Positions 1 to 64,000 of a stretch of 64,000 bases of DNA are shown here, one piece after another. The DNA is taken from positions 1 to 64,000 of the forward strand of contig NZ_KB899425.1 in assembly GCF_000378205.1 (NCBI RefSeq). Direction: 5' to 3'. The notes beneath the pieces were generated by a model, which made no database searches, had not been told where the DNA came from, and saw only the letters and a program-made list of their open reading frames with translations. The translations under genes were made by a program, and so were the position numbers. The stretch's first letter is position 1. Every line of letters begins with the position of its first letter. This stretch comes from Sediminispirochaeta bajacaliforniensis DSM 16054 (lineage in GTDB: Bacteria; Spirochaetota; Spirochaetia; DSM-16054; Sediminispirochaetaceae).

Positions 1-2
1 TG

Positions 3-221
3 GAGCACTGGAAAAGAATCAGGACCAACAATGGACTTGAAAGAATCATGCGAGAAATCAGAAGGAGGACACGAGTAATCGGTTCATTCCCTGATGGAGA
101 ATCTGCCCTGATGCTGGTCTCGGCCCGGCTGCGTCATATTTCAGGTTCTACATGGAGTGAACGGAAGTATCTGAATATGGACCTGCTGATTGATTACGAT
201 CGGGAGGATCAGGTCTCATAA
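3..221 (+). CDS. IS256-family transposase, C-terminal fragment
   Basis: This is an open frame from the window edge to TAA at 219-221, giving 72 residues. It contains the run RIMREIRRRTRVIGSFPDG followed by a segment with SARLRHI and W...KYLNM, which is the characteristic C-terminus of IS256/mutator (DDE) transposases. The catalytic DDE triad lies upstream, outside the window. The protein would catalyse cut-and-paste or copy-out transposition of the element. No frameshift is seen in the visible part. Confidence 0.88.
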   Translation, partial: EHWKRIRTNNGLERIMREIRRRTRVIGSFPDGESALMLVSARLRHISGSTWSERKYLNMDLLIDYDREDQVS

Positions 222-247
222 GTAAATTCTTCAGATTGAGGCAAAAA

Positions 248-275
248 GAATTTGCGCAAGTTTATTGACACTACC
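248..275 (+). repeat. Right terminal inverted repeat of the IS256-family element
   Basis: The bases from GAATTTGCGC to TTGACACTACC resemble the terminal repeat of IS256-family elements, whose outer end typically reads GGTAGTGTCAATAA when viewed inwards. The partner repeat is outside the window, so the exact boundary (275) is inferred from family resemblance. Confidence 0.65.
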
Positions 276-574
276 CTTTCGCCAATTATTGCAAAAAATT
301 GAAGCGACAACTACGCGCTACCCGCCAATAATTCGTGCTTTGCATGACACCCGTAGTGCTTGGCCGAACAATGGGCCGTTATCTTCAAAAAGGGAGGCCG
401 TCGGCGTTCGTAATCTTATGAATGATTTTATTCAAAGGAACCGCTACGAGACAGTTTGGAATAATGATATGTTTGAGATCTTGCTTCCGGCGTCAACACA
501 ATCCTCGCCATTCTTTTAGAATAGTCGGGGCGCTTTAATAGTAATCTATAGACTTTTTGTGTTACTTTTACATT
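276..574. other. Non-coding stretch between the IS end and the polysaccharide locus
   Basis: No convincing gene is seen here. A short open frame (265-519) starts inside the IS terminal repeat, has no ribosome binding site and resembles nothing I recognise. The AT-rich part at 530-570 probably holds the promoter for the first gene of the locus, but no clear -35/-10 pair stands out. Confidence 0.5.
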
Positions 575-1390
575 ATGAAACAGCAAAAAATCAACATCTG
601 GTATCCCATTAATGGTTTTTCTCTGATTCTCTTTCTTATAATGGGAACTCCTCTTTTCGCGGTCCCTTTCTCCGCACTATCCGACCATCCCGATGGCGAT
701 TATCCTCTGCATGATACGATTCGTTGGGAAGAGGGAGAGATACCTATCCTGACATTGCTTCCTGATGTGCCTGGTGCCGATGCCTTGCGAGAGCGGTTTT
801 TCGACTACCGGCCGGAGGTTACGGTTCAGAAACTGTATCGTATAACGCTTCCCACCCAATTGGATCTTTCGGATAGGGAACTTTTTACCGCAGTGGTGAA
901 CGTTCTTGGCACTCCGGAAACACAAGTAGGTTATACCTATCACAGTTCCAGGCGGGATGAGGATGTCGTTTTGTTTGAGGAGACATATATTTCGGATAAG
1001 AAGGGGAAAAGGAAGGATTCTTTTTCCTACACGCCTGAGGATGTACCTCAGTCAATTTCATACTACCAATATGTCGACGAGGCAAATTTTTCCGGAACTG
1101 TTTTGAAGGAAGAAATTGAGGTTGGTGACGACTTTCTTAGTTTTCGTTCGACAAATATTGAACGGATGTGGTACACCATTGTCCCTGTTCTGAAAGCCGG
1201 AGGAACTCGAAGCGAAATGCTGATGTTCACTGCCGATGGATATCTGTATGTGTACAGTGCAAGTCAAGTCGAAGAAGAACCGGGAGCGAGAAAGCTGGGT
1301 GTTCCCATTCATTTGCCGAGTATGTTCGGAAAGCGGATGGATGTGATGGCAACATGGCTGGAAGACCAATTGATGCAGAGGCTGAAGTGA
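575..1390 (+). CDS. Secreted/periplasmic DUF6675-like protein
   Basis: The protein has 271 residues from the ATG at 575. An in-frame ATG at 557 adds only six residues ahead of the signal peptide. The N-terminus has a basic start (MKQQK) then a hydrophobic stretch with LILFLIMGTPLFA, a typical signal peptide with cleavage near FA/VP. The mature part is soluble and mixed alpha/beta. It resembles the DUF6675 family, which I associate with spirochaetes; the function is unknown. The stop overlaps the GTG start of the next gene (GTGA), so it is translationally coupled to the sugar epimerase and probably serves the same polysaccharide pathway. Family assignment is from recollection of overall pattern, not a motif. 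Confidence 0.55.
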   Translation: MKQQKINIWYPINGFSLILFLIMGTPLFAVPFSALSDHPDGDYPLHDTIRWEEGEIPILTLLPDVPGADALRERFFDYRPEVTVQKLYRITLPTQLDLSDRELFTAVVNVLGTPETQVGYTYHSSRRDEDVVLFEETYISDKKGKRKDSFSYTPEDVPQSISYYQYVDEANFSGTVLKEEIEVGDDFLSFRSTNIERMWYTIVPVLKAGGTRSEMLMFTADGYLYVYSASQVEEEPGARKLGVPIHLPSMFGKRMDVMATWLEDQLMQRLK

Positions 1391-2397
1391 AGAAAATACT
1401 TGTAACAGGAGCGGCGGGGTTTATCGGTCATGCAACCGTCTGCACATTGCTTGATGCAGGATGGGCGGTTGTCGGTATCGATTCGATCAATGACTATTAT
1501 GATACAGCCTTGAAATATGCACGCCTTCATACGACCGGTATCGGGGAGAAGGTTGTGGAATATGGAAAAATGATAGGTTCTTCCCGTTACCCCGAATACC
1601 GTTTTATGCAATTGGCCCTTGAAGATAAAGATGTCGTTACCCGTCTTTTTCGGGAAGAGAATTTTGATGTTGTCTGTAACTTGGCGGCGCAGGCCGGGGT
1701 TCGTTATAGTCTGGAAAATCCTTTTGCGTATGCGGATAGCAATTTGACTGGGTTCCTTTCGATTCTTGAGGCATGCCGTCATGCCGACGTCCCGTATCTT
1801 GTGTATGCATCAAGTTCCAGTGTCTATGGGGAAAATCGTTCGGTTCCTTTTCGGGAAAGCGATCGGGTTGATAATCCGGTCAGCTTGTACGCTGCCACTA
1901 AAAAAGCCAACGAGCTTATGGCATCTGCCTATAGTCGCCTATACGGCTTTTCTACTGTGGGGCTCCGCTTTTTTACCGTATACGGTCCTTGGGGGCGTCC
2001 CGATATGGCTCCGACACTTTTTCTTTCCGCAATGTTTGAAGGCAGGCCCATCAAGGTATTCAATAACGGTAATATGAAGCGGGATTTTACCTATATCGAC
2101 GATATTGTTTCAGGGGTTGTCCAGGTTATTTCTTCTCCTAAAAATGATGGCTCCCACACTCTCTACAATATAGGGAGGGGGAAACCTGTCGATCTCACGG
2201 AATTCATCGACCTGCTTGAGAAATATTCCGGACGTAAGGCCCAAAGGAATTTACTTCCTATACAGCCGGGCGATGTTCCTATCACCTGGGCCGATACCTC
2301 CTGCCTGGAACGGGATTTCGCCTACAAGCCCTCTACGCCTGTGGAAACGGGGGTAGCAAAATTTGTTGAATGGTATCGCGATTTTTACGGCGAGTAG
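1387..2397 (+). CDS. NAD-dependent sugar epimerase, UDP-glucuronate 4-epimerase-like
   Basis: The protein has 336 residues. The start is GTG at 1387, overlapping the preceding stop; the frame is open further upstream but the Rossmann fold begins right here. GAAGFIG near residue 8 is the NAD-binding glycine motif. SSSVYG and YAATKKANE give the catalytic Ser and the YxxxK pair of short-chain dehydrogenase/epimerases. RFFTVYGPWGRPDMA is typical of UDP-glucuronate 4-epimerases (CapI/LspL), which make UDP-galacturonate for capsules and LPS. UDP-glucose 4-epimerase or a related decarboxylase-type activity cannot be excluded. It acts in the cytoplasm, supplying activated sugar to the following glycosyltransferases. 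Confidence 0.85.
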   Translation: MKKILVTGAAGFIGHATVCTLLDAGWAVVGIDSINDYYDTALKYARLHTTGIGEKVVEYGKMIGSSRYPEYRFMQLALEDKDVVTRLFREENFDVVCNLAAQAGVRYSLENPFAYADSNLTGFLSILEACRHADVPYLVYASSSSVYGENRSVPFRESDRVDNPVSLYAATKKANELMASAYSRLYGFSTVGLRFFTVYGPWGRPDMAPTLFLSAMFEGRPIKVFNNGNMKRDFTYIDDIVSGVVQVISSPKNDGSHTLYNIGRGKPVDLTEFIDLLEKYSGRKAQRNLLPIQPGDVPITWADTSCLERDFAYKPSTPVETGVAKFVEWYRDFYGE

Positions 2398-2433
2398 CGT
2401 GCCCATGATGAATCGTAAAGCGGGATAGTAATC

Positions 2434-3189
2434 TTGGCACGCAATGTTGTATATACTGCAATCTTCAATAATTACGATCGTTTAAAGCCCATCAAATTTC
2501 ATGCGACGCATTGTGATTTCGTATGTTTTACTTCATGTGATAAAAGGAAAAAATATCGGGGGTGGACGCTCATACCTTTTTCTGACGACAGATTTGATGC
2601 TGTTATGAGCAATAGATTTCTTAAGATTCATCCGCATCTTGTGCTGGGGCAATATGAAAAATCATTATATATAGACGGGAATATTGAAGTTTTGCAGGAT
2701 CCTTCCCGCCTCTTAGATACTATTTTATTACAAGAGAGGATTGCTGCACCCCAGCACCGCATGAAAAACTGTGCCTATGAAGAGGGCGAGTATTGTATCA
2801 AGATCAATAAGGCTCCTCAAAAAGATGTTCTCGATCAATTAGCCAACTACGAGGCCGCTGGATTTCCTCGGAACTGGGGATTGACAGAGAATAACCTTTT
2901 AGTGCGGAGGCATAATGATCCTGAGGTAATAAAGCTTATGGATTGTTGGTGGGAACAATTGCAGAGATGGTCAAAAAGAGATCAGATATGTTTCCCTTTT
3001 TGCCAATGGCAAACAGGTATAACCGTGAAAGCAATTGCATTGGATATACGATTGCCCAATAGGTATTTCAGATGGTGGCAACACGATACTAAAGCAATTG
3101 GTATGATAAGAAGACAATATCGAATCCTGAAGAAAAAAATTATGTGGCGATTATATCGTTTTAGAGAGAAAAATTGCAGCATTTTATGA
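2434..3189 (+). CDS. Putative glycosyltransferase, TOD1/MUCI70 (DUF616)-like
   Basis: The protein has 251 residues and a TTG start, with GGGA about 8 bases upstream. An early YTAIFNNYD segment and the central LYIDGNIEV segment, a DxD-like metal/nucleotide site, match the DUF616 (PF04765, TOD1/MUCI70) glycosyltransferase-like family found in capsule and LPS loci. NWGLTENNLLVR further on is also typical. No membrane segment or signal peptide is seen, so it would act at the cytoplasmic face. The C-terminus is rich in Lys and Arg. Donor and acceptor are unknown. It sits 36 bases after the epimerase and 12 bases before rfbC, so it is probably in the same operon. Confidence 0.7.
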   Translation: MARNVVYTAIFNNYDRLKPIKFHATHCDFVCFTSCDKRKKYRGWTLIPFSDDRFDAVMSNRFLKIHPHLVLGQYEKSLYIDGNIEVLQDPSRLLDTILLQERIAAPQHRMKNCAYEEGEYCIKINKAPQKDVLDQLANYEAAGFPRNWGLTENNLLVRRHNDPEVIKLMDCWWEQLQRWSKRDQICFPFCQWQTGITVKAIALDIRLPNRYFRWWQHDTKAIGMIRRQYRILKKKIMWRLYRFREKNCSIL

Positions 3190-3201
3190 TGGGGGATTGT
3201 A

Positions 3202-3759
3202 ATGCCGTTTGAATTCAAAAGGTTGGCCATTGAAGGGCTTGTCGTTGTACAACCACATGCCTTTGCGGATGAGCGGGGATTTTTCATGGAAACGTATAAA
3301 GCATCTGCATTTCAGACGGCTGGTATTCATGAGATATTTGTGCAAGATAATCATAGTCGATCACGAAAAAACGTAGTGCGAGGATTACATTTTCAGCGGA
3401 CTCCTCATGGTCAGGGGAAATTGGTTCGATGTGTCGCTGGGGTGGTGTGGGATGTTGCCGTTGATTTACGGGTTGGGTCTCCTACCTATAAACAATGGTA
3501 TGGCCTGGAACTTTCTGCAGAAAACAAGCGCATGTTTTTTTTGCCGCCAGGCTTTGCTCATGGATTCGCTGTATTAAGCGATACTGCAGAGTCGGTCTAT
3601 AAAGTAACTGCTGAATACGCTCCAGAAAGCGACGGAGGGATACGGTGGAATGATCCCGACATAGGAATCAAGTGGCCTATTAGTGAAGATGAAGCTTTGA
3701 TTTCGGAAAAAGATAGAGGCCTCCCATGGCTTAGCGACTTGGAAGAACCATACGCATGA
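3202..3759 (+). CDS. rfbC: dTDP-4-dehydrorhamnose 3,5-epimerase
   Basis: The protein has 185 residues, the normal family length. A GGGGGA box lies 5 bases before the ATG. The fold is a cupin: FFMETYKASAFQTAGI, the catalytic His region VVRGLHFQ, VVWDVAVDLRVGSPTY, and FLPPGFAHGFAVLSD carrying the second conserved His. It epimerises C3 and C5 of dTDP-4-keto-6-deoxyglucose on the way to dTDP-L-rhamnose. It overlaps rfbD by 4 bases (ATGA), indicating translational coupling. The first two steps (RfbA, RfbB) are not in this window and must be encoded elsewhere. Confidence 0.95.
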   Translation: MPFEFKRLAIEGLVVVQPHAFADERGFFMETYKASAFQTAGIHEIFVQDNHSRSRKNVVRGLHFQRTPHGQGKLVRCVAGVVWDVAVDLRVGSPTYKQWYGLELSAENKRMFFLPPGFAHGFAVLSDTAESVYKVTAEYAPESDGGIRWNDPDIGIKWPISEDEALISEKDRGLPWLSDLEEPYA

Positions 3760-4637
3760 TATGGTTAGTTGGATGCAAGGGATTACTTGGACGGGAGGTT
3801 GCTGATGTTTTGGAAAGGAAACAACTACAATATATCGGTACCGATATAGAAGTTGATATCACTGATAGTGAGGTAGCCAAAAAATTTGTAGCACAGCAAA
3901 ATGGCATCGATTGGATTATTAATTGTGCAGGCTACACCGCTGTAGATAAGGCTGAAGATGAACCTGAGGCTACCGAAAAATTGAACGTCTTCGGGCCTCG
4001 TTATTTAGGAATGGCGGCTGAAGAGATTGGTGCAAGGATTATTCACGTCTCAACGGACTACATATTTGGTTCTACAGGGGATTCGATTGACAGGCCGCTG
4101 GAGGAATGTGATCCTGCTGCTCCTGAGTGTGTGTACGGCCGGACCAAATTGGCTGGGGAGTTTGCAATAAAGAAGGCAACTCGACGTGCCTTTATAATTC
4201 GTACAGCCTGGCTCTATGGTACGTGGGGAAAGAATTTTGTATTCAGTATGCTGCAGCTATTCAAAGAACGCAGCATGGTCAAGGTTGTCCGGGATCAAAT
4301 TGGCTGCCCGACTTGGAGCCGTGTAATGGCCGAATTTATTGCCGAAATAATCGAAAGGAATTCCGATAACTATGGGGTATACCATTTTTGTGGGAGAGGG
4401 CAAGCTAGTTGGTATGAATTCAGTTTGGAAATTGCCCGTTTAGCGCAAGAATTGGGTATCCAAAAAAAACGAGTTTTAATCGAACCTTGCACCAGCGATG
4501 AATTTGCTTCTCGGGCGAAACGACCAAAATGGTCTGTATTATCGACGGTTGCAACTGAAGCGGCTTTCGGTATAAAGACAAAACCATGGCAAGAGAGCCT
4601 TGGTAAGTTCATGAGCATGATAAACGAACAACATTAG
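3756..4637 (+). CDS. rfbD: dTDP-4-dehydrorhamnose reductase
   Basis: The protein has 293 residues. GCKGLLGREV at the N-terminus is the glycine-rich NAD(P)-binding loop. NCAGYTAVDKAEDEP and STDYIFG are diagnostic of RfbD, and the catalytic YGRTKLAGE contains the YxxxK pair. It reduces dTDP-4-keto-L-rhamnose to dTDP-L-rhamnose, so L-rhamnose is a likely constituent of the glycan built here. The start overlaps the rfbC stop by 4 bases. Nothing is missing relative to the family. Confidence 0.95.
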   Translation: MIWLVGCKGLLGREVADVLERKQLQYIGTDIEVDITDSEVAKKFVAQQNGIDWIINCAGYTAVDKAEDEPEATEKLNVFGPRYLGMAAEEIGARIIHVSTDYIFGSTGDSIDRPLEECDPAAPECVYGRTKLAGEFAIKKATRRAFIIRTAWLYGTWGKNFVFSMLQLFKERSMVKVVRDQIGCPTWSRVMAEFIAEIIERNSDNYGVYHFCGRGQASWYEFSLEIARLAQELGIQKKRVLIEPCTSDEFASRAKRPKWSVLSTVATEAAFGIKTKPWQESLGKFMSMINEQH

Positions 4638-4656
4638 TGTTATAGGTAATGTTTCT

Positions 4657-6063
4657 ATGCGGAGAATAATATGTATATTGATATGCCTTGTTTTTTTTCA
4701 TCCCCTGTTTTCTTTTTCGGAATTATTACCTGCAACGATACGAATTGAAAATAGCTTCCTTTTGGGATCGGGCGATGATCTTCCCCATTGGCTTACTGCC
4801 AATAGCTGGGGTACAACCGAAGATACGGATATACAGGATGTAATAGACATCTCATTTGCTCAACTTTTTAAAATAAACGACATAATCAGCTTCATCTACG
4901 GTTTTGATGTCGCGACTAATGTATCTGAATCTTCGAGTATATCGATCGAAGAATTATACTACCAGTTCAACCTCTACGGCTTTTCGGTGTATGCCGGAAA
5001 AAAAAGGCAAACCTTGGGCGACGTGTATGAACCTCTTTCCACTGGTTCAATGGTGGTAAGCGAACATGCATCACCAATACCACGCATAAGCGCCGGTTTT
5101 TTCGACTATGTTCCTGTTCCCTTTACACGCAATATCCTTGAGGTAAAGGGATTAATCTCCCATGGTTGGTTCCAGGGAGATCGTTATACGGACGGTATTT
5201 TGCTGCATGAAAAAGCTCTTTACGGGAAGATAAATCTTCCCTTTGGGATTTCACCCTATGTCGGTTTGGTTCATGAAGCCATGTGGGGTGGTTCAAATGA
5301 TATAGGAGAAGACGGCGGTATTACCTGGGAGAATTTCTGGCGTATTTTTTTCGCAGACGAAGGGGGCGACGATGCCCCGACAAATGAACAGCTCAATAGG
5401 TTGGGCAATCATCTCGGTATCTGGGATTTCGGAATTTATGGCGAGATTGCAGGTCTTGACCTGCACGCCTATTATCAACACTTTTTTGAAGATCGAAGCG
5501 GATTGAAATTCTTCCAGAATGGAATTGATGGCCTATGGGGGCTTTCGATCGAACATCTGCCCTTTCATTATATTGATACGTTCCTGTATGAGTATGTACA
5601 AACTACTGACCAAAGTGGTGATGTTCATAATATTGGTGATGAAATCTTAGGCGGTTTTGATCGTTACTACGACAACTGGTTTTATCAAAACGGTTGGACC
5701 CACCTCAATTCGGTGATTGGAAACAGCTTCTTTTCGACTATTGGGTCTGATGAAGATTTGAAAATTGCCAACAACCGTATGAAGATCCATCATGTGGGAA
5801 TACATGGGAGCATCGCAGCCCTTCTTGAATATACCGCGCTCTGTTCTTTTGCCCGCTATTATCCGGCATATGTTCTTGATGCTGACAATAATCTTGTAAG
5901 CTTGTATGACAGGGAAGAATATCTCATACATACCTATTTCGAATTGGAGCGTAAGAGTTTGTTTAATTATGGCTATCTATCCGGTCGAATAGGTATCGGT
6001 TATGATTTTGGTTCATTAGAAGATTCCTTTGGTCTTCTGATTTCGGCAGAGTGGAATTTTTGA
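4657..6063 (+). CDS. Wzi-like capsule-assembly outer-membrane protein (first of three)
   Basis: The protein has 468 residues with a signal peptide (hydrophobic stretch CILICLVFFHPLFSFS). The mature sequence alternates aromatic and polar residues in amphipathic strands and ends in WNF, the aromatic C-terminus of an outer-membrane barrel. AGKKRQTLGD and the overall pattern (an LPHWLTANSWGT segment near the start, IDISFAQLF strands) fit the capsule assembly Wzi family (PF14052). Wzi-type proteins sit in the outer membrane and help attach or organise surface polysaccharide. The gene lies 19 bases after rfbD and 10 before the flippase. The exact role (lectin-like anchor or export) is inferred. Confidence 0.75.
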   Translation: MRRIICILICLVFFHPLFSFSELLPATIRIENSFLLGSGDDLPHWLTANSWGTTEDTDIQDVIDISFAQLFKINDIISFIYGFDVATNVSESSSISIEELYYQFNLYGFSVYAGKKRQTLGDVYEPLSTGSMVVSEHASPIPRISAGFFDYVPVPFTRNILEVKGLISHGWFQGDRYTDGILLHEKALYGKINLPFGISPYVGLVHEAMWGGSNDIGEDGGITWENFWRIFFADEGGDDAPTNEQLNRLGNHLGIWDFGIYGEIAGLDLHAYYQHFFEDRSGLKFFQNGIDGLWGLSIEHLPFHYIDTFLYEYVQTTDQSGDVHNIGDEILGGFDRYYDNWFYQNGWTHLNSVIGNSFFSTIGSDEDLKIANNRMKIHHVGIHGSIAALLEYTALCSFARYYPAYVLDADNNLVSLYDREEYLIHTYFELERKSLFNYGYLSGRIGIGYDFGSLEDSFGLLISAEWNF

Positions 6064-6073
6064 CCCAAAAGCT

Positions 6074-7384
6074 ATGACTATGATCAAAAAATGGTTCAGC
6101 GATACATTTTTTAAGCGATTAATAAAAAATGTATCCGTTTTAATATCGGGCAATGTTGTTGCCTCGCTCTTTGGGATTATCTCCATGACCATAGCGATGA
6201 AATCCCTAGGGGCCCTTGCGTATGGATCCTTTATCCTGATTCAGACCTATATTCTTTCTATTGATGGATTGCTTAATTTCCAATCCTGGCAAGCACTTAT
6301 AAAATATGGATCTGATGCAATTTCGGAAAATAATCAATCCGAACTAAAAAAATATATCAAGTTAGGTTTCTTGCTTGATGTTGCCAGTGCTGTATTAGGC
6401 CTTCTTTGTGCCCTCTTGTTAGTGAAATTCGCCGGTAGGTGGTTCCGTTGGGATGGCACAACGCAACGTTTAGCCACGATCTATTCGCTCTTTATTATTT
6501 CTCACATTTACGGTACGCCAATCGGCATATTACGGCTTTTTAACCGCTTTTCGTTGATTTCTGTACAAAAAATTGCAATGTCGATAACAAAAGTAATAGT
6601 ACTGTTACTTTTGCTGATAAAAGGAATCAATCTTTATAACTACACGCTTGCGGTTTTGGCCATTGAAGTGTTCGGTAATTTATTGTTGGTTGCTTTCTCG
6701 TTGTATACGTTGAAGGCCGAGGGGCTGGAGGACTGGATGTATGGCTCCATAAAGAAGAGCAAGCAATTCCTTCAGTTTTCTATCTGGAGTAATCTCAATA
6801 CCACCATTGCCTTGCCCGTAAAAGAATTCGATAAAATACTTGTAGCAAAACTGATATCCAAAGAAGCTCTTGCTGTATACGATTTATTTAAGAAGATATC
6901 TCAAATCCTTTCGAAATTTGTTAATCCGATATATCAGGCGATCTATCCCGAATTGGCAAAGTTAATCGCGGATGGAAAGTTAAAAAAGGCTATCCATAGT
7001 TTCTTCAAGATTGTTATTATAATATTCAGCACTTCCATTGTTCCTGTGATAGTATTTACTTTTTTATCCAAAAATATTCTTGCCTATTTGTTTAGTAAAA
7101 ATTTTATTCACTACTGGTATGTTCTAAGTATGTATGTTTTTATTCGTATGATAGGAGTTTCTTTTACGGCCCTTGATCCTTTGGTTACAGCAATGGGCCT
7201 TATACAGCATAGGTTCTGGATTACCTGCATTGCAAATTGCTTGTATTTGGTGGTCGCTTGGTTTTTAGGCTCCCAGTACGGCCTTTTAGGCATTACCTTT
7301 GCTTTAGGTCTACAGTCGTTTATGACAATTGCGATAAAACTAATTATTGTTCAGCAAAAGAGTTCCAACAGTAATGAAAGATGA
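6074..7384 (+). CDS. Polysaccharide flippase, Wzx/MOP superfamily
   Basis: The protein has 436 residues with about 12 predicted hydrophobic helices, an architecture typical of Wzx/O-antigen flippases of the MOP superfamily. The N-terminus carries the conserved pattern LISGNVVASLFGIISMTIA followed by LGALAYGSFILI. It would flip undecaprenyl-diphosphate-linked oligosaccharide units across the inner membrane. No clear ribosome binding site is seen; ATG at 6074 or 6080 could be used. It begins 10 bases after the first Wzi-like gene. The only flippase of this type in the window, it probably serves the glycan built by the neighbouring transferases. Confidence 0.87.
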   Translation: MTMIKKWFSDTFFKRLIKNVSVLISGNVVASLFGIISMTIAMKSLGALAYGSFILIQTYILSIDGLLNFQSWQALIKYGSDAISENNQSELKKYIKLGFLLDVASAVLGLLCALLLVKFAGRWFRWDGTTQRLATIYSLFIISHIYGTPIGILRLFNRFSLISVQKIAMSITKVIVLLLLLIKGINLYNYTLAVLAIEVFGNLLLVAFSLYTLKAEGLEDWMYGSIKKSKQFLQFSIWSNLNTTIALPVKEFDKILVAKLISKEALAVYDLFKKISQILSKFVNPIYQAIYPELAKLIADGKLKKAIHSFFKIVIIIFSTSIVPVIVFTFLSKNILAYLFSKNFIHYWYVLSMYVFIRMIGVSFTALDPLVTAMGLIQHRFWITCIANCLYLVVAWFLGSQYGLLGITFALGLQSFMTIAIKLIIVQQKSSNSNER

Positions 7385-8351
7385 TAATAAGCTCATATCG
7401 GTAATGATTCCAACGTATAATCAAGAACACTTTATCGCTCAGGCTGTGGATGGAATATTGAGGCAGGATTATGAAAATATTGAGGTAATCATATCTGATG
7501 ATTGCTCTACCGATGGCACATTTGAAAAGATAAAATCGTTCCTCGATGATCCTCGCATTAGTTATTATCGAAACGAAGTTAACATAGGAAGGGTTGAGAA
7601 TTATAGAAAAACCTTATATGAACGAACGCACGGGGATTGGGTCATTAATGTCGATGGCGATGATATCCTTACCGAACGTCATTATTTTTCGCATGCGATG
7701 AAGATTGCACAAGAAAATAAAAATATTTCCATTATCTATGCTGATAAGGGTGTCATATCTACTGACCAGGCTCCATCTTATAAAAGTACCTTATCTGAGA
7801 CAGATTTTAGAATTTTGTTGGGAGAGGAGATTTTCCTTTCATATTGGAAGAAGCATTATCAACTAAATCATTTAACGGCTCTTTATGACCGGGAACTAGC
7901 GCTTTCCATAGATTTTTATTGCTCTGATATTATCAGTTCCGATTTGGAGTCTCTTTTACGCTTACTTCCCGGGCATAATGTCGTATATATTCCGAAGATA
8001 GTTGGCATGTGGAGAAGCCATGGTGATAATGCGAGCAGAATCCAGGATGTGGATGCCCGCTTGGAAAACATCACCTACGTGATGACAGTATATAATTATT
8101 TGAAAGAACATAATTATTATTCGCGAATCAAAAGAGAGTACTGGAAAAATAAGATGCTCTATTATCGTATCAGATCGAGTATCGCAATTTTGCTGGCAAA
8201 AGAGGGCGTGAAGGGTGGATTCGAATTCTGGAGAAAATCATTATCGCAATATCCTTTGCTGACACTTTTGTCTGCATTTGATGCGCGTACGATATACCAT
8301 CTATTGCAAAGATGGCTTCCCCTGTTTCGAGCGGAACATGAAGAAATATAG
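7374..8351 (+). CDS. Glycosyltransferase family 2
   Basis: The protein has 325 residues from the ATG at 7374, which overlaps the flippase stop by 11 bases. An in-frame upstream start at 7347 would add nine residues. SVMIPTYNQEHFIAQAVDGI is the GT2 (GT-A fold) N-terminal motif. SDDCSTDGT and NVDGDD give the nucleotide-sugar and metal-binding Asp residues. No membrane anchor is evident, although a mildly hydrophobic C-terminal stretch (LLTLLSAF) exists. It adds one sugar at the cytoplasmic side; donor unknown. The next gene overlaps it by 14 bases. Confidence 0.88.
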   Translation: MKDDNKLISVMIPTYNQEHFIAQAVDGILRQDYENIEVIISDDCSTDGTFEKIKSFLDDPRISYYRNEVNIGRVENYRKTLYERTHGDWVINVDGDDILTERHYFSHAMKIAQENKNISIIYADKGVISTDQAPSYKSTLSETDFRILLGEEIFLSYWKKHYQLNHLTALYDRELALSIDFYCSDIISSDLESLLRLLPGHNVVYIPKIVGMWRSHGDNASRIQDVDARLENITYVMTVYNYLKEHNYYSRIKREYWKNKMLYYRIRSSIAILLAKEGVKGGFEFWRKSLSQYPLLTLLSAFDARTIYHLLQRWLPLFRAEHEEI

Positions 8352-9483
8352 AATATTAGGCCTCTTATTAAATAATGAGCTCCGAACCGGCGGGCACCGT
8401 CGTTATTTGGAGCTCCTTTCGGGGCTTGCGGCAAAGGGACACAGCGTCCACGTTGTAGTGAATCAGGACATGCAACTCCCCTTTACCGTGGAATGCACGC
8501 TGCTGCCAATCTCCGTAAAAAGCGGCCGTAAAAGGGCTGTAGCGTTTCAAAAAAGCGTGCGCCAAAATGTCGGGAACATCACTGAGCGTGTTCCGGCTAT
8601 AGATCTTGTTGTGGTCTTTGGTGAAACACACTATTTTGCAGGGCTATTCCTCAAGAAATACTATCATGCAAAGCTGCTTTTCTCTTTTCGCAGCAATGTT
8701 ATCCAGGAGGACCTTTACAAGCTAAAAAGTGAGAACATGAACATAGGCGGCCGGTTAAAACTATGTGTGGAGATGGGAAAATATTGGTGGTATGAAAAGC
8801 TAATCGCCAAGAATGCCGATATGATCATATTCCAAAGCAGATACGATCAAGGTTCTTTTCTATCGAGAAATGGTTCTGCCGGTGAAAAGTGCAGGATAAT
8901 CGGTGGAAATATCTGTACACCGTGGTTTGCCGCAGAATTTTCTGGAGCAAACAAGAGCAGATCTCTTCGTAATATCCTTTATATCGGCAGCATCAACATG
9001 CGCAAGGGGATTCGCTTTTTGCTGGATGCCTTTGAATTGCTGTGTGCCGATAACAATGATCTTACACTGACTATAATCGGTTTCGGTCCCGATGAGGAGA
9101 AGTTACGAGATCGCGTTTTGCATTCTACCGCTCGCAAGCAGATTAATGTCGTGGGGAGATGCAGAGATCCCTTTCCCTACTTGCAGGACACGGATGTGCT
9201 GGTCGTCCCTTCATTGTTCGACAGCTATCCCAATGTCGTATTGGAGGCGATCTTCACGGAGACTGCGCTCCTCGCCTCACGAACCGGAGGCATTCCGGAG
9301 ATGCTGGAATACGACGAGCTCCTATTCGAGCCCGGATCGGCCGTGGCGATTCAAACGCGAATAGAAGGGCTGTATGATGAAAAAGCCTTTTCCCGTAATA
9401 AGGCCTTGGTAAAAAAACTTCGAGCCAAATTTGAATTCGACTGGGTCGCGGAATTCGAGAAGCTCATATATGCTATTCTGTAA
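8338..9483 (+). CDS. Glycosyltransferase family 4 (GT-B)
   Basis: The protein has 381 residues from the ATG at 8338 (MKKYRILG). The frame is open upstream but those 20 residues overlap the previous gene and are unlike the family. NNELRTGGHRRYLELLSGLA is the N-terminal acceptor domain. In the C-terminal domain, LYIGSINMRKGI, GFGPDEEKLRD and PSLFDSYPNVVLEAI form the GT4 donor-binding region with the EX7E-type glutamates. It is presumably cytoplasmic and retaining. It ends convergently with the next gene, with an 11-base overlap. Confidence 0.87.
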   Translation: MKKYRILGLLLNNELRTGGHRRYLELLSGLAAKGHSVHVVVNQDMQLPFTVECTLLPISVKSGRKRAVAFQKSVRQNVGNITERVPAIDLVVVFGETHYFAGLFLKKYYHAKLLFSFRSNVIQEDLYKLKSENMNIGGRLKLCVEMGKYWWYEKLIAKNADMIIFQSRYDQGSFLSRNGSAGEKCRIIGGNICTPWFAAEFSGANKSRSLRNILYIGSINMRKGIRFLLDAFELLCADNNDLTLTIIGFGPDEEKLRDRVLHSTARKQINVVGRCRDPFPYLQDTDVLVVPSLFDSYPNVVLEAIFTETALLASRTGGIPEMLEYDELLFEPGSAVAIQTRIEGLYDEKAFSRNKALVKKLRAKFEFDWVAEFEKLIYAIL

Positions 9484-10594
9484 CCCCTGCCAGCTTTTCC
9501 CAGACATCCAACATCTTTCGGGCACTTGGAACCCAGCTTTTGAAGCTTTCCGCATGCTGAAGCCCGCGTCGGATCAATTCCCGTCGTTGTGTCGTATCGG
9601 AAACAAGCTGTTCAAACAGGTTCGCCAGTTCGTGGAAATCCTGGGGATCTTTCATCACCAGAGCTGCATCCCCTACAATTTCGGGAATTGCGAAAATTGG
9701 CGAGGTGATGACCGGGCAACCACAGGCCATTGCTTCGATATTGGGCATGCCGAATCCTTCGGCCAATGATGGAAACACGAAAAGCTTTGCACTGTTGTAA
9801 AGTTGAACAGCCTCTTCTTCCTCTACAAACCCGGCAAGAATGACCCGATTTTCTATGTTGAGACGTTGTAGTTCGGCACGAACCCTTTCGTTTTCCCATC
9901 GTCCTCCACCAATGACCAGCTTCATCCCGGAGTCGGTCCGTTTTTTTATAAATTCGGCAAAGGCACGCAAAAGAGTCCAGGGGTTTTTCCGCTCTGAAAA
10001 ACGGCTTAAGTGAAAAATAAACGGTTCTCCGGGCTTCAGAAGCAAACGTTCCGGTGGCCGCCGCTCGTCCTCCGGCAGCAGCCGGTAGGCACTGTTAACA
10101 GCGTTATAGCAAACGCTCACCCGTTCCGGATGTACTCGAAAGTGCTCGACAAAGTAATTCTTGCTGGTTTGTGATACGGTAATAATATGGTCCATCTTCC
10201 GGGCATAGTATGGTACAAGTACTCTTTCGTGCAGCATTTCGGCATGTCCATAGAATTGGGGGACTAAAAGCTGCTCGACTCCATGGATGGTTGCCGTTTT
10301 CTTGCCCGCAGTGGCCCATATAGGGGCGAATACCGTCAGCGGAGTGAAATGAAGGACATTAAAATGGTGTCGGCGGAGAATTGCCGCCGCACGCAGGGGA
10401 TTGCGGGGAATGAGGATCTCTTCGTCCACTTGTTTGTAGATCGAATTCTCGCTTGTTTCGTAGTGGATGAACACAAAGCGGAGTTTGGTATTCAGTTCCA
10501 GGATATGCTTCATCATTTCATGCAAATGATGGCCGCTCCCGCTTGTCCAATTGTCAAGTTGCTTTGAAAATACACCTATGGTAGGGTGGTTCAT
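9473..10594 (-). CDS. Glycosyltransferase family 4, on the opposite strand
   Basis: The protein has 373 residues. The early DNWTSGSGHHLHEMM stretch and a VLHFTPLT segment are GT-B acceptor-side features; FHLSRFSERKNPWTLLRAF, GGGRWENERVRAEL and PSLAEGFGMPNIEAMACGCP are classical GT4 donor-site motifs with the EX7E glutamates. It is the only - strand gene in the 27-kb polysaccharide locus. It ends 11 bases inside the preceding gene and starts 68 bases from the divergent gene at 10663, so it has its own promoter. It was perhaps inserted or inverted later. Sugar specificity is unknown. Confidence 0.9.
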   Translation of the reverse strand: MNHPTIGVFSKQLDNWTSGSGHHLHEMMKHILELNTKLRFVFIHYETSENSIYKQVDEEILIPRNPLRAAAILRRHHFNVLHFTPLTVFAPIWATAGKKTATIHGVEQLLVPQFYGHAEMLHERVLVPYYARKMDHIITVSQTSKNYFVEHFRVHPERVSVCYNAVNSAYRLLPEDERRPPERLLLKPGEPFIFHLSRFSERKNPWTLLRAFAEFIKKRTDSGMKLVIGGGRWENERVRAELQRLNIENRVILAGFVEEEEAVQLYNSAKLFVFPSLAEGFGMPNIEAMACGCPVITSPIFAIPEIVGDAALVMKDPQDFHELANLFEQLVSDTTQRRELIRRGLQHAESFKSWVPSARKMLDVWEKLAGVTE

Positions 10595-10662
10595 AGCTTA
10601 CCCTCCGTCCGGGTAGCTTAGCGTATCCGGAGACAGAGAGCAAGCAGAAAGAGGTTAACGTA

Positions 10663-11742
10663 ATGGCTAAGATTACCGTGCTGTCTATCTATGATCGTAT
10701 TGCCTGCTTTCACACCTTACGGCCTTTCCTTCTTTATCGTGATCAAAAACTTTTCGATTACACAAACTCTGTTGATTTTTGCTTGCAGCGTGATCGTAAT
10801 CGGATTCTCGTTATGGTTCGCTGGTTTCTTAAACCCGACCGGGTCGATATGGAGGTGATGCGTCGCCTTCGTGATAAATATGATCGCATCATTTTTTTTC
10901 ATGATGATGCCGGCGGAGGGATACCCCGTGCACAGGTGTTGCCCTATGTAGACCGCTTTTATCAGAAAGCACTATTCCGGGATCGTTCTCTATACCAGCG
11001 TTCTCTCTACGGAAAGGAACTTTACTCCGACTATTTCCATCGCGAGCATGGTGTTGATGATCCGGACCCGATAACAAGGGCGGCGGTAGAAGATGCCGAA
11101 CAATTAAAGAAACTAAGGCTTTCGTGGAATATCGGTATCGGTCAGTTCCCCAAAAGAAAGTACCGACAGCGTTTTGCCGTGGCTATGGCACGTCTGGTGG
11201 ATCTCAAGCTTGTGAGAGCCTTTCATTCCCCTGTCCGCCGTGTCGCTTTTTCCAAGCTTTTCTCTGAGGAACGTGATATCGATGTACACGCACGCCTGGG
11301 ATTGGTAAAGCAACCCAGCCTTGCGGAGCACCGCCGACTTATTTTACAAAAGATAGAGGGGGATCCTCGTTTTCTCACAGGTGAGGTTGGTCAGCGCCAA
11401 TACAATCACGAATTGTCCAGGTCCCGAATAGTCCTCTCCCCCTTCGGCTGGGGTGAGCTCTGTTTTCGGGACTTCGAAGCGGTTCTTTCCGGTGCGGTCT
11501 TGCTCAAACCGGATATGAATCATTTGGAGACCTGGCCCGATATATTTGTTGCTGGTGAAACCTATATCCCTTTCGCCTGGGACGCAAAAGACCTGTTGGA
11601 AAAAGTAGATGCGATGCTGACGGATGATACCTTTTGCCGACGTATTGCTCAAAACAGCTATACTGCCTATCATGATCAGCTACAAAGACTTGATGAGCGA
11701 TTTGAAATCATACTCCAAGATATAGTATCCGGGGAGGGGTAA
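10663..11742 (+). CDS. Glycosyltransferase family 1-like protein
   Basis: The protein has 359 residues; the start has AGAGG about 8 bases upstream. The N-terminal half is unusual, rich in Arg, Tyr and Asp. The C-terminal part has SPFGWGELCFRDFEAVLSGA followed by LLKPDMNHLETWPD, a pattern seen in family-1-like transferases with a PF13524-type C-terminal domain. No transmembrane helix is seen. It is first in the + strand run that follows the divergent glycosyltransferase. The next gene, a CDP-alcohol phosphatidyltransferase family member, starts 6 bases after its stop, so the two are probably cotranscribed. Donor unknown. Confidence 0.68.
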   Translation: MAKITVLSIYDRIACFHTLRPFLLYRDQKLFDYTNSVDFCLQRDRNRILVMVRWFLKPDRVDMEVMRRLRDKYDRIIFFHDDAGGGIPRAQVLPYVDRFYQKALFRDRSLYQRSLYGKELYSDYFHREHGVDDPDPITRAAVEDAEQLKKLRLSWNIGIGQFPKRKYRQRFAVAMARLVDLKLVRAFHSPVRRVAFSKLFSEERDIDVHARLGLVKQPSLAEHRRLILQKIEGDPRFLTGEVGQRQYNHELSRSRIVLSPFGWGELCFRDFEAVLSGAVLLKPDMNHLETWPDIFVAGETYIPFAWDAKDLLEKVDAMLTDDTFCRRIAQNSYTAYHDQLQRLDERFEIILQDIVSGEG

Positions 11743-11747
11743 TTTCC

Positions 11748-12476
11748 ATGACCCATATTTCAATGAAAGAGATCAGAGATTCGCTCCCGGAAGAAAAGAA
11801 CCGTGCCGATTCTCTTTGGACTCGTTATATTCTTAGGCCGCTTTCGGTACCCGTTGCCTGGCTTTGTTTACGTTGGGGGCTACGGGCCAATATTGTTTCG
11901 TATCTTTCAGCCCTTATTTGCGTGTTTGCCGCTCTTCTGTTTGGATCGGCTTCCTTGGGCTGGGCGATTATTGGGGCTCTTCTTTTTAATGTGTTTGCTG
12001 TTCTTGATTGTGCCGATGGAAACATGGCGCGAGCCACTGGTACTACCGGGCCATATGGAGCATGGGCCGATGCAATCGGCGGATATGTGGCCTATGTTAC
12101 GGTCTTGTTAAGCCTCGGCTATGCTGCCGCCGTTCGAAACGCACTTTTTTTTGCGTGGGAGCCCAAGGGTAATGTCTGGGTATTACTTGGGGGAGTAGCC
12201 GCCGCCTCTAATATTCTTATGCGGCTTGCCTTCCAAAGCTACCGAAATATTGCTCCTGAAGGAAAGGCGGAAGCAAAAAAGTCAATCGGTTTGGAAAAAC
12301 TCCTGAGTGAAAATCTGGGTGTTACCGGGGTGTTGATGCCAGCGCTTTTTGTGGCCCTTCTTGCCGGAGGGCTGGGATATATTATGATTTTTTATACGGT
12401 TTTCTATGGGTTGGGATGCGTACTGGTCCTCCTTAAATTGATTCGGAAGGTAGAGCATGTTTCGAGAAAGAAATGA
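11748..12476 (+). CDS. CDP-alcohol phosphatidyltransferase family protein with altered signature
   Basis: The protein has 242 residues with several membrane helices. The family signature is D-x2-D-G-x2-A-R-x8-G-x3-D-x3-D. Here D87, D90, G91, A94, R95, G104 and D108 are in register, but position 112 is Gly, where the fourth Asp (the catalytic base) should be. The family transfers phospho-alcohol groups from CDP-linked donors. In a locus that also encodes CMP-aminoethylphosphonate synthesis (24956-25690), a role in transferring AEP phosphonate to the glycan or a lipid is an attractive inference. Its ATG follows the preceding gene by 6 bases; its end overlaps the next gene by 20 bases. Confidence 0.82.
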   Translation: MTHISMKEIRDSLPEEKNRADSLWTRYILRPLSVPVAWLCLRWGLRANIVSYLSALICVFAALLFGSASLGWAIIGALLFNVFAVLDCADGNMARATGTTGPYGAWADAIGGYVAYVTVLLSLGYAAAVRNALFFAWEPKGNVWVLLGGVAAASNILMRLAFQSYRNIAPEGKAEAKKSIGLEKLLSENLGVTGVLMPALFVALLAGGLGYIMIFYTVFYGLGCVLVLLKLIRKVEHVSRKK

Positions 12477-13863
12477 GACCTACATGCTGCTTTTTGTGGT
12501 GGTCGATACCTTATCAACCATCCTTGCCTTTTGCGCCGCAGTTGCCGTTCGTTTTATCATTCAGGAAGCAAATCTATTCGAGTTCTATGCCATCGATCTT
12601 CGGGAATATATGTATATAGGCCTGGTTCTTGCTTCTTCGCAGGTGATGGTCTTCTATTTTATGGATTTGTATCGTCCGGGGAAGGTTGGCCTGGTAACCG
12701 ATGAGTTTAATCGGGTAGTACTGGGGACAATCGTCACCATCTTCATGGCGCTGGGTGTTATTTTCTTTCTCAAGACCCATCGATATAGTCGTCTGGTCGT
12801 ACTCTATTTCGGAATTCTGAATGTCGCTTTTGTTTCCCTCGGCAGGGCTATTGCCAGATTCTTCATTAAGAAAATGCTCTTGAAAGGCCGGCGTATACGC
12901 CTTATTCTGGTTCTCGGTACCGGCAGAACCGCAAAGCAGTTCGAAGAGGTAATTCAACGAAACCGGCTTTACGGCTATCTGGTCAAGGCCTTTGTCCGGC
13001 TCCCTGAAGAGGGAGAGGTAAAGGTCGAAAACGATAAAATCCTTGGTTCGTTTGAGGACATTCCCCGGCTCCTAACCGAGATCAGGCCTCATCACGTTAT
13101 CTTTGCATGTGATTCCACCAGCAGTGATATGCTCCAAAGGGCAATACAGATGTGCAATCATGAAGGAATCCATATGCATGTGATACCCAGTTTCAGCGAA
13201 TTGATTACTTCAAAGGGCCGGCTTGAGAGCCTTGAAGGAATTCCTCTCATCACTTTGCGCGATATCCCTGCTCGAAGGGGCTTTAATCGTTTTTTTAAGC
13301 GTTTGTTTGATATTATCTTTTCCCTGTTGTTTATCATCCTTTTTTCTCCCTTTTACATCATTATTGCTCTGGCGATCAGGCTTACATCAAAAGGGCCTGT
13401 CTTCCTTTCACAGGAGCGTGTTGGACTCGACAACAAGTTATTCAAGGTACTGAAATTTCGTACCATGTCTGTGCAACAGCCGGGGGATTCCGATATCATC
13501 TGGACCACCAAGAACGATCCCCGAGTAACACCTGTTGGTCGAATCTTGCGAAAATTGTCCCTTGACGAAACCCCGCAGTTTTTTAACGTATTTACGGGAA
13601 CGATGTCGGTCGTCGGCCCCAGACCGGAGCGCCCCTATTGGGTCGAACAATTTAAAGAGCGCTATACCGGCTATATGCAGCGTCACGGCATGAAGGCCGG
13701 TATCACCGGATGGGCTCAAGTCAACGGCCTTCGCGGCGATACCTCCATCGAGGAACGGGTGGCCGCCGATATCTATTACATTGAGAACTGGTCGATTCTG
13801 CTCGATCTAAAGATTATTCTGCTTACCCCTTTTAAAAGTGTTATCGACAGGAATGCCTATTAG
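12457..13863 (+). CDS. Polyprenyl-phosphate sugar-1-phosphate transferase (first of two)
   Basis: The protein has 468 residues: four N-terminal membrane helices, a central CoA-binding-like/Rossmann domain (LVLGTGRTAKQFEEVI), then a catalytic bacterial sugar transferase domain. The latter has the membrane re-entrant segment FDIIFSLLFIILFSPFY, then KFRTM, the catalytic LDETPQFFNV Asp-Glu pair, and MSVVGPRPE. Such enzymes (WbaP/WcaJ/EpsE type) start glycan synthesis by moving sugar-1-phosphate from a nucleotide sugar to undecaprenyl phosphate. The start overlaps the preceding gene by 20 bases, with GGAAGG upstream. The next gene begins right after its stop. Confidence 0.92.
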   Translation: MFRERNETYMLLFVVVDTLSTILAFCAAVAVRFIIQEANLFEFYAIDLREYMYIGLVLASSQVMVFYFMDLYRPGKVGLVTDEFNRVVLGTIVTIFMALGVIFFLKTHRYSRLVVLYFGILNVAFVSLGRAIARFFIKKMLLKGRRIRLILVLGTGRTAKQFEEVIQRNRLYGYLVKAFVRLPEEGEVKVENDKILGSFEDIPRLLTEIRPHHVIFACDSTSSDMLQRAIQMCNHEGIHMHVIPSFSELITSKGRLESLEGIPLITLRDIPARRGFNRFFKRLFDIIFSLLFIILFSPFYIIIALAIRLTSKGPVFLSQERVGLDNKLFKVLKFRTMSVQQPGDSDIIWTTKNDPRVTPVGRILRKLSLDETPQFFNVFTGTMSVVGPRPERPYWVEQFKERYTGYMQRHGMKAGITGWAQVNGLRGDTSIEERVAADIYYIENWSILLDLKIILLTPFKSVIDRNAY

Positions 13864-14973
13864 ATGAGAATGCACATTTGTTTTATCATAACCCGCGGAG
13901 ATTCCATCGGCGGTGCCCAGATCCATGTTCGTGATATGGCCATAGCCCTGCGTAAAGATGGTCATGATGCCTCGGTTTTGGTTGGCTCTCCAGGGGATTT
14001 GACTGATCAACTGGAGCGAGCAGGGATTCCCTGGGAACATGTCCCTCTCCTTGTTCGTCCCATTCGTCCATGGAAGGATCTTCGCGCCGTTTTCTCTGTC
14101 GCTTCGAGGCTTCGGCGTCTGAAGCCCGATCTGGTTTCCTGCCATACCGCCAAAGCGGGTATGGTTGGGCGACTTGCCGCTTTCGTTGCGGGCCGGCCTT
14201 CTATTTTTACCGCCCACGGCTGGCAGTTTGCCGATGGAATACCCGGCAAGCAGGCAAAAGCGGTATTGCTTATTGAAAAGCTTATCTCGCCATTGTGCCG
14301 CAAAGTCATTACGGTCAGTCGGTATGATTATGATCTTGCTGTGCGCAAACGTGCGGTGAACCCTAAAAAGATGCTTACTATTCACAACGGCCTTCCGTGG
14401 ATGGAGGATCGGGACAGCTTCGGGGCGTCCCCTGCCGAAAGGCCCTGCCGCTTACTCATGGTCGCCCGGTTTCAGGAGCAGAAAGACCACACCAGCCTTT
14501 TGACTGCTCTCGGCGGTTTAAAAGAGCTTTCATGGGAGCTTGATCTGGTCGGAGACGGCCCCGGTATGGAAGCCGAGAAGGAACGTGCCCGGGACTTGGG
14601 ATTGGAAACGCGTATCGAATTTTCGGGTCAACGGCTAGATGTTCCCGAGCGGATGGAGAAGGCCGATATCTATCTGCTTATCAGCAATTGGGAGGGCTTT
14701 CCCCGTAGTATTATTGAGGCAATGCGAGGGGGACTGCCGGTGATCGCCAGCGATGTCGGCGGCTGCAATGAATCGGTTGCCGAGGGGGAGAGCGGCTTTT
14801 TGGTTCCCAGAGGCGATGCAGAGCTTTTGCGGAAGCGGATCGCCACACTGATCAACGACTCCGCCCTGCGTCGGCGAATGGGGAGGACCGGTCGCCGGCG
14901 TTATGAAGAGTATTTTACCTTTCAGATCATGTATGAGAAAACAGTTGAACTCTATCGTGAGGTTTTGGCGTAA
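13864..14973 (+). CDS. Glycosyltransferase family 4
   Basis: The protein has 369 residues. The N-terminus reads TRGDSIGGAQIHVRDMAIAL, the usual GT4 start, then SCHTAKAGMVGRLAAF and FTAHGW. The C-terminal domain has LLMVARFQEQKDH, LVGDGPGMEAE and ISNWEGFPRSIIEAMRGGLP with the EX7E-like glutamates. It resembles transferases acting second in exopolysaccharide units (EpsD/EpsF or PglA-like), and its position directly after an initiating transferase, with no spacer, fits this. Specificity is unknown. Confidence 0.9.
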   Translation: MRMHICFIITRGDSIGGAQIHVRDMAIALRKDGHDASVLVGSPGDLTDQLERAGIPWEHVPLLVRPIRPWKDLRAVFSVASRLRRLKPDLVSCHTAKAGMVGRLAAFVAGRPSIFTAHGWQFADGIPGKQAKAVLLIEKLISPLCRKVITVSRYDYDLAVRKRAVNPKKMLTIHNGLPWMEDRDSFGASPAERPCRLLMVARFQEQKDHTSLLTALGGLKELSWELDLVGDGPGMEAEKERARDLGLETRIEFSGQRLDVPERMEKADIYLLISNWEGFPRSIIEAMRGGLPVIASDVGGCNESVAEGESGFLVPRGDAELLRKRIATLINDSALRRRMGRTGRRRYEEYFTFQIMYEKTVELYREVLA

Positions 14974-15044
14974 TCCAAAGCGGAATCCATTTTCTCTTGT
15001 GAAATGGCCCGCCATACGATAAGATGCCGATAAGGAATAACGAC

Positions 15045-16688
15045 ATGAAGAAATATTTTAGTGCCCTATGTGCAATTATGTTCTGCCAGATCATCTTGTC
15101 TCCAATCTGGGCTATGGATTTTACCATGATGGGAGAGGATGAGGATTGGCTTCCTCCTGCGGGAGAAGAATACCTGGCTTTTAACTTCGCCGGTTTTCTT
15201 ACGGCGGAGAAGCGAGAGGAATTGTTGGACGATCAGGCGGATCTTCCGAGCTTCTTCGACGAAGAGCGGCTCAGTTTCGATTATCGTACTCAGTTATTTC
15301 AGATGTTCATCGATGGATCGCTACTCGATGACGGAACGTACAGTGAACAGGAGCCCTATCTGGGGGGAAGATACTTCTACCTCAATGATGCCTATCTCAA
15401 AACCAACCTCGATCGGTTTCAGCTCAAGGTTGGGCAGGGCCCCCATCACGATGTGGTTGATACCCCCTATAGCCTCTTTATCTCCTCGAACGATTTTTCC
15501 GTGCTTCATGCCGAGATCGACTACGACGGGGATTTCTTCTTTTACAAGACCCGCTGGGTCAGCATGAACAACGACAGTTCGCAGATCTATTATGGATCGG
15601 ATGATGATTGGAGTAGTATGACGACTACTACATGGCCGGACGCTGACCCTCCAGATGGTGAGACCTACTGGCTCGACAAGGGGATGAATTTCAAGGTCTA
15701 CGGTTTCAACCTCGGCGAGGGGTGGCGGGTCGGATTCGAGGATGTAGTGGTCTATCTCGGCCGCTCCTTTGATGCCAACTATTTTTTCAATCCCATTCCG
15801 CAGTATTTTCTCCAGTTGATCACCAGCGAGGACGGAAATCCCTGGGTACAGGCCGGAAATACCAAGAGCATGATGGGCTTTTTTGTCGATGTAACCCGCG
15901 ATGATTGGGGGGCGGAGACACAGCTTCTGATTGACGATATAAACCTAAGTTTTCTTCCCTTTGTGCCCGACCGCAGCTTCAAGGACAAGATTGCCTGGAA
16001 TATAGGGGGATGGAAGGACTTCAGTTTCGGTACCATGGGTTTCCACCATGCCGGAGCCACCAAATACACCTTTGAATCGACCCGGACCATTGAAAGCGAC
16101 GGTAGCTGGGGAGATGTCGGATACGTGGATGTTCCTTACAGCATTCTTCCCTACGAGTATGCCTACTATCCGGTAAACGAATATACCTTGAAGAACGGAG
16201 AGCAAATGGCCATCCCCTACGAGGACCTCTATGCCGGGTACAAATACGGGGAAAACAACCTCGCCTTTCTTGTCGATTACGAAAATCTGATGTTTGCCGG
16301 TACTCCTCAGGAATTTAAGCTATATGCCTCTTTCGAGTATGTGATGAACGGATCCAAGTCTCCTTCCAACCCCTGGCATGAATACGATAGCCCGCGTAAT
16401 TCTGATATCGAGGATTCTGCCTGGTGTATGTTCACCGGAGCCCCTATCGAGTATGTCTTCAGGGCAAAGGCGAACGCCCGTAAACCGATCGGCGACTTTA
16501 CCGTGCTGATGGAGGTGCAGGCCGGTTATGTTATCAATGGCGCAGAACTGATCGAGGTTGATGCAAACTATGAAGATTATAACACAATCGATTGGACCGA
16601 ACCGAAGATCTATGTACCGCAGAATGGAAACAATTTTCCGATTTTTGGGGTCACCGTCGGGTTCAATTATTCCTGGCGGCTTAAGTAG
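15045..16688 (+). CDS. Wzi-like outer-membrane beta-barrel protein (second of three)
   Basis: The protein has 547 residues from the ATG at 15045, which has AAGGAA 8 bases upstream; an in-frame start at 15024 lacks a box. The signal peptide is AMFCQIILSPIWA. The mature protein is acidic and strand-rich (FYLNDAYLKTNLDRFQLKVG, VGFEDVVVYLGRS, ETQLLIDDINLS) and ends with FNYSWRLK. The layout (LKVGQGP segment, then a long series of strands with LLIDD) resembles the Wzi family, but similarity is weaker than for the gene at 4657. It lies between a glycosyltransferase and the GtrA gene. Role in anchoring or exporting polysaccharide is inferred. Confidence 0.62.
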   Translation: MKKYFSALCAIMFCQIILSPIWAMDFTMMGEDEDWLPPAGEEYLAFNFAGFLTAEKREELLDDQADLPSFFDEERLSFDYRTQLFQMFIDGSLLDDGTYSEQEPYLGGRYFYLNDAYLKTNLDRFQLKVGQGPHHDVVDTPYSLFISSNDFSVLHAEIDYDGDFFFYKTRWVSMNNDSSQIYYGSDDDWSSMTTTTWPDADPPDGETYWLDKGMNFKVYGFNLGEGWRVGFEDVVVYLGRSFDANYFFNPIPQYFLQLITSEDGNPWVQAGNTKSMMGFFVDVTRDDWGAETQLLIDDINLSFLPFVPDRSFKDKIAWNIGGWKDFSFGTMGFHHAGATKYTFESTRTIESDGSWGDVGYVDVPYSILPYEYAYYPVNEYTLKNGEQMAIPYEDLYAGYKYGENNLAFLVDYENLMFAGTPQEFKLYASFEYVMNGSKSPSNPWHEYDSPRNSDIEDSAWCMFTGAPIEYVFRAKANARKPIGDFTVLMEVQAGYVINGAELIEVDANYEDYNTIDWTEPKIYVPQNGNNFPIFGVTVGFNYSWRLK

Positions 16689-16706
16689 CGGAACGGACGA
16701 CAACGC

Positions 16707-17132
16707 ATGACGGTGGCGGGACTATTTCGCGTTCTTTTTGTCGATAAAAGCTCTCATCGGTTTGTAGAGTTTTTTCGCTACTTTTTCGTGTCTGCAATTT
16801 CTCTTGTTGCCGACTTCTTGCTGCTTTTCCTGTTGACCAGTGTGGCAGGTATTCACTACCTGATCTCCTCGGTCTTTTCGTATATGGCAGGTCTGATCGT
16901 CAACTACCTTTTGAGCACGTATTGGGTCTTTGCCAAGCGAAGAGTTTCCAACCGTGCCGTTGAATTTTCGGTGTTTGCTCTTGTCGGAGTTATCGGCCTG
17001 GGGGTCAATGAAATCCTCATGTGGCTGTTTACCGATGTTTTGATGCTCTACTATATGCTTTCACGTGTTTTTTCAGCGGGGATTGGATATGCCTGGAAAT
17101 ATGTCGTTAGAAAAATCATCCTTTTCCGATAA
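16707..17132 (+). CDS. GtrA-family membrane protein
   Basis: The protein has 141 residues with four hydrophobic helices. FFRYFFVSAISLVADFLLLF begins the first, and the conserved pattern YMAGLIVNYLLSTYWVFAKR is diagnostic of GtrA (PF04138). The C-terminal RVFSAGIGYAWKYVVRK also matches. GtrA proteins are thought to flip undecaprenyl-phosphate-linked single sugars. It is followed by a GT-C type enzyme and a dolichol-phosphate-mannosyltransferase-like GT2, recreating the three-gene Gtr modification system. The next gene overlaps its end by 44 bases. Confidence 0.9.
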   Translation: MTVAGLFRVLFVDKSSHRFVEFFRYFFVSAISLVADFLLLFLLTSVAGIHYLISSVFSYMAGLIVNYLLSTYWVFAKRRVSNRAVEFSVFALVGVIGLGVNEILMWLFTDVLMLYYMLSRVFSAGIGYAWKYVVRKIILFR

Positions 17133-18627
17133 GCAGACGGACCGTTTATTATTAGCGGTCCTTATTGCTTTTACCCTTTTTGTTCGGCTCTACTTTTTGC
17201 AGATGATCAATGTCGGGCCGGATGAGATTGATTACTGGTTTAGTGCCAAGCGGCTGATAGGGCCAGGTGCATACCCTGATTTAATGCACAGGACGATACG
17301 GTGGGCAATTATTCTCCCTACGGCCTTTTTTCAGCTCCTTTTGGGGATGCATCCTCTTGTCTACTACGTTGTTCCTGTTTTCAATTCACTTGTACAGACG
17401 GTGCTCCTCTTCCTCTTGGGAAAGCATTTGTTCGGCAGGGGGGTATCGTTTTATGCGGTGCTGCTTTTTACCGCCTGGCCTTACATGTGGCGTACGGGAA
17501 GCCAAATTCGCCCTGCCGTTTTTTCTCTTACCTATGTCCTCGCCGCACTTTGCTTGCTTTTTTTCTACCTTGAACATGCTCAGGATGATTCCCGTCGAAG
17601 CAGGCTCTGTTTCGTCGGGTCGGTTCTTGCATTATTTCTGGCCTATGAAAGCAAGATAACAAATCTCTATTTTCTTCCGGGAATTCTCATTGTTCTCCTT
17701 CTGCGGCACCGTCGGATGGGACCGGCAATACGTTATGGCCTCTATCTTTTGGGACTCTATGTCATCGAGCACGTTGCCTACTTCGTGGCTGTTGGTGATC
17801 CTTTGGGGCGGCTCGGCATTATTGCAAAAAATCATCTTGCTTCCTCGTATGCCGACAAGTTACCGAAATCGTTCTGGGGGCTCTTCGAGCGCTATACGAT
17901 CTATCTTGAGTTCCCGTGGCATCTGTTGCTTATTGCCTTTGTTGCCGCTTCCATCTACCTGCTTGCCAAGAAAAAGCCGTGGATTCGGGAATTGACGGTT
18001 CTTCATGCCAGTTTTTTCTTTTTCCTTACCTTTATGGTGAAGAGCATAAAGCCGATCGTTCCTGTAGAGGCATTTCTTGACCGTTATTTTATTGCCTGCC
18101 TGCCGACGATGTCTCTCGTTATTGTATACGCTCTTCATGAGCTTCTGCCCCTATCGATAGTAGGTGAACTAAATCGACGAGGTGTATTGATCTCTCTTAC
18201 TGCCGGGCTTTCTGTGGTGATGTTGCTGATAACAGCTCTTCCGATGCCGAAGTCGATCGAACGCTTCTATACTCCGTTGCAGCGGATTCATGATCATCCC
18301 ATTGCCAAGACCTTTGAATTCCAGCATCTCATTGCCTCTGCTATCGAGGAGAATATTCCAATTTTAAGTGTCGATACCCGAAAGCCGCTGGACACTGCCA
18401 ACCGTGTATTTTTTGATGACCCGAAAAAGGGTAGATGGGCTCGTCCCATTGGAAAACTGGAAATCGAGGGCCATGTTGTATACTACCTCGATGGTATCGG
18501 AAATGTCCCTTTTGCCTTTGATGTTCAGGAGGGAAGCACGAACGTTTTATGGTGTGATCGTTTTAACTTCGATATGACTATGTTGAAGTTGCGGGAAATA
18601 CCCAATTTAGGTGATATATATGAGTGA
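17089..18627 (+). CDS. GT39/ArnT-like membrane glycosyltransferase (GT-C)
   Basis: The protein has 512 residues from the ATG at 17089, chosen because GGGGA lies 8 bases upstream; 17101 is possible. About ten membrane helices are visible. GPDEIDYWFSAKRLI contains the acidic residues of the first periplasmic loop, as in PMT/ArnT enzymes, and LFTAWPYMWRTGSQIRPAVF follows. These enzymes use polyprenyl-phosphate sugars as donors on the periplasmic side. Between GtrA and a GtrB-like GT2 it would act as the GtrC-equivalent that decorates the glycan. The C-terminal 80 residues are a soluble domain. Confidence 0.78.
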   Translation: MPGNMSLEKSSFSDKQTDRLLLAVLIAFTLFVRLYFLQMINVGPDEIDYWFSAKRLIGPGAYPDLMHRTIRWAIILPTAFFQLLLGMHPLVYYVVPVFNSLVQTVLLFLLGKHLFGRGVSFYAVLLFTAWPYMWRTGSQIRPAVFSLTYVLAALCLLFFYLEHAQDDSRRSRLCFVGSVLALFLAYESKITNLYFLPGILIVLLLRHRRMGPAIRYGLYLLGLYVIEHVAYFVAVGDPLGRLGIIAKNHLASSYADKLPKSFWGLFERYTIYLEFPWHLLLIAFVAASIYLLAKKKPWIRELTVLHASFFFFLTFMVKSIKPIVPVEAFLDRYFIACLPTMSLVIVYALHELLPLSIVGELNRRGVLISLTAGLSVVMLLITALPMPKSIERFYTPLQRIHDHPIAKTFEFQHLIASAIEENIPILSVDTRKPLDTANRVFFDDPKKGRWARPIGKLEIEGHVVYYLDGIGNVPFAFDVQEGSTNVLWCDRFNFDMTMLKLREIPNLGDIYE

Positions 18628-19528
18628 AGCATCCGAAATGAATGGACTGTCGATTGTCATCCCTGCCTATAACGAGGAAAAGGCCATAGTAGAGACCATC
18701 GAACACGTGACTGGGGTTATGGAGCCGTCCCAAACGCCTTATGAGGTGGTTCTGGTAAACGACGGCTCTACGGATAAGACTGCGGTTATTATTCAATCGT
18801 ATCTCCATGATCATCCCCAGCTTGCCGAGCGGGTTCGCCTTGTCGAGCATGCGCACAATCGTGGATATGGGGCCAGCCTGAAGACCGGTATTCGAGCGGC
18901 AAAGAATGAAGCAATCTGTATTACCGATGCCGACGGAACCTATCCAAATAATCGCATTCCCGAGCTGTTCGGAATGTTCCGTGAACGGGGATTAGATATG
19001 GTGGTAGGTCGGCGGAGTTTCAAAAAATTACCCACGCTGACCAAACCGGCAAAATGGTTTATTACCAAGCTTGCAAGTTTTCTGGTTGACGATAAAATTC
19101 CTGATATAAATTCGGGATTGCGGATATTTCGGCGTTCGATTGCCGTGAAATTTTTTCCGATCATCTGCGATGGTTTTAGTTTTACAACCACAATTACCCT
19201 TGCGATGTTTTCAAATGGATATCAGGTTCATTATGAACCAATTGAATACTTCAAGCGGAAAGGAAAATCGAAAATAAGGCCGATTCGGGACACCATCAAT
19301 TTTATCCAGCTTATTATTCGTACCGTTGCCTATTTTAACCCGCTGAAAGTATTCGTTCCTGTGAGTCTCTTGCTTTTCCTTGTTGGGTTCTTGCTTTTCA
19401 TCATCGGACGGATGGGGATTTTCTTCGCCGAAACGCCGAACGATACCATCACGATACTCTTTGTGGGTGGTATACAGGTTTTGGCTACCGGAGTGATTGC
19501 AGATATGATAGCCAAGAAAAAAGATTGA
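18620..19528 (+). CDS. GtrB/DPM1-like polyprenyl-phosphate glycosyltransferase (GT2)
   Basis: The protein has 302 residues from the ATG at 18620, overlapping the preceding stop by 8 bases. The GT-A domain has LSIVIPAYNEEKAIVETIEH, VNDGSTDKT, HNRGYGASLKTGIRAA and TDADGTYP, the pattern of dolichol-phosphate mannosyltransferases and GtrB. Two C-terminal membrane helices (VFVPVSLLLFLVGFLLFIIG and a following one) match GtrB topology. It would charge undecaprenyl phosphate with one sugar, GtrA would flip it, and the GT-C enzyme would transfer it. Confidence 0.9.
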   Translation: MSEASEMNGLSIVIPAYNEEKAIVETIEHVTGVMEPSQTPYEVVLVNDGSTDKTAVIIQSYLHDHPQLAERVRLVEHAHNRGYGASLKTGIRAAKNEAICITDADGTYPNNRIPELFGMFRERGLDMVVGRRSFKKLPTLTKPAKWFITKLASFLVDDKIPDINSGLRIFRRSIAVKFFPIICDGFSFTTTITLAMFSNGYQVHYEPIEYFKRKGKSKIRPIRDTINFIQLIIRTVAYFNPLKVFVPVSLLLFLVGFLLFIIGRMGIFFAETPNDTITILFVGGIQVLATGVIADMIAKKKD

Positions 19529-19539
19529 TGGAATGAGAG

Positions 19540-20955
19540 ATGAATCGTAGGCGCAGGGTTTTTGTCCGTAATGCTCTTATGGCCATAGACGGTATTGTGA
19601 CCTTTTTTTCTTTCATAGTTGCTTACTATGTTCGTAACACGCCGTTTTTTTTCGGTCTTAAGGCCCTGTTTCCCTTTTCGAACTATTTCCCCTATCTTCT
19701 CATTTCACTGGTTTTTTGGTTGTTGCTCCTTCGCTTCTTCAATAATTATGCCTTTCTCGGGGGAGGAAAGAAGTCGTGGCGTAGGATTTTTGTCAATTTA
19801 CTGCCGGTGGAATTGGTCGGACTTGCTCTTCTTACCATGATCCTTTTCTTCCTTCGTGATCAGATCATTAGTAGGACCTTTCTTCTCTTTTTTGCGGCCA
19901 TTAATTATCTTATGCTTCTGATGACCAAGATATTAACCATGGCCTATTTTCTGCGGGAAGGAAAGATAAAGAAGTACCATCGCCGGGCTTTGTTGGTTGG
20001 CAATAAAAGATCTGTCGATTACTTCCTTTCCACTGAAAAACAGATGCCGGAGCTGTTGTTCGACATCATCACACAATCTGAGTTCATTATCAACGCAGAT
20101 GCCGTTTTAAACGAGAAGGAGCAAGAGGAACTGTCCGAGGCAATTCTTGATTTTATCTGGAACAATGTGGTCGACGAGGTGATCTTTGCCTATTCTGATT
20201 TGAACCTTGCCTCCATCAGTTCGCTCGTTACCGAATGCGGACGAATGGGCATATCGGTCAACGTTGTTCTGGATACCTCCAACATTGAGTTTCGCAAAAG
20301 TGAGGTTGATGTTGTAGGACCATTCAATATTATCACGTTCCAAACCTTCGACTATTCCCCGGTTCAACGTTTGGTAAAGAGACTTACCGACATTAGCGCC
20401 GGTATTATCGGAACTCTTATATGTTCATTGCTTTTTGTTGTTATTGCTCCTCTGATTAAGATAACTAGTCCCGGGCCCATACTTTTCAGGCAAGTAAGGA
20501 AAGGAAAGAACGGTAGAAATTTCGTACTTCTTAAATTTCGGACCATGTGCCTCGATGCGGAAGATCAGAAAAGGTCGTTACTGGATAAAAACGAGATGCA
20601 AGGCCAAATTTTCAAAATGAAATATGATCCGAGGATAACCCCCTTGGGAAATTTTCTGCGTAGGACAAGCCTTGATGAATGGCCGCAGTTCATCAATATT
20701 CTGCGCGGTGATATGTCTCTTGTTGGGACCCGGCCGCCAACGGTAGAGGAGTTCGGCTCCTACAGAAATTACCATCGTCGGAGGCTCAGTGTGAAACCCG
20801 GTTTGACTGGCCTTTGGCAGGTGAGTGGGCGTAACGATATTTCCGATTTCGAGGAGATCGTTAAACTTGATACCTGGTATATCGATCACTGGTCGATATG
20901 GCTTGATCTTAAGATTATTCTAAAAACGTTTCTGGTTTTGTTTCGAGGGAGATAA
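19540..20955 (+). CDS. Polyprenyl-phosphate sugar-1-phosphate transferase (second of two)
   Basis: The protein has 471 residues with four or five N-terminal helices, a Rossmann-like middle ([13 protein letters not shown]) and a C-terminal catalytic domain. The latter includes [25 protein letters not shown], the catalytic [10 protein letters not shown] Asp-Glu pair and [26 protein letters not shown] is typical. It belongs to the same superfamily as the protein at 12457, but the sequences differ enough to suggest different sugars. Two initiating enzymes in one locus suggest two lipid-linked glycans, or alternative starter sugars. It is the last gene before the phosphonate genes. Confidence 0.92.
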
Positions 20956-20959
20956 TCCT

Positions 20960-20995
20960 CCCCGTCTGGATTATTACATCCGGCCGGGGTATACT
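20960..20995 (+). promoter_or_regulatory. Hairpin and candidate promoter ahead of the phosphonate genes
   Basis: CCCCGTCTGGAT (20960-20971) and ATCCGGCCGGGG (20978-20989) form a 12-base inverted repeat with one mismatch and one G-T pair around a 6-base loop. It is directly followed by TATACT (20990-20995), a good -10. A weak -35 (TGGATT, 20967-20972) lies 17 bases upstream, inside the hairpin. This may be a promoter with an overlapping operator, or an end-of-transcript hairpin lacking a T-run. Confidence 0.4.
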
Positions 20996-21032
20996 CATTA
21001 CCTTGATAAAGAAAGAACAACAGGACTATGTC

Positions 21033-22655
21033 ATGACAAAGAAAACCACACAGTTTCGGAATTTACTTGCCTCCGATCGTCTCGAATTTATCCTCGAGGC
21101 GCACAACGGTATCAGTGCGAAAATCGTCGAAGAGGCTGGTTTCAAGGGGATCTGGGGAAGCGGCCTTTCCCTTTCTGCTCAGTACGGGGTACGTGACAAC
21201 AATGAAGCAAGCTGGACTCAGGTTCTGGACATGCTCGAGTTTATGTCCGATGCCACCACGATACCCATCTTGCTCGACGGCGATACCGGTTACGGCAACT
21301 TCAACAATATGCAGCGGCTGGTGCGTAAGCTCGAACAGCGTGATATTGCCGCGGTTTGTATTGAGGATAAGCTTTTTCCCAAGACCAATAGTTTTATTAA
21401 AGGGACTGCTCAGCCTTTGGCTGACATCGAGGAGTTCTGCGGTAAGATCAAGGCCGGAAAGGATGCCCAGGGCGACGATGATTTCTCCATCATTGCACGG
21501 GTCGAGGCCTTTATTGCGGGCTGGGGGCTGAAGGAGGCAATGCGCCGGGCGGAAGCCTATCGGAAGGCCGGAGCAGATGCTATTCTCATGCACAGTGCTC
21601 TGTCGGTACCCGATGAGATCCTTGCTTTTAAAAAGGAGTGGGGCGACCGGCTTCCGGTGGTCATCGTTCCGACAAAGTACTATGCTACCCCTACGGATCA
21701 GTTCAGAGAGGCCGGCATTTCCATCGCCATCTGGGCAAACCACATGATACGAACGGCCATTGCCTCGATGCAGAAGAATGCGGCCACCCTTATGGCCGAA
21801 GAGTCTCTCATGGCCATAGAGGATTCCATCGCTCCGGTAAAGGAAATATTTCGCCTTCAGGGGGCGGCTGAGCTGCAGGAGGCTGAAAAACGCTATCTTC
21901 CCAAACGGGGAAAGGCGGTTCGGGCCGTGATCCTTGCCGCCAGCCGCGGTAAGGAGCTTGGTGAACTTACCGAAAAACGGCCTAAGGCGATGGTCCCGGT
22001 CTCCGGCCAGCCCCTTCTTGCCCATGTGGTGGACGGTTACAATTCCGTCGGCGTGAAGGATATCACCGTTGTCAGGGGATATGCAAAAGAGACAGTCAAT
22101 CTTTCCAATATAGATTATGCGGATAACGACAACTTTGAGAGCACCGGAGAGCTTGTCAGCCTTTCCTGCGCCCTCAAGTCCCTTGCCTCGGAAGATACCG
22201 GCAAGGAGTTGGTCGTTTCCTACGGTGATGTCCTTTTTAAGAAGCATATCCTCCAACTACTGCTCGAAAGCCATGCCGATTTTTCCATCGTGGTGGATAC
22301 CAACTGGAGTGAAAGTGTTAATAAGGGCAGGTTTGCCGACTATGTTCAGTGCAGCCGCCCCTACGGCCGCGATGCCTTCGGCCAGGAAATTTCATTAACC
22401 GAGATGAGTGAACATCTGCCCGAAAAGAGGACCCATGGCGAATGGACCGGGTTTCTTAAGGTCTCTGCCGATCACCGTCTTCTCCTTGGCAAGCTTGTCG
22501 AAAACCTTACGGTGGAAGATCCGTATGCGCGGATGAGTGATCTGCTCAACGCTTTGGTTGCCAACGGTGAGCGTGTGAGGGTTATCTATACGACTGGTTA
22601 CTGGCTCGATATCGACACGCTGGAAGATGTCGTGCTTGCCGGAAACCTCTTCTAA
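21033..22655 (+). CDS. Phosphoenolpyruvate mutase fused to a nucleotidyltransferase domain
   Basis: The protein has 540 residues from the ATG at 21033; a TTG at 21003 would add ten. Residues 1-290 are PEP mutase: DGDTGYGNF (82-90) binds Mg and [11 protein letters not shown] (111-121) is the PepM signature that separates it from isocitrate lyase-like enzymes. It forms the C-P bond, turning PEP into phosphonopyruvate. Residues 297-540 are a RmlA/LicC-type nucleotidyltransferase, but the usual GxGTRL loop reads AASRGKELG (302-310); PK (317-318) is kept. The standalone cytidylyltransferase at 24956 has the normal loop. The fused domain's role is therefore uncertain. The Ppd gene follows after 15 bases. 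Confidence 0.95.
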
Positions 22656-22670
22656 CACCGGAGGGCTGTA

Positions 22671-23816
22671 ATGATTGAAGCCGATCTTTTTGTGCGCCAG
22701 GCTTTAGAACGGGGGTTCGGCCTTTGGAGCGGGGTTCCCTGCTCCTACCTGAAACCCTTTATCAACCATGTTATCGATGATCCTGCCGTTCGCTATATCC
22801 CGGCGGTCAACGAGGGGGATGCCGTTGCCATTGCTTCCGGAAGTCATCTTGCGGGAATTCGGGGTGTGGCCATGTTCCAAAACTCCGGGCTGGGAAATGC
22901 GGTAAATCCGCTGACCAGCTTGAACAATACCTACCGTATTCCGGTCTTGCTGATCGTTACCCTCAGGGGAGAACCTGGGGCTCCGCCCGATGCGGTACAA
23001 CACGGCCTCATGGGGCCGATAACTACCGCCATGCTTGATGTGCTTCAGATTCCATGGGAGTACTTTCCAGACGAGGAATCAAAAGTGAGCGAGGCCCTCG
23101 ATCGGGCCATTACCTCCATGAATGGCACATCTCTTCCTTATGCTTTGGTGATGCGAAAGGGATCGGTGGCAAAGAAGGCGCTGAAAAGCAGCATGGAAAT
23201 TCGTGCCCCGAAAGTTGGCCGGCGTGGCGGTGCCTTCTTCGAGACCGAGGCAAACGCAAGCCGTAGCGACATGCTCAAGGCTATTCTTGATGCAGCCGGC
23301 GATGATGTACCGATTCTCGGGACCACCGGTTATACCGGACGAGAGCTTTATGCGATCAACGACCGATCGGGCAACTTTTATATGGCTGGTTCCATGGGCT
23401 GTGTTTCAAGCATCGGCCTCGGTATCTCCACGGTACGATCGGGAAGGGTTATTGCCGTGGACGGAGACGGAGCGATCCTCATGCGTATGGGGGCTCTTGC
23501 GACCAACGGCTACCAGCGTCCCGAAAACCTTGTGCATATCGTCCTCGACAACGGCATGCACGAATCTACCGGCGGTCAGGCCACCGTTTCCGCTTCCGTT
23601 GATCTCTGTGCCGTAGCCGCCGCCTGTGGTTATCGTAATGTTTTTGAAACCAGGAGTCCGGAAGAGCTTCGGGACCTCTTGTCCCAACATGATCTTTCCG
23701 GCATCACCTTTATCAGGGCTCGGACGATTCCCGGCAGTCCGGAAAACCTGCCCAGACCTACGCAGCGGCCGGAGGAGCTTTCAAAGCGCTTTGCCGCTTT
23801 CTTACAAAACCGATAA
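22671..23816 (+). CDS. Phosphonopyruvate decarboxylase
   Basis: The protein has 381 residues, normal for Ppd/AepY. It is a single-chain thiamine-diphosphate enzyme. NEGDAVA near residue 48 carries the cofactor-activating Glu, and GDG (265-267) with Asn294 (VLDNGMHEST) forms the metal/diphosphate-binding motif. It decarboxylates phosphonopyruvate to phosphonoacetaldehyde, pulling the unfavourable PEP mutase equilibrium forward. GGAGG lies 7 bases before the ATG. It is flanked by pepM and the transaminase in a tight operon, so the assignment is secure over sulfopyruvate decarboxylase. Confidence 0.94.
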   Translation: MIEADLFVRQALERGFGLWSGVPCSYLKPFINHVIDDPAVRYIPAVNEGDAVAIASGSHLAGIRGVAMFQNSGLGNAVNPLTSLNNTYRIPVLLIVTLRGEPGAPPDAVQHGLMGPITTAMLDVLQIPWEYFPDEESKVSEALDRAITSMNGTSLPYALVMRKGSVAKKALKSSMEIRAPKVGRRGGAFFETEANASRSDMLKAILDAAGDDVPILGTTGYTGRELYAINDRSGNFYMAGSMGCVSSIGLGISTVRSGRVIAVDGDGAILMRMGALATNGYQRPENLVHIVLDNGMHESTGGQATVSASVDLCAVAAACGYRNVFETRSPEELRDLLSQHDLSGITFIRARTIPGSPENLPRPTQRPEELSKRFAAFLQNR

Positions 23817-23844
23817 TGCGCGATAGCGAAGGAGAAATGAGCGT

Positions 23845-24945
23845 ATGACGAAAAAGAGACCTGTTATTCTGCTTAACCCCGGCCCGGTAACCATCAGCGA
23901 CCGGGTGAGGGAGAGCCTGCAGAGAGAAGATATGTGCCACCGTGAGCCTGATTTTGCAGCTTTGATGCTTGATGTCAAGAAACGGCTTGCTGCGATCTAT
24001 GAAGGTGGAAGCGAACATTTCGAGGCCCTGGTGATGACCGGAAGCGGAACCTGTGCCGTTGAGGCGATGATTTCCAGCCTTCTTCCTTCCGACGGAAAGC
24101 TGCTGGTGATTTCAAACGGGGTCTACGGCGAGCGAATTGCGTCTATGGTCAAGACCCATGGAAAGCAGATGGTGCTGGTAAAAAGTCCCTGGCCCGATCC
24201 GATGAATCTTGCCGAGGCGGAGCGGCTTTTGAAGGAAGATCCTTCCATTACCCATGTTTCCGCTATTCACAACGAAACCACCACCGGGCGGCTTAACGAC
24301 CTTGATGCTCTTGGTGCCTTGTGTGTCACATACAATAAGCCGATGCTCCTGGATGCGGTCTCCAGTTTTGGCGGCGAACGAATCGAGCTTGAAAAATGGA
24401 ACGTTGCCGCCCTTGCTTCCACGGCAAACAAGTGTATCCACGGTATCCCCGGTCTCAATTTCGTTCTTGTCAGAAAAGATCTTCTGGAACAGGGCAAGAG
24501 TGCCGCCGCCACCCTGTATCTCGATCTTTTTGCCTATTACCAAAAACAGAAAGAGGGTTTTTCTCCCTTTACCCAGGCGACCCATGTTGCGGTCGCACTC
24601 CAGGAAGCCTTGAAGGAGTTCGAAGAGGCAGGCGGCTGGAAGACGCGGAACGAGCGTTACCGGGAACTTTCGGTTCGTATTCGTGCCGAACTTGATGCCA
24701 TGGGTATCCGCCGCTTCTTAAAAGAAGATGAATACAGTTCCATGCTTTCGAGCTTTCACCTGCCCGAGGGCTACAGCTATGAAGAGCTCCACGATGAGCT
24801 GAGAAAAGAAAACTTCATCATCTATGCTGGACAGGGCGGACTCTTTCATTCGATTTTCCGCATCGCCAATATGGGTGATCTTTTTGATGCGGATATCGAT
24901 AGGCTTTTGGCTGTTTTCCGTCGGCTCATGGATTCCCGGAAATAG
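23845..24945 (+). CDS. phnW: 2-aminoethylphosphonate transaminase (biosynthetic direction)
   Basis: The protein has 366 residues, standard for fold-type I class V aminotransferases. LLNPGPV at the start, TGSGTCAVEAM, LLDAVSSFGG with Asp170 and the PLP lysine K196 in STANKCIHGIPG match AEP:pyruvate aminotransferases. Degradation pathways use it in the reverse direction, but here it follows PEP mutase and Ppd, so it should aminate phosphonoacetaldehyde to 2-aminoethylphosphonate. No phosphonatase (PhnX) gene is nearby. A transaminase fused to a cytidylyltransferase occurs in some relatives; here the two are separate genes 10 bases apart. Confidence 0.93.
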   Translation: MTKKRPVILLNPGPVTISDRVRESLQREDMCHREPDFAALMLDVKKRLAAIYEGGSEHFEALVMTGSGTCAVEAMISSLLPSDGKLLVISNGVYGERIASMVKTHGKQMVLVKSPWPDPMNLAEAERLLKEDPSITHVSAIHNETTTGRLNDLDALGALCVTYNKPMLLDAVSSFGGERIELEKWNVAALASTANKCIHGIPGLNFVLVRKDLLEQGKSAAATLYLDLFAYYQKQKEGFSPFTQATHVAVALQEALKEFEEAGGWKTRNERYRELSVRIRAELDAMGIRRFLKEDEYSSMLSSFHLPEGYSYEELHDELRKENFIIYAGQGGLFHSIFRIANMGDLFDADIDRLLAVFRRLMDSRK

Positions 24946-24955
24946 GACGTTTCCG

Positions 24956-25690
24956 ATGCCGATGGGAGTAAAAACGGCGGTGATTCTTGCCGCCGGCCGG
25001 GGCACCCGCCTCGGAAAACGCGGTCTTGAAGCGCCTAAAGGGTTTTTGCAGATCGGAGAAAAGCCGATTATCCAGGAATCCCTGGACCGGCTCAAGGCCG
25101 CCGGGGTTGAAAAGGTTGTTATCGTTACCGGGCATTTGGCCCATTTCTACGAAAAACTTGCAGCAGATTCCGGCGGTTTTGTCAGAACCGTCCATAATCC
25201 CGACTATGCCGATTCCGGTTCCATGTACAGCCTCTATCAGGCCCGCAAGGTCCTTGGGGACGCGGCCTTTTTCCTTCTTGAATCGGATCTTATCTACGAA
25301 AGCCGTGCCCTGGCGGTGCTGAAGGAGCAGTCTGAATCCGATTGTATCCTCATGTCGGGTTTTACCGGCAGCGGAGACGAGGTGTGGATCTATGCTCCCG
25401 AGGGCTATCTTGTCGATATGGGAAAGGTGCGGGAAACCTTGACTGGGCCTCCTTGCGGGGAACTTGTTGGGGTCAGCCTCCTCTCGCCCGAGGGCTACAG
25501 TCGCCTCTGTATCGAGGCGGAACGGCTTTTTTCAGAAAGCCTCAAGGTCGAATATGAGACAGCCCTTGTTGCCTCTTCCCGGAAAAAGCCGATCGCCTGT
25601 CACCTCGTTTCGGATCTGGTCTGGAGTGAGATCGACGACGAGTCTCATCTTCAGCGGGCGAAGACGCGTATCTATCCCCGATTGTCTTAG
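24956..25690 (+). CDS. PntC-like CTP:2-aminoethylphosphonate cytidylyltransferase
   Basis: The protein has 244 residues from the ATG at 24956 (AGGA about 8 bases upstream). AVILAAGRGTRLG (8-20) is a canonical nucleotidyltransferase loop, followed by APKGFLQIG with the conserved Lys, NPDYADSGSMYSLYQAR and FLLESDLIYE with the metal-binding Asp. The family includes LicC (phosphocholine) and PntC, which makes CMP-AEP from CTP and AEP in Treponema. Its place as last of the AEP genes supports PntC function. The product would be the donor for tailoring glycans or lipids. Phosphocholine-type specificity is the main alternative. Confidence 0.85.
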   Translation: MPMGVKTAVILAAGRGTRLGKRGLEAPKGFLQIGEKPIIQESLDRLKAAGVEKVVIVTGHLAHFYEKLAADSGGFVRTVHNPDYADSGSMYSLYQARKVLGDAAFFLLESDLIYESRALAVLKEQSESDCILMSGFTGSGDEVWIYAPEGYLVDMGKVRETLTGPPCGELVGVSLLSPEGYSRLCIEAERLFSESLKVEYETALVASSRKKPIACHLVSDLVWSEIDDESHLQRAKTRIYPRLS

Positions 25691-25711
25691 AATCTTAAAA
25701 AAGGAAGCTAC

Positions 25712-27511
25712 ATGCCTTGTACAGTACAAAAACAAAGGAGAGCAAACCTATGGCGGGAAAAGAATGTTAAGGTGATGTTTCTCGCTTCACTTGTCTTCTT
25801 TTTTTCCGTTTCCCGGCTTTTTGCCTTTAGAACCTACGGCACCGATTCGCCTCAGGTTGTCGAGCTGCAGCGACTTTATACCCTGGACGGCAGGGCCTTT
25901 CCCATCTCCGGCTTCCCCCTCTCCGGGGAAGATCTTAGAAAGCTTACTGTGACGATTTCCCGTGATAGCGACGACCCTGCCCTCCGGGAAAAAGCAAGAC
26001 AGATCCTCAACTCGCTTGAACTTCCGAAAGAGGGTGAGGCCATCTACGGCCAGGGCTTTGATGCCGGTTTCGAGGCCAATGTCCATGATTCCTACGCCTG
26101 GGATCCCTATCGTGCTTTCTATAACGAATTTGTCGATTATCCTGCCATGCTCGATTACAGCCTCTTTGCGGAGCAGAAAAGCTCTTCCGGCTATTCAGGC
26201 ATGGAAATTTCCGCCTTTGTGCAGCGGGAATATGAAGATGGCAACATGCCGGAGGTCAACCTTATTTCCGGTACCTCCGATGACCCCATCAAGATGGAGA
26301 ACTACTTTATCTCTTCGGGATACTTTGCCTGGGAGGGAGACCATCTTTCCCTGCGTCTGGGCAGGTCGCCGGTCCACTATGGAGACTCCCGCTTTTCGTC
26401 ATTTCTTCCCTCCGATCGCCTGCCGTTCCTGGATGCCTTCGAATACCGCTATAAAGTCGGTCCCTTGCGGATGGTCAGCTATTTCGGGACTCTCGAAAAT
26501 CGCGAGTCGGAAGAAGAGGCTGCCTTTTTTGCCGGTAAAGGACTGGAAATAGACGGAACGGACGATTACCTTACGGTGGATGAGGATGGTAATTTGGTGT
26601 GGGATTATGCTGATCAGGGTACCGCCGATGAGGTTCTTGATGCGGCCTTCGCCCGGACCATCATTCTTAATTCCATGCACCGCTTTGTGTTGGAATTGCC
26701 GAAGTTCTCCTTCGGGGTGACCGCACATCTGTTGATTGCCCGTGAAAATAATGCCCTGCACATTGCCGACATCTTTCCGGTCTTCAGCTGGCATAACGGC
26801 AGTGTGGGAAGCAACAATATGAGCCTGCTTTTCGACGGGCTGTGGAATGTCACCCCCGGACTCGATTTGTACGCTCAGGCCGGATGGGACGATATCAATG
26901 CAACCGATCTGATCGGTATTCCCGACAAGGGATCGATTCCGACCATCGGGGCTTATCTTCTCGGCGCCGATTGGGAGGGAAATCTCAACCTTTCAGAAAA
27001 AACGCTTCCGATCGGTCTGATTACCGAGGTGGGAACGACCCACTATCTGTGGGGAAACTTCTATGCCTGGTCGGAGAAGCGAAAAGATGGAATTTACTTT
27101 GCCAGGGCCATCTATCGTTACCGTACCCAGAGCGGTGTTCATGCCATTCCCCTGACCAGCCCCTACGGGCCGGGTGCCACCTGGATCGAGGGAACCTTAA
27201 AGGTCGGTGGGAAGCAAGGCCTTTCCAGTGAGCTATTCTTTTCCTATCTTGATCACAACGAACTTGCATCCCTTATTTCGACGAATTATTACTCTTCCGA
27301 TGAGATAGAGGATGCGGACCATGTGCAAAGCATTGCCTCTGCCCTGACGTTTCGCTACGGTTTTCCTGTGGGAAAACGGTGGGAGAGTTCCCTCTACACG
27401 TCCCTGTGTTACTACAACTATGATGGTTTTTCTTGGCCCGAGCTTGTATTCGGGTGCAGGATCCGTGGGAGTCTGATATCTTCATTTATGGATACTTTCG
27501 AAGGGGAATGA
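25712..27511 (+). CDS. Wzi-like outer-membrane protein (third of three)
   Basis: The protein has 599 residues. AAAGGA lies just upstream of the ATG at 25712; ATG 25775 is an alternative that shortens the signal peptide. Hydrophobic residues LASLVFFFSVSRLFA form the export signal. The mature part is a beta-barrel: LSLRLGRSPVHYGDSRFSSF matches the Wzi pattern of a conserved strand with LGR, and NSMHRFVLELPKFSFGV and LYAQAGWDD are also Wzi-like. It closes the locus, 22 bases after the cytidylyltransferase, and is followed by a strong terminator, so it belongs to the same transcript as the phosphonate genes. Function inferred: surface glycan assembly. Confidence 0.75.
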   Translation: MPCTVQKQRRANLWREKNVKVMFLASLVFFFSVSRLFAFRTYGTDSPQVVELQRLYTLDGRAFPISGFPLSGEDLRKLTVTISRDSDDPALREKARQILNSLELPKEGEAIYGQGFDAGFEANVHDSYAWDPYRAFYNEFVDYPAMLDYSLFAEQKSSSGYSGMEISAFVQREYEDGNMPEVNLISGTSDDPIKMENYFISSGYFAWEGDHLSLRLGRSPVHYGDSRFSSFLPSDRLPFLDAFEYRYKVGPLRMVSYFGTLENRESEEEAAFFAGKGLEIDGTDDYLTVDEDGNLVWDYADQGTADEVLDAAFARTIILNSMHRFVLELPKFSFGVTAHLLIARENNALHIADIFPVFSWHNGSVGSNNMSLLFDGLWNVTPGLDLYAQAGWDDINATDLIGIPDKGSIPTIGAYLLGADWEGNLNLSEKTLPIGLITEVGTTHYLWGNFYAWSEKRKDGIYFARAIYRYRTQSGVHAIPLTSPYGPGATWIEGTLKVGGKQGLSSELFFSYLDHNELASLISTNYYSSDEIEDADHVQSIASALTFRYGFPVGKRWESSLYTSLCYYNYDGFSWPELVFGCRIRGSLISSFMDTFEGE

Positions 27512-27547
27512 GTCCTGTGTTCCACCTGCTACACAGCATGTGTTTAT

Positions 27548-27577
27548 AAAAAGCCGCCCGGCCGGGCGGCTTTTTTT
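27548..27577 (+). terminator. Strong intrinsic terminator ending the polysaccharide locus
   Basis: AAGCCGCCCGG and CCGGGCGGCTT form a perfect GC-rich stem at 27551-27572 followed by seven T. The upstream A-run makes it function in both directions, so it probably also ends transcription of the convergent gene whose stop is at 27610. Confidence 0.93.
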
Positions 27578-27609
27578 GTTTTTGTACTGTCCGGAATCCT
27601 GGTGGCTCG

Positions 27610-29502
27610 TCAGAATAAACTGGATTGCTTGGCAGCGTTTTCTCCGGCGATTCGTCCCGTATTCATTGCAAAAGACATGGTAAGGCCTTCCAGGTCGGGA
27701 TAGGTATTGTCATACATCCCCCCCGCATCCGCTCCTGCAACGAAAAGTCCCTCAACCGGTGTTCCGTCTTCTCTGACCGCCTGGGTCTCTTCATTAATCC
27801 TTACACCACCAATTGAACCGTACACGGAACCGCGGACCTTAATCGCATAGAACGGCCCCTTTTCGACGCTGAATTTAAGGTACGCCGGGTCTTTATAAAA
27901 ATTATCATCATGGCCCGATGTGATGGCTTTATTGTAGCGAGCGACGCTTGCCGTGAGTTTATCAGGATTCATACCGGTTTTCGTCGCAAGCTCTTTTAGG
28001 GTATCGGCGGAAAACACAACATCCCCTTCAAAGGCTTTCAGGTCTTTCTGAAGGGTTGGGAGAGGAGCAATCGTGACATTCACGTCGTTTCCCCCGTCCT
28101 TGTGCGATAAACCTGAGCCGTTCATCTGGTAGGCACCGGTGAAGGGAATTCCATTTTTAATGAAGCTGTCTACAGATGCCTGATCCACAATGGTATAATA
28201 TTCGCCGCCAGCCGAGAATGCTGCATTCCCCCAAATGACATTGTCATATACAACGCTTTCATCAACAAATCGCACCCCCTCTTTATTAACCCACATCAGA
28301 GGCACATCTTTTACCTGGAAGACTGCACTGTCCATATGATTGCTATATATTGCAGTTGAGTTCGCCAAGTCGCCAAGGTGAATTTGAATGACATGTTCTC
28401 CAAGCTTGTCTGCTCCCGCCGACCATGCCATATCCACGCCCTCTCCCTTGTTTCCAAGACCGAAATAGTTGTATGCATTGATCTCGCTTGCGGCTTTCAG
28501 CCTATCAGGATCGCCGCCGAATCCTCCGGTGCACAGGATCACGGATTTTGCATGTACCGTAAGTTTTCCCCCGTCTTCCGTTTCGGCAATAATCCCGGAG
28601 ACAACACCGTCATTGACGATTAGTTTGTATCCACGGGTATTGAGCCTAAGATCAAGGCCGTACTCTTCTGCCATGCGCTTATAAAGGTTTGGAAAATCCT
28701 CTTTCGAATTTGTCCACATATGATAGGTTTTTGGGTAATCTACGTGGGCCTTCTGATCGATGCCAAGCCCAAGTTTTAGCCCTATTCCGTTTTCCATGAG
28801 CCACGTTATGGTGCTGCCGGATTTGTCGAGTACCGCCTTCATGAGAGGCCCGTTTGTCCTGTAGTGATTATATTCGATAAGATGCCTGAAAATGTCCTCC
28901 GTGGTAACGGTAAGGCCCTTCTCCTTTTGAAGAGGCGATTCCGTTGCAAGGAGTCCCATCCCGACGATTCCAAGCCCCCCTACATGATCTGTCTTTTCCA
29001 GGACCACCACCTTTGCTCCATTCTGAGCGGCGGCAAGGGAAGCCCCTGTTCCCGATGTTCCTGCACCGATAACGACAACATCGGCATTGATTTTTTCCTC
29101 TGCAGCGGGTCCTTGCTCTTTTCTTTTGAGATCCTGGGGCGTAAGCCCTGCTTTTGCCAAGGCTGCAGCGGCCGCCGCCTTTACGGCCTCACTTGTGATA
29201 CTCGCTCCTGATATGCCGTCGATATCGAGGCTTTGTGTATCCAGAATCTTTTTCCCAAGTTTTTTTGCCGCCGCACCTCCTATCTCCGGGGTTTCCGAAG
29301 CAGCATCGATCTGGACACCCTCTATGGTGCCTGAATCTGTAAGCCTCAGGGTGACGGTAACATTACCACCTAGTCCCTTTGCCGAAGCACTGTAACTTCC
29401 GGCTTTTCCGCTGCTTTTTCCACAGCCGAATACCAGCAGTGATAGGGATAAAAGGACAAAGAACAACACAAACGATAGAGTTGGCTTTTTCCATTGACTC
29501 AT
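27610..29502 (-). CDS. Lipoprotein flavin reductase, FMN-binding domain plus fumarate-reductase-like domain
   Basis: The protein has 630 residues. The signal ends in a lipobox LVFGC (Cys27), so it is anchored outside the inner membrane. An FMN-binding domain (about 35-120) has DGISGAS (95-101), the site where FMN is covalently attached to Ser/Thr by ApbE-type transferases. From about 140, VVVIGAGTSGTGAS begins the FAD domain of flavocytochrome c/fumarate reductases, with VILCTGGFGG and a C-terminal GSIGGVRINEETQAV segment and PDLEGLTMSFAMNTGRIA. No haem motif is present. Substrate could be fumarate, urocanate or another enoate. AAGGAGA lies ahead of the ATG. The TetR gene and its operator are just upstream. 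Confidence 0.88.
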   Translation of the reverse strand: MSQWKKPTLSFVLFFVLLSLSLLVFGCGKSSGKAGSYSASAKGLGGNVTVTLRLTDSGTIEGVQIDAASETPEIGGAAAKKLGKKILDTQSLDIDGISGASITSEAVKAAAAAALAKAGLTPQDLKRKEQGPAAEEKINADVVVIGAGTSGTGASLAAAQNGAKVVVLEKTDHVGGLGIVGMGLLATESPLQKEKGLTVTTEDIFRHLIEYNHYRTNGPLMKAVLDKSGSTITWLMENGIGLKLGLGIDQKAHVDYPKTYHMWTNSKEDFPNLYKRMAEEYGLDLRLNTRGYKLIVNDGVVSGIIAETEDGGKLTVHAKSVILCTGGFGGDPDRLKAASEINAYNYFGLGNKGEGVDMAWSAGADKLGEHVIQIHLGDLANSTAIYSNHMDSAVFQVKDVPLMWVNKEGVRFVDESVVYDNVIWGNAAFSAGGEYYTIVDQASVDSFIKNGIPFTGAYQMNGSGLSHKDGGNDVNVTIAPLPTLQKDLKAFEGDVVFSADTLKELATKTGMNPDKLTASVARYNKAITSGHDDNFYKDPAYLKFSVEKGPFYAIKVRGSVYGSIGGVRINEETQAVREDGTPVEGLFVAGADAGGMYDNTYPDLEGLTMSFAMNTGRIAGENAAKQSSLF

Positions 29503-29530
29503 TCAACGTATCTCCTTTCTGTGATTTGAC

Positions 29531-29550
29531 AAAATGACCGCGGTCATTTT
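29531..29550. promoter_or_regulatory. Perfect 20-bp palindrome, likely TetR operator
   Basis: AAAATGACCGCGGTCATTTT reads the same on both strands. It lies between the TetR gene and the flavin reductase, 28 bases ahead of the reductase start, where a repressor would block initiation. Regulation by the adjacent TetR protein is inferred. Confidence 0.75.
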
Positions 29551-29555
29551 TATTG

Positions 29556-29585
29556 ACCATACGTCAAAGCAGAAAAGAAAGTCAA
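29556..29585 (-). promoter_or_regulatory. Candidate promoter for the flavin reductase gene
   Basis: Read on the - strand, TTGACT (29580-29585) and TATGGT (29556-29561) are separated by 18 bases, placing the start of transcription just ahead of or inside the palindrome. The -10 matches only 4 of 6 bases, so this is a candidate. Confidence 0.38.
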
Positions 29586-29609
29586 TTATTCCGGTTTGAA
29601 AAGGTAGTA

Positions 29610-30191
29610 TTATATCGATTTTTTATTATCTACTAAGCCGCGAAGGTAGGATTCCACGGCCCTTAGTCCATGTTCCGATAGATCGAATGCAGCCGTTGTC
29701 TCACACCAAAAGATGATTATGCCGAAGAGCAGGCTCTGAATAAAAAATCTTTCATGCTTGATGTCAATGTCGTCACGAAAGGAACCGTCACGGACACCTG
29801 CGGTGAGGATATTTTCAATCCTTTGCACGTGCATATTCGAATTTGCCTGATCAGGCGTCGGGCGTTCGTCAATAATGACTTTTAAAATTTCTCTGGAGAA
29901 ATCAGGTCCGTTTTTATCCACAAATGTAAGATACTCATGTGTATATTCAAGCAGCTGTTCCGAAGCGGGAATCGCAGTGTTCCATATAATATTTCCGAAC
30001 AGTTCGTCATTAAGTTTCGAAAGAATCTCGTTGAGGATATCCGCCTTCGAATTGAAATAGAGATAGAATGTGCCCTTTGCTACTCCGGTCTCTCTACAGA
30101 TTCTACTTACTGAGATATTGTTATACCCGTATTGGCTTATTAGCGATATTGCCGTCTCAAGAAGCCGTTTTTGCTTATCCATCATCTCCAT
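29610..30191 (-). CDS. TetR-family transcriptional regulator
   Basis: The protein has 193 residues. The N-terminal HTH is classical: LLETAISLISQYGYNNISV, then ICRETGVAKGTFYLYFNSK, the recognition helix region. The C-terminal part is a ligand-binding helical bundle with no clear ligand clue. It lies upstream of the flavin reductase on the same strand; the 107-base gap holds a perfect 20-bp palindrome. It probably represses that gene and responds to its substrate. Starts at 30185 or 30182 are also possible. Confidence 0.88.
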   Translation of the reverse strand: MEMMDKQKRLLETAISLISQYGYNNISVSRICRETGVAKGTFYLYFNSKADILNEILSKLNDELFGNIIWNTAIPASEQLLEYTHEYLTFVDKNGPDFSREILKVIIDERPTPDQANSNMHVQRIENILTAGVRDGSFRDDIDIKHERFFIQSLLFGIIIFWCETTAAFDLSEHGLRAVESYLRGLVDNKKSI

Positions 30192-30356
30192 TAAATGCTA
30201 TCCCTACAAGATAATAATTCTACTTGATACAAGAAGATCTCTCTACCGTTATTTTCTTTAACAACACGAGAATTTTCTCAAGATAGCACTTGAAATTAGA
30301 TGCGGAATTCATGGTAATGTGATATCCTCGTTTACACCTATGTCAGCGGAGGATGA

Positions 30357-31781
30357 ATGAATCGATTTTTTCTGATAATCTGTGTGGTCTTGTTCACCGC
30401 ACCGCTATATGCGCAGGAATTGCCGATAAAGATAGGCAAGATTGATTATACCATTGAGGGCCGGACTCAGGAACGTCTTCTTGACGATTACCTCGATTTT
30501 GATAAAAAACGGCTTTTCGCAAATGAAGAGGAGCTGGCAGCGTATCTTGTGGGAAAGACCCAGGAGCTTATAAACTTACGGATCCTTGATACGGGTTCAA
30601 TTGAGATTTCCGATCTGAGAGAAGAAGGGGATGTTCGGATAGCCGATCTTGCGGTATATGCCGAGGACACCTGGAATGTCGTTGTACTGCCCTATGGAAA
30701 GTATGACTCCAATGACGGACTTCTTTTGAGTCTCAGAGGAAGGGATTACAATTTTCTCGGATCAATGGAGGCCCTCAAGTTCAATCTTGATTATAGTTAT
30801 AACGAGGACAATGAGCATGAGCTGGGTTTTACCAATGAAGCCGAGATTCCCTTCACAATTGGGAATGGTGAATGGATATATAACTTTTCGCAGGAACTTC
30901 AATATGTTGAGCATGATCCTCTGGAATATGATCTGAAAAACAGCATTTCATATCTTTTTTCCCTTGGAGACGTCTCTTTTAAGACTGCATTGGAACAGAA
31001 CATGTATCTGCAAAACAGTTATGACGATGACAACGATGAAGAACAGCATGAGAGTTATATGGAGTCCGCCCTTTGGTTGAACGGCAGCGTTCCTCTTGGG
31101 TTTTCTCTTGCACACAAGGAGGCGGTATATTCCGGTACACCAGGGATCTCCTGGTGTTACGGCCTTGGTGAGACGCTTCGTGACGAGCGACGGGGCCTTA
31201 CGGCTTACTATGACCACACCTTATCTTTTGGCAGGATTGACTGGATCGGAAATTTTCGAAGAGGCCTCGAATTTGATCTCTCCGAAGGGAATTCCTATGA
31301 TACCTTCGATGATCATTGGACCTTTGACATGGATTTTACCGTTGCTGCCCATCAGACATGGGGCTGGGGGGGCGTAAATAGCAGGGTGGGAGGATTTTAT
31401 ATCTTCTCTGATGGTGACGACCGTGACAACCAGGGTGGTCCTCTTCGCGGTATTCTTGATGACGACATCGACGATACTACCGCAGGTTTGTATATGAATC
31501 TTGATTTTCCCTTTAAGATGTGGATATGGTTTATGAGCCGTTGGTTTGAGGGCCATCTCTCTCCGTTCTTTGATGCGGCCATGTTCAGAACCGTTGACGA
31601 CGGTTTTAGTTCCGACAACGTATATTATACGGCCGGCCTTGAGGGTTTTGCCTTTGCCAAGGCGGCCCGGAGTCTCTACCTTCGTGTTTCTGTCGGTATT
31701 GACTTGAAAGCGGTGATAGAGGATGGGGCAAGCCCGCTTGATTCTCCCGAGCTGTTTATAGGTCTTGGCCACCATTATTAA
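30357..31781 (+). CDS. POTRA-plus-barrel outer-membrane protein (BamA/TamA-like)
   Basis: The protein has 474 residues. The signal peptide is LIICVVLFTAPLYA, cleaved before QE. Residues about 20-110 look like one POTRA-type domain (IGKIDYTIEGRT, LINLRILDTGSIEISDL, EDTWNVVVLPYG). The rest is a series of amphipathic strands ending in GHHY, an aromatic C-terminus recognised by the BAM machinery. Family identity is uncertain; it could be a surface antigen or an assembly factor. GGAGG lies 5 bases before the ATG. It stands alone, divergent from the TetR gene, and is followed by a terminator. Confidence 0.62.
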   Translation: MNRFFLIICVVLFTAPLYAQELPIKIGKIDYTIEGRTQERLLDDYLDFDKKRLFANEEELAAYLVGKTQELINLRILDTGSIEISDLREEGDVRIADLAVYAEDTWNVVVLPYGKYDSNDGLLLSLRGRDYNFLGSMEALKFNLDYSYNEDNEHELGFTNEAEIPFTIGNGEWIYNFSQELQYVEHDPLEYDLKNSISYLFSLGDVSFKTALEQNMYLQNSYDDDNDEEQHESYMESALWLNGSVPLGFSLAHKEAVYSGTPGISWCYGLGETLRDERRGLTAYYDHTLSFGRIDWIGNFRRGLEFDLSEGNSYDTFDDHWTFDMDFTVAAHQTWGWGGVNSRVGGFYIFSDGDDRDNQGGPLRGILDDDIDDTTAGLYMNLDFPFKMWIWFMSRWFEGHLSPFFDAAMFRTVDDGFSSDNVYYTAGLEGFAFAKAARSLYLRVSVGIDLKAVIEDGASPLDSPELFIGLGHHY

Positions 31782-31806
31782 TAATCGGTACTATTTTTCG
31801 TTTGAG

Positions 31807-31845
31807 AAGCCCTTCGATCTCTTCTGTCGTCGAGGGGTTTTTTTA
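31807..31845 (+). terminator. Intrinsic terminator after the POTRA/barrel gene
   Basis: CCCTTCGA (31810-31817) pairs with TCGAGGGG (31830-31837) with one G-T pair; seven T follow. It lies 26 bases after the stop and ahead of the GGDEF gene, separating the two transcripts. Confidence 0.65.
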
Positions 31846-31861
31846 TATAATACCAATATCT

Positions 31862-33058
31862 ATGAGACAGATTTTTGTGGCGACGAAGCTATCGAAAGGT
31901 ATCATTAAGCTACTATACTCACGCGTACTGCCCAACGTTTCCGGTACCTATCGTGATGAATTCGTACGGCAACGGTTCCACCAGAACAATCTCAAAATAT
32001 TCCTGCTGTCAATTTTTCTTCTGATTGAACAGGGTGTATATGCTTTGTTCATCGCATCGCCCCATTCTGTTTTGCATCAAATATATGTATATTCTGCCGT
32101 GTCGATGATCTTTTTCTCATTGATCAGCGGATATCTGCTTTTTCGGCCACCGAAACATACAACTATATTCCATAACGTGTATGAGATTATACCGGCGCTT
32201 TTCTGGATGGGGATTGCTCTTCTTCGCTTCCTTCGGATCGAATTTACACGATTCCGAATTCCGACTATCTATTTCGGGGTAATCTACGGGATTGCGGTTA
32301 TTCTTTTTTTCCCCTATTGGAAAAGTTTCTTGCTCTATGCCCTTCTTTGCCTTTTGGCGGTTACTCTTATTCCGATTGTTCATCCGCAAGCAATGAGTGC
32401 CGTATTTGCGGCCGATATTATTTCCAACGGTATGCTTGCCTGGATAGTTTCGATGATTAATTACCGTAACTTTGTAACAAATTTCCGAAACAAAAAAATC
32501 ATTGAAGAGAAAAATCGGGATCTATATGAAAAACATGACCAAATTAAGCGTATCAATACAGAGCTAAAAAGGATTTCGGTAAAAGATGAACTGACAGGTT
32601 TGTATAATCGTCGCAAGCTTGATGATCTTTTGAAACACGAATGGGAAAGGGCGATTCGCTATAAGACAAAATTTACCGTTATCATGATGGATATCGATCA
32701 TTTTAAAAAGATTAACGATACCTACGGCCATGATGCGGGAGACCTTGTGCTGAAAGAATTATCGAGAATCTTACTGGACAATATACGAAAAGCCGATAGT
32801 TGTGGCAGATGGGGTGGCGAAGAGTTTCTGATTATCTGTCAGGAAGCTGATTGCCACCAGTCACTCATCCTTGCCGAACGGTTTCGGGATACGATCAGCA
32901 AGCATCGTATCCCTGACTTACCTTCGGTTACCGCAAGCTTTGGGATTGCCTCCAGTGAAGAAAGCTCTTCCATCCAGGCTTTGCTCAAAGCAGCGGATTC
33001 CCGTCTCTATGAAGCAAAATTGCAGGGCCGAAACCGAGTTGTGGGAGTCCCCTGCTGA
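31862..33058 (+). CDS. Membrane-bound diguanylate cyclase (GGDEF)
   Basis: The protein has 398 residues from the ATG at 31862; an upstream in-frame ATG at 31802 would place the start within the terminator hairpin. Five or six N-terminal helices anchor it in the membrane as an unnamed sensory module. A short coiled coil (EEKNRDLYEKHDQIKRINTE) leads to the catalytic domain: VKDELTGLYNRRKL, MDIDHFKKINDTYGHDAGD and the active site GGEEF. RKAD, five residues before GGEEF, is an intact inhibitory I-site. It should make c-di-GMP with product feedback. Its distance from the polysaccharide locus is only 4 kb, but a link is speculative. Confidence 0.92.
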   Translation: MRQIFVATKLSKGIIKLLYSRVLPNVSGTYRDEFVRQRFHQNNLKIFLLSIFLLIEQGVYALFIASPHSVLHQIYVYSAVSMIFFSLISGYLLFRPPKHTTIFHNVYEIIPALFWMGIALLRFLRIEFTRFRIPTIYFGVIYGIAVILFFPYWKSFLLYALLCLLAVTLIPIVHPQAMSAVFAADIISNGMLAWIVSMINYRNFVTNFRNKKIIEEKNRDLYEKHDQIKRINTELKRISVKDELTGLYNRRKLDDLLKHEWERAIRYKTKFTVIMMDIDHFKKINDTYGHDAGDLVLKELSRILLDNIRKADSCGRWGGEEFLIICQEADCHQSLILAERFRDTISKHRIPDLPSVTASFGIASSEESSSIQALLKAADSRLYEAKLQGRNRVVGVPC

Positions 33059-33163
33059 TTATGGCCGTTGTATGCCAAGATCCGGGGAATCGCTTGCACA
33101 GCTTGAAGCAAAGAACACCACGACTATTCCCGCAAGAAGCGTGAAAATGGTAGATCTTCTCAT
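33059..33163 (-). CDS. Small 34-residue lipoprotein
   Basis: An ATG at 33163 with a perfect AGGAGG 7 bases upstream opens a 34-residue frame ending in TAA at 33059. It starts MRRS, continues with a hydrophobic stretch TIFTLLAGIVVVFFA and ends it with the lipobox ASSC (Cys22). The mature peptide would be only 13 residues (CASDSPDLGIQRP). It resembles entericidin-type small lipoproteins in layout, but I do not recognise the sequence. It lies tail to tail with the GGDEF gene with no gap. Confidence 0.68.
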   Translation of the reverse strand: MRRSTIFTLLAGIVVVFFASSCASDSPDLGIQRP

Positions 33164-33211
33164 CGCCTCTCCTCCTGAAAAATAACTTTCATCATTAGTA
33201 AGTATAACACG

Positions 33212-33967
33212 TTATGAAAGCACGCCGATTGCGTTTAGGTAGGTGATCGCTTGAATCATGTTTTTCGTATGTGTCTTGGAAAGTATATTTCTGCGGTGAT
33301 TGTGTACGGTGTGTCTGCTTATGCAAAGCCTTTCTGCAGTTTCATCGCTGTCCATTCCTTGCGAGACCAACTCGATGATTTCTCTCTCTCGTTTTGTCAC
33401 TATCTCCGAAGCGATACCGGCCTCTTCATTAAAAAGGCAAACTCGTTTTGTCTTTGTGTTGAGCAAAAAACGTCTCGGCCGTTCGTTCGCCGGATGATTC
33501 GAAAGAACATCCGACAGGATGAGAAGAATCCATGAGTGATAGTTTGAATCCAGCTCAAAAATAATCAGTTGGTGGAGGAATCGTATATACTGACCATTTT
33601 TTGCTTTAACCCTATAGTCGTATATAAGTTTGTAATCCTTTTTTGCCGGCCCCTGTATATGTTGCAGGAAGTTGTACATTTTTATTTCGGCATCGTACAT
33701 ACATGGAAGGTCGTCGCTATGAATCATCGAATGGTAGCCATCAATGTCGTTTATATTAATCTCGCTCGGATCATAACCAAGAAGTTGGATATGTTTATCT
33801 ACTTTTAGGAGAAATTGTTTTTTGTGCACGTCATAAAGTGATATTGACCGGTTTTCGATCTGCGCCATTTCGGCAAGGTATGATAGACGTAGCTCCAGTG
33901 TTCTGTAATCTTCCGGAGATACCGAACAGCTTAACGAATTCCTAATTCGTTCATATTCTTTGTTCAT
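33212..33967 (-). CDS. LuxR-type transcriptional regulator with PAS-like sensor
   Basis: The protein has 251 residues from the ATG at 33967 (MNKEYER). An ATG at 34033 would extend it by 22 residues but leave one base to the divergent gene; neither has a clear ribosome binding site. The N-terminal 180 residues look like a PAS-type sensory domain (SLYDVHKKQFLLKVDKHIQL, then YHSMIHSDDLPCMYDAEIKM). The C-terminus is a LuxR/FixJ HTH: TKREREIIELVSQGMDSDE and ISRHTVHNHRRNILSKTH. Ligand and targets are unknown; the divergent two-gene unit at 34035 is a candidate target. Confidence 0.8.
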   Translation of the reverse strand: MNKEYERIRNSLSCSVSPEDYRTLELRLSYLAEMAQIENRSISLYDVHKKQFLLKVDKHIQLLGYDPSEININDIDGYHSMIHSDDLPCMYDAEIKMYNFLQHIQGPAKKDYKLIYDYRVKAKNGQYIRFLHQLIIFELDSNYHSWILLILSDVLSNHPANERPRRFLLNTKTKRVCLFNEEAGIASEIVTKREREIIELVSQGMDSDETAERLCISRHTVHNHRRNILSKTHTKNMIQAITYLNAIGVLS

Positions 33968-34034
33968 AAAATGATCAATTCTCGCTATATATGTTTCTAA
34001 CCGAAATGCATACCTTCTTTTACAGGGTAGCATA

Positions 34035-34469
34035 TTGAGTGAGAAATCACATCTTCTCTATAAAAAATTTCCGGACTCCGATCCATGTTCATGTGATATA
34101 TGCATCTATTTTTGTACAAGACCTGGTTGGTGGCTTGTCTCGGAGGCTCGTGAAGCTTTGGATCATGGCTATGCCGGACGTATGATGCTTGAGTGGGCCC
34201 CTGATTTTTCTTTTGCTGTTCTTGCACCTGCATTTCATGGCAATGAAGGGTATTTTGCTCTGGAAGAATATGCAGGTAATACATGTACATTTTTCCACAA
34301 TGGCCTTTGTGATCTCTTTTTAACGAAATTTCGGCCGCTTGAATGTCGATTTTGTCATCATACTCGTTTAGGATTAGGCAGGGAGTGCCATTGGGCGATC
34401 GAGAGGGATTGGCGGACAAGCAAGGGGAGACGTTTAGTCACGCATTGGCTACACCTTCAGTCTCTGTGA
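34035..34469 (+). CDS. Cysteine-rich putative metal-binding protein
   Basis: The protein has 144 residues with a TTG start; AGGG lies about 9 bases upstream and no ATG or GTG is in frame nearby. Cysteines cluster as DPCSCDICIYFC near the N-terminus, then NTCTFFHNGLCDLF and PLECRFCHHTR. The pattern PGWW followed by the middle GYAGRMMLEW recurs in small conserved proteins related to the zinc/iron-chelating (YkgJ-like) group. Function is not known. No signal peptide. It is 15 bases from the AraC-type regulator gene and probably cotranscribed. Confidence 0.6.
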   Translation: MSEKSHLLYKKFPDSDPCSCDICIYFCTRPGWWLVSEAREALDHGYAGRMMLEWAPDFSFAVLAPAFHGNEGYFALEEYAGNTCTFFHNGLCDLFLTKFRPLECRFCHHTRLGLGRECHWAIERDWRTSKGRRLVTHWLHLQSL

Positions 34470-34484
34470 CGGAATAAAACAACA

Positions 34485-35363
34485 ATGACCGGATATGAAT
34501 GTATCTGTGAAGCAATTAATATTTTCGAGACGTCTCTTCGCAATGCCGGGCGAAGGGAAATCGTCAGAACGGTATCGCAACTTGCAGAACTGACTGGCTA
34601 TTCTGTATATCATTTTACGAGACTCTTTTTTACCGTGACGGGGTATTCCCCGAAAGAGTATATGGCCGGCCGAATTTTTTCCGAGGTGGCACAGAAGATA
34701 GTAGAGAGCGATTTCTCTTTGAAGTCCATTGCGTACGATTTTGGTTTCGATGAATATGAGACATTTTCTCGTGGATTTAAGAGATTTTTTGGTGTGCCAC
34801 CCCGTTCCGTTCGGAGCGATCATTCCCTTCCTGCCGGGTATCTGAAACGGGTGATGCCGGAGTTTGAAAAGGGAACCGGTAATCTTCTTTCCGATCAGCC
34901 GGAAATAGTAGAAATGGATGCCCATTACCTTACGGGTCTTCCCTTTTATATTGAAGCCGGAACAACATCGTTTCACAAACAATGGGCGATTTTTATGAAT
35001 GTTCAAGAACAGGTGTCAGGGCGTTTGCTGCCGGAACTCTATTGTCAATATTCGTCCTGGACCGATAATGAATCGGTAAGTGGCCTGTCGATTCTTTGTG
35101 CTATTGAAACGGTAGGTGATGTGCAGCAGGATCCGTTTTTTTATACGCGACGGGTTCCTCCTGCTTCCTATCTCCGATTCCGCCACAATTCCGAAGTTTC
35201 TGATCTGTGGGCTACCTATACGTACATCTATCACGATTGGTTTGCTTCACATGAGGTCAAGCCTGTGGGCTCGTGGGAGTGTCAGCGATATGTCGATAAA
35301 GGAGAGACAATTGAAATATGTATTCCAATTGCTCTCCATGAGGAAGATTGCCGGTTAGAATAG
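34485..35363 (+). CDS. AraC-family regulator with GyrI-like effector domain
   Basis: The protein has 292 residues. Here the HTH is N-terminal: LAELTGYSVYHFTRLFF and LKSIAYDFGFDEYETFSRGF then FKRFFGVPP, two helix-turn-helix units. The C-terminal 150 residues start with EIVEMDAHYLTGLPFYIE and look like a GyrI-like/SOUL-type ligand pocket, the layout of SoxS-Rob-like multidrug sensors. The gene overlaps the convergent TrmO-like gene by 9 bases. Targets are unknown. Confidence 0.83.
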   Translation: MTGYECICEAINIFETSLRNAGRREIVRTVSQLAELTGYSVYHFTRLFFTVTGYSPKEYMAGRIFSEVAQKIVESDFSLKSIAYDFGFDEYETFSRGFKRFFGVPPRSVRSDHSLPAGYLKRVMPEFEKGTGNLLSDQPEIVEMDAHYLTGLPFYIEAGTTSFHKQWAIFMNVQEQVSGRLLPELYCQYSSWTDNESVSGLSILCAIETVGDVQQDPFFYTRRVPPASYLRFRHNSEVSDLWATYTYIYHDWFASHEVKPVGSWECQRYVDKGETIEICIPIALHEEDCRLE

Positions 35364-35822
35364 GAATTCCTTGTCCCATGCGAAATCGCCGCTTTCCTCA
35401 TAGTACCCGGGCCAAGCGGCGCACCAGGCGGGAAGGGTGACATCACGGACACGATCGGAAGATGGATGATAGGGTTTTATATCCAGGACAGGTGTTCCGT
35501 CTTCGGCATCAATCCACCAGAGCCCTATTGTACCTTGTGATTCATCGACAGATGCAACCGTGGCGATGCTTACACAGATGTTGTTCGGCCTCAGGGGCGA
35601 TCGTGTTGCGAAAATTCCAAGTGCTTCCGGGGCCAGCCGATAAGGTTTTTCTACCAGGATTGGGACTTCTTCTTCCTTGTTCGCTTTATGCGGATACCAG
35701 AGTACCATCAAATGGCTGAAGCCCTCTAAGCCGGTCAGGCCTTGGGTATACTTCGGCAACATCTGGATAAAAACGTTCTTTCCCGCTACAACGTATCCAA
35801 TCTCACGAACCATCTTTTCCAT
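35355..35822 (-). CDS. TrmO-like tRNA methyltransferase (UPF0066)
   Basis: The protein has 155 residues. The segment FATRSPLRPNNI is the hallmark of TsaA/TrmO proteins, which methylate N6-threonylcarbamoyladenosine at position 37 of tRNA using SAM. GLEGFSHLMVLWYPHKA and an early IGYVVAG also match. It is shorter than E. coli TrmO (235 residues) and lacks the C-terminal extension, as in many bacterial and archaeal members (VirR-type). Whether it methylates tRNA or another substrate is inferred from family membership. Confidence 0.8.
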   Translation of the reverse strand: MEKMVREIGYVVAGKNVFIQMLPKYTQGLTGLEGFSHLMVLWYPHKANKEEEVPILVEKPYRLAPEALGIFATRSPLRPNNICVSIATVASVDESQGTIGLWWIDAEDGTPVLDIKPYHPSSDRVRDVTLPAWCAAWPGYYEESGDFAWDKEFLF

Positions 35823-35923
35823 GTAACACTCCTTGGCTTTTGATCCTTTGTAACCTACGTTGTGAGGCGTGAGGTGTACATGATAAAAGCTGCGATGGAG
35901 TTGGCAAAATCTGCGTTTCTTGA

Positions 35924-36418
35924 TTACTCGTTTGCCAGTTTGATATAGTGGGGAATAATATCGAGATACTCGTTGTTTTTTGCCAGGAAGCCTTCCGGGA
36001 TCGTACCCAACTGGGAAAAGCCAAGCTTTTTATATAAATGCAAAGCAACGTGATTTGTTGCAACCACGGCATTGAATTGAAGAATTCTGAAACCGCATCG
36101 TCCTCCGGTTTTGATAGAGTGCCGGACCAGGAGCTCGCCGATATGCTTCCCCCGTTCTTCTTTTCCGACCGCATAGGAAGCATTTGCAATATGGCCGCAC
36201 CGTCCTATATTGTTGGGGTGTAATATATAGAGACCGACGACTCGATTGTCCTCTACTGCCACGCCGGTGAAGCTTTGTTCACCAAAGAAGGTTGAAGCGG
36301 TTGCGGGGATAAGAGGCTCCGTTTGGGGAAAGGCCAGCCCCTCTTCCACCACAGCATTCCAGATTGTTATCATTTCATCTATGTCATCTTCGGTGAACTC
36401 TCGGATGGCAATCTCCAC
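35924..36418 (-). CDS. GNAT-family N-acetyltransferase
   Basis: The protein has 164 residues. IAIREFTEDDIDEMITIWN starts the fold, and VGKEERGKHIGELLVRHSI is motif A, the acetyl-CoA-binding loop (Q/RxxGxG/A variant RGKHIG). NHVALHLYKKLGF is motif B. Substrate is unknown. A GGAGATG box precedes the start. It is separated from the TrmO-like gene by 101 bases with no recognised element and runs divergently from trpS. Confidence 0.85.
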   Translation of the reverse strand: MEIAIREFTEDDIDEMITIWNAVVEEGLAFPQTEPLIPATASTFFGEQSFTGVAVEDNRVVGLYILHPNNIGRCGHIANASYAVGKEERGKHIGELLVRHSIKTGGRCGFRILQFNAVVATNHVALHLYKKLGFSQLGTIPEGFLAKNNEYLDIIPHYIKLANE

Positions 36419-36543
36419 GTTGCATCTCCTTTTTCACATGATGCTATCTGAAAGGCTGAAGATGTTCCATAGTAAACACTCACCGATTTTTTATCTCTTG
36501 ATCACACAACAATCAATCCTGGAATGGGCGAGGTGACGGCTCT

Positions 36544-36571
36544 TTGCCATACTATGTGCTTATGGTAGAAT
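36544..36571 (+). promoter_or_regulatory. Promoter of trpS
   Basis: TTGCCA (36544-36549, 5 of 6) and TAGAAT (36566-36571, 5 of 6) are 16 bases apart. An in-frame ATG at 36570 falls inside the -10 box and cannot be the translation start, so this promoter supports the start at 36612. Confidence 0.7.
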
Positions 36572-36611
36572 GATGCCAATAGTAACAACAGCAGGAAAAG
36601 AGGAAGAGCTT

Positions 36612-37694
36612 ATGGCGGAAGAACAACTTGACTACGGGACCTTTGAGGCAACTTTAGAGAAAAGCAGGAAGCTTGAAGCGGATCTTCAGGTTCATCCGGA
36701 AAACTATAAGGTTCTAACCGGTGATAGACCCACGGGGCGTTTGCATATCGGCCATCTGTTCGGGTCTCTTCAGAATCGGGTGAGGCTGCATAAACTTGGG
36801 GTTTCTACCTTTATTGTGATTGCCGATTACCAGGTTTTGACCGATCGCGATACCTTTGATAACATTTCTGAGAATATTCGGCAGTTGACGATAGATTATA
36901 TTGCCGCAGGCATAGACGTTACCGACGGAAAGACTTTTATCTTTCCGCATAGTCATGTTCCGGAGCTTAATCAGTTGCTCCTTCCTTTTTTGACCCTTGT
37001 CACCAATGCCGAGTTGGATCGCAATCCAACTGTAAAAGAAGAAATTGCCGCTTCCGGTCAGAAGCGGATCAATGCGGGAATGTATACCTATCCGGTACAT
37101 CAGGCTGCCGACATCCTTTTCTGTAAGGGATCGGTTGTTCCGGTCGGTAAGGATCAGTTGCCCCACCTCGAACTTACACGGACCATTGCAAGGCGCTTCA
37201 ATGACCGTTTTGCAGGAAAGAGGCCTGTTTTTCCGGAGCCTCAGCCCCTTTTAAGCGAGGCTCCCATCATACTCGGCCTTGACGGCTCACAGAAAATGAG
37301 CAAGAGCAGAAACAACGCAATCATGCTCAGTGCTGACGAAGATGAAACCGCACGGCTGATCAAAAAGGCAAAAACCGATTCCGAACGGCACATTACCTAT
37401 GATCCTGAACACCGCCCGGAAGTTTCAAACCTTTTGTTGCTTATCTCCCTGGCAAGCGGCAGGAAGCCGGAACAGATTGCAGAGGAAATCGGCGACGGTG
37501 GTTCCGGCCGGCTGAAGAGGCTTCTCACCGATTCGCTTAATGAATACCTTCGGCCCTTAAGGACGAAACGCAAGGAGCTGGAGCAGAATATTGACTATGT
37601 TCGTGATGTACTTCGTGGCGGGGTTGCGGCGGCTCGGGAAGAGGCAATTAAGACCCTCGAAGAGGTACGTACCGTCATGAATATGACGATCTGA
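36612..37694 (+). CDS. trpS: Tryptophanyl-tRNA synthetase
   Basis: The protein has 360 residues. The ATG at 36612 has GAGGAAG 6 bases upstream; the longer frame from 36570 begins within the promoter. The class Ic synthetase motifs are intact: HIGH (45-48, GRLHIGHLFG) and KMSKS (LDGSQKMSKS, about 230). VPVGKDQLPHLELTRTIA and NPTVKEEI are typical TrpRS sequences. It charges tRNA-Trp in the cytoplasm. An A-rich short hairpin follows the stop. It is an ordinary housekeeping gene in a mixed neighbourhood. Confidence 0.95.
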   Translation: MAEEQLDYGTFEATLEKSRKLEADLQVHPENYKVLTGDRPTGRLHIGHLFGSLQNRVRLHKLGVSTFIVIADYQVLTDRDTFDNISENIRQLTIDYIAAGIDVTDGKTFIFPHSHVPELNQLLLPFLTLVTNAELDRNPTVKEEIAASGQKRINAGMYTYPVHQAADILFCKGSVVPVGKDQLPHLELTRTIARRFNDRFAGKRPVFPEPQPLLSEAPIILGLDGSQKMSKSRNNAIMLSADEDETARLIKKAKTDSERHITYDPEHRPEVSNLLLLISLASGRKPEQIAEEIGDGGSGRLKRLLTDSLNEYLRPLRTKRKELEQNIDYVRDVLRGGVAAAREEAIKTLEEVRTVMNMTI

Positions 37695-37697
37695 AAT

Positions 37698-37717
37698 CAC
37701 AATTGCACACAATTGTG
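37698..37717. repeat. Short inverted repeat between trpS and the YjbQ-like gene
   Basis: CACAATTG and CAATTGTG are perfect 8-base arms around CACA. There is no T-run, so it is not an intrinsic terminator; it might be a processing or regulatory hairpin in a shared transcript. Confidence 0.4.
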
Positions 37718-37733
37718 GTAGAAGGGGCACCGT

Positions 37734-38183
37734 ATGGCCGTATTTACGAAAAAGGTGGAGTATAGCCTTAAGGGGCGGATGTCGAAACTCCTCATTGACG
37801 ACACAATAAAACAGGTGGTGTCTGAAAGTGGAATCAGAGAAGGCTATGTCATGGTCTTTGTCGCCGGCTGTGTTGCAGCCCTGGCAGTAACGGAGTATGA
37901 ACCGGGAATCGTCAAACATGATTTGGATTATCTCTTTGAAAAAGGAATGGGAATTCCCTATGGCCAGGGCTTCGCAGACGGCACCCCCTACAAACATCAT
38001 GAAACCTGGCATGACGACAACGGTTCAAGCCATCTCCGCTCACTGCTGTTGCATCATTCCCTTTCCATTCCTGTTTTGAACCACGAGGTCATGCTTGGCC
38101 CTTGGCAAAACGTTTTACTGATCGAATGTGATACAGGCCCCAGGAACCGAACGCTTTGGTACCAGGTTCAGGGGGAGGTGTAG
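37734..38183 (+). CDS. YjbQ/UPF0047-family protein (secondary thiamine-phosphate synthase-like)
   Basis: The protein has 149 residues, the normal family length. The early segment GYVMVFVAGCVAALAVTEYE and the His-rich WHDDNGSSHLRSLLL followed by HEVMLGPWQNVLLIECDTGP mark the UPF0047 family, a small trimeric fold with a metal site formed by the conserved His residues. Some members show weak thiamine-phosphate synthase activity, but the physiological role is unsettled. GAAGGGG lies before the ATG. It ends 2 bases before the convergent HD-domain gene. Confidence 0.87.
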   Translation: MAVFTKKVEYSLKGRMSKLLIDDTIKQVVSESGIREGYVMVFVAGCVAALAVTEYEPGIVKHDLDYLFEKGMGIPYGQGFADGTPYKHHETWHDDNGSSHLRSLLLHHSLSIPVLNHEVMLGPWQNVLLIECDTGPRNRTLWYQVQGEV

Positions 38184-38185
38184 CC

Positions 38186-38800
38186 TTACTCCTCTTTCGC
38201 CAGGTAGCCCTTTTCCACGCAGGTCTGTAACAGCTTTTTCACAAAGTCCCAGATCTCTTTCGATCCTTCTTGTATATGCGAGGTTTTGTCGATTACCATT
38301 TGGTAGGTTACGTTGTATTTTTTCCACGTACCCCCCTGGGTCATGTAATTCTGGACAAGGGGCTCTAATCGGTCGAAGACCGTCGCAAATTTGGCTTCGT
38401 TTGTTTCTCGTTTTTCAAATTCTTTCCAAAGCGATAGAAAATATGCTTTTTGGTCATCTTCCAAAAAACCGAAGATTTTTTCTGCTGATTTCTCCTCTTC
38501 GATATGGGCTGCCGAGCGTTTGGCAGAATAGAGGAAGGTGTCTCCTGCATAGACCTCCACAATATCGTGGATAAGGAGCATGATGATGACCTTTTCTATG
38601 TTCACTTTGAAGTTCGCATATTCTTTTAAAAGGATGGCAAGAACGCTGATGGTCCAGGAGTGTTCTGCATCATTTTCGAAATGACTTCCGTCAAAGACCA
38701 TTGATTTTCTTGCAATATTTTTTAACTTGTCTATTTCAACAATAAAATCAAGTTGACCTTCAAGTCGCTTGTCACTGACGAAATCGAAATTCCCATTCAT
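38186..38800 (-). CDS. HD-domain phosphohydrolase (YfbR/5'-deoxynucleotidase-like)
   Basis: The protein has 204 residues. The metal ligands of the HD_3 group are visible: His in ENDAEHSW, the HD pair in LLIHDIVEVYAGD, and Asp in FDRLEPLV. This pattern matches YfbR-like and related 5'-nucleotidases that hydrolyse (deoxy)nucleoside monophosphates. A good GGAGG precedes the ATG. Nucleotide specificity cannot be told from sequence. Neighbours give no pathway context. Confidence 0.85.
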   Translation of the reverse strand: MNGNFDFVSDKRLEGQLDFIVEIDKLKNIARKSMVFDGSHFENDAEHSWTISVLAILLKEYANFKVNIEKVIIMLLIHDIVEVYAGDTFLYSAKRSAAHIEEEKSAEKIFGFLEDDQKAYFLSLWKEFEKRETNEAKFATVFDRLEPLVQNYMTQGGTWKKYNVTYQMVIDKTSHIQEGSKEIWDFVKKLLQTCVEKGYLAKEE

Positions 38801-38906
38801 TATTATCCTCCTGATGTCAACGATAGACTTTGATCTTACGATGTTTGCCGGAGGGATTCAATGGATAGAGAAAACGGGAGGATAACGGGTGAGTACAGCT
38901 TCTCTT

Positions 38907-39920
38907 TTATTGATCCTCAAAATACTCAAAGGCATCGATGATATCGAGATAGGCTCCATCAAAGCCGGCATCAAGTATTTTCTTCACATATGATTGATCA
39001 TTTCCATATATAATTGCTTTCCAGTCATGTTCCCAATAACGAACTTTATAGTTCCCCACCCATTTGGGATTTTCCTCTGTTAGCCAACTTGGTGACTTCA
39101 TGTTCCATTCGTTTTTCCAGTAATATCGATAATCTTCTGCTTCTCCTATACTCAAATAGCAAAGCACCAGCCTTCTTCCTCCATTAGCCTTCTCTTTTAA
39201 GGAGGCAACGTCACGCTTCGATAGTTTTGTTGTTGGACTTCCGTCGTAAAATACGTCGATAAGAAGGATGTCATAGTTTGTTGATCGAAGTTGTGATAAA
39301 AATGCCGATTTATCTGTAAAAGCGCTTTTGTTTTCCGAAGGATCGATTACATACAGAAAATTTTTTGCATCTGATAGGGTATTAATATCCGATGTATTTT
39401 CATTGTAAGGATTTTCTGGGTAGTCAGGAATAGCGTCTAATGCTCTATGATGGGCGGTAAATGAAATATATCCTCTTGCTGCATTTTTTCGATATGAATC
39501 ATCGATTTTTTCCCTTTCGCTACAATAGTCGGTTACCAATACTTGTACCCCGTTTGTCTCGGCAAGGTCCATAAATAGCAGCATTTCTTTTCTATCTGGT
39601 TCCAGCGTGGCTATGTTATCTTCGGTGTATCCATAGTACAAATCCTCTCTTCCTATTCCGTCAATTGCCGACACATATGAATCAGAAACAGAAGCCTCTG
39701 CTTCTCCTGTTTTCGTTAATAGCTCATGTCCGTTTTGCGGTACTATGATGAAGCCGGGGTTTATTCCCTTTGCATAATAACTTACCTCTTCAACGAATGT
39801 TCGCATTTCTTGGCGGTAATCTTTCGGGTCTGAGGCAAGGATATCGCTGGTGTGATTAAGGCAGGCAGATAGGGAGAGACAAAAAAGAGGCAATAGTGTT
39901 AAAGAGAGAAATTTTGACAT
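38907..39920 (-). CDS. Lipoprotein related to endo-alpha-1,4-polygalactosaminidase (GH114/TM1410-like)
   Basis: The protein has 337 residues from the ATG at 39920 (GGAG upstream); an in-frame ATG at 39971 has none. The signal ends with a lipobox LSAC. The body is the TM1410/GH114-type barrel: DILLIDVFYDGSP, RRLVLCYLSIGEAEDYRYYW, and AGFDGAYLDIIDAFEYF, which holds the catalytic-type Asp. GH114 enzymes cut polygalactosamine, a biofilm glycan. Activity on a surface or biofilm polysaccharide is plausible but inferred. The protein would sit on a membrane face of the envelope. Confidence 0.8.
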   Translation of the reverse strand: MSKFLSLTLLPLFCLSLSACLNHTSDILASDPKDYRQEMRTFVEEVSYYAKGINPGFIIVPQNGHELLTKTGEAEASVSDSYVSAIDGIGREDLYYGYTEDNIATLEPDRKEMLLFMDLAETNGVQVLVTDYCSEREKIDDSYRKNAARGYISFTAHHRALDAIPDYPENPYNENTSDINTLSDAKNFLYVIDPSENKSAFTDKSAFLSQLRSTNYDILLIDVFYDGSPTTKLSKRDVASLKEKANGGRRLVLCYLSIGEAEDYRYYWKNEWNMKSPSWLTEENPKWVGNYKVRYWEHDWKAIIYGNDQSYVKKILDAGFDGAYLDIIDAFEYFEDQ

Positions 39921-40020
39921 TCTGGGGTCTCCATGTTCCAAAGGAATAGACATAAAGTAACAATACACCATTTTCTAAAAAAACTGAGAACGAGGGCACA
40001 CACGCCCCTTTTGAACAAGG

Positions 40021-40893
40021 TCAGGACAGGCGGTCGACCCTGGTAACGGATACCCCAGAAGTCCGGAAAATATATTGAGTTCGATAAAAGCGACTATCGA
40101 TGAGTTCCTGCTCCGCTGGTAAGCTGGGTGCGTAAAAGAAACTTCCCCCAATAGTAAGAGAATGTAAAATATCTTGGAAACGATCCAGATATGCGAAGCT
40201 CCTTTCCGGTGCATAGATCAGGGCGTGAATGAAATGATTGCTGAAGCTCATATTCGCAATCACCGTGCCCCAAGTCTCTGGTTTCAGGTCGAAGTCGAAC
40301 CACGTGGAGTGGTAACAGAAGTTCGTTTCATCGTCCAAAAGCCGGTCGATTCCGAAAGCCTCGATCCCAAGGCCACGGAGATGACGCACCAGGGCTGCCG
40401 AAGGCCCACACCCTATATCGAGAACCGGCTCTCTTAACGCCGTGGTCTCGATTCCCAGTGCCTGAAGTTGAAAGCGGGGATCGTATTCTGCATTGACTAC
40501 TCCTCCGATTTCCGGTATCCCAGCCAGGGCTGTACGAAATTCCTGCGGGTAATAACGGGCGATGATATTACCAAGCGCTTCCAGATGATCGGCATGAACC
40601 GCTTTTGCCTGTCCGGGGGAGAACCGTTCCCAGGTGCGCCGGTAGAGGTTGCGTAACGCCTTTAGGGCCGTCGTATCCAAATCCAGGTACTGATTCACTG
40701 AATAGAGACTTCTGACGACAGCATCGACCGCCTCGTCGAGTTCAGCCTCCGTTGGCCCTCTGCCGGAAGCCTTACGGGCCAGCAGCTCTGATACAAAGTC
40801 GGCGTCCAATCTGGCGATACCTGCAATATCCCGGTAGAGTAGATTCAACGAACGGTTGGCGAAAAGCTGACGATAGATAGAGTTTTTCAGCAT
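40021..40893 (-). CDS. Class I SAM-dependent methyltransferase
   Basis: The protein has 290 residues. The N-terminal 150 residues are helical with no recognised motif. VLDIGCGPSAALVRHLRGLG is motif I of the Rossmann methyltransferase fold, followed by EAFGIDRLL, whose Asp should bind the ribose. NMSFSNHF and the later LTIGGSFFYAPSL are motif IV-V-like. The substrate is unknown. Only a short, gene-free gap (60 bases) separates it from the deformylase gene upstream. Confidence 0.75.
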   Translation of the reverse strand: MLKNSIYRQLFANRSLNLLYRDIAGIARLDADFVSELLARKASGRGPTEAELDEAVDAVVRSLYSVNQYLDLDTTALKALRNLYRRTWERFSPGQAKAVHADHLEALGNIIARYYPQEFRTALAGIPEIGGVVNAEYDPRFQLQALGIETTALREPVLDIGCGPSAALVRHLRGLGIEAFGIDRLLDDETNFCYHSTWFDFDLKPETWGTVIANMSFSNHFIHALIYAPERSFAYLDRFQDILHSLTIGGSFFYAPSLPAEQELIDSRFYRTQYIFRTSGVSVTRVDRLS

Positions 40894-40953
40894 GCTACTT
40901 CTTCATCCCGGCCTGATCGGCTTCTATCCATACATTGCGGATGCATACCATCC

Positions 40954-41481
40954 TTATTGTGATCTTGTTGCATTGCGCAGGTATGCTACCGGAAGGCGTT
41001 CTTTCGTGTCATCGTTGAACACATATTCATCACTCATCCTATCTATAAACAAAACCCCGCTGAGATGGTCGATCTCATGCTGAAAGCAGCGTGCCATTCG
41101 ATCATGTGCGTCAACGCTATGGAGCTCGCCGAATCGATCTTGATAGCTGACCTTGATACGCTGATGACGTTCGACCTGTCCCCAAAAGCCCGGTAGTGAA
41201 AGGCAGCCTTCGTAGTCAATTGAGCTTCCCGAAGCCTCGACTATCCGCGGATTGATCAATTCATAGTATTCACCAAGATAGTCGATAACGACAATCTGCT
41301 TAAGCAGTGCAATTTGAGGAGCAGCGAGAGCTGCTCCTCCTCCATGTTCGTGTAGCGTCCGGGCTATGCAATCAATTTTATCATGCAATCCTTTGTGAAA
41401 CACCGCAACCTCCGAACAAACGACACGAAGCCGGGGATCGCCAAAGCGTATTATTGTCTCTATTTTTTTGTTGCGACTCAT
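40954..41481 (-). CDS. Peptide deformylase-like protein 1
   Basis: The protein has 175 residues. Motif 1 normally reads GxGxAAPQ; here it is GAALAAPQ (49-56). Motif 2 EGCLSLPG (91-98) and motif 3 QHEIDHLSG (HEIDH 135-139) are intact, giving the Cys, two His and Glu of the metal site. It would remove formyl groups from new peptides. The second glycine of motif 1 is replaced, unlike housekeeping Def. A further deformylase-like gene lies 2.3 kb away. It overlaps the upstream nucleotidyltransferase gene by 4 bases (ATGA). Confidence 0.88.
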   Translation of the reverse strand: MSRNKKIETIIRFGDPRLRVVCSEVAVFHKGLHDKIDCIARTLHEHGGGAALAAPQIALLKQIVVIDYLGEYYELINPRIVEASGSSIDYEGCLSLPGFWGQVERHQRIKVSYQDRFGELHSVDAHDRMARCFQHEIDHLSGVLFIDRMSDEYVFNDDTKERLPVAYLRNATRSQ

Positions 41482-42269
41482 AGATACTTCTTTGCTACAT
41501 CATCCAAATATGCTACAGCAGCCTTTTCTGCCTGTGTATTATACCGGGAGCTTTCGAATTTGTGCACCTCTCGCAGCTCTTTATAGAGTTCGATGAGCAT
41601 CTTTATTGCTGAATAGCATGATCCTTTGTCGTAACAGGCAACCGTTGCCTTGAGTCTATCGAGATATTCCGGTGCGTCATACTCGATCTTTCGTACGCCT
41701 TTCGGCTGCTTTCCTTCTTTTTGCAGAATGAGAGGGCCAATAACACTCTGACGCAAAAATGAAATAAACTCTATTGTTTCAAAGATTTCACCGCGTCCAA
41801 TCTTTGTCGCCCCGTAATGGATCCAAACCCAAAATCTTTCCTCGATCCATTGGATGTCGGGAAGTGGAAACTTTGCCGGCTCCTCTTTGAGCTTGGCGGA
41901 TATTCGCCCGCCTCGTTCCCACAAGATGCTGACATTTTCGACTCGGTGCGCAATATCATCAAGAGAGACAAATTTCACATCGACATGGAGCAGGGGATTG
42001 CCATATAAGCAGATAAGGACTCGTGGCTCACCGACGTGATCTCCGGTAAAGGCCGAGAGCAGAGTTCCCAGATGTTCCACCATGTCGAATCTCTCGGCCA
42101 TGACCTGCTCATAACGATCTGGTTCGACGGCGACGACGAAATCAATGTCGGAAAATTCATCCATGGTTTTTGTGATGAAGGATCCGGCACAGGCAAGGCC
42201 GACAATCCTTTCATCACGCTGAAAGTATGCAAGAGCATGTGCAATAAATGCCTCATGTAGCTGTAACAT
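41478..42269 (-). CDS. Minimal nucleotidyltransferase, aminoglycoside adenylyltransferase-like
   Basis: The protein has 263 residues. GSFITKTMDEFSDIDFVV carries the GS-x9-DxD nucleotidyltransferase signature (metal-binding Asp residues). HVDVKFVSLDD may give the third acidic residue. The C-terminal helical half resembles aminoglycoside 6-adenylyltransferase-type or related proteins of unknown substrate. Whether it modifies antibiotics cannot be told. Its stop overlaps the deformylase start (ATGA), so they are cotranscribed. Confidence 0.75.
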   Translation of the reverse strand: MLQLHEAFIAHALAYFQRDERIVGLACAGSFITKTMDEFSDIDFVVAVEPDRYEQVMAERFDMVEHLGTLLSAFTGDHVGEPRVLICLYGNPLLHVDVKFVSLDDIAHRVENVSILWERGGRISAKLKEEPAKFPLPDIQWIEERFWVWIHYGATKIGRGEIFETIEFISFLRQSVIGPLILQKEGKQPKGVRKIEYDAPEYLDRLKATVACYDKGSCYSAIKMLIELYKELREVHKFESSRYNTQAEKAAVAYLDDVAKKYL

Positions 42270-42381
42270 GGCCTTTTCTCCTTTCCCTTATTGTGCAAGT
42301 AATAATCAGTTTATCCCTATCTCTGCGTACATGTCGATGCCCATTGTATTCTATGGTATTCTGAAAAAGGAGAGGTCTTTT

Positions 42382-43071
42382 ATGATTACAGCAGAAACGA
42401 TTAAAGAACAGGCAGGTGAACTTGGGTTTGATCTTTGCGGAATTGCTCCTGTTGAACGCTTTTCAGGAGTTTCGCAAAAGAGTGATCCTGCGCACATTAT
42501 GGAGGGATGCCGTTCCGTAATTGTTGTGGCGAAAAAATTTCTGAATAGTACCACTACCATATATTCATCTATCCCGTATACAATTATCAGAAACCAGTTA
42601 AGCAGCTTCATAGATATAAAAACCGTAGAGCTATCCTATTTTCTGGAATCTGCAGGTGTAAGGGCTGTTCCCACGGGTGCCATTGAGCCTTGCAATTATG
42701 ATTCCAGTCTTAATAGGGTTGTAGGACTCATCTCATTGAAAAACGCAGCCTATCAGGCTGGGCTTGGCGTGATAGGCAAGAACACCCTTTTACTAACCCC
42801 CAAGTTTGGAAACATGGTCTGGCTGGGAGCGGTTCTAACCGATGCCTCTTTAACACCTGATGAGGTGATGACCTATTCTCCATGCAACAATTCCTGCCGA
42901 TTATGTATAGATGCCTGTCCTGCCAATGCTCTGGACGGAGGTGCATTTATGGATCAAAAGAAGTGCTGGAATTTTGCCTTTGGAGAACCGGCGGAAGGCG
43001 GTGAATGGAGGATCAAATGCTATACGTGTCGGTCGGTCTGTCCATTTTCAAGGGGATATCAAATCGCCTAG
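42382..43071 (+). CDS. Epoxyqueuosine reductase-like double 4Fe-4S protein
   Basis: The protein has 229 residues from the ATG at 42382, which has AGGAG 8 bases upstream; the frame is open earlier but without family resemblance. GELGFDLCGIAPVERF is the QueG-type N-terminus. GLGVIGKNTLLLTPKFGNMVWLG precedes two ferredoxin-like clusters: CNNSCRLCIDACP plus KKCWNF, and KCYTCRSVCPF. It is much shorter than QueG (about 380 residues), so it is likely a related reductase of the same fold group rather than QueG itself. Substrate unknown. Confidence 0.78.
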   Translation: MITAETIKEQAGELGFDLCGIAPVERFSGVSQKSDPAHIMEGCRSVIVVAKKFLNSTTTIYSSIPYTIIRNQLSSFIDIKTVELSYFLESAGVRAVPTGAIEPCNYDSSLNRVVGLISLKNAAYQAGLGVIGKNTLLLTPKFGNMVWLGAVLTDASLTPDEVMTYSPCNNSCRLCIDACPANALDGGAFMDQKKCWNFAFGEPAEGGEWRIKCYTCRSVCPFSRGYQIA

Positions 43072-43098
43072 CGGTGTTAATGATCAAGGAGGATTGGG

Positions 43099-43730
43099 AT
43101 GCACAAAATGAGTTACAAATTTAAAAAAATGGATGCATTTGCAACGGAATATTCCGACGGTAATCCTGCCGGTACGATTTGGTTGACTGCAAAACAGGAT
43201 ATTAATGAAAGTCAAATGCAAAAGTCGGCAAGTTTACATATAAGTAACGGTAGTGTGTATTCTCAATTGCCGATCAAACTCATTGATGCCGGCTTCGTAC
43301 GTTAATTGTTCCAATAATATCACTGGAAACAATTACCAGGATTGAGCCTGATATTAATCATCTAAATGATTTTTGTGTGGATAACTAAATAGATATTATT
43401 GAGGTTTTCACAAGAAAAACGGCGAAAATGGAAAATGACTACCGTGTGAGAGTCTTTGCGCCAATGTTTGGCTATTTGGAAGACCCTGCTACAGGATCGG
43501 GAAATTCTGCTTTGGGCTACTATCTAATGAGTAATAGCATGTGGGACAAAAAAATGTTGAGGATTGAGCAGAATAATTCAATGGAAAGCTTTAATCTTAT
43601 ACAATTACAAAGGAAAGAGGACAGTAACAAAAATCAAAGGGTACTGTTTGGCGGTGGAGCCAATAAACGAATAGAAGGGGAATATCACCTATACCCAGAA
43701 AACTTTACAGACTCATACTATTCTCTGTAG
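43099..43730 (+). pseudogene. Decayed PhzF-family isomerase gene
   Basis: A good GGAGG precedes an ATG at 43099 whose frame reads KFKKMDAFATEYSDGNPAGT, the PhzF N-terminus, then stops at 43305. In another frame, LRTLIVPIISLETITRIEP starts near 43290 and continues to an in-frame TAA at about 43388, then IDIIEVFTRKTAK and VRVFAPMFGYLEDPATGSGN, the PhzF C-terminus, to 43730. Compared with normal members (about 270-300 residues), roughly 100 residues are missing in the middle near 43240. One deletion, one frameshift and one stop make it inactive. Confidence 0.82.
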
Positions 43731-43734
43731 TCTT

Positions 43735-44262
43735 TCAGTCAACCTGCCTGACAAAGTAGGGTTTATTCTCTTCAAATACAGATCGGTAGATAACGCTCTT
43801 TTGATCTATGGCCCGGTCGATCGCCAGGATACCATCTAAGTGATCGATTTCATGTTGTAATAATTCCGACCGGGAGCGGTCAAGATTTTCCCATCGATGT
43901 TCCCTGCCCAATGCATCCTGGTATACGATGCTGATCGATGTATATCGTCTGACCTTCACAAGAAGATCGGGAAAGGACATACAGTCGTCCCAAAGCAGAA
44001 AGGTCTCCTCCGAATGGCTGGTGATAGCGGGGTTGAAGATCGAGAAGGTCTTTCCTTCGAGGTGCAATGCAATGACGCGCTTTGAGATTCCGATCTGAGG
44101 AGCGGCGATGGCTCTGCCGAACCCTTTTTCGGCCCTGAACGCTTCGAGAGCCTTTTGCAAAGGTTCATTTTCCCTACAACGCTGTGTATCGGGCGGAAGG
44201 GAAACACGGGCTGCTTTTTCGCGTAACCGCGGATCTCCGAGTAATAAGACGTTCGTTTGCAT
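43735..44262 (-). CDS. Peptide deformylase-like protein 2 (divergent)
   Basis: The protein has 175 residues from the ATG at 44262, because AGGAG lies 6 bases ahead of it; the ATG at 44268 is inside the box spacing. Motif 1 is GRAIAAPQ (49-56), motif 2 is DDCMSFPD (92-99, usually EGCLS-P), motif 3 HEIDH (137-141) is intact. The metal-binding Cys, His, His and catalytic Glu remain, so hydrolysis is possible. The altered motif 2 is like the divergent type III deformylases. Natural role unknown. Confidence 0.8.
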   Translation of the reverse strand: MQTNVLLLGDPRLREKAARVSLPPDTQRCRENEPLQKALEAFRAEKGFGRAIAAPQIGISKRVIALHLEGKTFSIFNPAITSHSEETFLLWDDCMSFPDLLVKVRRYTSISIVYQDALGREHRWENLDRSRSELLQHEIDHLDGILAIDRAIDQKSVIYRSVFEENKPYFVRQVD

Positions 44263-44340
44263 GACCATCTCCTTTCTTATTCATCTGCGGCATAACATGA
44301 AAATATACCACCTTCAACCTTGTACCTTGGAGGCTTCTGT

Positions 44341-44370
44341 TTGTTGAATCGTTATTGGTGATGTTATACT
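44341..44370 (+). promoter_or_regulatory. Candidate promoter of the sugar operon
   Basis: TATACT (44365-44370) is a good -10. TTGTTG (44341-44346) lies 18 bases upstream, or TTGAAT (44344-44349) 15 bases upstream. It is 35 bases before the FGGY kinase start and probably drives kinase and regulator genes. Confidence 0.5.
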
Positions 44371-44404
44371 ATATTTCTACTCGTGGGAATGAAATGAGGT
44401 CCAA

Positions 44405-45862
44405 ATGAGCTTTTTAGGAATTGATATTGGTACAAGCGGAACTACTGCTTTGCTTATAGGTGACTCAGGTAAGGTTATTTCCGTTGGTTCTGTTTCCTAT
44501 TCCAGAATCTACCCTCGGGCGGGATATGAGGAGCAGGTCCCCGATGAAATCTGGAATGGGGTGTGCGGCGCCATACAGCGAACCTTGAGGGAAGCCGTAG
44601 ATGTCGAGGAGATCCGGGGCGTGAGTATGGCCAGCCAAAGGGGCTCCTTCATTCCCGTCGACAGCCGCTTCCGTCCCCTCGCAAATGCGATCGTCTGGTC
44701 CGATATGCGGGCAAAGCAAGAGGCTGAGGCTCTTGCCCGTGAGATCGATGACGATGCTCATGCAGAGATGGTAGGTTGTCTTCCCTCTTTTCTTTGGACG
44801 GCATCGAAGATACGGTGGCTTGTTCATTCCTATCCCAAGCCGGAGGACATCTTTGCCTTTTGTAATGAACAGGAGTGGATCGGACATATGCTTGGAGCCG
44901 ATCTCTTTGCCACGTCTCCCTCTGCCCTAACCATGAACGGTATGATGGATGTCAGATCATTTGACTGGGCAGACACGATCCTGGATCATATAGGGATTAC
45001 CAAGGCGCAATTACCGAGGATTGAGCAGTCGGGGATCTGCATCGGTGCTGTTTCGGCATCTGCCGCCGAGGCAACGGGGCTTACCGCAGGAACTCCCATT
45101 TTCCTCGGAGGGGGCGACCAGCAATGTGCGGCACTCGGCACCGGGACCCTATCCGAACATGATATCCATATGAGCCTTGGGACCGGGGGGGCTATCGTTT
45201 CTTTGCAAAAAAATCTTCCGGCAGCCAAGAAAGGGATGATAATCGGAGGACATGTTTTTGCAAGGAGCTGGGATTACGAGACGCTTTTGCTTTCTGCCGG
45301 AAACGGTTATGCTTGGCTCCGGCAGATCATCGGCAGTGAAAAGCTATCGGAAATCGATGCTGTATTAGAAAACGAAAGGGACGGCACCGATGTGTTGTTC
45401 TTTCCGTTCCTGGCGGGACAGGCAGAGTATGGCACTTCCGATCATTCGACGGGCGTATTCTGGGGTATTCGCTCAGGTTCCACTGCAGAGGATCTTGCAA
45501 AAGCTGTCATGGAAGGAACCGCCGACGAGATACGCATGAAGCTTGGTCTCTTTTTCGACAATGGAAAGCCCATTCATGTGACTGGTGGATGTTTTTTCTC
45601 TGATTTTTGGAGTCGTATGATAGCGACAAAAATTCATCGATCTTTGTCGATACCTGTTTGCCAGGAGTGCACAGCCTTGGGTGCTGCCATGATTGCGGGT
45701 GTTGGAAGTGGATGGTTTTCCGATTATGCGGAAGCTGTTTCTCAATCTGTTTCCATTGATAGGGTGATTGATCCCGAGCCGGATTGGTTTCCTGCAATGG
45801 ATGCAAGCTATGAAAGGTTCATTGCTTTGTATAAAAAATTTCAAGATGTAGATTTATTTTGA
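44405..45862 (+). CDS. FGGY-family carbohydrate kinase
   Basis: The protein has 485 residues. GIDIGTSGTTALLIG is the N-terminal phosphate loop of the actin-like ATPase fold; IWSDMRA with RGVSMASQRGSF follows, and LGGGDQQCAALGTGTL holds the catalytic Asp of FGGY kinases. VTGGCFFSDFWSRMIA is the second signature. Xylulokinase and the autoinducer kinase LsrK are both in this family; specificity cannot be decided. GAGG precedes the ATG. It heads the sugar-uptake unit and would phosphorylate the imported sugar. Confidence 0.9.
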   Translation: MSFLGIDIGTSGTTALLIGDSGKVISVGSVSYSRIYPRAGYEEQVPDEIWNGVCGAIQRTLREAVDVEEIRGVSMASQRGSFIPVDSRFRPLANAIVWSDMRAKQEAEALAREIDDDAHAEMVGCLPSFLWTASKIRWLVHSYPKPEDIFAFCNEQEWIGHMLGADLFATSPSALTMNGMMDVRSFDWADTILDHIGITKAQLPRIEQSGICIGAVSASAAEATGLTAGTPIFLGGGDQQCAALGTGTLSEHDIHMSLGTGGAIVSLQKNLPAAKKGMIIGGHVFARSWDYETLLLSAGNGYAWLRQIIGSEKLSEIDAVLENERDGTDVLFFPFLAGQAEYGTSDHSTGVFWGIRSGSTAEDLAKAVMEGTADEIRMKLGLFFDNGKPIHVTGGCFFSDFWSRMIATKIHRSLSIPVCQECTALGAAMIAGVGSGWFSDYAEAVSQSVSIDRVIDPEPDWFPAMDASYERFIALYKKFQDVDLF

Positions 45863-45900
45863 TAATATGTTAATATATTCACATTCTTGAGGTATATGGA

Positions 45901-46686
45901 ATGACAAGAATGGGAAAACAGAATCAGAGAGCCGTTGAGATAGTATCTCTTTTAAAGGATGGGCAATTCCTCAGTATTCAGGAACTTGCTGCCCGTCTTC
46001 GTGTTTCTTCAATGACGATCCGGCGAGATCTTGAAAAGCTTCAGGAAAATCGGATTATCAAGCAGGTTCCCGGCGGTGCAATCATCAACGATGCAAGTAC
46101 CGTCGATAGAAACTCATCTTACTCACTTTTATCAGAGTCGTGTCTTAATCGAAATGCCAAGATACAAATTGGGAGAAAGGCGGCGGAGTTGGTCTGCCCC
46201 CATGATTCCATCATCATAGATTCAGGAACCACAACGGAGTTTCTTGCGAAGTTTCTTCCCGACAATATCGAGCTTACCGTACTTTGCTATACCCTTAATG
46301 TTCTGTTTTCGATTCTCGAAAAGAAGCAGTGCAAGAAGGTCCTTGCCGGTGGACATTATCATGAGAACACCATGTTGTTTGATTCTCCCGAAGGGATACA
46401 GCAAATCAGGCAGTTCCGTGCTAATAAAGCGTTTATCGGTGCAACGGGATTTAGCAGTCAGCTGGGAATTACCTGTTCGAATGAAGGGGAACCCATTATT
46501 AAGCAAACGGCATTGGAGTCGAGTCAGGAGAAGATCCTCATGATCGATTCCAGTAAGTTCGATTTTGTCAGGCCATATTATTTTGCCGAGCCCGAAGCCT
46601 TCGACATTATCATTACCGATACCGGTATTCCGGATGCATATAGAAAATACCTCGAAGATCTTGATGTTAATCTTATCCTCGTGTGA
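45901..46686 (+). CDS. DeoR/GlpR-family transcriptional regulator
   Basis: The protein has 261 residues. The N-terminal winged HTH reads FLSIQELAARLRVSSMTIRR followed by DLEKLQENRIIKQVPGGAI. The C-terminal DeoRC domain includes IDSGTTTEFLA and GATGFSSQLGIT, where sugar phosphates bind. It would repress the operon until the phosphorylated sugar appears. It is 38 bases after the kinase gene and precedes the transporter by 175 bases, where a promoter and a palindrome lie. Confidence 0.9.
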   Translation: MTRMGKQNQRAVEIVSLLKDGQFLSIQELAARLRVSSMTIRRDLEKLQENRIIKQVPGGAIINDASTVDRNSSYSLLSESCLNRNAKIQIGRKAAELVCPHDSIIIDSGTTTEFLAKFLPDNIELTVLCYTLNVLFSILEKKQCKKVLAGGHYHENTMLFDSPEGIQQIRQFRANKAFIGATGFSSQLGITCSNEGEPIIKQTALESSQEKILMIDSSKFDFVRPYYFAEPEAFDIIITDTGIPDAYRKYLEDLDVNLILV

Positions 46687-46749
46687 TTCCTTATAAATAG
46701 TTTTGTGACAATAATTACATGATTATCCATGTTCCTCTGCTTTTCTTTC

Positions 46750-46778
46750 TTGACAAATCCATTTTTTGGGGATAAATA
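46750..46778 (+). promoter_or_regulatory. Candidate promoter of the ABC transporter genes
   Basis: A perfect -35, TTGACA (46750-46755), is followed 17 bases later by TAAATA (46773-46778), a modest -10. It lies 84 bases before the binding-protein gene, leaving a long leader that contains a palindrome. Confidence 0.5.
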
Positions 46779-46833
46779 TGGATGTATAAGAAAATTTATT
46801 AACAAAATAACGTAAAAATCATAACAAATGATA

Positions 46834-46848
46834 TGGTTTTGAAAACCA
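46834..46848. promoter_or_regulatory. 15-bp palindrome, candidate operator
   Basis: TGGTTTTGAAAACCA is a perfect palindrome around a central G. It lies just ahead of the GGAG ribosome binding site of the binding-protein gene and downstream of the promoter. The adjacent DeoR protein is the obvious binder, but a role as a translation-blocking hairpin is also possible. Confidence 0.5.
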
Positions 46849-46861
46849 AAGGAGAAGTGTT

Positions 46862-47866
46862 GTGAAAAAGATTCTTTGTATGTGCTTCTTGGTTGCTCTT
46901 GCTGTGGGCAATGTATTTGCTCAGGGCTCGGGTGAGGCGGCTGGTGCTGCCGGGGACGGTACCACGAAGACAGTTGTAATGATTGTTAAGCAGAGTGATC
47001 CGTGGTTCGACGACATGGCTTTGGGTATCGAACAGCTGAAAAAAGATACCGGCATGAATGTGTATGTACAGGTTCCTGCCTCCGGTGATCCCTCTTTACA
47101 GATATCCATTATGGAGAATCTGATTGCCCAGAATGTGGATGCTATCTGCATCGTTCCGAATGATCCCAAGTCCCTGATTCCCACCATAAAGAAGGCTCGC
47201 GACGCGGGAATCATCGTAGTGACACACGAGGCTCCGGATATTGCAGAATATGTCGACCTTGATATTGAGGCCTTCAAGGGTGAAGAGTTCGGTGCCTTGT
47301 TTGGTGAAGCCCTTGGTAAGGCGTTGGGAGGCAAGGGGCAGTATGCCGGCTTTGTCGGTGGACTGACGATGACCACCCACATGGAATGGTATGCTGCGGC
47401 AACGCAGAAAATTGCAAGTGACTACCCCGGTATGCAGAATATCTCCAAGGAACCCTATGAGGATAGCAACAGCATCGACACGGCCTATAGCAAGACCGTT
47501 GAAATCCTGAAGGCATATCCGAACATCAAGGGCTTCTTTGATTGTTCCGCTCATGGTGTTGGAATCTCTCAGGCGCTGAAGGACAAGGGCCGAACCGATC
47601 TTAAGGTCGTGTCCCTTGCCGTCCCGTCTATGTCTTCAAATTATATAAAAGATGGTAGTATGAGTACGGGATTTGCCTGGCGCCCTGCCGATGCCGGATA
47701 TGCAACGGCAGCTGCGGCCCTCATGCTCATTAATCAGGAGACAATCGAGACCGGTACCGATTTACATGCTACCGGCTATGAGAATGTGACTCGGGAAGGA
47801 AATATTGCCTATGGATTTGCTCCATTGGAATTTACCCCCGAGAATGTCGACAACTATAATTTCTAA
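46862..47866 (+). CDS. Sugar ABC transporter substrate-binding protein (CUT2, RhaS/LsrB-like)
   Basis: The protein has 334 residues. The start is GTG with GGAG about 8 bases upstream. A signal peptide (LCMCFLVALAVGNVFA) is followed by a Gly/Ala-rich linker, then the periplasmic binding fold of family 4: VVMIVKQSDPWFDDMALGIE, IVPNDPKSLIPTIKKARDAG. It resembles RhaS and LsrB-type proteins (rhamnose, AI-2). It would capture the substrate outside the inner membrane and hand it to the two permeases. The preceding region has promoter and operator-like elements; a strong stem-loop follows. Confidence 0.88.
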   Translation: MKKILCMCFLVALAVGNVFAQGSGEAAGAAGDGTTKTVVMIVKQSDPWFDDMALGIEQLKKDTGMNVYVQVPASGDPSLQISIMENLIAQNVDAICIVPNDPKSLIPTIKKARDAGIIVVTHEAPDIAEYVDLDIEAFKGEEFGALFGEALGKALGGKGQYAGFVGGLTMTTHMEWYAAATQKIASDYPGMQNISKEPYEDSNSIDTAYSKTVEILKAYPNIKGFFDCSAHGVGISQALKDKGRTDLKVVSLAVPSMSSNYIKDGSMSTGFAWRPADAGYATAAAALMLINQETIETGTDLHATGYENVTREGNIAYGFAPLEFTPENVDNYNF

Positions 47867-47878
47867 TCATTGCTGTCG

Positions 47879-47919
47879 AGGCCAGTTGCAATACCTTGGG
47901 CTCTGCAACTGGCCTTTTC
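47879..47919 (+). terminator. Intercistronic stem-loop after the binding-protein gene
   Basis: AGGCCAGTTGCA (47879-47890) and TGCAACTGGCCT (47904-47915) are perfect 12-base arms around a 13-base loop, followed by TTT. It lies between the binding protein and ATPase genes and resembles a leaky terminator or mRNA stabiliser that raises binding-protein levels. Confidence 0.75.
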
Positions 47920-47941
47920 GTATGAGAAAGGTCGGAATGTT

Positions 47942-49471
47942 ATGAATGAAGAGCCTTTGCTGGAATTCAAAAAGATAAACAAGTATTTTACCGGTGTTCA
48001 TGCTCTGAAAAATATTGATTTTCGTTTGGATAGGGGAAGCGTCCATTGTCTTGCGGGGGAGAACGGTTCGGGAAAATCCACATTGGTAAAGATTGCTTCC
48101 GGAGTATATACGCCGACTAACGGAACAATTTCTTTGCATGGAACGACATATGAGAAGCTCAATCCCAGCATGGCCATGAGCCAAGGTGTTCATGTGATCT
48201 ATCAGGATTTGTCGTTGTTTGAGCACATGTCGCTTGCTGAGAATATTGCAATAAGCAAAATACACCGTGATGAAAAATTTGTGCGGCAAAGTCATATCAT
48301 GGCGATAGCGGAAAAGCAAATTTCCAAGATTGGTGTCGACCTGGATTTGCATGCGACGGTCCGTGAATCTTCCATGGGAAACAGGCAGATTGCCGCTATT
48401 TGCCGTGCCTTGGCCATGGATGCAAAAATCCTCTTTATGGATGAACCGACAACCGCTTTGACACGACAAGAGGTCGAACGCCTTCTGGATATTGTCGTTG
48501 ATCTGAAACGTTCGGGGCTTTCCGTTATCTTTATCAGCCACAAATTAGACGAAATTCTGCAGGTATCCGATATCATTACCGTTTTTCGGGATGGCAACAA
48601 AGTAGGTGATTTCCCTGCCGGGGAGATGACTGCCAAGAAATTGTCATTTTATATGACCGGCAAAGATGTTGTGTATCCGAAATATCAAAATTCCGAGACG
48701 AAGCGGCAGACACTGTTGCAGGTTCGGAACCTAAAAGCAAATAAACTGTCCAATATATCCTTAGAAGTAAACAAGGGCGACATTGTAGGCGTTGTAGGTC
48801 TGCTTGGTTCCGGCAGGTCGGAATTTGCATTATCCCTATTTGGATTAAATCCTGCCAAAAGTGGAACCATCACCCTAAATGGAAGGGAATGTACGATTGC
48901 AAATGCCCAGGTTGCCAAGGAATATGGCATTGCATTATTACCGGAAGATAGAAGCACGCAAGGCTTATTCTTACAGAAGACGGTTTGTGAGAATATTTCT
49001 TCGGCCATGATAGATAGCTTGGCCGAGAAAAGAGGCTTTTTTGATTGGCGCAAGGAACGCAGCATAGCCGAAGAGGGCGTCAAATCGATGAACATCAAGA
49101 CACCGTCGATCGCAACACTGATTGAAAACCTGTCCGGAGGAAATCAGCAAAAGGCTGCAATTGCCAAATGGATTCGTACCAATCCCACTATACTCATCAT
49201 GGACTCTCCGACCGTAGGGATAGATATCGGCTCTAAGGCCGAAATCTATCATGTCATTCAGGATCTCGCCCGATCCGGTATCGGTATCATCTTGATTTCT
49301 GATGAAGTGGAAGAGATTCTCACCAACTGCAACAAGGTGGTGGTCTTCTCGAATGGTAAGGTTTCGAAGACCTTAGGTGCCGCCGAACTACATGAAGCAG
49401 GAATCGAAAAGAAATTACAGGAACTGATCAGCCTCGGTGCAAGGAGGAAGCAACATGCTGAAAAGGCATAA
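47942..49471 (+). CDS. Sugar ABC transporter ATPase (CUT2, two nucleotide-binding domains)
   Basis: The protein has 509 residues from the ATG at 47942. Two ABC domains are present. The first has Walker A GENGSGKST, signature SSMGNRQIAAICRALA and Walker B ILFMDEPTTAL. The second has a degenerate Walker A (GLLGSGRSEFA) as usual for this family, signature LSGGNQQKAAIAKW and Walker B ILIMDSPTVGIDIGSK, where the usual Glu is Ser, another known CUT2 trait. It powers sugar import with the two permeases. The next gene starts 17 bases inside its end. Confidence 0.93.
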   Translation: MNEEPLLEFKKINKYFTGVHALKNIDFRLDRGSVHCLAGENGSGKSTLVKIASGVYTPTNGTISLHGTTYEKLNPSMAMSQGVHVIYQDLSLFEHMSLAENIAISKIHRDEKFVRQSHIMAIAEKQISKIGVDLDLHATVRESSMGNRQIAAICRALAMDAKILFMDEPTTALTRQEVERLLDIVVDLKRSGLSVIFISHKLDEILQVSDIITVFRDGNKVGDFPAGEMTAKKLSFYMTGKDVVYPKYQNSETKRQTLLQVRNLKANKLSNISLEVNKGDIVGVVGLLGSGRSEFALSLFGLNPAKSGTITLNGRECTIANAQVAKEYGIALLPEDRSTQGLFLQKTVCENISSAMIDSLAEKRGFFDWRKERSIAEEGVKSMNIKTPSIATLIENLSGGNQQKAAIAKWIRTNPTILIMDSPTVGIDIGSKAEIYHVIQDLARSGIGIILISDEVEEILTNCNKVVVFSNGKVSKTLGAAELHEAGIEKKLQELISLGARRKQHAEKA

Positions 49472-50468
49472 TGGTATTACCAATACGGAAATGGCCCTCT
49501 TTGCTATCATCCTCATCTATTCCATTGTAGTTGGAGTGGTGAATAGCGGATTCTTCAATATTGATACACAGTTCGATATCATTCGCTCCTCGTCCTACGT
49601 CATGGTGCTGGCAATGGGACTACTTGTCGTTATGCTGAGTGGAGGCATTGATATTTCCTTTATGGCAATGGCCTTGTTCGGTAGCTATACAGCGACAAAG
49701 ATCCTGGTATCGACGGGTTCTTCCAGTATTCTACTTGCCTTTGCAATTTCCATGGGAGTTGGCATCGGCTTGGGGATTATCAACGCCTTACTGGTTAGCT
49801 GGTTACGGCTTCCTCCATTCATTATCACCCTTGGGACGTCGAATCTTTTCCACGGCGTTATGGCGACCTTTATCGGCGCGAAAACCTATGGCGGAGGAAG
49901 ATTACCGCCGAGCTATTCCAATTTCGGATCTTCAACCCTATTTAAGGTTCATACGGATATTGGCGATGTGGGGCTAAGCACCAGTATCCTTTTTGTGCTC
50001 GGAGCGGTGTTGCTTACCTACTTTTTAATCTACCGCACGACAGTGGGACGGGGAATTGTTGCCTTAGGAAACTCTGAAGAAGCCACTAAACGAATTGGAT
50101 ACAAGCCCCTCCTCTTGCGAATTGTCGCCTATGGATATATGGGCTTTCTTGCCGGTTGTGCGGGTATGATCTATGTATGCCAGGTGAATGCAGTATATCC
50201 CGACAAGATGGTTGGAAATGAGTTGATGGTTGTCGCGGGAGTCATTATCGGCGGTGTCAGCATTAGCGGAGGAAAGGGACGAATCTTAGGCGCCCTTTTG
50301 GGAATTTTTATTATCTACCTCCTGAATTCAACATTGATTTTCCTTGGCCTCACATCTTCGTGGAATCAATTGTTTGTGGGTGCCATTCTGATTATTTCCG
50401 TTGCAGTTACTTCCTATCAGGAAAAGAAAAAGAACCAAAAACACCTGATTTTCAATGTGAGTATATAA
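49455..50468 (+). CDS. Sugar ABC transporter permease 1 (CUT2)
   Basis: The protein has 337 residues from the ATG at 49455, with AAGGAGG 7 bases upstream, inside the ATPase gene. Eight to ten membrane helices. The conserved pattern VMLSGGIDISFMAMALFGSY and VVAGVIIGGVSISGGKGRI followed by LGALLGIFIIY is typical of BPD_transp_2 permeases (RbsC/LsrC). Forms a heterodimer with the following permease. Substrate inherits from the binding protein. Confidence 0.93.
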   Translation: MLKRHNGITNTEMALFAIILIYSIVVGVVNSGFFNIDTQFDIIRSSSYVMVLAMGLLVVMLSGGIDISFMAMALFGSYTATKILVSTGSSSILLAFAISMGVGIGLGIINALLVSWLRLPPFIITLGTSNLFHGVMATFIGAKTYGGGRLPPSYSNFGSSTLFKVHTDIGDVGLSTSILFVLGAVLLTYFLIYRTTVGRGIVALGNSEEATKRIGYKPLLLRIVAYGYMGFLAGCAGMIYVCQVNAVYPDKMVGNELMVVAGVIIGGVSISGGKGRILGALLGIFIIYLLNSTLIFLGLTSSWNQLFVGAILIISVAVTSYQEKKKNQKHLIFNVSI

Positions 50469-50479
50469 GGAGGTGTGGT

Positions 50480-51505
50480 ATGAAATGTGAAAAAAAGACC
50501 TTTGAGAAAAATCCTACCTCCCTGTCCTATGTGGCCATTTTATTACTGGTAGTCTTTGCCATTGTGTTTGGCAGGGCCATGTATTCGGGGCGAAACCTTT
50601 CCTCCATGGCATTTCAGATGCCGGAATTTGGTTTTGTCACCTTAGGGATGATGTTGGCGTTTCTGCTGGGCGGTATCGACCTTTCCATCATTGCAAATGC
50701 AAACCTTTCGGGGATTTTGGCCGCGCATATTTTGACAGGACAGTGGCTTCCGTTTATTCCGGAGGGCATGAAGATCCCTGTGGCAATCATCGGAGCTATT
50801 CTTGTTTCCGCTGCTTTGGGCAGTTTCAACGGATTATTGATCACCCGTTTCGGGGCTCCCTCGCTAATTGCGACCTTGGGGACCATGACGCTCTATGCGG
50901 GGATCGGTATGGCGATTACCGGCGGGAAGAGCATTGTCGGATTTCCTGAAGCCTTTACCAGAATCGGCATTGCATCCATGGCTGGTGTTCCCATCATCTT
51001 TATCATGTTTATTATCGTCGCTTTCCTCATAGGGTTTTTCTTGGAACGGTCAAGACTCGGTCGAAAGATCTATCTTTGTGGAGAGAGTCCTGTTGCTTCT
51101 TTGTTTTCGGGAATTCACAATGATCGGATCATCTTCATTGTGTTTACCATAATTGGAGTATTAGCCGGTCTGTCGGGTCTGACAATCATCAGCCGGGTAA
51201 ATTCCGCGAAAGTCGGATACGGTGATGCCTATCTCTTACAGTCTCTGATCGTTTGCGTCATCGGCGGTATTAATCCGCTGGGGGGCAGGGGAAGGTCTAT
51301 TGGTATCGTCATAGCGGTAATCCTGATGCAGATGCTTTCTTCTTCTTTTACCATTATGCAGTTGTCTCCCTATGCAACGAAGATGATTTGGGGCCTGATG
51401 CTGGTTGTGGTTATGGGCCTGACGAGGGAATCTGATCGCATAAGGCGGGTGTCCAGAAGAATTTCTGAAAAAGTGGGTATCGCAAAAAGGCGAAAGGATT
51501 GTTGA
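50480..51505 (+). CDS. Sugar ABC transporter permease 2 (CUT2)
   Basis: The protein has 341 residues from the ATG at 50480, with AAGGAGG upstream. Again the BPD_transp_2 pattern: FVTLGMMLAFLLGGIDLSII, FNGLLITRFGAPSLIATLGT, CVIGGINPLGGRGRSIGIV. It is the LsrD/RhaQ-like partner of the previous permease, 11 bases downstream. Two distinct permeases instead of a homodimer fits Lsr and Rha-type systems. Confidence 0.93.
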   Translation: MKCEKKTFEKNPTSLSYVAILLLVVFAIVFGRAMYSGRNLSSMAFQMPEFGFVTLGMMLAFLLGGIDLSIIANANLSGILAAHILTGQWLPFIPEGMKIPVAIIGAILVSAALGSFNGLLITRFGAPSLIATLGTMTLYAGIGMAITGGKSIVGFPEAFTRIGIASMAGVPIIFIMFIIVAFLIGFFLERSRLGRKIYLCGESPVASLFSGIHNDRIIFIVFTIIGVLAGLSGLTIISRVNSAKVGYGDAYLLQSLIVCVIGGINPLGGRGRSIGIVIAVILMQMLSSSFTIMQLSPYATKMIWGLMLVVVMGLTRESDRIRRVSRRISEKVGIAKRRKDC

Positions 51506-51526
51506 AGGAGTGTGGAGGAAAGAATT

Positions 51527-52090
51527 ATGGATATGTATAAAGAGTTGTCCGAAACGATTTTGCAGGAGCATAAAGCGGTTTTTGCTGCTCAGGATATGCA
51601 GCAATATGATGCTGCTGTTGCTTTGATTGCATCCTATGAGCGTATTTTTGTCATCGGTGTAGGACGCGAGGGCCTTGCCGCTCGTTCCTTCGCCATGCGT
51701 CTAATGCATGTGGGGAAAACGGTTCACTGGATCTGGGATGATACCACCCCGGGCCTGCAGGAAGACGATCTTTTGATTGCCGTCAACGGAAGTTCCCGCA
51801 TCGGTCATATTAATTATGTTATTGAACAAGCAAAAAAAAGCCGGTGTAAGGTTTTGGTCGTAACTGGATCACCTTCCGGGAAAGCCGCCTCTGCTTTGGC
51901 CGACCAGGTACTTTTTGTACCGGCAATGGTGTTCAATGGAACCGATAAGGTGGTTTCGTCCATTCAGCCTATGGGAAGCTTGTTCGAGCAGCACCTTTTC
52001 ATGCTTTTTGATGTGATGATTCTCGATTTGGAGAAACGATGTAAGGTAAGTTCTGAGGAAATGGAGAAACGGCATCGAAACGTGGAGTAG
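51527..52090 (+). CDS. SIS-domain isomerase, 6-phospho-3-hexuloisomerase-like
   Basis: The protein has 187 residues from the ATG at 51527 (GGAGG upstream). The SIS fold shows FVIGVGREGLAARSFAMRL, LLIAVNGSSRIGHINYVIEQ and the end QPMGSLFEQHLFMLFDVMIL, very like 6-phospho-3-hexuloisomerases (HxlB), which interconvert D-arabino-3-hexulose 6-phosphate and fructose 6-phosphate. No hexulose-phosphate synthase (HxlA) gene is nearby, so it is not obviously in the formaldehyde-fixing RuMP cycle. With an upstream sugar kinase and importer it may instead funnel an imported hexulose into glycolysis. Confidence 0.82.
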   Translation: MDMYKELSETILQEHKAVFAAQDMQQYDAAVALIASYERIFVIGVGREGLAARSFAMRLMHVGKTVHWIWDDTTPGLQEDDLLIAVNGSSRIGHINYVIEQAKKSRCKVLVVTGSPSGKAASALADQVLFVPAMVFNGTDKVVSSIQPMGSLFEQHLFMLFDVMILDLEKRCKVSSEEMEKRHRNVE

Positions 52091-52130
52091 GTTATCTATT
52101 CGCTTCGTACAATTCGCTCGCGACATAATA

Positions 52131-52168
52131 CAAGGCGGAGAAGGCTTCCTTCCCCGCCTTGTTGTTTT
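52131..52168 (+). terminator. Intrinsic terminator ending the sugar operon
   Basis: CAAGGCGG (52131-52138) pairs with CCGCCTTG (52154-52161), followed by a T-rich tail (TTGTTTT). It lies 40 bases after the last gene and just before the convergent gene at 52176. Confidence 0.75.
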
Positions 52169-52175
52169 ACAGCGT

Positions 52176-52574
52176 CTATGGCAGTTTGTCAAAGCGGGGC
52201 ACTTTTTCCAAGTCGTTGTCCCACTTGGCCCTGCTTCCCATGAAGATATGGCCTTCGGGCCTGATAGTGACTTCACTGTCAAGAGAACCTGCGGGAACAA
52301 CTAAGAGTTTTCCATCCTGTTGAATATTTGGAAGTGCGGATCCACAGTTGGGGCAGAAGCTTTTGATATGCCCGGTTGATTTAAATTGATATGTTCTTAC
52401 CTTATCTTCACCCGATAGCCATCTCAACTTAGCCGTGGAAGAAAATAAATTTGCCGCATGGGCAGAGCCGGTATCTTTACGGCAACGACTACAATGACAT
52501 AAAAAGAAATTTTCAAAATCTCCATTTATTTCAAAGGTGATTTCACCACAAAGACAAGATCCCGTATGTTTCAT
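52176..52574 (-). CDS. GFA/CENP-V family zinc protein
   Basis: The protein has 132 residues from the ATG at 52574, with AGGAG upstream; the frame stays open further up but the extension is lysine-rich and unlike the family. GSCLCGEITFE, then CHCSRCRKDTGSAHAAN and FCPNCGSALP give the seven-Cys pattern of the glutathione-dependent formaldehyde-activating enzyme (GFA) fold, which binds structural and catalytic zinc. True GFA activity is doubtful in most family members, so substrate is unknown. Confidence 0.85.
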   Translation of the reverse strand: MKHTGSCLCGEITFEINGDFENFFLCHCSRCRKDTGSAHAANLFSSTAKLRWLSGEDKVRTYQFKSTGHIKSFCPNCGSALPNIQQDGKLLVVPAGSLDSEVTIRPEGHIFMGSRAKWDNDLEKVPRFDKLP

Positions 52575-52674
52575 ATGTTTTCTCTCCTTTTTCTTCTTCT
52601 TCCTGTGTTCACTTTTTATACTCTTTTTCATGTTGTATGCCTCAAGATGAAAGCCTCTCCTTGTGCAAATGGGC

Positions 52675-53157
52675 TCAGAGTATATAAGAGAATCCGACAC
52701 CTGGATATCTTCGGCTGCCAATTTCCAGTTGTGCATTTTCTGAGGTTATGCCTCCTTGGTTTTTGTAGAAGCTATTGTTTTTTGCATGAAGTAGGGTCCA
52801 AATAATCATGGTTTTACAACCTTTGGCCTTAAAATGGTGTTTCATGTGGCTGAGCAAAGCCGTTCCGATCCCTTTGCCTTGATACTCTGGCAGAATATAA
52901 AAGCCGATTACTTGACAATCATATGTGCCCTCTTGGCGTTTACCAGAAATAAACCCCCTGATTTGAGCATGGTCTTCGTAAAGAAATATGGTTTCCCGTT
53001 CTTGGAGTATATTGGGGCCGATGATATCGATGAAGGTGCTCTCTTTCATACGTTTGGGGTAGTCGGGATCAATAATACCCGTATATGCTTGTTCCCATGC
53101 TTTTATAATGATGTGGGCAATCGGCTTTGTATCCTCGATTGTGGCAGGGCGGATCAT
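52675..53157 (-). CDS. GNAT-family N-acetyltransferase
   Basis: The protein has 160 residues. IRPATIEDTKPIAHIIIKAW is the GNAT N-terminus; VIGFYILPEYQGKGIGTALL contains motif A (QGKGIG), the acetyl-CoA loop; NSFYKNQGG is motif B. It resembles many small amine or peptide acetyltransferases, with no clue to the substrate. The 250 bases upstream to the VOC gene hold no recognised gene. Confidence 0.87.
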   Translation of the reverse strand: MIRPATIEDTKPIAHIIIKAWEQAYTGIIDPDYPKRMKESTFIDIIGPNILQERETIFLYEDHAQIRGFISGKRQEGTYDCQVIGFYILPEYQGKGIGTALLSHMKHHFKAKGCKTMIIWTLLHAKNNSFYKNQGGITSENAQLEIGSRRYPGVGFSYIL

Positions 53158-53408
53158 TTTATGGCAACCCTTCTTTCCGTAGAGGTCGAACTCGTCATAT
53201 CTTCCTTTTTAATATAGGATTTGCCTGTTGTCCAGTCTTCGGTGCATTCAATCAGGTAGCAGGTCACTATTCGCAGGAAAGATTCCGCGCCGAAGAACTG
53301 AAGGTGGCCTCTAACCCTTCATCGAGATGTCCATCACTTCAGAATGCTTGTCAGTACATAATGATAAATGCTAAAGTCCATAGAGTATCTTAGTTAACGG
53401 AGAAACGT

Positions 53409-53774
53409 ATGAAATTTTGTTGGACAACACTTCATGTCAACAATATGGAAGAGTCTTTTGACTTCTATACTAGGATTGTAGGCCTTGAGGTTGATTCACG
53501 GCTTAAACCTAATGAATCCTACGAGATAGTGTTTTTAGGTTCTCAGGAGACAAAGATAGAGTTAATCTGTGATTCTAAAGAAGGAAAAAAAGAATACGGT
53601 AAAGACATTTCAATAGGATTTGAAGTGCGCTCTCTTGATGATACTATACAGATTCTTAGGGAAGAGAGCATAGAAATCGTTGAAGGTCCAGTTCAGCCCA
53701 ATCCGAAAACAAGATTTATCATTGCGTTAGATCCCAATGGTATGAGAATTCAATTTGTTGAACGGAGCTTATAA
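53409..53774 (+). CDS. VOC-family protein (glyoxalase/bleomycin resistance fold)
   Basis: The protein has 121 residues. WTTLHVNNMEESFDFYTRIV with LEVDSRL at the start and PKTRFIIALDPNGMRIQFVE at the end are the two beta-alpha-beta-beta-beta halves of the VOC fold. His10-type and Glu residues at the usual metal positions (H in TLHV, E in KIELI, E near QFVE) suggest a metal-dependent lyase or dioxygenase-like activity. CGGAG precedes the ATG. It is the only + strand gene in this accessory stretch; the 194 bases after it hold no gene. Confidence 0.83.
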   Translation: MKFCWTTLHVNNMEESFDFYTRIVGLEVDSRLKPNESYEIVFLGSQETKIELICDSKEGKKEYGKDISIGFEVRSLDDTIQILREESIEIVEGPVQPNPKTRFIIALDPNGMRIQFVERSL

Positions 53775-53968
53775 TAACGGTACAAAAGATAGAAGGTAAG
53801 ATGTCTTTAGTCACCTTCTGGTTACGATTATCTAAAAAGAAATGAATTAGAAAACTATCCGGAATGTCGATAAAGAAAAAAGCCAAATAGCTTCGGTGTT
53901 ACACATGTCGGCTATGAAGTTGAAAGATTCCAAGAGGAATCATGAAGTTCTGGGGAGCGGGAGCCTTA

Positions 53969-55330
53969 CTATATGTAATGGTATGTCTCTTTCTTTTTCC
54001 ATATAAACAGTATTGAAACCAAAAACGTGATACCTTCCGCGGAGGGAATTGCAAGCCAAAGTCCTTCTGTTTCGAGGAAGAGGGGCAATAGCAAAATTCC
54101 GATGGAAAGGAGGACCAGACTTCTTAGGAATGAAATGATCGCAGATAATTTTCCATTGGAGAGGGCTGTAAAAAGAGCAGAAGAAAAGATGTTCACGCCA
54201 CTGAAGAGAAAGGAAAAAGAGACAATCAGAAAGCCGGCTTTGGTGATCGAATAGACCCCGGAACCTTTCGATGCGAAAATTCCAGCCAGATATGGCCCTC
54301 CAGCCTCGGCGATAAAGAAAACAAGCACGGATACGGAAAGTATAAAAGAAACACAGATTTTAAATATCCGTTTCATTTGTACATGATTCTGACTTCCGTA
54401 ATTGTAACTGAAAATAGGAGCAACTCCCATAGAGAATCCGATATAGAGGGTAGAAAGTAAAAATTGAGAGTAGATAATGATGGTTATGGCGGCAACCCCG
54501 TCCACGCCTATAAGCTTCATCATTGTTTTGTTGAACAAAAACGTCGTTACGGCCGAAGAGAGATGCCCCACCATTTCTGATAGTCCATTGGAAAGACTTT
54601 CGGTGATTACCGGTATAGCGATATGTGGTGTAACAAAATGAAGCGCCTTTCCTTTATTGTGCAGGAAGAAAATCACTCCGCCTGTTGTTTGGATGAGGTA
54701 GCCCATACTTGTCGCTAATGCAGCACCGCGTATTCCCATGTGCAGCGGGCCCATGAAAATGAAATCAAAGCATGCATTTGTAAGCCCAGCCGACAGCGTT
54801 AAGATAAAGCCGAGCCTGGGATTTCCGGCTGTAATAAGAAAGATTGAGAAAAGAACCTGCAGCATGTTGGCTGGTGCAAAGACAAATAGTAGCAAGAGAT
54901 ATTCTTTGGCATAGGGCAGGAGCACATTATTGGCCCCGAGAGCATATATAATCGGTTCAAGAAACAATAGTCCAATAAGGGTGATAATCACACCAATAGC
55001 CAGAACTGTCAGGATAATCAGTGTAAAATCTTTCCTTGCTTCAGTATCCCTTCCTTCTCCCTGTTTGCGAGCCACAATTGCACTACCACCCGTTGCAAAC
55101 ATGGCCCCTAAACCGACGATGATATTAATCATCGGAGTTACGATATTGATGGAAGAAAGGGCATCGGTGTTCACAAGGCGTGATACGAATATTGTATCAA
55201 CTATGGTGTAGAGCCCGGAGAAAACCATCATGCATAAAGTCGGAAAAGAGAATTTGAGAAGAGAACCGACCGTATGGTTTCGCGATAGGGGATTGTAGGT
55301 ATCCTTTCCACAGGCTTCTTGTGTCTGCAT
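53969..55330 (-). CDS. MATE-family multidrug/cation efflux pump
   Basis: The protein has 453 residues from the ATG at 55330 (GAGGG 6 bases upstream); a TTG four codons earlier is less likely. About twelve membrane helices. LLKFSFPTLCMMVFSGLYTI and VDTIFVSRLVNTDAL form the first helix and loop typical of MATE/NorM pumps; SGGS-like GLGAMFATGGSAIVARKQGE recurs in the family. It would export drugs or organic cations using Na+ or H+. It starts 8 bases after the AraC-GNAT gene and is probably in one operon with it. Confidence 0.88.
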   Translation of the reverse strand: MQTQEACGKDTYNPLSRNHTVGSLLKFSFPTLCMMVFSGLYTIVDTIFVSRLVNTDALSSINIVTPMINIIVGLGAMFATGGSAIVARKQGEGRDTEARKDFTLIILTVLAIGVIITLIGLLFLEPIIYALGANNVLLPYAKEYLLLLFVFAPANMLQVLFSIFLITAGNPRLGFILTLSAGLTNACFDFIFMGPLHMGIRGAALATSMGYLIQTTGGVIFFLHNKGKALHFVTPHIAIPVITESLSNGLSEMVGHLSSAVTTFLFNKTMMKLIGVDGVAAITIIIYSQFLLSTLYIGFSMGVAPIFSYNYGSQNHVQMKRIFKICVSFILSVSVLVFFIAEAGGPYLAGIFASKGSGVYSITKAGFLIVSFSFLFSGVNIFSSALFTALSNGKLSAIISFLRSLVLLSIGILLLPLFLETEGLWLAIPSAEGITFLVSILFIWKKKETYHYI

Positions 55331-55338
55331 GTTTTCCC

Positions 55339-56184
55339 TCAAGTGTTTTTATGAAATATGAATTTTTGAGAAGGATATCCAAACTCGATCAAGAATTCCG
55401 ATTCGATAAAACCGAGTTTTTGAAAGGTCTTCCTGTACCCTGTGTCAGCCTTGTCCCCTTCTCGATAGGTAGTAATGCTTATTTCTTTTTTTTCGTTTCG
55501 TAATATATCTATTGCTTTATCGAGAAGAGTCTCTGTAAGATCTGTTCTCCTACGGTACAGAGGATGTACTCCGAAAAAGTCGATACTTCCCGATTGGTAA
55601 GAAAGAAGCATGTTACCCACAACGATATTCCCATCATTGACAATCAATGCCTGTTTTCTGCCGATATTCTTCTTTACTACTTGTATGTATTCGTCTTCAT
55701 TAAGAAAGGGATATCCATCTATTACAAGCCGTACCAGGTCCATCCATGCCGGAATATCAGCCTCTTGTGCAAACCTAATATCCAAGTGAGTATTCACGTT
55801 TTTTTTGCTAAGCATATCGAAATCCGCTTTAAAATCGAACCGTAGCTGCAGGGGGTAAAAGAGCTTCTTTTCCCTGAATGTGTTTGGGGGATACTTATAC
55901 AGTGATGTAAAAATTCTGCTGAAGGCTTGTTGACTTTCGTAACCAGATAAAAGAGAAATCTCTAAGATCGACTTATCCGAGGTACAAAGCATTTTTGCGG
56001 CTTCGCTTAATCGACGACGCCTAAGGTAGTCATGAATAGTCATTCCTGTGGTTAGGGTGAATGTCCGATGAAGGTGATATGGGGATACATGAATTGCGCT
56101 GGCAATCGATTTTAAATCGAGCCTTTCGGTTAGGTGGTCCTCAATATATTCTATTGCAAGTATTGTTTTTGCGATATAGTGCAT
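55339..56184 (-). CDS. AraC-type regulator fused to a GNAT acetyltransferase domain
   Basis: The protein has 281 residues from the ATG at 56184, with AAAGGG upstream and a TATAAT box 32 bases before; the open frame beyond lacks family resemblance. Residues 1-105: AraC HTH (IEYIEDHLTERLDLKSIASA, then HVSPYHLHRTFTLTTG, LEISLLSGYESQQAFSRIF). Residues about 130-281: GNAT domain (DIRFAQEADIPAWMDLVRLV, IDFFGVHPLYRRR). It may regulate the MATE gene downstream and acetylate a ligand. The order HTH then acetyltransferase is like regulators of drug-resistance genes. Confidence 0.8.
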   Translation of the reverse strand: MHYIAKTILAIEYIEDHLTERLDLKSIASAIHVSPYHLHRTFTLTTGMTIHDYLRRRRLSEAAKMLCTSDKSILEISLLSGYESQQAFSRIFTSLYKYPPNTFREKKLFYPLQLRFDFKADFDMLSKKNVNTHLDIRFAQEADIPAWMDLVRLVIDGYPFLNEDEYIQVVKKNIGRKQALIVNDGNIVVGNMLLSYQSGSIDFFGVHPLYRRRTDLTETLLDKAIDILRNEKKEISITTYREGDKADTGYRKTFQKLGFIESEFLIEFGYPSQKFIFHKNT

Positions 56185-56215
56185 GTATATTCCCTTTGTC
56201 TGTGGAATATAGCTA

Positions 56216-56221
56216 ATTATA
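56216..56221 (-). promoter_or_regulatory. -10 box ahead of the AraC-GNAT gene
   Basis: On the - strand TATAAT is perfect and lies 32 bases before the start at 56184. No matching -35 is seen at 16-18 bases. The rest of the gap up to 56476 holds no gene. Confidence 0.4.
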
Positions 56222-56476
56222 CGGATCGTGTTTTGACCATTATTGCTTTTTTCGATGGTATTGTCACTCGGTTTTTTTATTATACATCTTCTTATGAATT
56301 CCTGGATAGAAATCGGCATAAATGGTCGGGGCTGGATTTGTACGTAAGGACGCTGACAGGCCCGGAACGACGATATTTGCCGTGAAAGCAGCTGTACCAG
56401 AAGGTTTTTAAGCGCTTGTTCTGAAAAAGAATTTGATCTATTGGAGCAACATAAATGTTTCATGACGCAAATGCGA

Positions 56477-57601
56477 TTATGACTTTATTCCACAAACATA
56501 CCGCAGTATTTCAATTCTTTTTATTACCAATTCAAACAGGATAAAGAAAATTGCATACGTAAGAAGGACTGAAATGACAAATATGACGTAATGGTGTAAG
56601 CCTGTTTTCAGCAAGCCGTATATCACTGTGCTGAGAATCAGATAATGGAACAGGTAAAGGGCAAAGGAAGTTCGGGATAAGTATAATAATAATGGACTTC
56701 TTTTATTTATATATCTCTTTGCCATACCGATGAAAAACAGAACCAATACATACTCATCGCTTCCCTGTAGAAGGGCTAAAAGCATTTTTTCATATTTTGC
56801 AAAATGGTATTCTGAGATGATGATCCGGTGATTCAGATAGATGAATACGATGGTCAGTGTAAGAGAGAGAATCCCAAACAGGCGTGTATATTTGAGGATT
56901 GTTTCAGTACTCGTTTTTCTAAAAGCAAAGAGATAGCCTAACAAGAAAAAGGTTAAATAAACCGCAAAATTCGCCCAGTCGGAATATAAATTTTGAAGTC
57001 CGGGAAAGAAAGGACGGAGTAGTACCTCAAGGAAGATAATAACGATCATAGGAAAGAAAATATGCTCTGATAAAAAACGGCTTGCTTTTTCTATATAGGC
57101 TATTTTGTTTTGCAGAATCTTAAGCAGTACCATCAAGATTAAGGAAAAAACGAAAAGATAGGCCAGAAACCACAGATGTCCCCAACCAAGATATCTATTT
57201 ACAAAGCCCTCAAAAAACTCCGGATAAAAGTCAATTATATTCCCTTCAAAATGATATGTTTTTATTGCCATGAGATAGGCAGTCGGGGGGCAAATAAAGG
57301 CAATAGCAAAACATAATGGAACCATAAGTCTCTTTACCCGTTCTAAGAGGTATTCTCTGAAATTCCTTTTTTTCAGTGCATAGAATGAAGAAAATCCTGA
57401 GACAAGAAAGAGTAATCGCATAAACCATAAATTAAGGAATTTGGACTGAATAAAATAATAAAGCGACGGTATCTGATGGTCGCTATATATATAGGCATCT
57501 CCGAGATGAGAGAAGGTAATTGCTGCATGATGTGGAATTAAAAGAGCAACTACAATGACTCGTAACCAATCCAGATAATATTCACGATTTTTATGTTCCA
57601 T
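56477..57601 (-). CDS. Acyltransferase family 3 membrane protein
   Basis: The protein has 374 residues with about ten membrane helices. REYYLDWLRVIVVALLIPHH is the N-terminal acyltransferase-3 pattern (conserved Asp/Arg and His at the catalytic loop); GWGHLWFLAYLF is also characteristic. Such proteins acylate carbohydrates, lipids or small molecules at the membrane (OafA/MdmB group). The gene is preceded by a TetR gene on the same strand, and both share a TGAATGA-N-TCATTCA site at their promoters, so the TetR protein probably controls it. Confidence 0.85.
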   Translation of the reverse strand: MEHKNREYYLDWLRVIVVALLIPHHAAITFSHLGDAYIYSDHQIPSLYYFIQSKFLNLWFMRLLFLVSGFSSFYALKKRNFREYLLERVKRLMVPLCFAIAFICPPTAYLMAIKTYHFEGNIIDFYPEFFEGFVNRYLGWGHLWFLAYLFVFSLILMVLLKILQNKIAYIEKASRFLSEHIFFPMIVIIFLEVLLRPFFPGLQNLYSDWANFAVYLTFFLLGYLFAFRKTSTETILKYTRLFGILSLTLTIVFIYLNHRIIISEYHFAKYEKMLLALLQGSDEYVLVLFFIGMAKRYINKRSPLLLYLSRTSFALYLFHYLILSTVIYGLLKTGLHHYVIFVISVLLTYAIFFILFELVIKRIEILRYVCGIKS

Positions 57602-57623
57602 GATGTCAAAACCCTCGTTAAAA

Positions 57624-57638
57624 TGAATGATTCATTCA
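57624..57638. promoter_or_regulatory. TetR operator in front of the acyltransferase gene
   Basis: TGAATGATTCATTCA is a perfect palindrome around a central T. On the - strand it lies one base after a TACAAT -10 box (57639-57644), so a bound repressor would cover the transcription start. The same sequence, with a different centre base, occurs at 58356-58370. Confidence 0.75.
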
Positions 57639-57673
57639 ATTGTAGATTAAGATAAATAGATACTCTTGATCCT

Positions 57674-58333
57674 CTACCGTTTATAAGCGGTGATAATATT
57701 GTCCATGCATAATTCTTTAGCAGCTTCTGGAGAAACTTCAATAATCTCAAAAGAAGAGTATCTGCTGTCCATTGCCCACCATGTCAAGATTTCAATAATC
57801 ATGGTTGCCGTCAATTCCAAATGAGGCAGCGGCCTGATTTCGTTTCTTTCAACAAAAATGGAGAGATACTCTGCCATGGTGTGAAAGAATCTTTTACGAT
57901 AATCCTTGTAATACTCTGTGAGCCGGCCGCTATCAGCCTGATTCCTTTCGATGAATAGGCAGCCTGTTGCATGGCTTGATAGCAAATCAAATGCATCGGA
58001 GATCAATTCTTCAAAGCTGTAGTGTTCACCCCTATCTTCCAAATGGCTTGCAAAACGCGCTGAGATTGCATGAAAGCTTTCAAGAATTTCGGTTTCAAGA
58101 TGTTGGAACATCGATTCTGCTATGGGCCTTTCAAGGCTTCTATTCATGAACGAGTCGTCAATTGCACATTTGAGAATGAAGTTTTTTATCTCATTTTTGC
58201 CTTTGAAATCATGGTATATAGTCCCCACAGATGTTCCTATTGCTTCAGCAATATGACTAATCTGTGTTTTTGAGTATCCTTGCCGAATAAAAAGCATTGC
58301 CGCGGCATCGTGTATCAATCTTATTCTTTCCAT
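57674..58333 (-). CDS. TetR-family regulator of itself and the acyltransferase gene
   Basis: The protein has 219 residues. The HTH reads IHDAAAMLFIRQGYSKTQIS followed by HIAEAIGTSVGTIYHDFKGK. The C-terminal part is a helical ligand-binding domain with a conserved-looking Trp-rich segment near the end (ILTWWAMDSRY). AGAGGA lies 6 bases ahead of the ATG. Its own promoter has a 15-bp palindrome right after the -10 box, and the same palindrome sits at the downstream acyltransferase promoter, which implies autorepression. Ligand unknown. Confidence 0.9.
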   Translation of the reverse strand: MERIRLIHDAAAMLFIRQGYSKTQISHIAEAIGTSVGTIYHDFKGKNEIKNFILKCAIDDSFMNRSLERPIAESMFQHLETEILESFHAISARFASHLEDRGEHYSFEELISDAFDLLSSHATGCLFIERNQADSGRLTEYYKDYRKRFFHTMAEYLSIFVERNEIRPLPHLELTATMIIEILTWWAMDSRYSSFEIIEVSPEAAKELCMDNIITAYKR

Positions 58334-58355
58334 AAGAGAATCCTCTGCAATGAAA

Positions 58356-58370
58356 TGAATGACTCATTCA
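58356..58370. promoter_or_regulatory. TetR operator in front of its own gene
   Basis: TGAATGACTCATTCA is a perfect palindrome around a central C; it begins at the last base of the -10 box and covers the expected transcription start. Same half-site as at 57624-57638. Confidence 0.8.
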
Positions 58371-58398
58371 GTTTATTGCAGATCTACTACCATGTCAA
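58370..58398 (-). promoter_or_regulatory. Promoter of the TetR gene
   Basis: On the - strand a perfect TTGACA (58393-58398) and TAAACT (58370-58375) are exactly 17 bases apart, 37 bases upstream of the start codon. Confidence 0.8.
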
Positions 58399-58411
58399 CA
58401 CAGACTTCACC

Positions 58412-59185
58412 CTAAATCTTTTTACCAATATAGAACACATAGCCATAATACTTTTTATATGTATGATAAAGTTCTGCCTCATGTCTTTGATTCATTACAA
58501 GTTCCTCAGCTGCCCTGTTACCGGCATATTTCTTTAGAAACCTCTCCTGCATACCCGTTTGCGGAATATAGAAATTATCAATCCAGCAATGTTCTGGCAA
58601 AACAAAGGTAGCAGTGGGGATGTAGCCTGCTTTTTCCATTAACCCGACTTTATTTGAAATGGTATCGATTTCTGGGTAAGCATCTTTCCAAAAGCTGTCG
58701 ATTTCAGCAGGCCTCTTTCGGGTAAACCATGATGCCTCTGAAACGGCAATATGACCACCAGGTTTTAAAAATTTGTACCATTCATTTATACCTTGTTCAA
58801 ACCCTATATTATAGATAGCTCCTTCCGACCATATTAGATCAAATTCCTCATTTTTGAAGGGAAGATCGTCCATAGAACCAATAATCCCTTTTACCCTGTC
58901 CTGAAAGTGTTGATTTCTGGCGGTCCTGTTGAAAATATCAATAAAGGCAGGAAATAGATCAATGCCGGTAATATGGCCTGGTGCATACTTGGCTAATACC
59001 ATTGTTTGGCCGCCTGTTCCGCAGCCAATATCGGCGATTTTCGATTTACTTGTTAGATTATCAATAAAACGTAAAGCTTTAACGGTTATTTCCGGGCTAC
59101 CGGGACCTTGGCGTTTTAGACTTGAAAAGTATTCACAGATCAACGTGAAATCAAATTCGTGAATTGATTTTTCACCGTTATTCAT
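58412..59185 (-). CDS. Class I SAM-dependent methyltransferase
   Basis: The protein has 257 residues. IADIGCGTGGQTMVLAKYAP is motif I; TGIDLFPAFIDIFN follows with the ribose-binding Asp; FDLIWSEGAIYNIG is motif IV and LKPGGHIAVSEASWF motif V. These suggest a small-molecule methyltransferase of the ubiE/Methyltransf_25 group. Substrate unknown. GGAAAG precedes the ATG. It lies between the TetR gene and a CatB-like acetyltransferase on the same strand. Confidence 0.87.
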   Translation of the reverse strand: MNNGEKSIHEFDFTLICEYFSSLKRQGPGSPEITVKALRFIDNLTSKSKIADIGCGTGGQTMVLAKYAPGHITGIDLFPAFIDIFNRTARNQHFQDRVKGIIGSMDDLPFKNEEFDLIWSEGAIYNIGFEQGINEWYKFLKPGGHIAVSEASWFTRKRPAEIDSFWKDAYPEIDTISNKVGLMEKAGYIPTATFVLPEHCWIDNFYIPQTGMQERFLKKYAGNRAAEELVMNQRHEAELYHTYKKYYGYVFYIGKKI

Positions 59186-59210
59186 TCGTCTTTCCTCTTC
59201 TTCGTTTTAT

Positions 59211-59245
59211 GTGTAAAGCAGCACAATTAAAGTGCTGCTTTACAC
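59211..59245. repeat. Perfect 14-base inverted repeat
   Basis: GTGTAAAGCAGCAC (59211-59224) and GTGCTGCTTTACAC (59232-59245) are perfect arms around a 7-base loop. It lies between the CatB-like gene and the methyltransferase gene. No T-run follows on either strand, so a simple terminator is unlikely; it may be an operator or a recombination site. Confidence 0.65.
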
Positions 59246-59262
59246 AGGTGACAAAAAGACTG

Positions 59263-59904
59263 CTATAAAGTATCAACTATTCTATCAATATCTCCTGTTT
59301 GGATATGCTGAATATGTTCTTTGATTTTTTCATCTGGCCAATTCCACCATTTGAGTGTTGTTAGTTTTGTAATTACATCATTACTGAATCTTTTTCGTAT
59401 CACTTTTGCAGGCACTCCTCCGACTATGGTATAAGGTGGAACATCTTTCGTAACTAGTGACCTGGTTCCAATAACTGCACCATCGCCGATTTTCACACCC
59501 GACATAATTACCGCATCGAAACCTATCCATACATCATTCCCGATAATAATATCACCCTTATTATCCCAGGCTTCTGTTATATGATTGATATCCAACTCCC
59601 ATTGCTCATAAAATACTGGGAAGGTATAGGTAGATAGTGATCTTGTTGTATGATGGCCACTGGCCATAAGAAATTTTGCTTTACATGCTATTGAACAAAA
59701 TTTCCCGATTAATAGTTGATCATTATTTATGGGATACTGATATAATACATTGTTTTTTTCAAAACCTTTTGGATCATCATAAAAATCATTATAGATTGTA
59801 TAATCACCAACTTTTATATTCTTTCTAGTAATTACGTTCTTAAGATAGACCGTATGGAAATCATTTTGTCGTGGATAAATTTCTGCTGGATTAGGAATAG
59901 TCAT
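59263..59904 (-). CDS. CatB/Vat-type xenobiotic O-acetyltransferase (left-handed beta-helix)
   Basis: The protein has 213 residues, the family's usual length. Hexapeptide repeats such as VGDYTIYN, IIIGNDVWIGFDAVIMSGVK and IGDGAVIGTRSLVTKDVPP, and NQLLIG-type KFCSIACKAKF, build a left-handed helix. GHHTT near residue 94 carries the catalytic His. VGGVPAKVIRKRF is the C-terminal signature. Members acetylate chloramphenicol or streptogramin A; many others are of unknown substrate. AT-rich codon use sets it apart from Region 1, which suggests transfer. Confidence 0.88.
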   Translation of the reverse strand: MTIPNPAEIYPRQNDFHTVYLKNVITRKNIKVGDYTIYNDFYDDPKGFEKNNVLYQYPINNDQLLIGKFCSIACKAKFLMASGHHTTRSLSTYTFPVFYEQWELDINHITEAWDNKGDIIIGNDVWIGFDAVIMSGVKIGDGAVIGTRSLVTKDVPPYTIVGGVPAKVIRKRFSNDVITKLTTLKWWNWPDEKIKEHIQHIQTGDIDRIVDTL

Positions 59905-60055
59905 ATGTCATCATCTCCATTGTATTATTTTTTTTGACTATCCCATTACAACAATGCATCTTTTCATTGAATATCTCCTTGTTCAAATCTGAACACATAA
60001 TGCTTTTTGTTACCTGAAATCCCAAAGGGCTTTTCAGTCTCGGCCTCTGAGCCAT

Positions 60056-61240
60056 TTATGCTGAAATAAATTTGTGTTTTTTAAACAATAAGCTAGTGAT
60101 AAGTATTGGAAGCACAGCAATAAAGGCAAAAAGCGCACTAATATGGAAAACGAAAATGATACTATATTTTTGGGCCAAAAAGCCCAAAAGCAAAGGAGCA
60201 ATAACGGCTGAAATTCCGCTTACAAATGAAACAATACTGAAAGCTTTCTCATTTAGTTTACGATCAGGTACTGCCTTTGCTATTAACGTATTGATTATAG
60301 GCACCGTCCCCTTTGTTACTGTTCCAAGCATTATTGAAACAATCGAAATCATGATTATGTCTTTAACAATACTGATGGAGATGAGCAAAAGCGACATTAG
60401 TATTTCTGAGATAATGAATACTTTCTTGCAACCAATTCGATCCGTTATCTTCCCAATCAATATTTTCCCCATCATATTTCCTATAAAAAAAGCACCGGAC
60501 AAGGAGCCCAATATTGCAGTTGATGCTCCTCTATATACAAAAAGAAATGGTATAAAAACAAATAACGATGAGCTTGCAAGTGAATCAATAAAACTAGTCA
60601 GAATTGCAATAATGAATTCCTTACTCTTGTGCAATCCATGTATTTTTCGTATTTTTGTTTTTTCGACTAAAGAAGATGAAAAATCTACTTTATAAAAGAA
60701 GATGAGTGACAGGATTGCCATTATTAAGGGCAAAACGCCATACATAAAGGCGGTATTACGCCAATCAACTATTGAGACGAAGATTGTAACACATGCAGCT
60801 ATTCCTACTCTTCCTATGTCACCCATTGCCGTAAAACTGCCCATCCTATTCCCTATATCGTTCTGGTCGCTGCTATTTGCAATAAGTGCAAAGCTGATGG
60901 GATGAAATAGCCCGAAGCCAATACTGGCTAAAATAAAGCCACATGTTAGTAACATGAATCCTGAAGATAATCCTGTGATAATAAATGCGCAGGAATACAA
61001 AATCATAGATATCAACAGGACCTTATATCCTCCAAAACGCATTGCGATTGAAGCTGCCGGCAAGGCAAGAATAACACTTGCACTATTAAGCAAACCCGTG
61101 AGCAATCCTATTTTACTAAATTCAATGCCAAGATCTTTCTGTATGAAGGGGAGTAATAATGGAAGGCTGGCAAGAAATCCGTCATTGAGAATATGCAGAA
61201 GATTGAGCCGCATCATTTTATTTCTGATCTTTTTTCCCAT
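60056..61240 (-). CDS. Major facilitator superfamily transporter
   Basis: The protein has 394 residues and about twelve membrane helices. The N-terminal LNLLHILNDGFLASLPLLLP and the loop AMRFGGYKVLLIS (a motif A-like element) and FHPISFALIAN fit MFS drug or small-molecule exporters of the Fsr/YfkF kind. The substrate is not evident. No clear ribosome binding site is seen, and MMRLN eight codons in is an alternative start. An AT-rich gap of about 150 bases separates it from the CatB-like gene. Confidence 0.85.
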   Translation of the reverse strand: MGKKIRNKMMRLNLLHILNDGFLASLPLLLPFIQKDLGIEFSKIGLLTGLLNSASVILALPAASIAMRFGGYKVLLISMILYSCAFIITGLSSGFMLLTCGFILASIGFGLFHPISFALIANSSDQNDIGNRMGSFTAMGDIGRVGIAACVTIFVSIVDWRNTAFMYGVLPLIMAILSLIFFYKVDFSSSLVEKTKIRKIHGLHKSKEFIIAILTSFIDSLASSSLFVFIPFLFVYRGASTAILGSLSGAFFIGNMMGKILIGKITDRIGCKKVFIISEILMSLLLISISIVKDIIMISIVSIMLGTVTKGTVPIINTLIAKAVPDRKLNEKAFSIVSFVSGISAVIAPLLLGFLAQKYSIIFVFHISALFAFIAVLPILITSLLFKKHKFISA

Positions 61241-61289
61241 ATCTATCTATCATACGCTAAAATTATGTAACTGGGAAAAGAATGTATCT

Positions 61290-61727
61290 TCATTTTACCC
61301 ATTCCATAATAAGCTCATGTTCTCCCGTATCGCTGTCGAATGATTCTGATATGACCGAAAAGCCCTTATTCCTGTAGAAATTGATACTTTTTTTGTTTTT
61401 ATCATATACCTTCAATTGAAGATGATCCCGAAGGTTTTTAATATGTGATAGTAATGAACTCCCAATGCCTTTCCCTTGGCTTTCCGGTTTTACAAAAATT
61501 GCAGCAAGATATTCGTCTATTAATGCAATAAATCCAAGAATTTGTTCTCCGTCGATGAATACATATGCTTCTGACATTGGCATATACTTGCTTTTCATCA
61601 CAGCTCTATTGGCGTCCCAGAAATCTTTCGGGATGAAATTATGAGCCACTATCGATGCTTCATACCAAATATCTACTACTTCATCGATATCTGGAGTTTC
61701 CATCTTTCTTATTAAGCGATCATTCAA
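61290..61727 (-). CDS. GNAT-family N-acetyltransferase
   Basis: The protein has 145 residues. IRKMETPDIDEVVDIWYEAS starts the fold. VKPESQGKGIGSSLLSHIK is motif A with the QGKGIG acetyl-CoA loop, and KSINFYRNKGF is motif B. It is similar to the YjaB-like group. The substrate is unknown. It is the first of two neighbouring acetyltransferase genes on the same strand. Confidence 0.88.
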   Translation of the reverse strand: MNDRLIRKMETPDIDEVVDIWYEASIVAHNFIPKDFWDANRAVMKSKYMPMSEAYVFIDGEQILGFIALIDEYLAAIFVKPESQGKGIGSSLLSHIKNLRDHLQLKVYDKNKKSINFYRNKGFSVISESFDSDTGEHELIMEWVK

Positions 61728-61790
61728 TTTACTTCCTCATCCTATGTGATTTTACAAAAAAGTATTTAACTTTGAATAGAGAAGGCTGCT

Positions 61791-62303
61791 TCAGTTTATA
61801 TCTTTTTTTAAAAGATAATCCTTTTGTAGTTCATCACCCATCCGAAAGAAGTGTTCATTAAATCTAATAAATCCATTGCGCTCATAAAAGGCTATTGCCG
61901 ATTTGTTTTTTTCCCATACTCCCAACCAGATATATCGGCAACCGGCGTTTCGAGCAATTTTCTCTGTTTTTTCTATCATAAGGCGCCCTATGCCCCGACC
62001 TTTGAACCCTTTTATTACATAAATACGTTCAAGTTCTATTGACTCCGGATCGTTTATATCGGTTTGGGCAGGTGCAAAATTGATTTTAAAATAAGCTACT
62101 GTTTCTTGATTTTCGCATAAGAGGTAGAATTGTGAAATGGGATTTTTAAGTTCTTGTCTGATTCGATCGGGGTCAAAGGCCTCTTCCAAATAACGCCTCA
62201 TAGTCTCTTCGGTATTCATTGAGCTGAACGTATCAAAATAGGTTTTTTTTCCTATGGCGACTAATGTCTCCGTAAAGCTTTCATCACACTTCAGAATCTC
62301 CAT
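61791..62303 (-). CDS. GNAT-family acetyltransferase, PaiA-like
   Basis: The protein has 170 residues. FDTFSSMNTEETMRRYLEEA, IYVIKGFKGRGIGRLMIEKT (motif A) and WEKNKSAIAFYERNGFIRF (motif B) resemble Bacillus PaiA, a spermidine/spermine acetyltransferase; the end FRMGDELQKDYLLKK also fits. Polyamine acetylation is a reasonable guess, not shown. It lies 63 bases upstream of the previous acetyltransferase. Confidence 0.85.
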   Translation of the reverse strand: MEILKCDESFTETLVAIGKKTYFDTFSSMNTEETMRRYLEEAFDPDRIRQELKNPISQFYLLCENQETVAYFKINFAPAQTDINDPESIELERIYVIKGFKGRGIGRLMIEKTEKIARNAGCRYIWLGVWEKNKSAIAFYERNGFIRFNEHFFRMGDELQKDYLLKKDIN

Positions 62304-62436
62304 AGCAGTATCCTACCTTTAATTTTTTGTTTTTTATACAAGATAAACAGGAGAGTACGGCATCACTCAGCTCGGCAGGGGCGCAAAATTTCCCAATTGA
62401 TCCCGTCTGCTGTCCCGTTTAAATTCAGGCATCAAC

Positions 62437-63210
62437 TTATAGCCATACTGCCCAATCGTCATACTCGAATGTGCCGCTGCCGTGATGTAATTTGCCATCA
62501 TTTTTCAACTGCCGAAAAGCGTTACACATTCTTGTCAGAATCTCTGGTTGTATGTCCAGAGAGTGATGCCCCGGAAACACACGCTTCACTGGCAATGCTG
62601 ATATCCTTTCCAATGAGTTGAGATATGCTTCTGGATCGGTGGATGGATAATAAGCAAATAAAGTATCCTTGTAAACTAGGTCTCCGGTGAAAAGATAACC
62701 ATGTTCTTTTTCCCAGAAACACATATGGCCTGGGGAATGTCCTGGTGTATGATAAATTTGAACGGAGCGGCCGCCAAAATCTATCATATCATTGTTGTTA
62801 AGGACTCTTGTTGGATTTCCCTGAAAAAATTTGTACTCATTTACATCATACCCTTTTGGCAGGTCACAACGATCAACGACCATATCTTTAATCTGATTTA
62901 TTGTCAGAGGGAACTCTCCATTCAGCCAATTCAATTCATCATGATGTGCATAAAAATCAGGAAAATATTCATGTCCTCCAATATGATCCCAATGAATGTG
63001 CGTTGCTACAGCAGTTATTGGATTTTCAGTGAGCTTAAGAACCTCATCATATATATTACATATGCCAAGGCCGGTATCGATTAGTAAACTCTTTCCCAAC
63101 CCATTCAGAAGATAGCAATGCGTTTCTTCCCAATGGCGATATTCGCTGATAATAAAAGTTTTTTCATCAATTTGATCTATGGTAAACCACTCGCTCATAT
63201 ATTTTCCCAT
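62437..63210 (-). CDS. Metallo-beta-lactamase-fold hydrolase
   Basis: The protein has 257 residues from the ATG at 63210, which overlaps the VOC gene stop by one base (TAATG) and has AAAGGG upstream. THIHWDHIGG is the HxHxDH metal motif; YHTPGHSPGHMCFW and FTGDLVYKD give the further His and Asp ligands. It belongs to the glyoxalase II/hydrolase side of the superfamily rather than antibiotic class B lactamases, judged by overall motif layout. Substrate unknown; coupling to the VOC gene hints at a shared detoxification step. Confidence 0.88.
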   Translation of the reverse strand: MGKYMSEWFTIDQIDEKTFIISEYRHWEETHCYLLNGLGKSLLIDTGLGICNIYDEVLKLTENPITAVATHIHWDHIGGHEYFPDFYAHHDELNWLNGEFPLTINQIKDMVVDRCDLPKGYDVNEYKFFQGNPTRVLNNNDMIDFGGRSVQIYHTPGHSPGHMCFWEKEHGYLFTGDLVYKDTLFAYYPSTDPEAYLNSLERISALPVKRVFPGHHSLDIQPEILTRMCNAFRQLKNDGKLHHGSGTFEYDDWAVWL

Positions 63211-63629
63211 TATAACCCTTTTGTTAGCAAATGATCCTTTGCAAATTGGACCAGATCCCATAAATTCCCATATAAATCTTCAAATACCGCAACTATTCCA
63301 TATTCTGCTTCTTTGGGTGGCCTCACAAACGTAATTCCAATTGCTTGCATTCTATCATAATCACGCCAGAAATCATCAGTACGAAGAAATAGGAACACCC
63401 TCCCACCTGCTTGATTTCCGATAAATGGAACCTGCTCTTCCTTTGAGGCTTTAGCCAAAAGAATGGAAGTTCCTTCCGAACCGGGAGGGGCTACGACAAC
63501 CCATCGTTTATCTTGCTCAGGCTGGTAAGTATCTTCTAATAAAGTAAACCGTAACTTCTGCGTGTAGAAATCAATGGCTTCATCATAATCTCTAACAACT
63601 AAAGCGATATGAACAATTGATTGTTTCAC
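63210..63629 (-). CDS. VOC-family protein
   Basis: The protein has 139 residues. HIALVVRDYDEAIDFYTQKL begins the first half and IVAVFEDLYGNLWDLVQF the second. The canonical metal positions (H in VHIAL, a Glu near the end of the second half) are partly kept. It resembles glyoxalase-like proteins of the YaeR group. Its stop overlaps the metallo-hydrolase start by one base, so the two are translationally coupled. Another VOC gene lies 11 bases upstream. Confidence 0.87.
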   Translation of the reverse strand: MKQSIVHIALVVRDYDEAIDFYTQKLRFTLLEDTYQPEQDKRWVVVAPPGSEGTSILLAKASKEEQVPFIGNQAGGRVFLFLRTDDFWRDYDRMQAIGITFVRPPKEAEYGIVAVFEDLYGNLWDLVQFAKDHLLTKGL

Positions 63630-63640
63630 TCCATCTCCTT

Positions 63641-64000
63641 TTACTCCTTCTGAAATGAACCAATTTCAACTAAATTCCCTTCAGGATCCGCTATATAACA
63701 GGTTCGTTGTCCCCATGGTTCTGTTGTCGGCTCAAGTACAGAAACGGCCCCTTTACTAAGGACTTCATTATATGTTCTATCAACAGCTTCGAAATTCTCT
63801 ACACTTAAAGCTATCTCACTATGACCATTTAATTTTTGTACATAGTTAAAACTGTGATGTACCATCCTTTCAAAATCAGTTCTGCGATAAAGCAAGAACA
63901 ATGTCCCATCTTTTTCTAAAAAAACATTTGTTGTGTTTTCATCTTCTTTGATATCAAACCCCAAAACATCTCTATAAAAGCGAACCATCAATGCCATGTC
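63641..64000 (-). CDS. VOC-family protein, cut by the window end
   Basis: 119 residues are visible; the N-terminal few residues lie beyond 64000. MVRFYRDVLGFDIKEDENTT near the visible start and CYIADPEGNLVEIGSF at the end are VOC-fold hallmarks, typical of glyoxalase/fosfomycin-resistance-like proteins. An ATG at 63997 exists, but the first strand of the fold would then be missing, so it is treated as partial. Confidence 0.82.
   Translation of the reverse strand, partial: DMALMVRFYRDVLGFDIKEDENTTNVFLEKDGTLFLLYRRTDFERMVHHSFNYVQKLNGHSEIALSVENFEAVDRTYNEVLSKGAVSVLEPTTEPWGQRTCYIADPEGNLVEIGSFQKE

Follow-up and report, generated by a model that had tools for sequence, protein, structure and literature searches.

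A conserved family of CDP-alcohol phosphotransferase-like proteins lacking the fourth signature aspartate in bacterial polysaccharide loci

The window analyzed here, a 64,000-nucleotide stretch of the Sediminispirochaeta bajacaliforniensis DSM 16054 genome, encodes a CDP-alcohol phosphotransferase-like protein (CDP-AP) that lacks the fourth signature aspartate (D4), the presumed catalytic base. The gene (11748..12476, + strand) starts with ATG and encodes 242 aa, with the signature at approximately 12006-12083 reading D87-CA-D90-G91-NM-A94-R95-x8-G104-AWA-D108-AIG-G112-Y113. D87, D90, G91, A94, R95, G104 and D108 are intact and Gly112 takes the place of D4, so that translation of the open reading frame and the alignment described below agree with a preliminary description of this DNA, in which the signature was in register to D108 and followed by Gly at position 112. 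The Pfam profile PF01066 matched at 31.4 bits (cut-off 22), and the best NCBIfam match, to PIP synthase, was far below its cut-off (47 vs 170 bits). The cytosine-contact motif P(D/N)xx(T/S) described at TM1 (PMC4634129) can be read in the sequence as A47-N48-I-V-S51, with Pro replaced by Ala. The protein has PF01066, a predicted six-TM CDP-AP fold and D1xxD2GxxAR...GxxxD3, but not D4, and we therefore refer to it as a D4-less variant of the superfamily and not as a canonical member.

D4 has been described as absolutely conserved, and a mycobacterial PIP synthase with D4 changed to Asn was nearly inactive (PMC4634129); D4 also coordinates the second metal (PMC6506517). In an alignment of 41 relatives, column 112 held 40 Gly, one Ala and no Asp, and the seven other signature residues were each conserved in 41/41. 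Every other catalytic residue being kept argues against decay. No universally conserved replacement acid was found in the same alignment, positions 183 and 188 being acidic in only about two thirds of the sequences. In the sister genome from the same genus (G025) the residue is likewise Gly; the two genes differ at 31 nucleotides, with a dN/dS of ~0.07-0.11. A sequencing error, which the preliminary description had kept as an alternative, was ruled out by this Gly under purifying selection in the sister genome together with the 41-row alignment. The AF2 model of the protein (pLDDT 93, pTM 0.88) showed residues 102-129 as a single continuous helix spanning D108 and G112, which predicts that D4 has been substituted and not displaced; with the alignment, this helix also ruled out an indel shifting D4.

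The wider set contained 51 distinct Gly members, and relatives were found in Spirochaetota, Bacillota, Anaerolineales, Bipolaricaulota, a Desulfobacteraceae MAG and one Fibrobacterota MAG. When 91 CDP-APs were placed in a tree, all 51 Gly proteins fell on one side of a weakly supported branch (78/45). Other clades had Asn, Arg or His at D4, and a Clostridia relative (L249) beside a PF01467 cytidylyltransferase had Ser (DSISSY), indicating that more than one branch of the CDP-APs from polysaccharide loci has lost or altered D4. Loss of D4 is the hallmark of a conserved family spread across several phyla, not an error or an adaptation to phosphonates, and its members probably catalyze transfer in the absence of the textbook base. 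In our literature search, which covered few subscription papers, no description of D4-less CDP-APs or of their glycan-locus family was found, and no biochemistry for members of the subfamily.

Several variants at D4 were observed alongside the Gly group. A separate CDP-AP clade in Bacilli (L209, L215, L217, L219, L223, L224 and L225) has Asn at D4 (DIGLNYA/S), and in L230 a LicC-like NTP transferase lies directly 3' of the CDP-AP gene. Loci L204, L220/L232 and L079, L093 contain CDP-APs with Arg (DTLIRYT/DTLIRAM) or His (DDMAHYI/DSIGHYI) at D4, of which the genes in L232 and L093 adjoin an NTP transferase. The Desulfobacteraceae locus (L079) has three tandem D4-less CDP-AP genes (9180-11508) in one glycan locus, with a fourth CDP-AP, carrying His at D4, upstream of them.

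The window gene belongs to a run of 14 successive genes on the + strand (10663 to 27511), with gaps of at most 50 bp, that also includes the phosphonate genes. Its conserved upstream neighbor in spirochaete loci is a PF13524 (Glyco_trans_1_2) glycosyltransferase with a weak RXYLT1_C match (10663..11742, +), and a divergent GT4 glycosyltransferase (9473..10594, − strand) is the third member of a conserved spirochaete trio. A WcaJ-type undecaprenyl-phosphate hexose-1-phosphate transferase (12457..13863, +; TIGR03023 458 bits, cut-off 411) overlaps the CDP-AP gene by 20 bp and is followed by a GT4 glycosyltransferase (13864..14973, +) and the remaining polysaccharide genes (15024..20955, +), which encode a predicted outer-membrane protein, GtrA-like, PMT_2-like and GT2 proteins and a second polyprenyl-phosphate sugar transferase. 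The phosphonate genes, all on the + strand, encode a PEP mutase (PepM) with a fused C-terminal, PntC-like NTP_transf_3 domain (21003..22655; TIGR02320 385 bits, cut-off 320), a phosphonopyruvate decarboxylase-like TPP enzyme (Ppd, 22671..23816), a class-V aminotransferase that is probably an AEP transaminase (AEPT, 23845..24945) and a stand-alone LicC/PntC-like NTP transferase (24968..25690). A terminator-like hairpin with a 12 bp stem (27548..27575, +), identified by consensus match only, lies just 3' of the run's final gene. That this run has two polyprenyl-phosphate hexose-1-phosphate transferases (12457-13863 and 19540-20955) suggests two lipid-linked glycans, and the phosphonate locus has two distinct cytidylyltransferase domains, the PepM-fused one (21003-22655) and the stand-alone one (24968-25690).

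The PepM-NTP fusion, TPP decarboxylase, class-V aminotransferase and second NTP transferase suggest a locus that makes CMP-2-aminoethylphosphonate (CMP-AEP). PepM above its TIGR02320 cut-off, Ppd, AEPT and NTP-transferase domains are the gene set of the Pnt pathway, in which PntC has been shown to form CMP-AEP (Rice et al., 2019; PMC6697681). The window follows the same PepM-NTP fusion/Ppd/AEPT/PntC logic in a surface-glycan locus; however, Pnt/Lic tailoring includes LicD, and no match to LicD (PF04991) was found in the source genome (G000) or in the sister genome G025. EptA (PF08019) also had no match in either genome, and the one TagF-like match in G000 was weak and on another contig. By this elimination and by gene linkage, the D4-less CDP-AP is the best candidate for the CMP-AEP user here, and thus for the final transferase; the steps after C-P bond formation were called enigmatic in the 2019 Pnt paper (PMC6697681). 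Because polysaccharide genes cluster anyway, the number of linked cases overstates the strength of this evidence.

Gene neighborhoods of the relatives point to surface polysaccharides in general. Spirochaete subfamily genes often occur in the trio with GT4 and PF13524 glycosyltransferases, and outside the spirochaetes the genes are found in capsule/EPS loci with Wzz, CpsB, priming sugar transferase, Wzx and Wzy genes. Cytidylyltransferases of several kinds accompany many of them: a PF01467/TagD-type gene is directly adjacent in L082, L085, L249 and L238 (tagD) and also present within L087 and L247, TarI-like genes occur in L229 (with an alcohol dehydrogenase) and L248, LicC/PntC-like genes in L048, L049 and L084 (adjacent in L084), and PepM/PntC in the window, L051, L077, L078 and L086. 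The theme common to these loci appears to be a soluble CMP-activated small alcohol or phosphonate. Within the neighboring DNA examined, no recognized cytidylyltransferase was found in most spirochaete trio loci.

Related CDP-APs beside PepM/Ppd/AEPT genes were found in G089, Brucepastera, Treponema MAG11 and a Bipolaricaulota MAG, so that the PepM linkage recurs in separate lineages and in a second phylum. In G089 (L051, 1292-2089) a CDP-AP with Ala at D4 (DAAGAY) is part of a compact operon with PepM, Ppd, an NTP transferase and AEPT. In the Bipolaricaulota locus (L086, 2333-8540) a pair of adjoining D4-less CDP-APs precedes a PepM-NTP fusion, a split TPP decarboxylase, an iron alcohol dehydrogenase and a second NTP transferase, a gene set that suggests a pathway to hydroxyethylphosphonate and not to AEP. 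Among 58 PepM loci, a set that leaves out the window, G025 and G089 loci and is limited by short contigs, no CDP-AP was found within ~10 kb of PepM besides those of Brucepastera, the only such spirochaete locus in the set, and the Bipolaricaulota locus; this rarity argues that a CDP-AP is not the usual phosphonate transferase. LicD was near PepM in six other spirochaete loci (G007, G005, G206, G194, G236 and G316), and Brucepastera has LicD and CDP-AP in one PepM locus.

The nearest solved structures of the modeled protein are CDP-APs, the best two being enzymes with soluble donors. By VIA Z, the comparison score used, the best match was AF2299 (Z 19.8 over 210 residues, rmsd 3.0), followed by IPCT-DIPPS (Z 17.6), the PIP synthases (Z 16-17) and CPT1/CEPT1 (Z 11-14). 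AF2299 and IPCT-DIPPS (PDB 4o6m, 4q7c, 4mnd) share the fold and the seven signature residues with the window protein at ~14-16% identity; their pocket is described as small and hydrophilic, and as accommodating soluble donors (PMC4634129). AF2299, which also gave a profile match to the window protein (E 8e-16), keeps D4 (DGVLDRYSD), whereas the window protein has Gly and then Tyr. The PIP synthases (PgsA1/RsPIPS; 6h59, 5d92) share the fold and the metal and cytidine site residues but need D4 and the following Arg for activity. The choline/ethanolamine phosphotransferases CPT1/CEPT1 (8ero, 8gyw) belong to the same chemistry class, moving a zwitterionic head group from a CMP donor, but are larger and use a lipid acceptor, in contrast to the glycan proposed here.

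From these observations we infer an active, D4-less membrane transferase that delivers the phospho- or phosphono-alcohol of a soluble CMP donor to a glycan, with CMP-AEP as the likeliest donor in the window, a reading that we rate as slightly short of an even chance. Loss of D4 in the subfamily would predate the recruitment of its members to different polysaccharide loci. The intact D1-D3/G/A/R site would hold the CMP part of the soluble donor, and the attached phospho- or phosphono-alcohol would pass to a saccharide acceptor during surface-polysaccharide assembly. In the window the donor would most likely be CMP-AEP from PepM/Ppd/AEPT/PntC, and the product would then be a glycan decorated with AEP. 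Lacking D4, the enzyme could deprotonate the acceptor via D108 or a metal-bound water or hydroxide; alternatively, the donor's own phosphate or phosphonate oxygen could act as base, or the acceptor may already be ionized. A new acceptor and a different base, both raised in the preliminary description, are possible. Seven of eight signature residues without exception, purifying selection, soluble-donor structure matches and polysaccharide loci bearing cytidylyltransferases speak for this transferase. The near loss of PIP synthase activity upon the D4-to-Asn change, the want of a universal replacement acid, trio loci mostly without a recognized cytidylyltransferase, about half of the gene-bearing genomes without PepM, and the additional LicD of Brucepastera stand against it. 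The broader proposal, that the subfamily as a whole performs base-free transfer through a metal- or substrate-activated nucleophile or an ionized acceptor, and is a general glycan head-group transferase (glycerol-P, ribitol-P, AEP) alongside LicD and TagF, is more doubtful but possible.

The main rival has CDP-diacylglycerol as donor, a phosphatidyl group being moved onto a sugar or polyol; the resulting lipid anchor or glycolipid would be extended by the adjacent GT4/GT enzymes, in a logic like that of PIM. This donor is always available and would explain the trio loci without a cytidylyltransferase, GT4 enzymes are indeed adjacent, and the best, if far sub-threshold, NCBIfam match is the PIP synthase noted above. 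However, several unrelated types of cytidylyltransferase lie beside subfamily members, and the structural match to AF2299/DIPPS is slightly better than that to the PIP synthases, the Z differences being small. Moreover, Arg/Lys directly after D4 is required in PIP synthases that accept inositol phosphate (PMC6506517), and this position is Tyr113 in the window protein and Tyr (24), Phe (16) or Met (1) in the 41 rows. We regard a CDP-diacylglycerol donor as unlikely.

An equally unlikely alternative is a working glycan head-group transferase whose donor here is another CDP-alcohol, with the phosphonate genes of the run serving a different step. Close relatives without phosphonate genes, the two cytidylyltransferase domains of the window and the more than one glycan suggested by its two polyprenyl-phosphate sugar transferases would fit such a donor, but this would leave CMP-AEP without a transferase of a known type (LicD or EptA) in the genome, and in G089 the CDP-AP gene abuts the PepM operon. 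Much less probable is an inactive paralogue that has been retained as a scaffold or for substrate binding. One characterized homolog is inactivated when D4 is lost (PMC4634129), but the remaining catalytic residues are invariant across phyla and the gene is under purifying selection (dN/dS ~0.1), a conservation that also makes the loss of function considered in the preliminary description unlikely, and most loci hold this CDP-AP alone, leaving no obvious active partner.

The first idea about this gene was that Asp may have been changed to Gly to suit a phosphonate donor, in which case the Gly should track with neighboring pepM/pntC genes. It does not. Gly members are present in genomes in which no PEP mutase was found at E<=1e-40 (the 99% complete spirochaete G291, Caenibacillus and Isobaculum), in Heyndrickxia, whose PEP mutase match is far below the cut-off, and in the cps locus of the Lactiplantibacillus plasmid pSN35N-3, where the gene for the homolog WP_126321129.1 is overlapped by tagD; no published polysaccharide structure for this L. 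plantarum SN35N plasmid locus was found in the literature. Conversely, CDP-APs in phosphonate clusters have been noted before (PMC5987646; PMC9933511), and those of aepX operons keep D4 in Mycetohabitans (GHFYDLAADAL), Burkholderia and Rhizobium (GKSLDGFGDII). In the aepX phosphonolipid-type cluster (Burkholderia/Nostoc; PMC5987646), the neighbors of the CDP-AP are PepM, Ppd, AEPT and a phosphocholine-cytidylyltransferase-like gene. This CDP-AP has D4 in those Burkholderiaceae proteins that were checked and, unlike the window gene, does not lie in a polysaccharide cluster. PepM is commoner in class genomes with the CDP-AP gene (9/18 vs 36/279, p 0.0003; by genus 7/13 vs 21/99, p 0.017), a statistic that ignores phylogeny, but given this double dissociation, and phosphonate-linked members scattered inside the weakly supported Gly group, we reject Gly112 as an adaptation to a phosphonate donor. 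Of the new donor proposed in the preliminary description, use of CMP-AEP may still hold, in view of the shared gene run, the PepM-linked relatives and the lack of LicD/EptA matches; the idea that the Gly reflects this donor does not.

A natural, conserved D4-less family makes the catalytic-base hypothesis for CDP-APs directly testable. It also points to an unassigned pathway through which phosphonates and polyol phosphates may become linked to the surface glycans of bacteria.

Follow-up and report, generated by a model that had tools for sequence, protein, structure and literature searches.

Four genes predicted to direct the synthesis and activation of 2-aminoethylphosphonate (AEP) in Sediminispirochaeta bajacaliforniensis DSM 16054, namely pepM, ppd, aept, and pntC, form a head-to-tail, co-directional run at 21003-25690 (+) of the window, i.e., the whole 64,000-nucleotide stretch of DNA that was analysed (Table 1). 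The gaps between them measure 15-28 bases. The likely start of pepM-NT is the ATG at 21033, while that of pntC lies at ~24965, a longer ORF start at 24824 overlapping aept. The G+C content of the cassette is 53.7% versus 45.2% for the window (49% for the genome of the sister species S. smaragdinae), which is compatible with separate acquisition. The preliminary description had this run closed by one terminator. A strong 12-pair terminator is present (-21.4 kcal/mol, z -3.1), and one further gene, encoding a predicted exported protein, precedes it. Promoter scans of the sequence gave counts no higher than those in shuffles, and therefore no promoter is claimed.

Table 1. Features of the AEP cassette and the surrounding glycan locus (window positions)
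Feature	Coordinates	Strand	Evidence or remark
Wzi capsule-assembly protein	4657..6063	+	PF14052
Wzx-type flippase	6074..7384	+	PF01943
GT4 glycosyltransferase	9473..10594	-	PF00534
Glycosyltransferase paired with the 11748 gene	10663..11742	+	PF13524
CDP-alcohol-phosphotransferase-like membrane protein, candidate AEP transferase	11748..12476	+	PF01066, E 3e-7
Initiating glycosylphosphotransferase 1	12457..13863	+	Homologous to initiating enzyme 2 (~140 bits, phmmer, between families)
Predicted exported protein	15024..16688	+	No family match
GtrA-like flippase	16707-17132	+	PF04138
PMT_2/GT39-like transferase	17065-18627	+	PF13231
GtrB-like GT2	18611-19528	+	PF00535
Polyprenyl-phosphate hexose-1-phosphate transferase (initiating enzyme 2)	19540..20955	+	TIGR03025, 374.9 bits (cut-off 295.6)
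pepM-NT	21003..22655	+	PEP mutase domain ~21036-21905; C-terminal nucleotidyltransferase-fold domain ~21918-22652
ppd, phosphonopyruvate decarboxylase	22671..23816	+	TIGR03297
aept, 2-aminoethylphosphonate transaminase	23845..24945	+	TIGR03301
pntC, CTP:AEP cytidylyltransferase	24965..25690	+	phmmer match to 6pd1
Predicted exported protein, final gene of the run	25712..27511	+	No family match
Intrinsic terminator	27548..27575	+	12-pair stem and T run

Membership of the first three enzymes in their families was judged by curated NCBIfam cut-offs. The PEP mutase scores 384.9 bits against TIGR02320 (cut-off 319.6), carries the diagnostic EDKXXXXXNS motif, and matches the PEP mutase 1m1b with a phmmer E of 1.8e-127. 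Ppd reaches 405.8 bits against TIGR03297 (cut-off 312.5) and the AEP transaminase 378.1 bits against TIGR03301 (cut-off 360.8), the latter being the sole PhnW/AepZ exceeding the cut-off in its own genome. The closest solved relative of the fourth product is the T. denticola PntC-AEPT (6pd1; phmmer E 4.9e-45). The earlier claim of four adjacent AEP-pathway genes is therefore upheld, and the four assignments are supported by homology and conserved residues.

Rice et al. (2019) named PntC, demonstrated its formation of CMP-AEP, and gave the kinetics of the A. rimae and T. denticola enzymes (PMC6697681). In T. denticola PntC, alanine mutants of Arg15, Lys25, and Lys153 have <10% activity, while Glu104 and Glu196, both Asp in LicC, are proposed to lie at the AEP amine (PMC6697681). 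Direct alignment to 6pd1 shows that the PntC of the window keeps the equivalents of all five residues, with Glu at both amine-contact positions, and its motif GRGTRLGKRGLEAPK fits GXG(T/S)RX4-8PK; Arg15, Lys25, and Lys153 are invariant in 10/10 PntC sequences. Because these five tested residues are conserved, CMP-AEP is the best prediction for the product and AEP the favoured substrate. CMP-AEP as the end product, as originally put forward, is thus well supported by the catalytic and AEP-binding residues that this predicted PntC retains.

Approximately 60% of Ppm enzymes carry fused nucleotidyltransferase domains, and clusters that combine a fused nucleotidyltransferase with a separate one have been figured, T. 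denticola among them (PMC6697681). The pepM product of the window belongs with these: it is a PEP mutase, as first called, but the preliminary description left out that it is a 550-residue fusion with a C-terminal NTP_transf_3 domain (PF13714 and PF12804). The model of this domain (mean pLDDT 94) has PntC 6pd2 as its top PDB match (TM 0.79), followed by LicC, and the domain retains the nucleotidyltransferase fold and the metal ligands. The equivalents of Arg15, Glu104, and Glu196 are absent from it, and it was not filed as PntC. Residues were counted across 85 fused domains of spirochaetes, Nitrospira, Gammaproteobacteria, Myxococcales, and others, a set that is not an unbiased sample because it was collected with peptide patterns of PepM and ordered by resemblance to these proteins. 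Arg occupies the Arg15 position in 0/85 (Glu in 69, Ala in 12) versus 10/10 in PntC, Tyr or Phe stands at the Glu104 position in 85/85, and Pro, Ser, Ala, or His is found at the Glu196 position in most, the Lys153 region being left out of the counts as it does not align. The fused domains have a signature of their own (LAASRGxEL, VVRGY, DND, YGDVLF, and WLDID), and the Lys of PK, the Asp of YGD, and the Asp after a conserved Trp are invariant in all 85. Without the PntC Arg and both AEP-binding Glu residues, the fused domain is not simply a second PntC; as judged from the model and the alignments, it is a PntC relative by fold and not a PntC by residues. A loss of the Arg only where PntC is present was rejected, the Arg being missing in 85/85 with or without PntC.

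It is unlikely that the domain is a degenerate, inactive remnant of a cytidylyltransferase displaced by PntC. The absence of the catalytic Arg and of both AEP-binding Glu residues would fit such a remnant, but the domain shows strong conservation across phyla, keeps the fold, has an invariant set of its own (the Lys of PK, the YGD Asp, W-x-D, VVRG, and DN), and is the only evident activating candidate in lineages without a good PntC match. Its conservation indicates that it is under constraint and not decaying. The fused domain may instead represent a distinct, widely conserved family in which the catalytic Arg and the AEP pocket of the PntC fold have been swapped, a reading held at somewhat under even confidence. 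Its substrate could be a different phosphonate or nucleotide, or it could help to drive the unfavourable reaction of PepM; bacteria having both domains would then carry out two different nucleotidyl steps, and the fused domain would activate the phosphonolipid head group where PntC is missing. A search of open-access articles found no literature on the function of the PepM-fused PF12804 domain beyond Rice et al. (2019).

Spirochaetes have two PepM fusion architectures, one of ~440 residues and one of ~550 residues with the C-terminal NTP_transf_3 domain; the ~440-residue representative tested (L057) carries an N-terminal PF01467. In the pepM-NT loci of Nitrospira (within L123-L180, a set consisting mainly of Nitrospira loci), no AEP transaminase was detected close by and Ppd gave at most a weak match, suggesting that the phosphonate there is not AEP.

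The cassette sits in a glycan locus that includes genes for Wzx, Wzi, two initiating transferases, and glycosyltransferases, and a 22-gene block (2434-27511) is conserved gene for gene in S. smaragdinae SEBR 4228. In the latter, the glycan locus extends ~18 kb past the window start, with NeuB-like, NeuA-like, and Wzm/Wzt-like ABC exporter genes as judged by eye. Both initiating transferases reported earlier are borne out, one by TIGR03025 and the other by homology to it. Eight glycosyltransferases had been described as sharing the direction of the cassette, which does not hold for the GT4 enzyme on the minus strand, and the label “Wzi-like” fits the PF14052 protein only; the two predicted exported proteins have no Pfam or NCBIfam match. 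Homologues of both adjoin ppd, aept, and pepM in another genome, G375 (211 bits for the 15024-16688 protein and 147 bits for that of the final gene). The GtrA-like, GT39-like, and GtrB-like genes (16707-19528) can be grouped into what looks like a three-component periplasmic glycosylation module.

LicD (PF04991) has no match in the genome of the source strain or in that of S. smaragdinae and is ruled out as the AEP transferase by its absence. The genome harbors three genes of the CDP-alcohol-phosphotransferase family, one of which (11748-12476) lies within the glycan locus, and the best PDB match of its product by fold is AF2299 (4o6m). This protein departs from the four-Asp motif D-x2-DG-x2-AR-x8-G-x3-D-x3-D, in that the fourth Asp is replaced by Gly, which also occupies this position in 14/14 homologues. 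In canonical CDP-alcohol phosphotransferases, the fourth Asp is the proposed base. The glycosyltransferase encoded next to it has a homologue in the locus of 10 of the 12 other carriers, and in 8 of these the two genes are direct neighbours. The gene pair recurs in spirochaete glycan loci both with and without pepM (L101-L112); in G375, such a pair immediately adjoins ppd, aept, and a pepM that has the other architecture. Carriers of the family are enriched for pepM, which is present in 8/14 of them versus 60/379 other genomes (Fisher p 7e-4, with kinship ignored). The six carriers (6/14) without pepM weaken the idea of an AEP-only enzyme. The protein is the best candidate AEP transferase in the window, a candidate and not an assignment, and its role in AEP transfer is put forward tentatively, as rather less than an even prospect. 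In one genome without detected pepM, a nucleotidyltransferase fused to a class I/II aminotransferase (L112:3705-5516) occupies the same glycan locus as a pair of this type, an arrangement reminiscent of a separate activated head-group pathway.

Across the phylum, pepM is present in 68/393 genomes. Of 33 loci that combine pepM-NT with aept and have sufficient flanking sequence, 26 hold PntC alongside pepM-NT, ppd, and aept, five distinct genomes have a CDP-alcohol phosphotransferase without PntC, and two have both, the PntC match being weak. In relatives of the source strain, PntC and a CDP-alcohol phosphotransferase alternate in the slot after the transaminase; in Leptospiraceae (G092, G193, and G228), this enzyme and then a PAP2 phosphatase lie 3′ of aept. 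Spirochaete PntCs linked to pepM-NT score 299-386 bits against the PntC alignment, and no match above 68 bits was found genome-wide in the seven phosphotransferase-type genomes, some of which are incomplete. These alternatives suggest a glycan branch with PntC and a lipid branch with the phosphotransferase, the latter depending on the fused domain or an unrecognised enzyme. A phosphonolipid cluster with a CDP-alcohol phosphotransferase has been described in Nostoc (PMC5987646).

In the proposed pathway, PepM would convert phosphoenolpyruvate to phosphonopyruvate, Ppd would form phosphonoacetaldehyde, the transaminase would yield AEP, and PntC would produce CMP-AEP, from which a phosphotransferase would move the AEP group to a sugar hydroxyl or a lipid-linked intermediate of the surface glycan that this locus builds. 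We infer CMP-AEP in the cell, the transfer step, and the acceptor. It is probable that the four enzymes lead to CMP-AEP and the AEP group is transferred to a surface glycan of the same locus, with the PepM-fused domain being a structurally intact relative of nucleotidyltransferases whose active site differs. The AEP group most likely ends up as a surface decoration, in line with what has been published as the expectation for such gene clusters.

Alternatively, AEP could be placed on a membrane lipid and not on a polysaccharide, with CMP-AEP and diacylglycerol giving a phosphonolipid in a Kennedy-type reaction. The phosphotransferase and PAP2 genes 3′ of aept in Leptospiraceae form a lipid-making arrangement, Nostoc phosphonolipid clusters have such an enzyme (PMC5987646), and a CDP-alcohol-phosphotransferase-like gene lies within the window locus. 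This fate is improbable, as the gene 3′ of aept here is pntC, none of the window proteins tested was recognised as a PAP2 phosphatase, and the CDP-alcohol-phosphotransferase-like gene is 8.5 kb distant, paired with a glycosyltransferase, and devoid of the fourth Asp.

Elsewhere in the genome, a phosphonatase gene lies directly 3′ of genes for a binding protein, an ATPase, and a permease, which together look like a 2-AEP importer (L201:3844-8462; G000:C6:42000-58000), and thus AEP turnover is also possible. The source strain may both make and degrade AEP, unlike S. smaragdinae, which has no phosphonatase above the TIGR01422 cut-off. C-P lyase was rejected because no PhnJ was found, and a purely catabolic role of the transaminase was rejected because its gene lies between ppd and pntC and S. 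smaragdinae has no phosphonatase above the cut-off. That the pathway serves free AEP, another soluble phosphonate, or phosphorus turnover in place of surface decoration is very improbable: the phosphonatase (TIGR01422, 338.6 bits) adjoins an importer and the window transaminase might serve both directions, but PntC would be pointless for free AEP, S. smaragdinae retains the pathway without a phosphonatase above the cut-off, and the cassette is placed in a glycan locus.

The pathway, nucleotidyl activation, surface role, and spirochaete host favored here are all precedented (PMC6697681), and the same work cites 31P signals, recorded from whole cells of T. denticola and O. uli, that are consistent with phosphonates. 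The T. denticola Tde1415 PntC-AEPT and Pnt (phosphonyl tailoring) clusters (PMC6697681; 6PD1/6PD2) have PepM, Ppd, AEPT, and PntC in common with the window, as well as a PepM-fused nucleotidyltransferase beside a separate PntC, glycan-type neighbours, and a spirochaete host. In Sediminispirochaeta, however, PntC and AEPT are separate genes, the extra domain of PepM is a C-terminal NTP_transf_3 whereas the T. denticola-type relative (L057) has an N-terminal CTP_transf_like domain (PF01467), and the genome has no LicD. AEP is likewise expected on a surface polysaccharide in the AEP-modified capsule of Bacteroides fragilis (cited in PMC6697681), which belongs to another phylum; the product of the window locus is a predicted one. 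Phosphonolipid clusters (Nostoc, PMC5987646; Leptospiraceae) share PepM, Ppd, AEPT, and a nucleotidyltransferase but have a phosphotransferase in place of PntC 3′ of the transaminase. LicC/LicD phosphocholine decoration also uses CTP to activate a small zwitterion before its transfer to the surface, whereas the window PntC has Glu and not Asp at both amine-contact positions and LicD is absent.

This analysis places a full predicted CMP-AEP pathway within a glycan locus of a culturable and free-living genus of spirochaetes, in which the way CMP-phosphonates attach to surfaces becomes testable. Two features merit follow-up, the conserved non-PntC domain on PepM and the transferase of the AEP group. 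The residue counts show that the nucleotidyltransferase domain carried by many PEP mutases does not simply duplicate PntC, a result relevant to the view that fused and separate domains share one function.

Follow-up and report, generated by a model that had tools for sequence, protein, structure and literature searches.

PEP mutases (PepM) joined to a nucleotidyltransferase (NTase) domain have been described before. Rice et al. (2019, PMC6697681) report that about 33% of Ppm proteins carry PF12804, and count such fusions as nucleotidyl activation. They also describe clusters in which a fused NTase coexists with a separate one, in three oral anaerobes that include T. denticola. The enzymes assayed in that study, as its main text presents them, were separate PntCs only, and we found no remark in the main text on loss of the GxG(T/S)R arginine in fused domains. 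Our search of the open-access literature led only to this paper, and recovered neither an assayed PepM-PF12804 fusion nor a characterised fusion in which a variant loop is normal and active. The architecture and its coexistence with a separate NTase are already known. We did not find it stated that fused PF12804 domains form a family without the catalytic Arg and the AEP residues, and this point is apparently unreported in the open-access literature.

The activity of T. denticola PntC as a CTP:AEP cytidylyltransferase and its structure (Tde1415, 6PD1/6PD2) have been published. Its phosphate loop binds the pyrophosphate leaving group, and the mutants R15A, K25A and K153A each have <10% activity. 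The equivalent Arg is important in other members of the superfamily, AGPase among them: in E. coli GlmU, R18A lowers activity 6000-fold, and T20M/R21H in GalU causes a drop of about 500-fold. The AGPase modulatory subunit and GalF are substituted at the same Arg site, with low activity remaining in GalF, and the Leishmania UDP-glucose pyrophosphorylase is an NTase without this Arg. GMPPA is a non-catalytic, ligand-binding paralogue that acts as an allosteric feedback inhibitor. Fom1 is a different PepM-NTase fusion, whose cytidylyltransferase domain is active on HEP (PMC6697681).

Results

A phosphonate gene run with a fused and a separate NTase

We analyzed a window of 64,000 nt from Sediminispirochaeta bajacaliforniensis DSM 16054 (contig NZ_KB899425.1, positions 1-64,000). 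The genes for a PepM-NTase fusion, a decarboxylase, an AEP aminotransferase and an NTase lie in head-to-tail order in the window. The fusion belongs to the same architecture class as the Ppm-PF12804 fusions of Rice et al. (PMC6697681). The relevant features are:

21033..22655, + strand: PepM-NTase fusion, 540 aa (ATG start at 21033; in-frame TTG at 21003)
21033..21902, + strand: PEP mutase domain, residues 1-290 (TIGR02320, phmmer, Foldseek)
21918..22652, + strand: variant PF12804 NTase domain, residues 296-540 (PF12804 match, AF2 model, PntC structural match)
21936..21962, + strand: altered loop AASRGKELG, residues 302-310, with Glu308 at the Tde-PntC Arg15 position
21981..21986, + strand: Pro317-Lys318, retained equivalent of catalytic Lys25 (102/102 fusions)
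22227..22229, + strand: Asp399, retained equivalent of Asp106, a putative metal ligand (102/102 fusions)
22602..22616, + strand: WLDID, residues 524-528, equivalent by alignment of PntC WxEID (Glu220/Asp222)
22671..23816, + strand: phosphonopyruvate decarboxylase (TIGR03297, 405.8 bits, cut-off 312.5)
23845..24945, + strand: 2-aminoethylphosphonate aminotransferase (TIGR03301, 378.1 bits, cut-off 360.8)
24956..25690, + strand: separate canonical PntC, by homology a CTP:AEP cytidylyltransferase (6PD1, E 3e-45; nine key residues)
24989..25015, + strand: canonical loop AAGRGTRLG of the standalone PntC (from sequence)

The first-pass annotation had placed a PEP mutase with an altered NTase loop at 21033 and a canonical NTase at 24956; its coordinates, frame and both loop readings were exact.

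The four genes close a cluster for exopolysaccharide or capsule that also has genes of the Wzi, Wzx and glycosyltransferase types. Two PF02397 priming sugar transferases were present in this one polysaccharide cluster (window 12454-13860 and 19540-20955). There was no LicD or CDP-alcohol phosphotransferase among the genes scanned in window 1-31000. The cluster would be an AEP phosphonyl-tailoring module. PepM would form phosphonopyruvate, from which the decarboxylase and aminotransferase would produce AEP. Homology with the assayed Tde-PntC suggests that the standalone protein then turns AEP into CMP-AEP destined for a surface glycan.

The PepM part of the fusion matched the PEP mutase model TIGR02320 over residues 8-278 (384.9 bits, cut-off 319.55, E 1.7e-115), and its EDKxxxxxNS motif was intact. 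It matched PEP mutase 1M1B by phmmer (E 2.5e-127) and 1s2t by Foldseek (E 1.6e-38, 66% identity). The full-length model of the fusion had a pTM of 0.57, and the geometry between the two domains was therefore left uninterpreted.

The standalone protein matched PF12804, was closest to T. denticola PntC (6PD1, residues 5-243) and grouped with TdePntC in the P clade. All nine residues R15, K25, E104, D106, K153, E164, E196, E220 and D222 were present, so that every catalytic and AEP residue of Tde-PntC is kept. Judged by its sequence, the 24956-25690 protein is the cluster's PntC.

The fused domain has the PntC fold and an altered site

The fused domain matched PF12804 over residues 298-421 (50.9 bits, cut-off 27). 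The AF2 model of this domain had a pLDDT of 95.5 and a pTM of 0.93, and its best structural match was PntC 6pd2 (Z 28.6, rmsd 2.0, 227 residues, 19% identity), ahead of weaker matches to GlmU, inositol-1-phosphate cytidylyltransferase and LicC. Its best NCBIfam NTase matches were sugar-1-phosphate NTases. The fold is shared with Tde-PntC at 17-19% identity, but Arg15, Lys153, Glu104 and Glu196 are absent. Where the PntC/LicC signature reads GxG(T/S)R...PK with the catalytic Arg, the fused domain reads SRGKE...PK; the Lys25 equivalent is present as Lys318.

The altered loop is fixed in a widespread family

We assembled 102 distinct fusions from 80 related loci, 98 spirochaete genomes and genomes drawn evenly from four other phyla. 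Arg was found at the Arg15 position (T. denticola PntC numbering) in none of the 102 PepM-PF12804 fusions, whereas it was present in 67/67 partner PntCs and in 10/10 other NTases of the same loci. The difference between altered and canonical loops is thus beyond chance, and aligning the fusions, as the first-pass annotation had proposed, showed the Arg-less loop to be conserved in all of them. In the length-kept alignment, the residues at this position were E (57), A (15), G (9), D (8), N (6), S (5) and Q (2); one fusion (L095) reads AAAQGEKLG and probably has Lys there when aligned ungapped. The fused domains grouped in a single clade, and no other sequence fell within it (87/87, support 0.84). 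The loop is shared by all relatives, among them a congener with 98% identity, and we therefore rejected the idea that it is a local mutation or a sequencing error.

Other positions of the site were either strictly kept or systematically changed. K25, D106 and G13 were kept in 102/102 fusions and N77 in 101/102. G11 was replaced by S, T or A in 99/102, S85 by E in 99/102, and E104 by Y or F in all 102. Lys153 was variable, and there was no conserved Glu at the Glu196 position. The partner PntCs keep the acceptor-side residues (D/E at E104 in 65/67, E196 in 65/67, E164 in 66/67, K153 in 58/67), which in the fused clade are substituted or vary. The fused clade has an invariant set of its own, which includes Glu373 (at the Ser85 position), Tyr397, Asp422 and Trp524, and Arg occupies position 12 (the R of AASRG; Arg305 in the window protein) in 87/102 fusions.

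The Glu220 position was Asp in 94 fusions, Gly in four and Asn in four, and the Asp222 position was Asn in 67/102. Glu220 of Tde-PntC corresponds to the LicC metal ligand Glu216, and the same offset of four relates LicC D192 to Tde E196. The loci with Gly or Asn in place of the metal ligand were L166-L169, L170-L172 and L174 (GHWRGVN, GHWLNIN, GNWMNVN). Some members of a conserved family are therefore without the metal ligands.

The fused tail is under constraint: 24 of its last 251 positions were at least 95% conserved among 40 fusions, and a small sample of codon changes relative to the congener comprised 24 synonymous and 9 non-synonymous changes. On these grounds decay of the domain was rejected.

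The survey also recovered other architectures. On other PepM lineages (L165, L173, L192-L200, L204, L207-L213) an N-terminal Fom1-like PF01467 domain replaces the C-terminal NTase. Fom1 and the window protein both join PepM to an NTase-type domain (PMC6697681), but the Fom1 NTase is an N-terminal PF01467 domain of another superfamily, with HxGH intact in the surveyed relatives. The two types were mutually exclusive; no protein in the survey had both PF01467 and the C-terminal variant NTase. The single canonical-type NTase fused to PepM in the survey was in a three-domain protein (L206:1501-3522, - strand) made up of a canonical-type NTase (GLGSRM), a PF01467-like domain and PepM; this NTase is N-terminal and scores as PntC-like. 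The variant model gave a higher score than the PntC model to a standalone NTase (L108:1468-2244, - strand), which has a canonical loop (AAGRGSRM) and is without PepM.

A canonical PntC accompanies nearly all fusions

A canonical PntC was also encoded in 76 of 81 genomes with a fusion. Counting the window, a same-strand PntC was nearby in 58/81 loci and immediately adjacent in 39 of these 58. Genome searches for the remaining 23 loci found a strong PntC elsewhere in 18, and no strong PntC in five (L004, L008, L019, L020, L045). The idea that the fused domain stands in where pntC is not nearby was rejected for the 18 and not for the five. One of the five, the L020 MAG, has a complete AEP cluster with no strong PntC match.

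Among 98 spirochaete genomes, a strong PntC was found in 7/7 with the fusion and 5/91 without it (Fisher p 6e-8, ignoring shared ancestry). In even draws from three phyla, to which genomes from preceding searches were added, a strong PntC was found in 13/15 fusion genomes and 0/34 with other PepM types (p 4e-10, again ignoring shared ancestry); because profile A1 was built from fusion partners, part of the 0/34 result is due to these 34 genomes having a PntC of another subfamily.

In Nitrospira, PntC adjoins the aminotransferase (AEPT), far from the PepM fusion. A Nitrospirales PntC ORF of 483 aa (L110:6500-7948, + strand) likewise adjoins the AEP aminotransferase, apart from the fusion, and also matches CDP-alcohol phosphotransferase. 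An aldo/keto reductase-like gene, named by eye, lies directly 3' of the Nitrospira fusion in two loci (L007:11412-12470, L013:11593-12480).

Discussion

We give about an even chance to the reading that the fused NTase domain does not activate AEP but has diverged into a nucleotide-binding module, probably without catalysis, with a possible regulatory effect on PepM or PntC. The tail would be catalytically silent or strongly weakened, and not a second copy of PntC. Its site would keep the nucleoside and alpha-phosphate side (equivalents of Asn77, Lys25 and Asp106), whereas the clamp on the beta- and gamma-phosphates (Arg15) would be gone, and with it the residues of the acceptor side (Glu104, Lys153, Glu196). 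Because the first side is kept, the clamp is replaced, mostly by Glu, and the AEP pocket is lost, a competent AEP cytidylyltransferase seems unlikely. Because these residues are lost and a complete PntC almost always co-occurs, the fused and separate domains do not appear to be interchangeable. This bears out the suspicion in the first-pass annotation that the pair is not simply redundant. The options it offered (another substrate, a structural role or lost catalysis) were the right ones, but the loop is not an oddity of a single protein, and the coexistence of fused and separate NTases that it had pointed out was not new, given the three oral anaerobes (PMC6697681).

The tail may bind a nucleotide or a CMP-phosphonate without needing turnover, and so modulate PepM and/or the partner PntC. 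We favor a ligand-binding role that is regulatory or tethering because the domain is strongly constrained and because inactive NTase paralogues include regulatory partners. The tail's relation to PntC would resemble that of GMPPA, and of the large subunit of plant AGPase, to their active paralogues. GMPPA (relative to GMPPB), the AGPase large subunit and GalF are paralogues of active NTases with no or low activity, as the fused domain would be, and the AGPase large subunit and GalF are altered at the arginine equivalent to Arg15. Unlike the fused domain, none of the three is joined to the first enzyme of its pathway; we use them as a working analogy and claim no membership. The analysis shows the residue pattern, the monophyly, the co-occurrence and the fold, while the loss of activity, the ligand and the role as regulator or tether are inferred.

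The main rival, a serious one that we nevertheless consider rather unlikely, is that the fused domain is an active NTase with a rearranged phosphate loop and a donor or acceptor other than CTP and AEP, such as a different phosphonate intermediate or a sugar-1-phosphate. It is serious because Lys25, Asp106 and, in most members, Asp at position 220 persist, and because Arg305 at position 12 might, from the alignment, take over from Arg15. The invariance of the first two and the 94/102 Asp count go beyond the needs of a pure pseudoenzyme, and they count against the non-catalytic reading, as do the Leishmania enzyme that works without the Arg, the low activity of GalF, and the L020 genome. The nearly invariant Asn77 is also consistent with activity, the invariants specific to the fused clade point to a specific pocket, the YGD and WLD(I/V) motifs resemble those of the sugar-1-phosphate NTases that were the best NCBIfam matches, and Fom1 offers a precedent of an active fused domain (PMC6697681). 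Against it, Arg15 is gone in every member, 8/102 have Gly or Asn in place of the metal ligand, and the window has no gene for a second phosphonate-processing step next to the fused gene. The Gly and Asn sub-lineages suggest that the function under conservation can do without metal catalysis; they could, however, be secondary losses.

Two further explanations seem improbable to a similar degree. The fused domain could be a second, slower or auxiliary AEP cytidylyltransferase, a case of real redundancy. The PntC fold, with PntC as the closest structural match, the treatment of such fusions as nucleotidyl activation by Rice et al. (PMC6697681) and the L020 cluster are in line with this. The contacts to the AEP amine (Glu104, Glu196) are not conserved, nor are Lys153 and Arg15, and canonical PntC is kept in 76/81 genomes, including Nitrospira, where it is beside AEPT and far from the fusion; these argue against it. 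Alternatively, the domain could be a structural or tethering element only, holding PepM to PntC or to another pathway enzyme, with vestigial ligand binding. Such a role would fit the immediate adjacency of pntC in 39 of the 58 loci with a local partner, as well as the finding that other PepM lineages carry PF01467 domains in place of this domain and never alongside it. The nucleotide-site residues Lys25, Asn77 and Asp106 are among the most conserved positions, which counts against this explanation.

Within the non-catalytic reading, we tentatively suggest, as one possibility with perhaps a minor share of the likelihood, that the tail is a product sensor: CMP-AEP or another CMP-phosphonate would bind in a nucleotide site no longer able to hold a triphosphate, and would throttle PepM and/or PntC. 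If true, this would be a feedback switch on phosphonate biosynthesis, fused to the committed enzyme. PF12804 fusions on about one third of PEP mutases serve as published evidence that nucleotidyl activation predominates (PMC6697681). If the C-terminal PF12804 domain is universally without the catalytic Arg, the support for that inference would have to come from the separate PntCs. The fused domain would then be a widespread, conserved component, as yet uncharacterised, whose function on the pathway's first enzyme could be tested.
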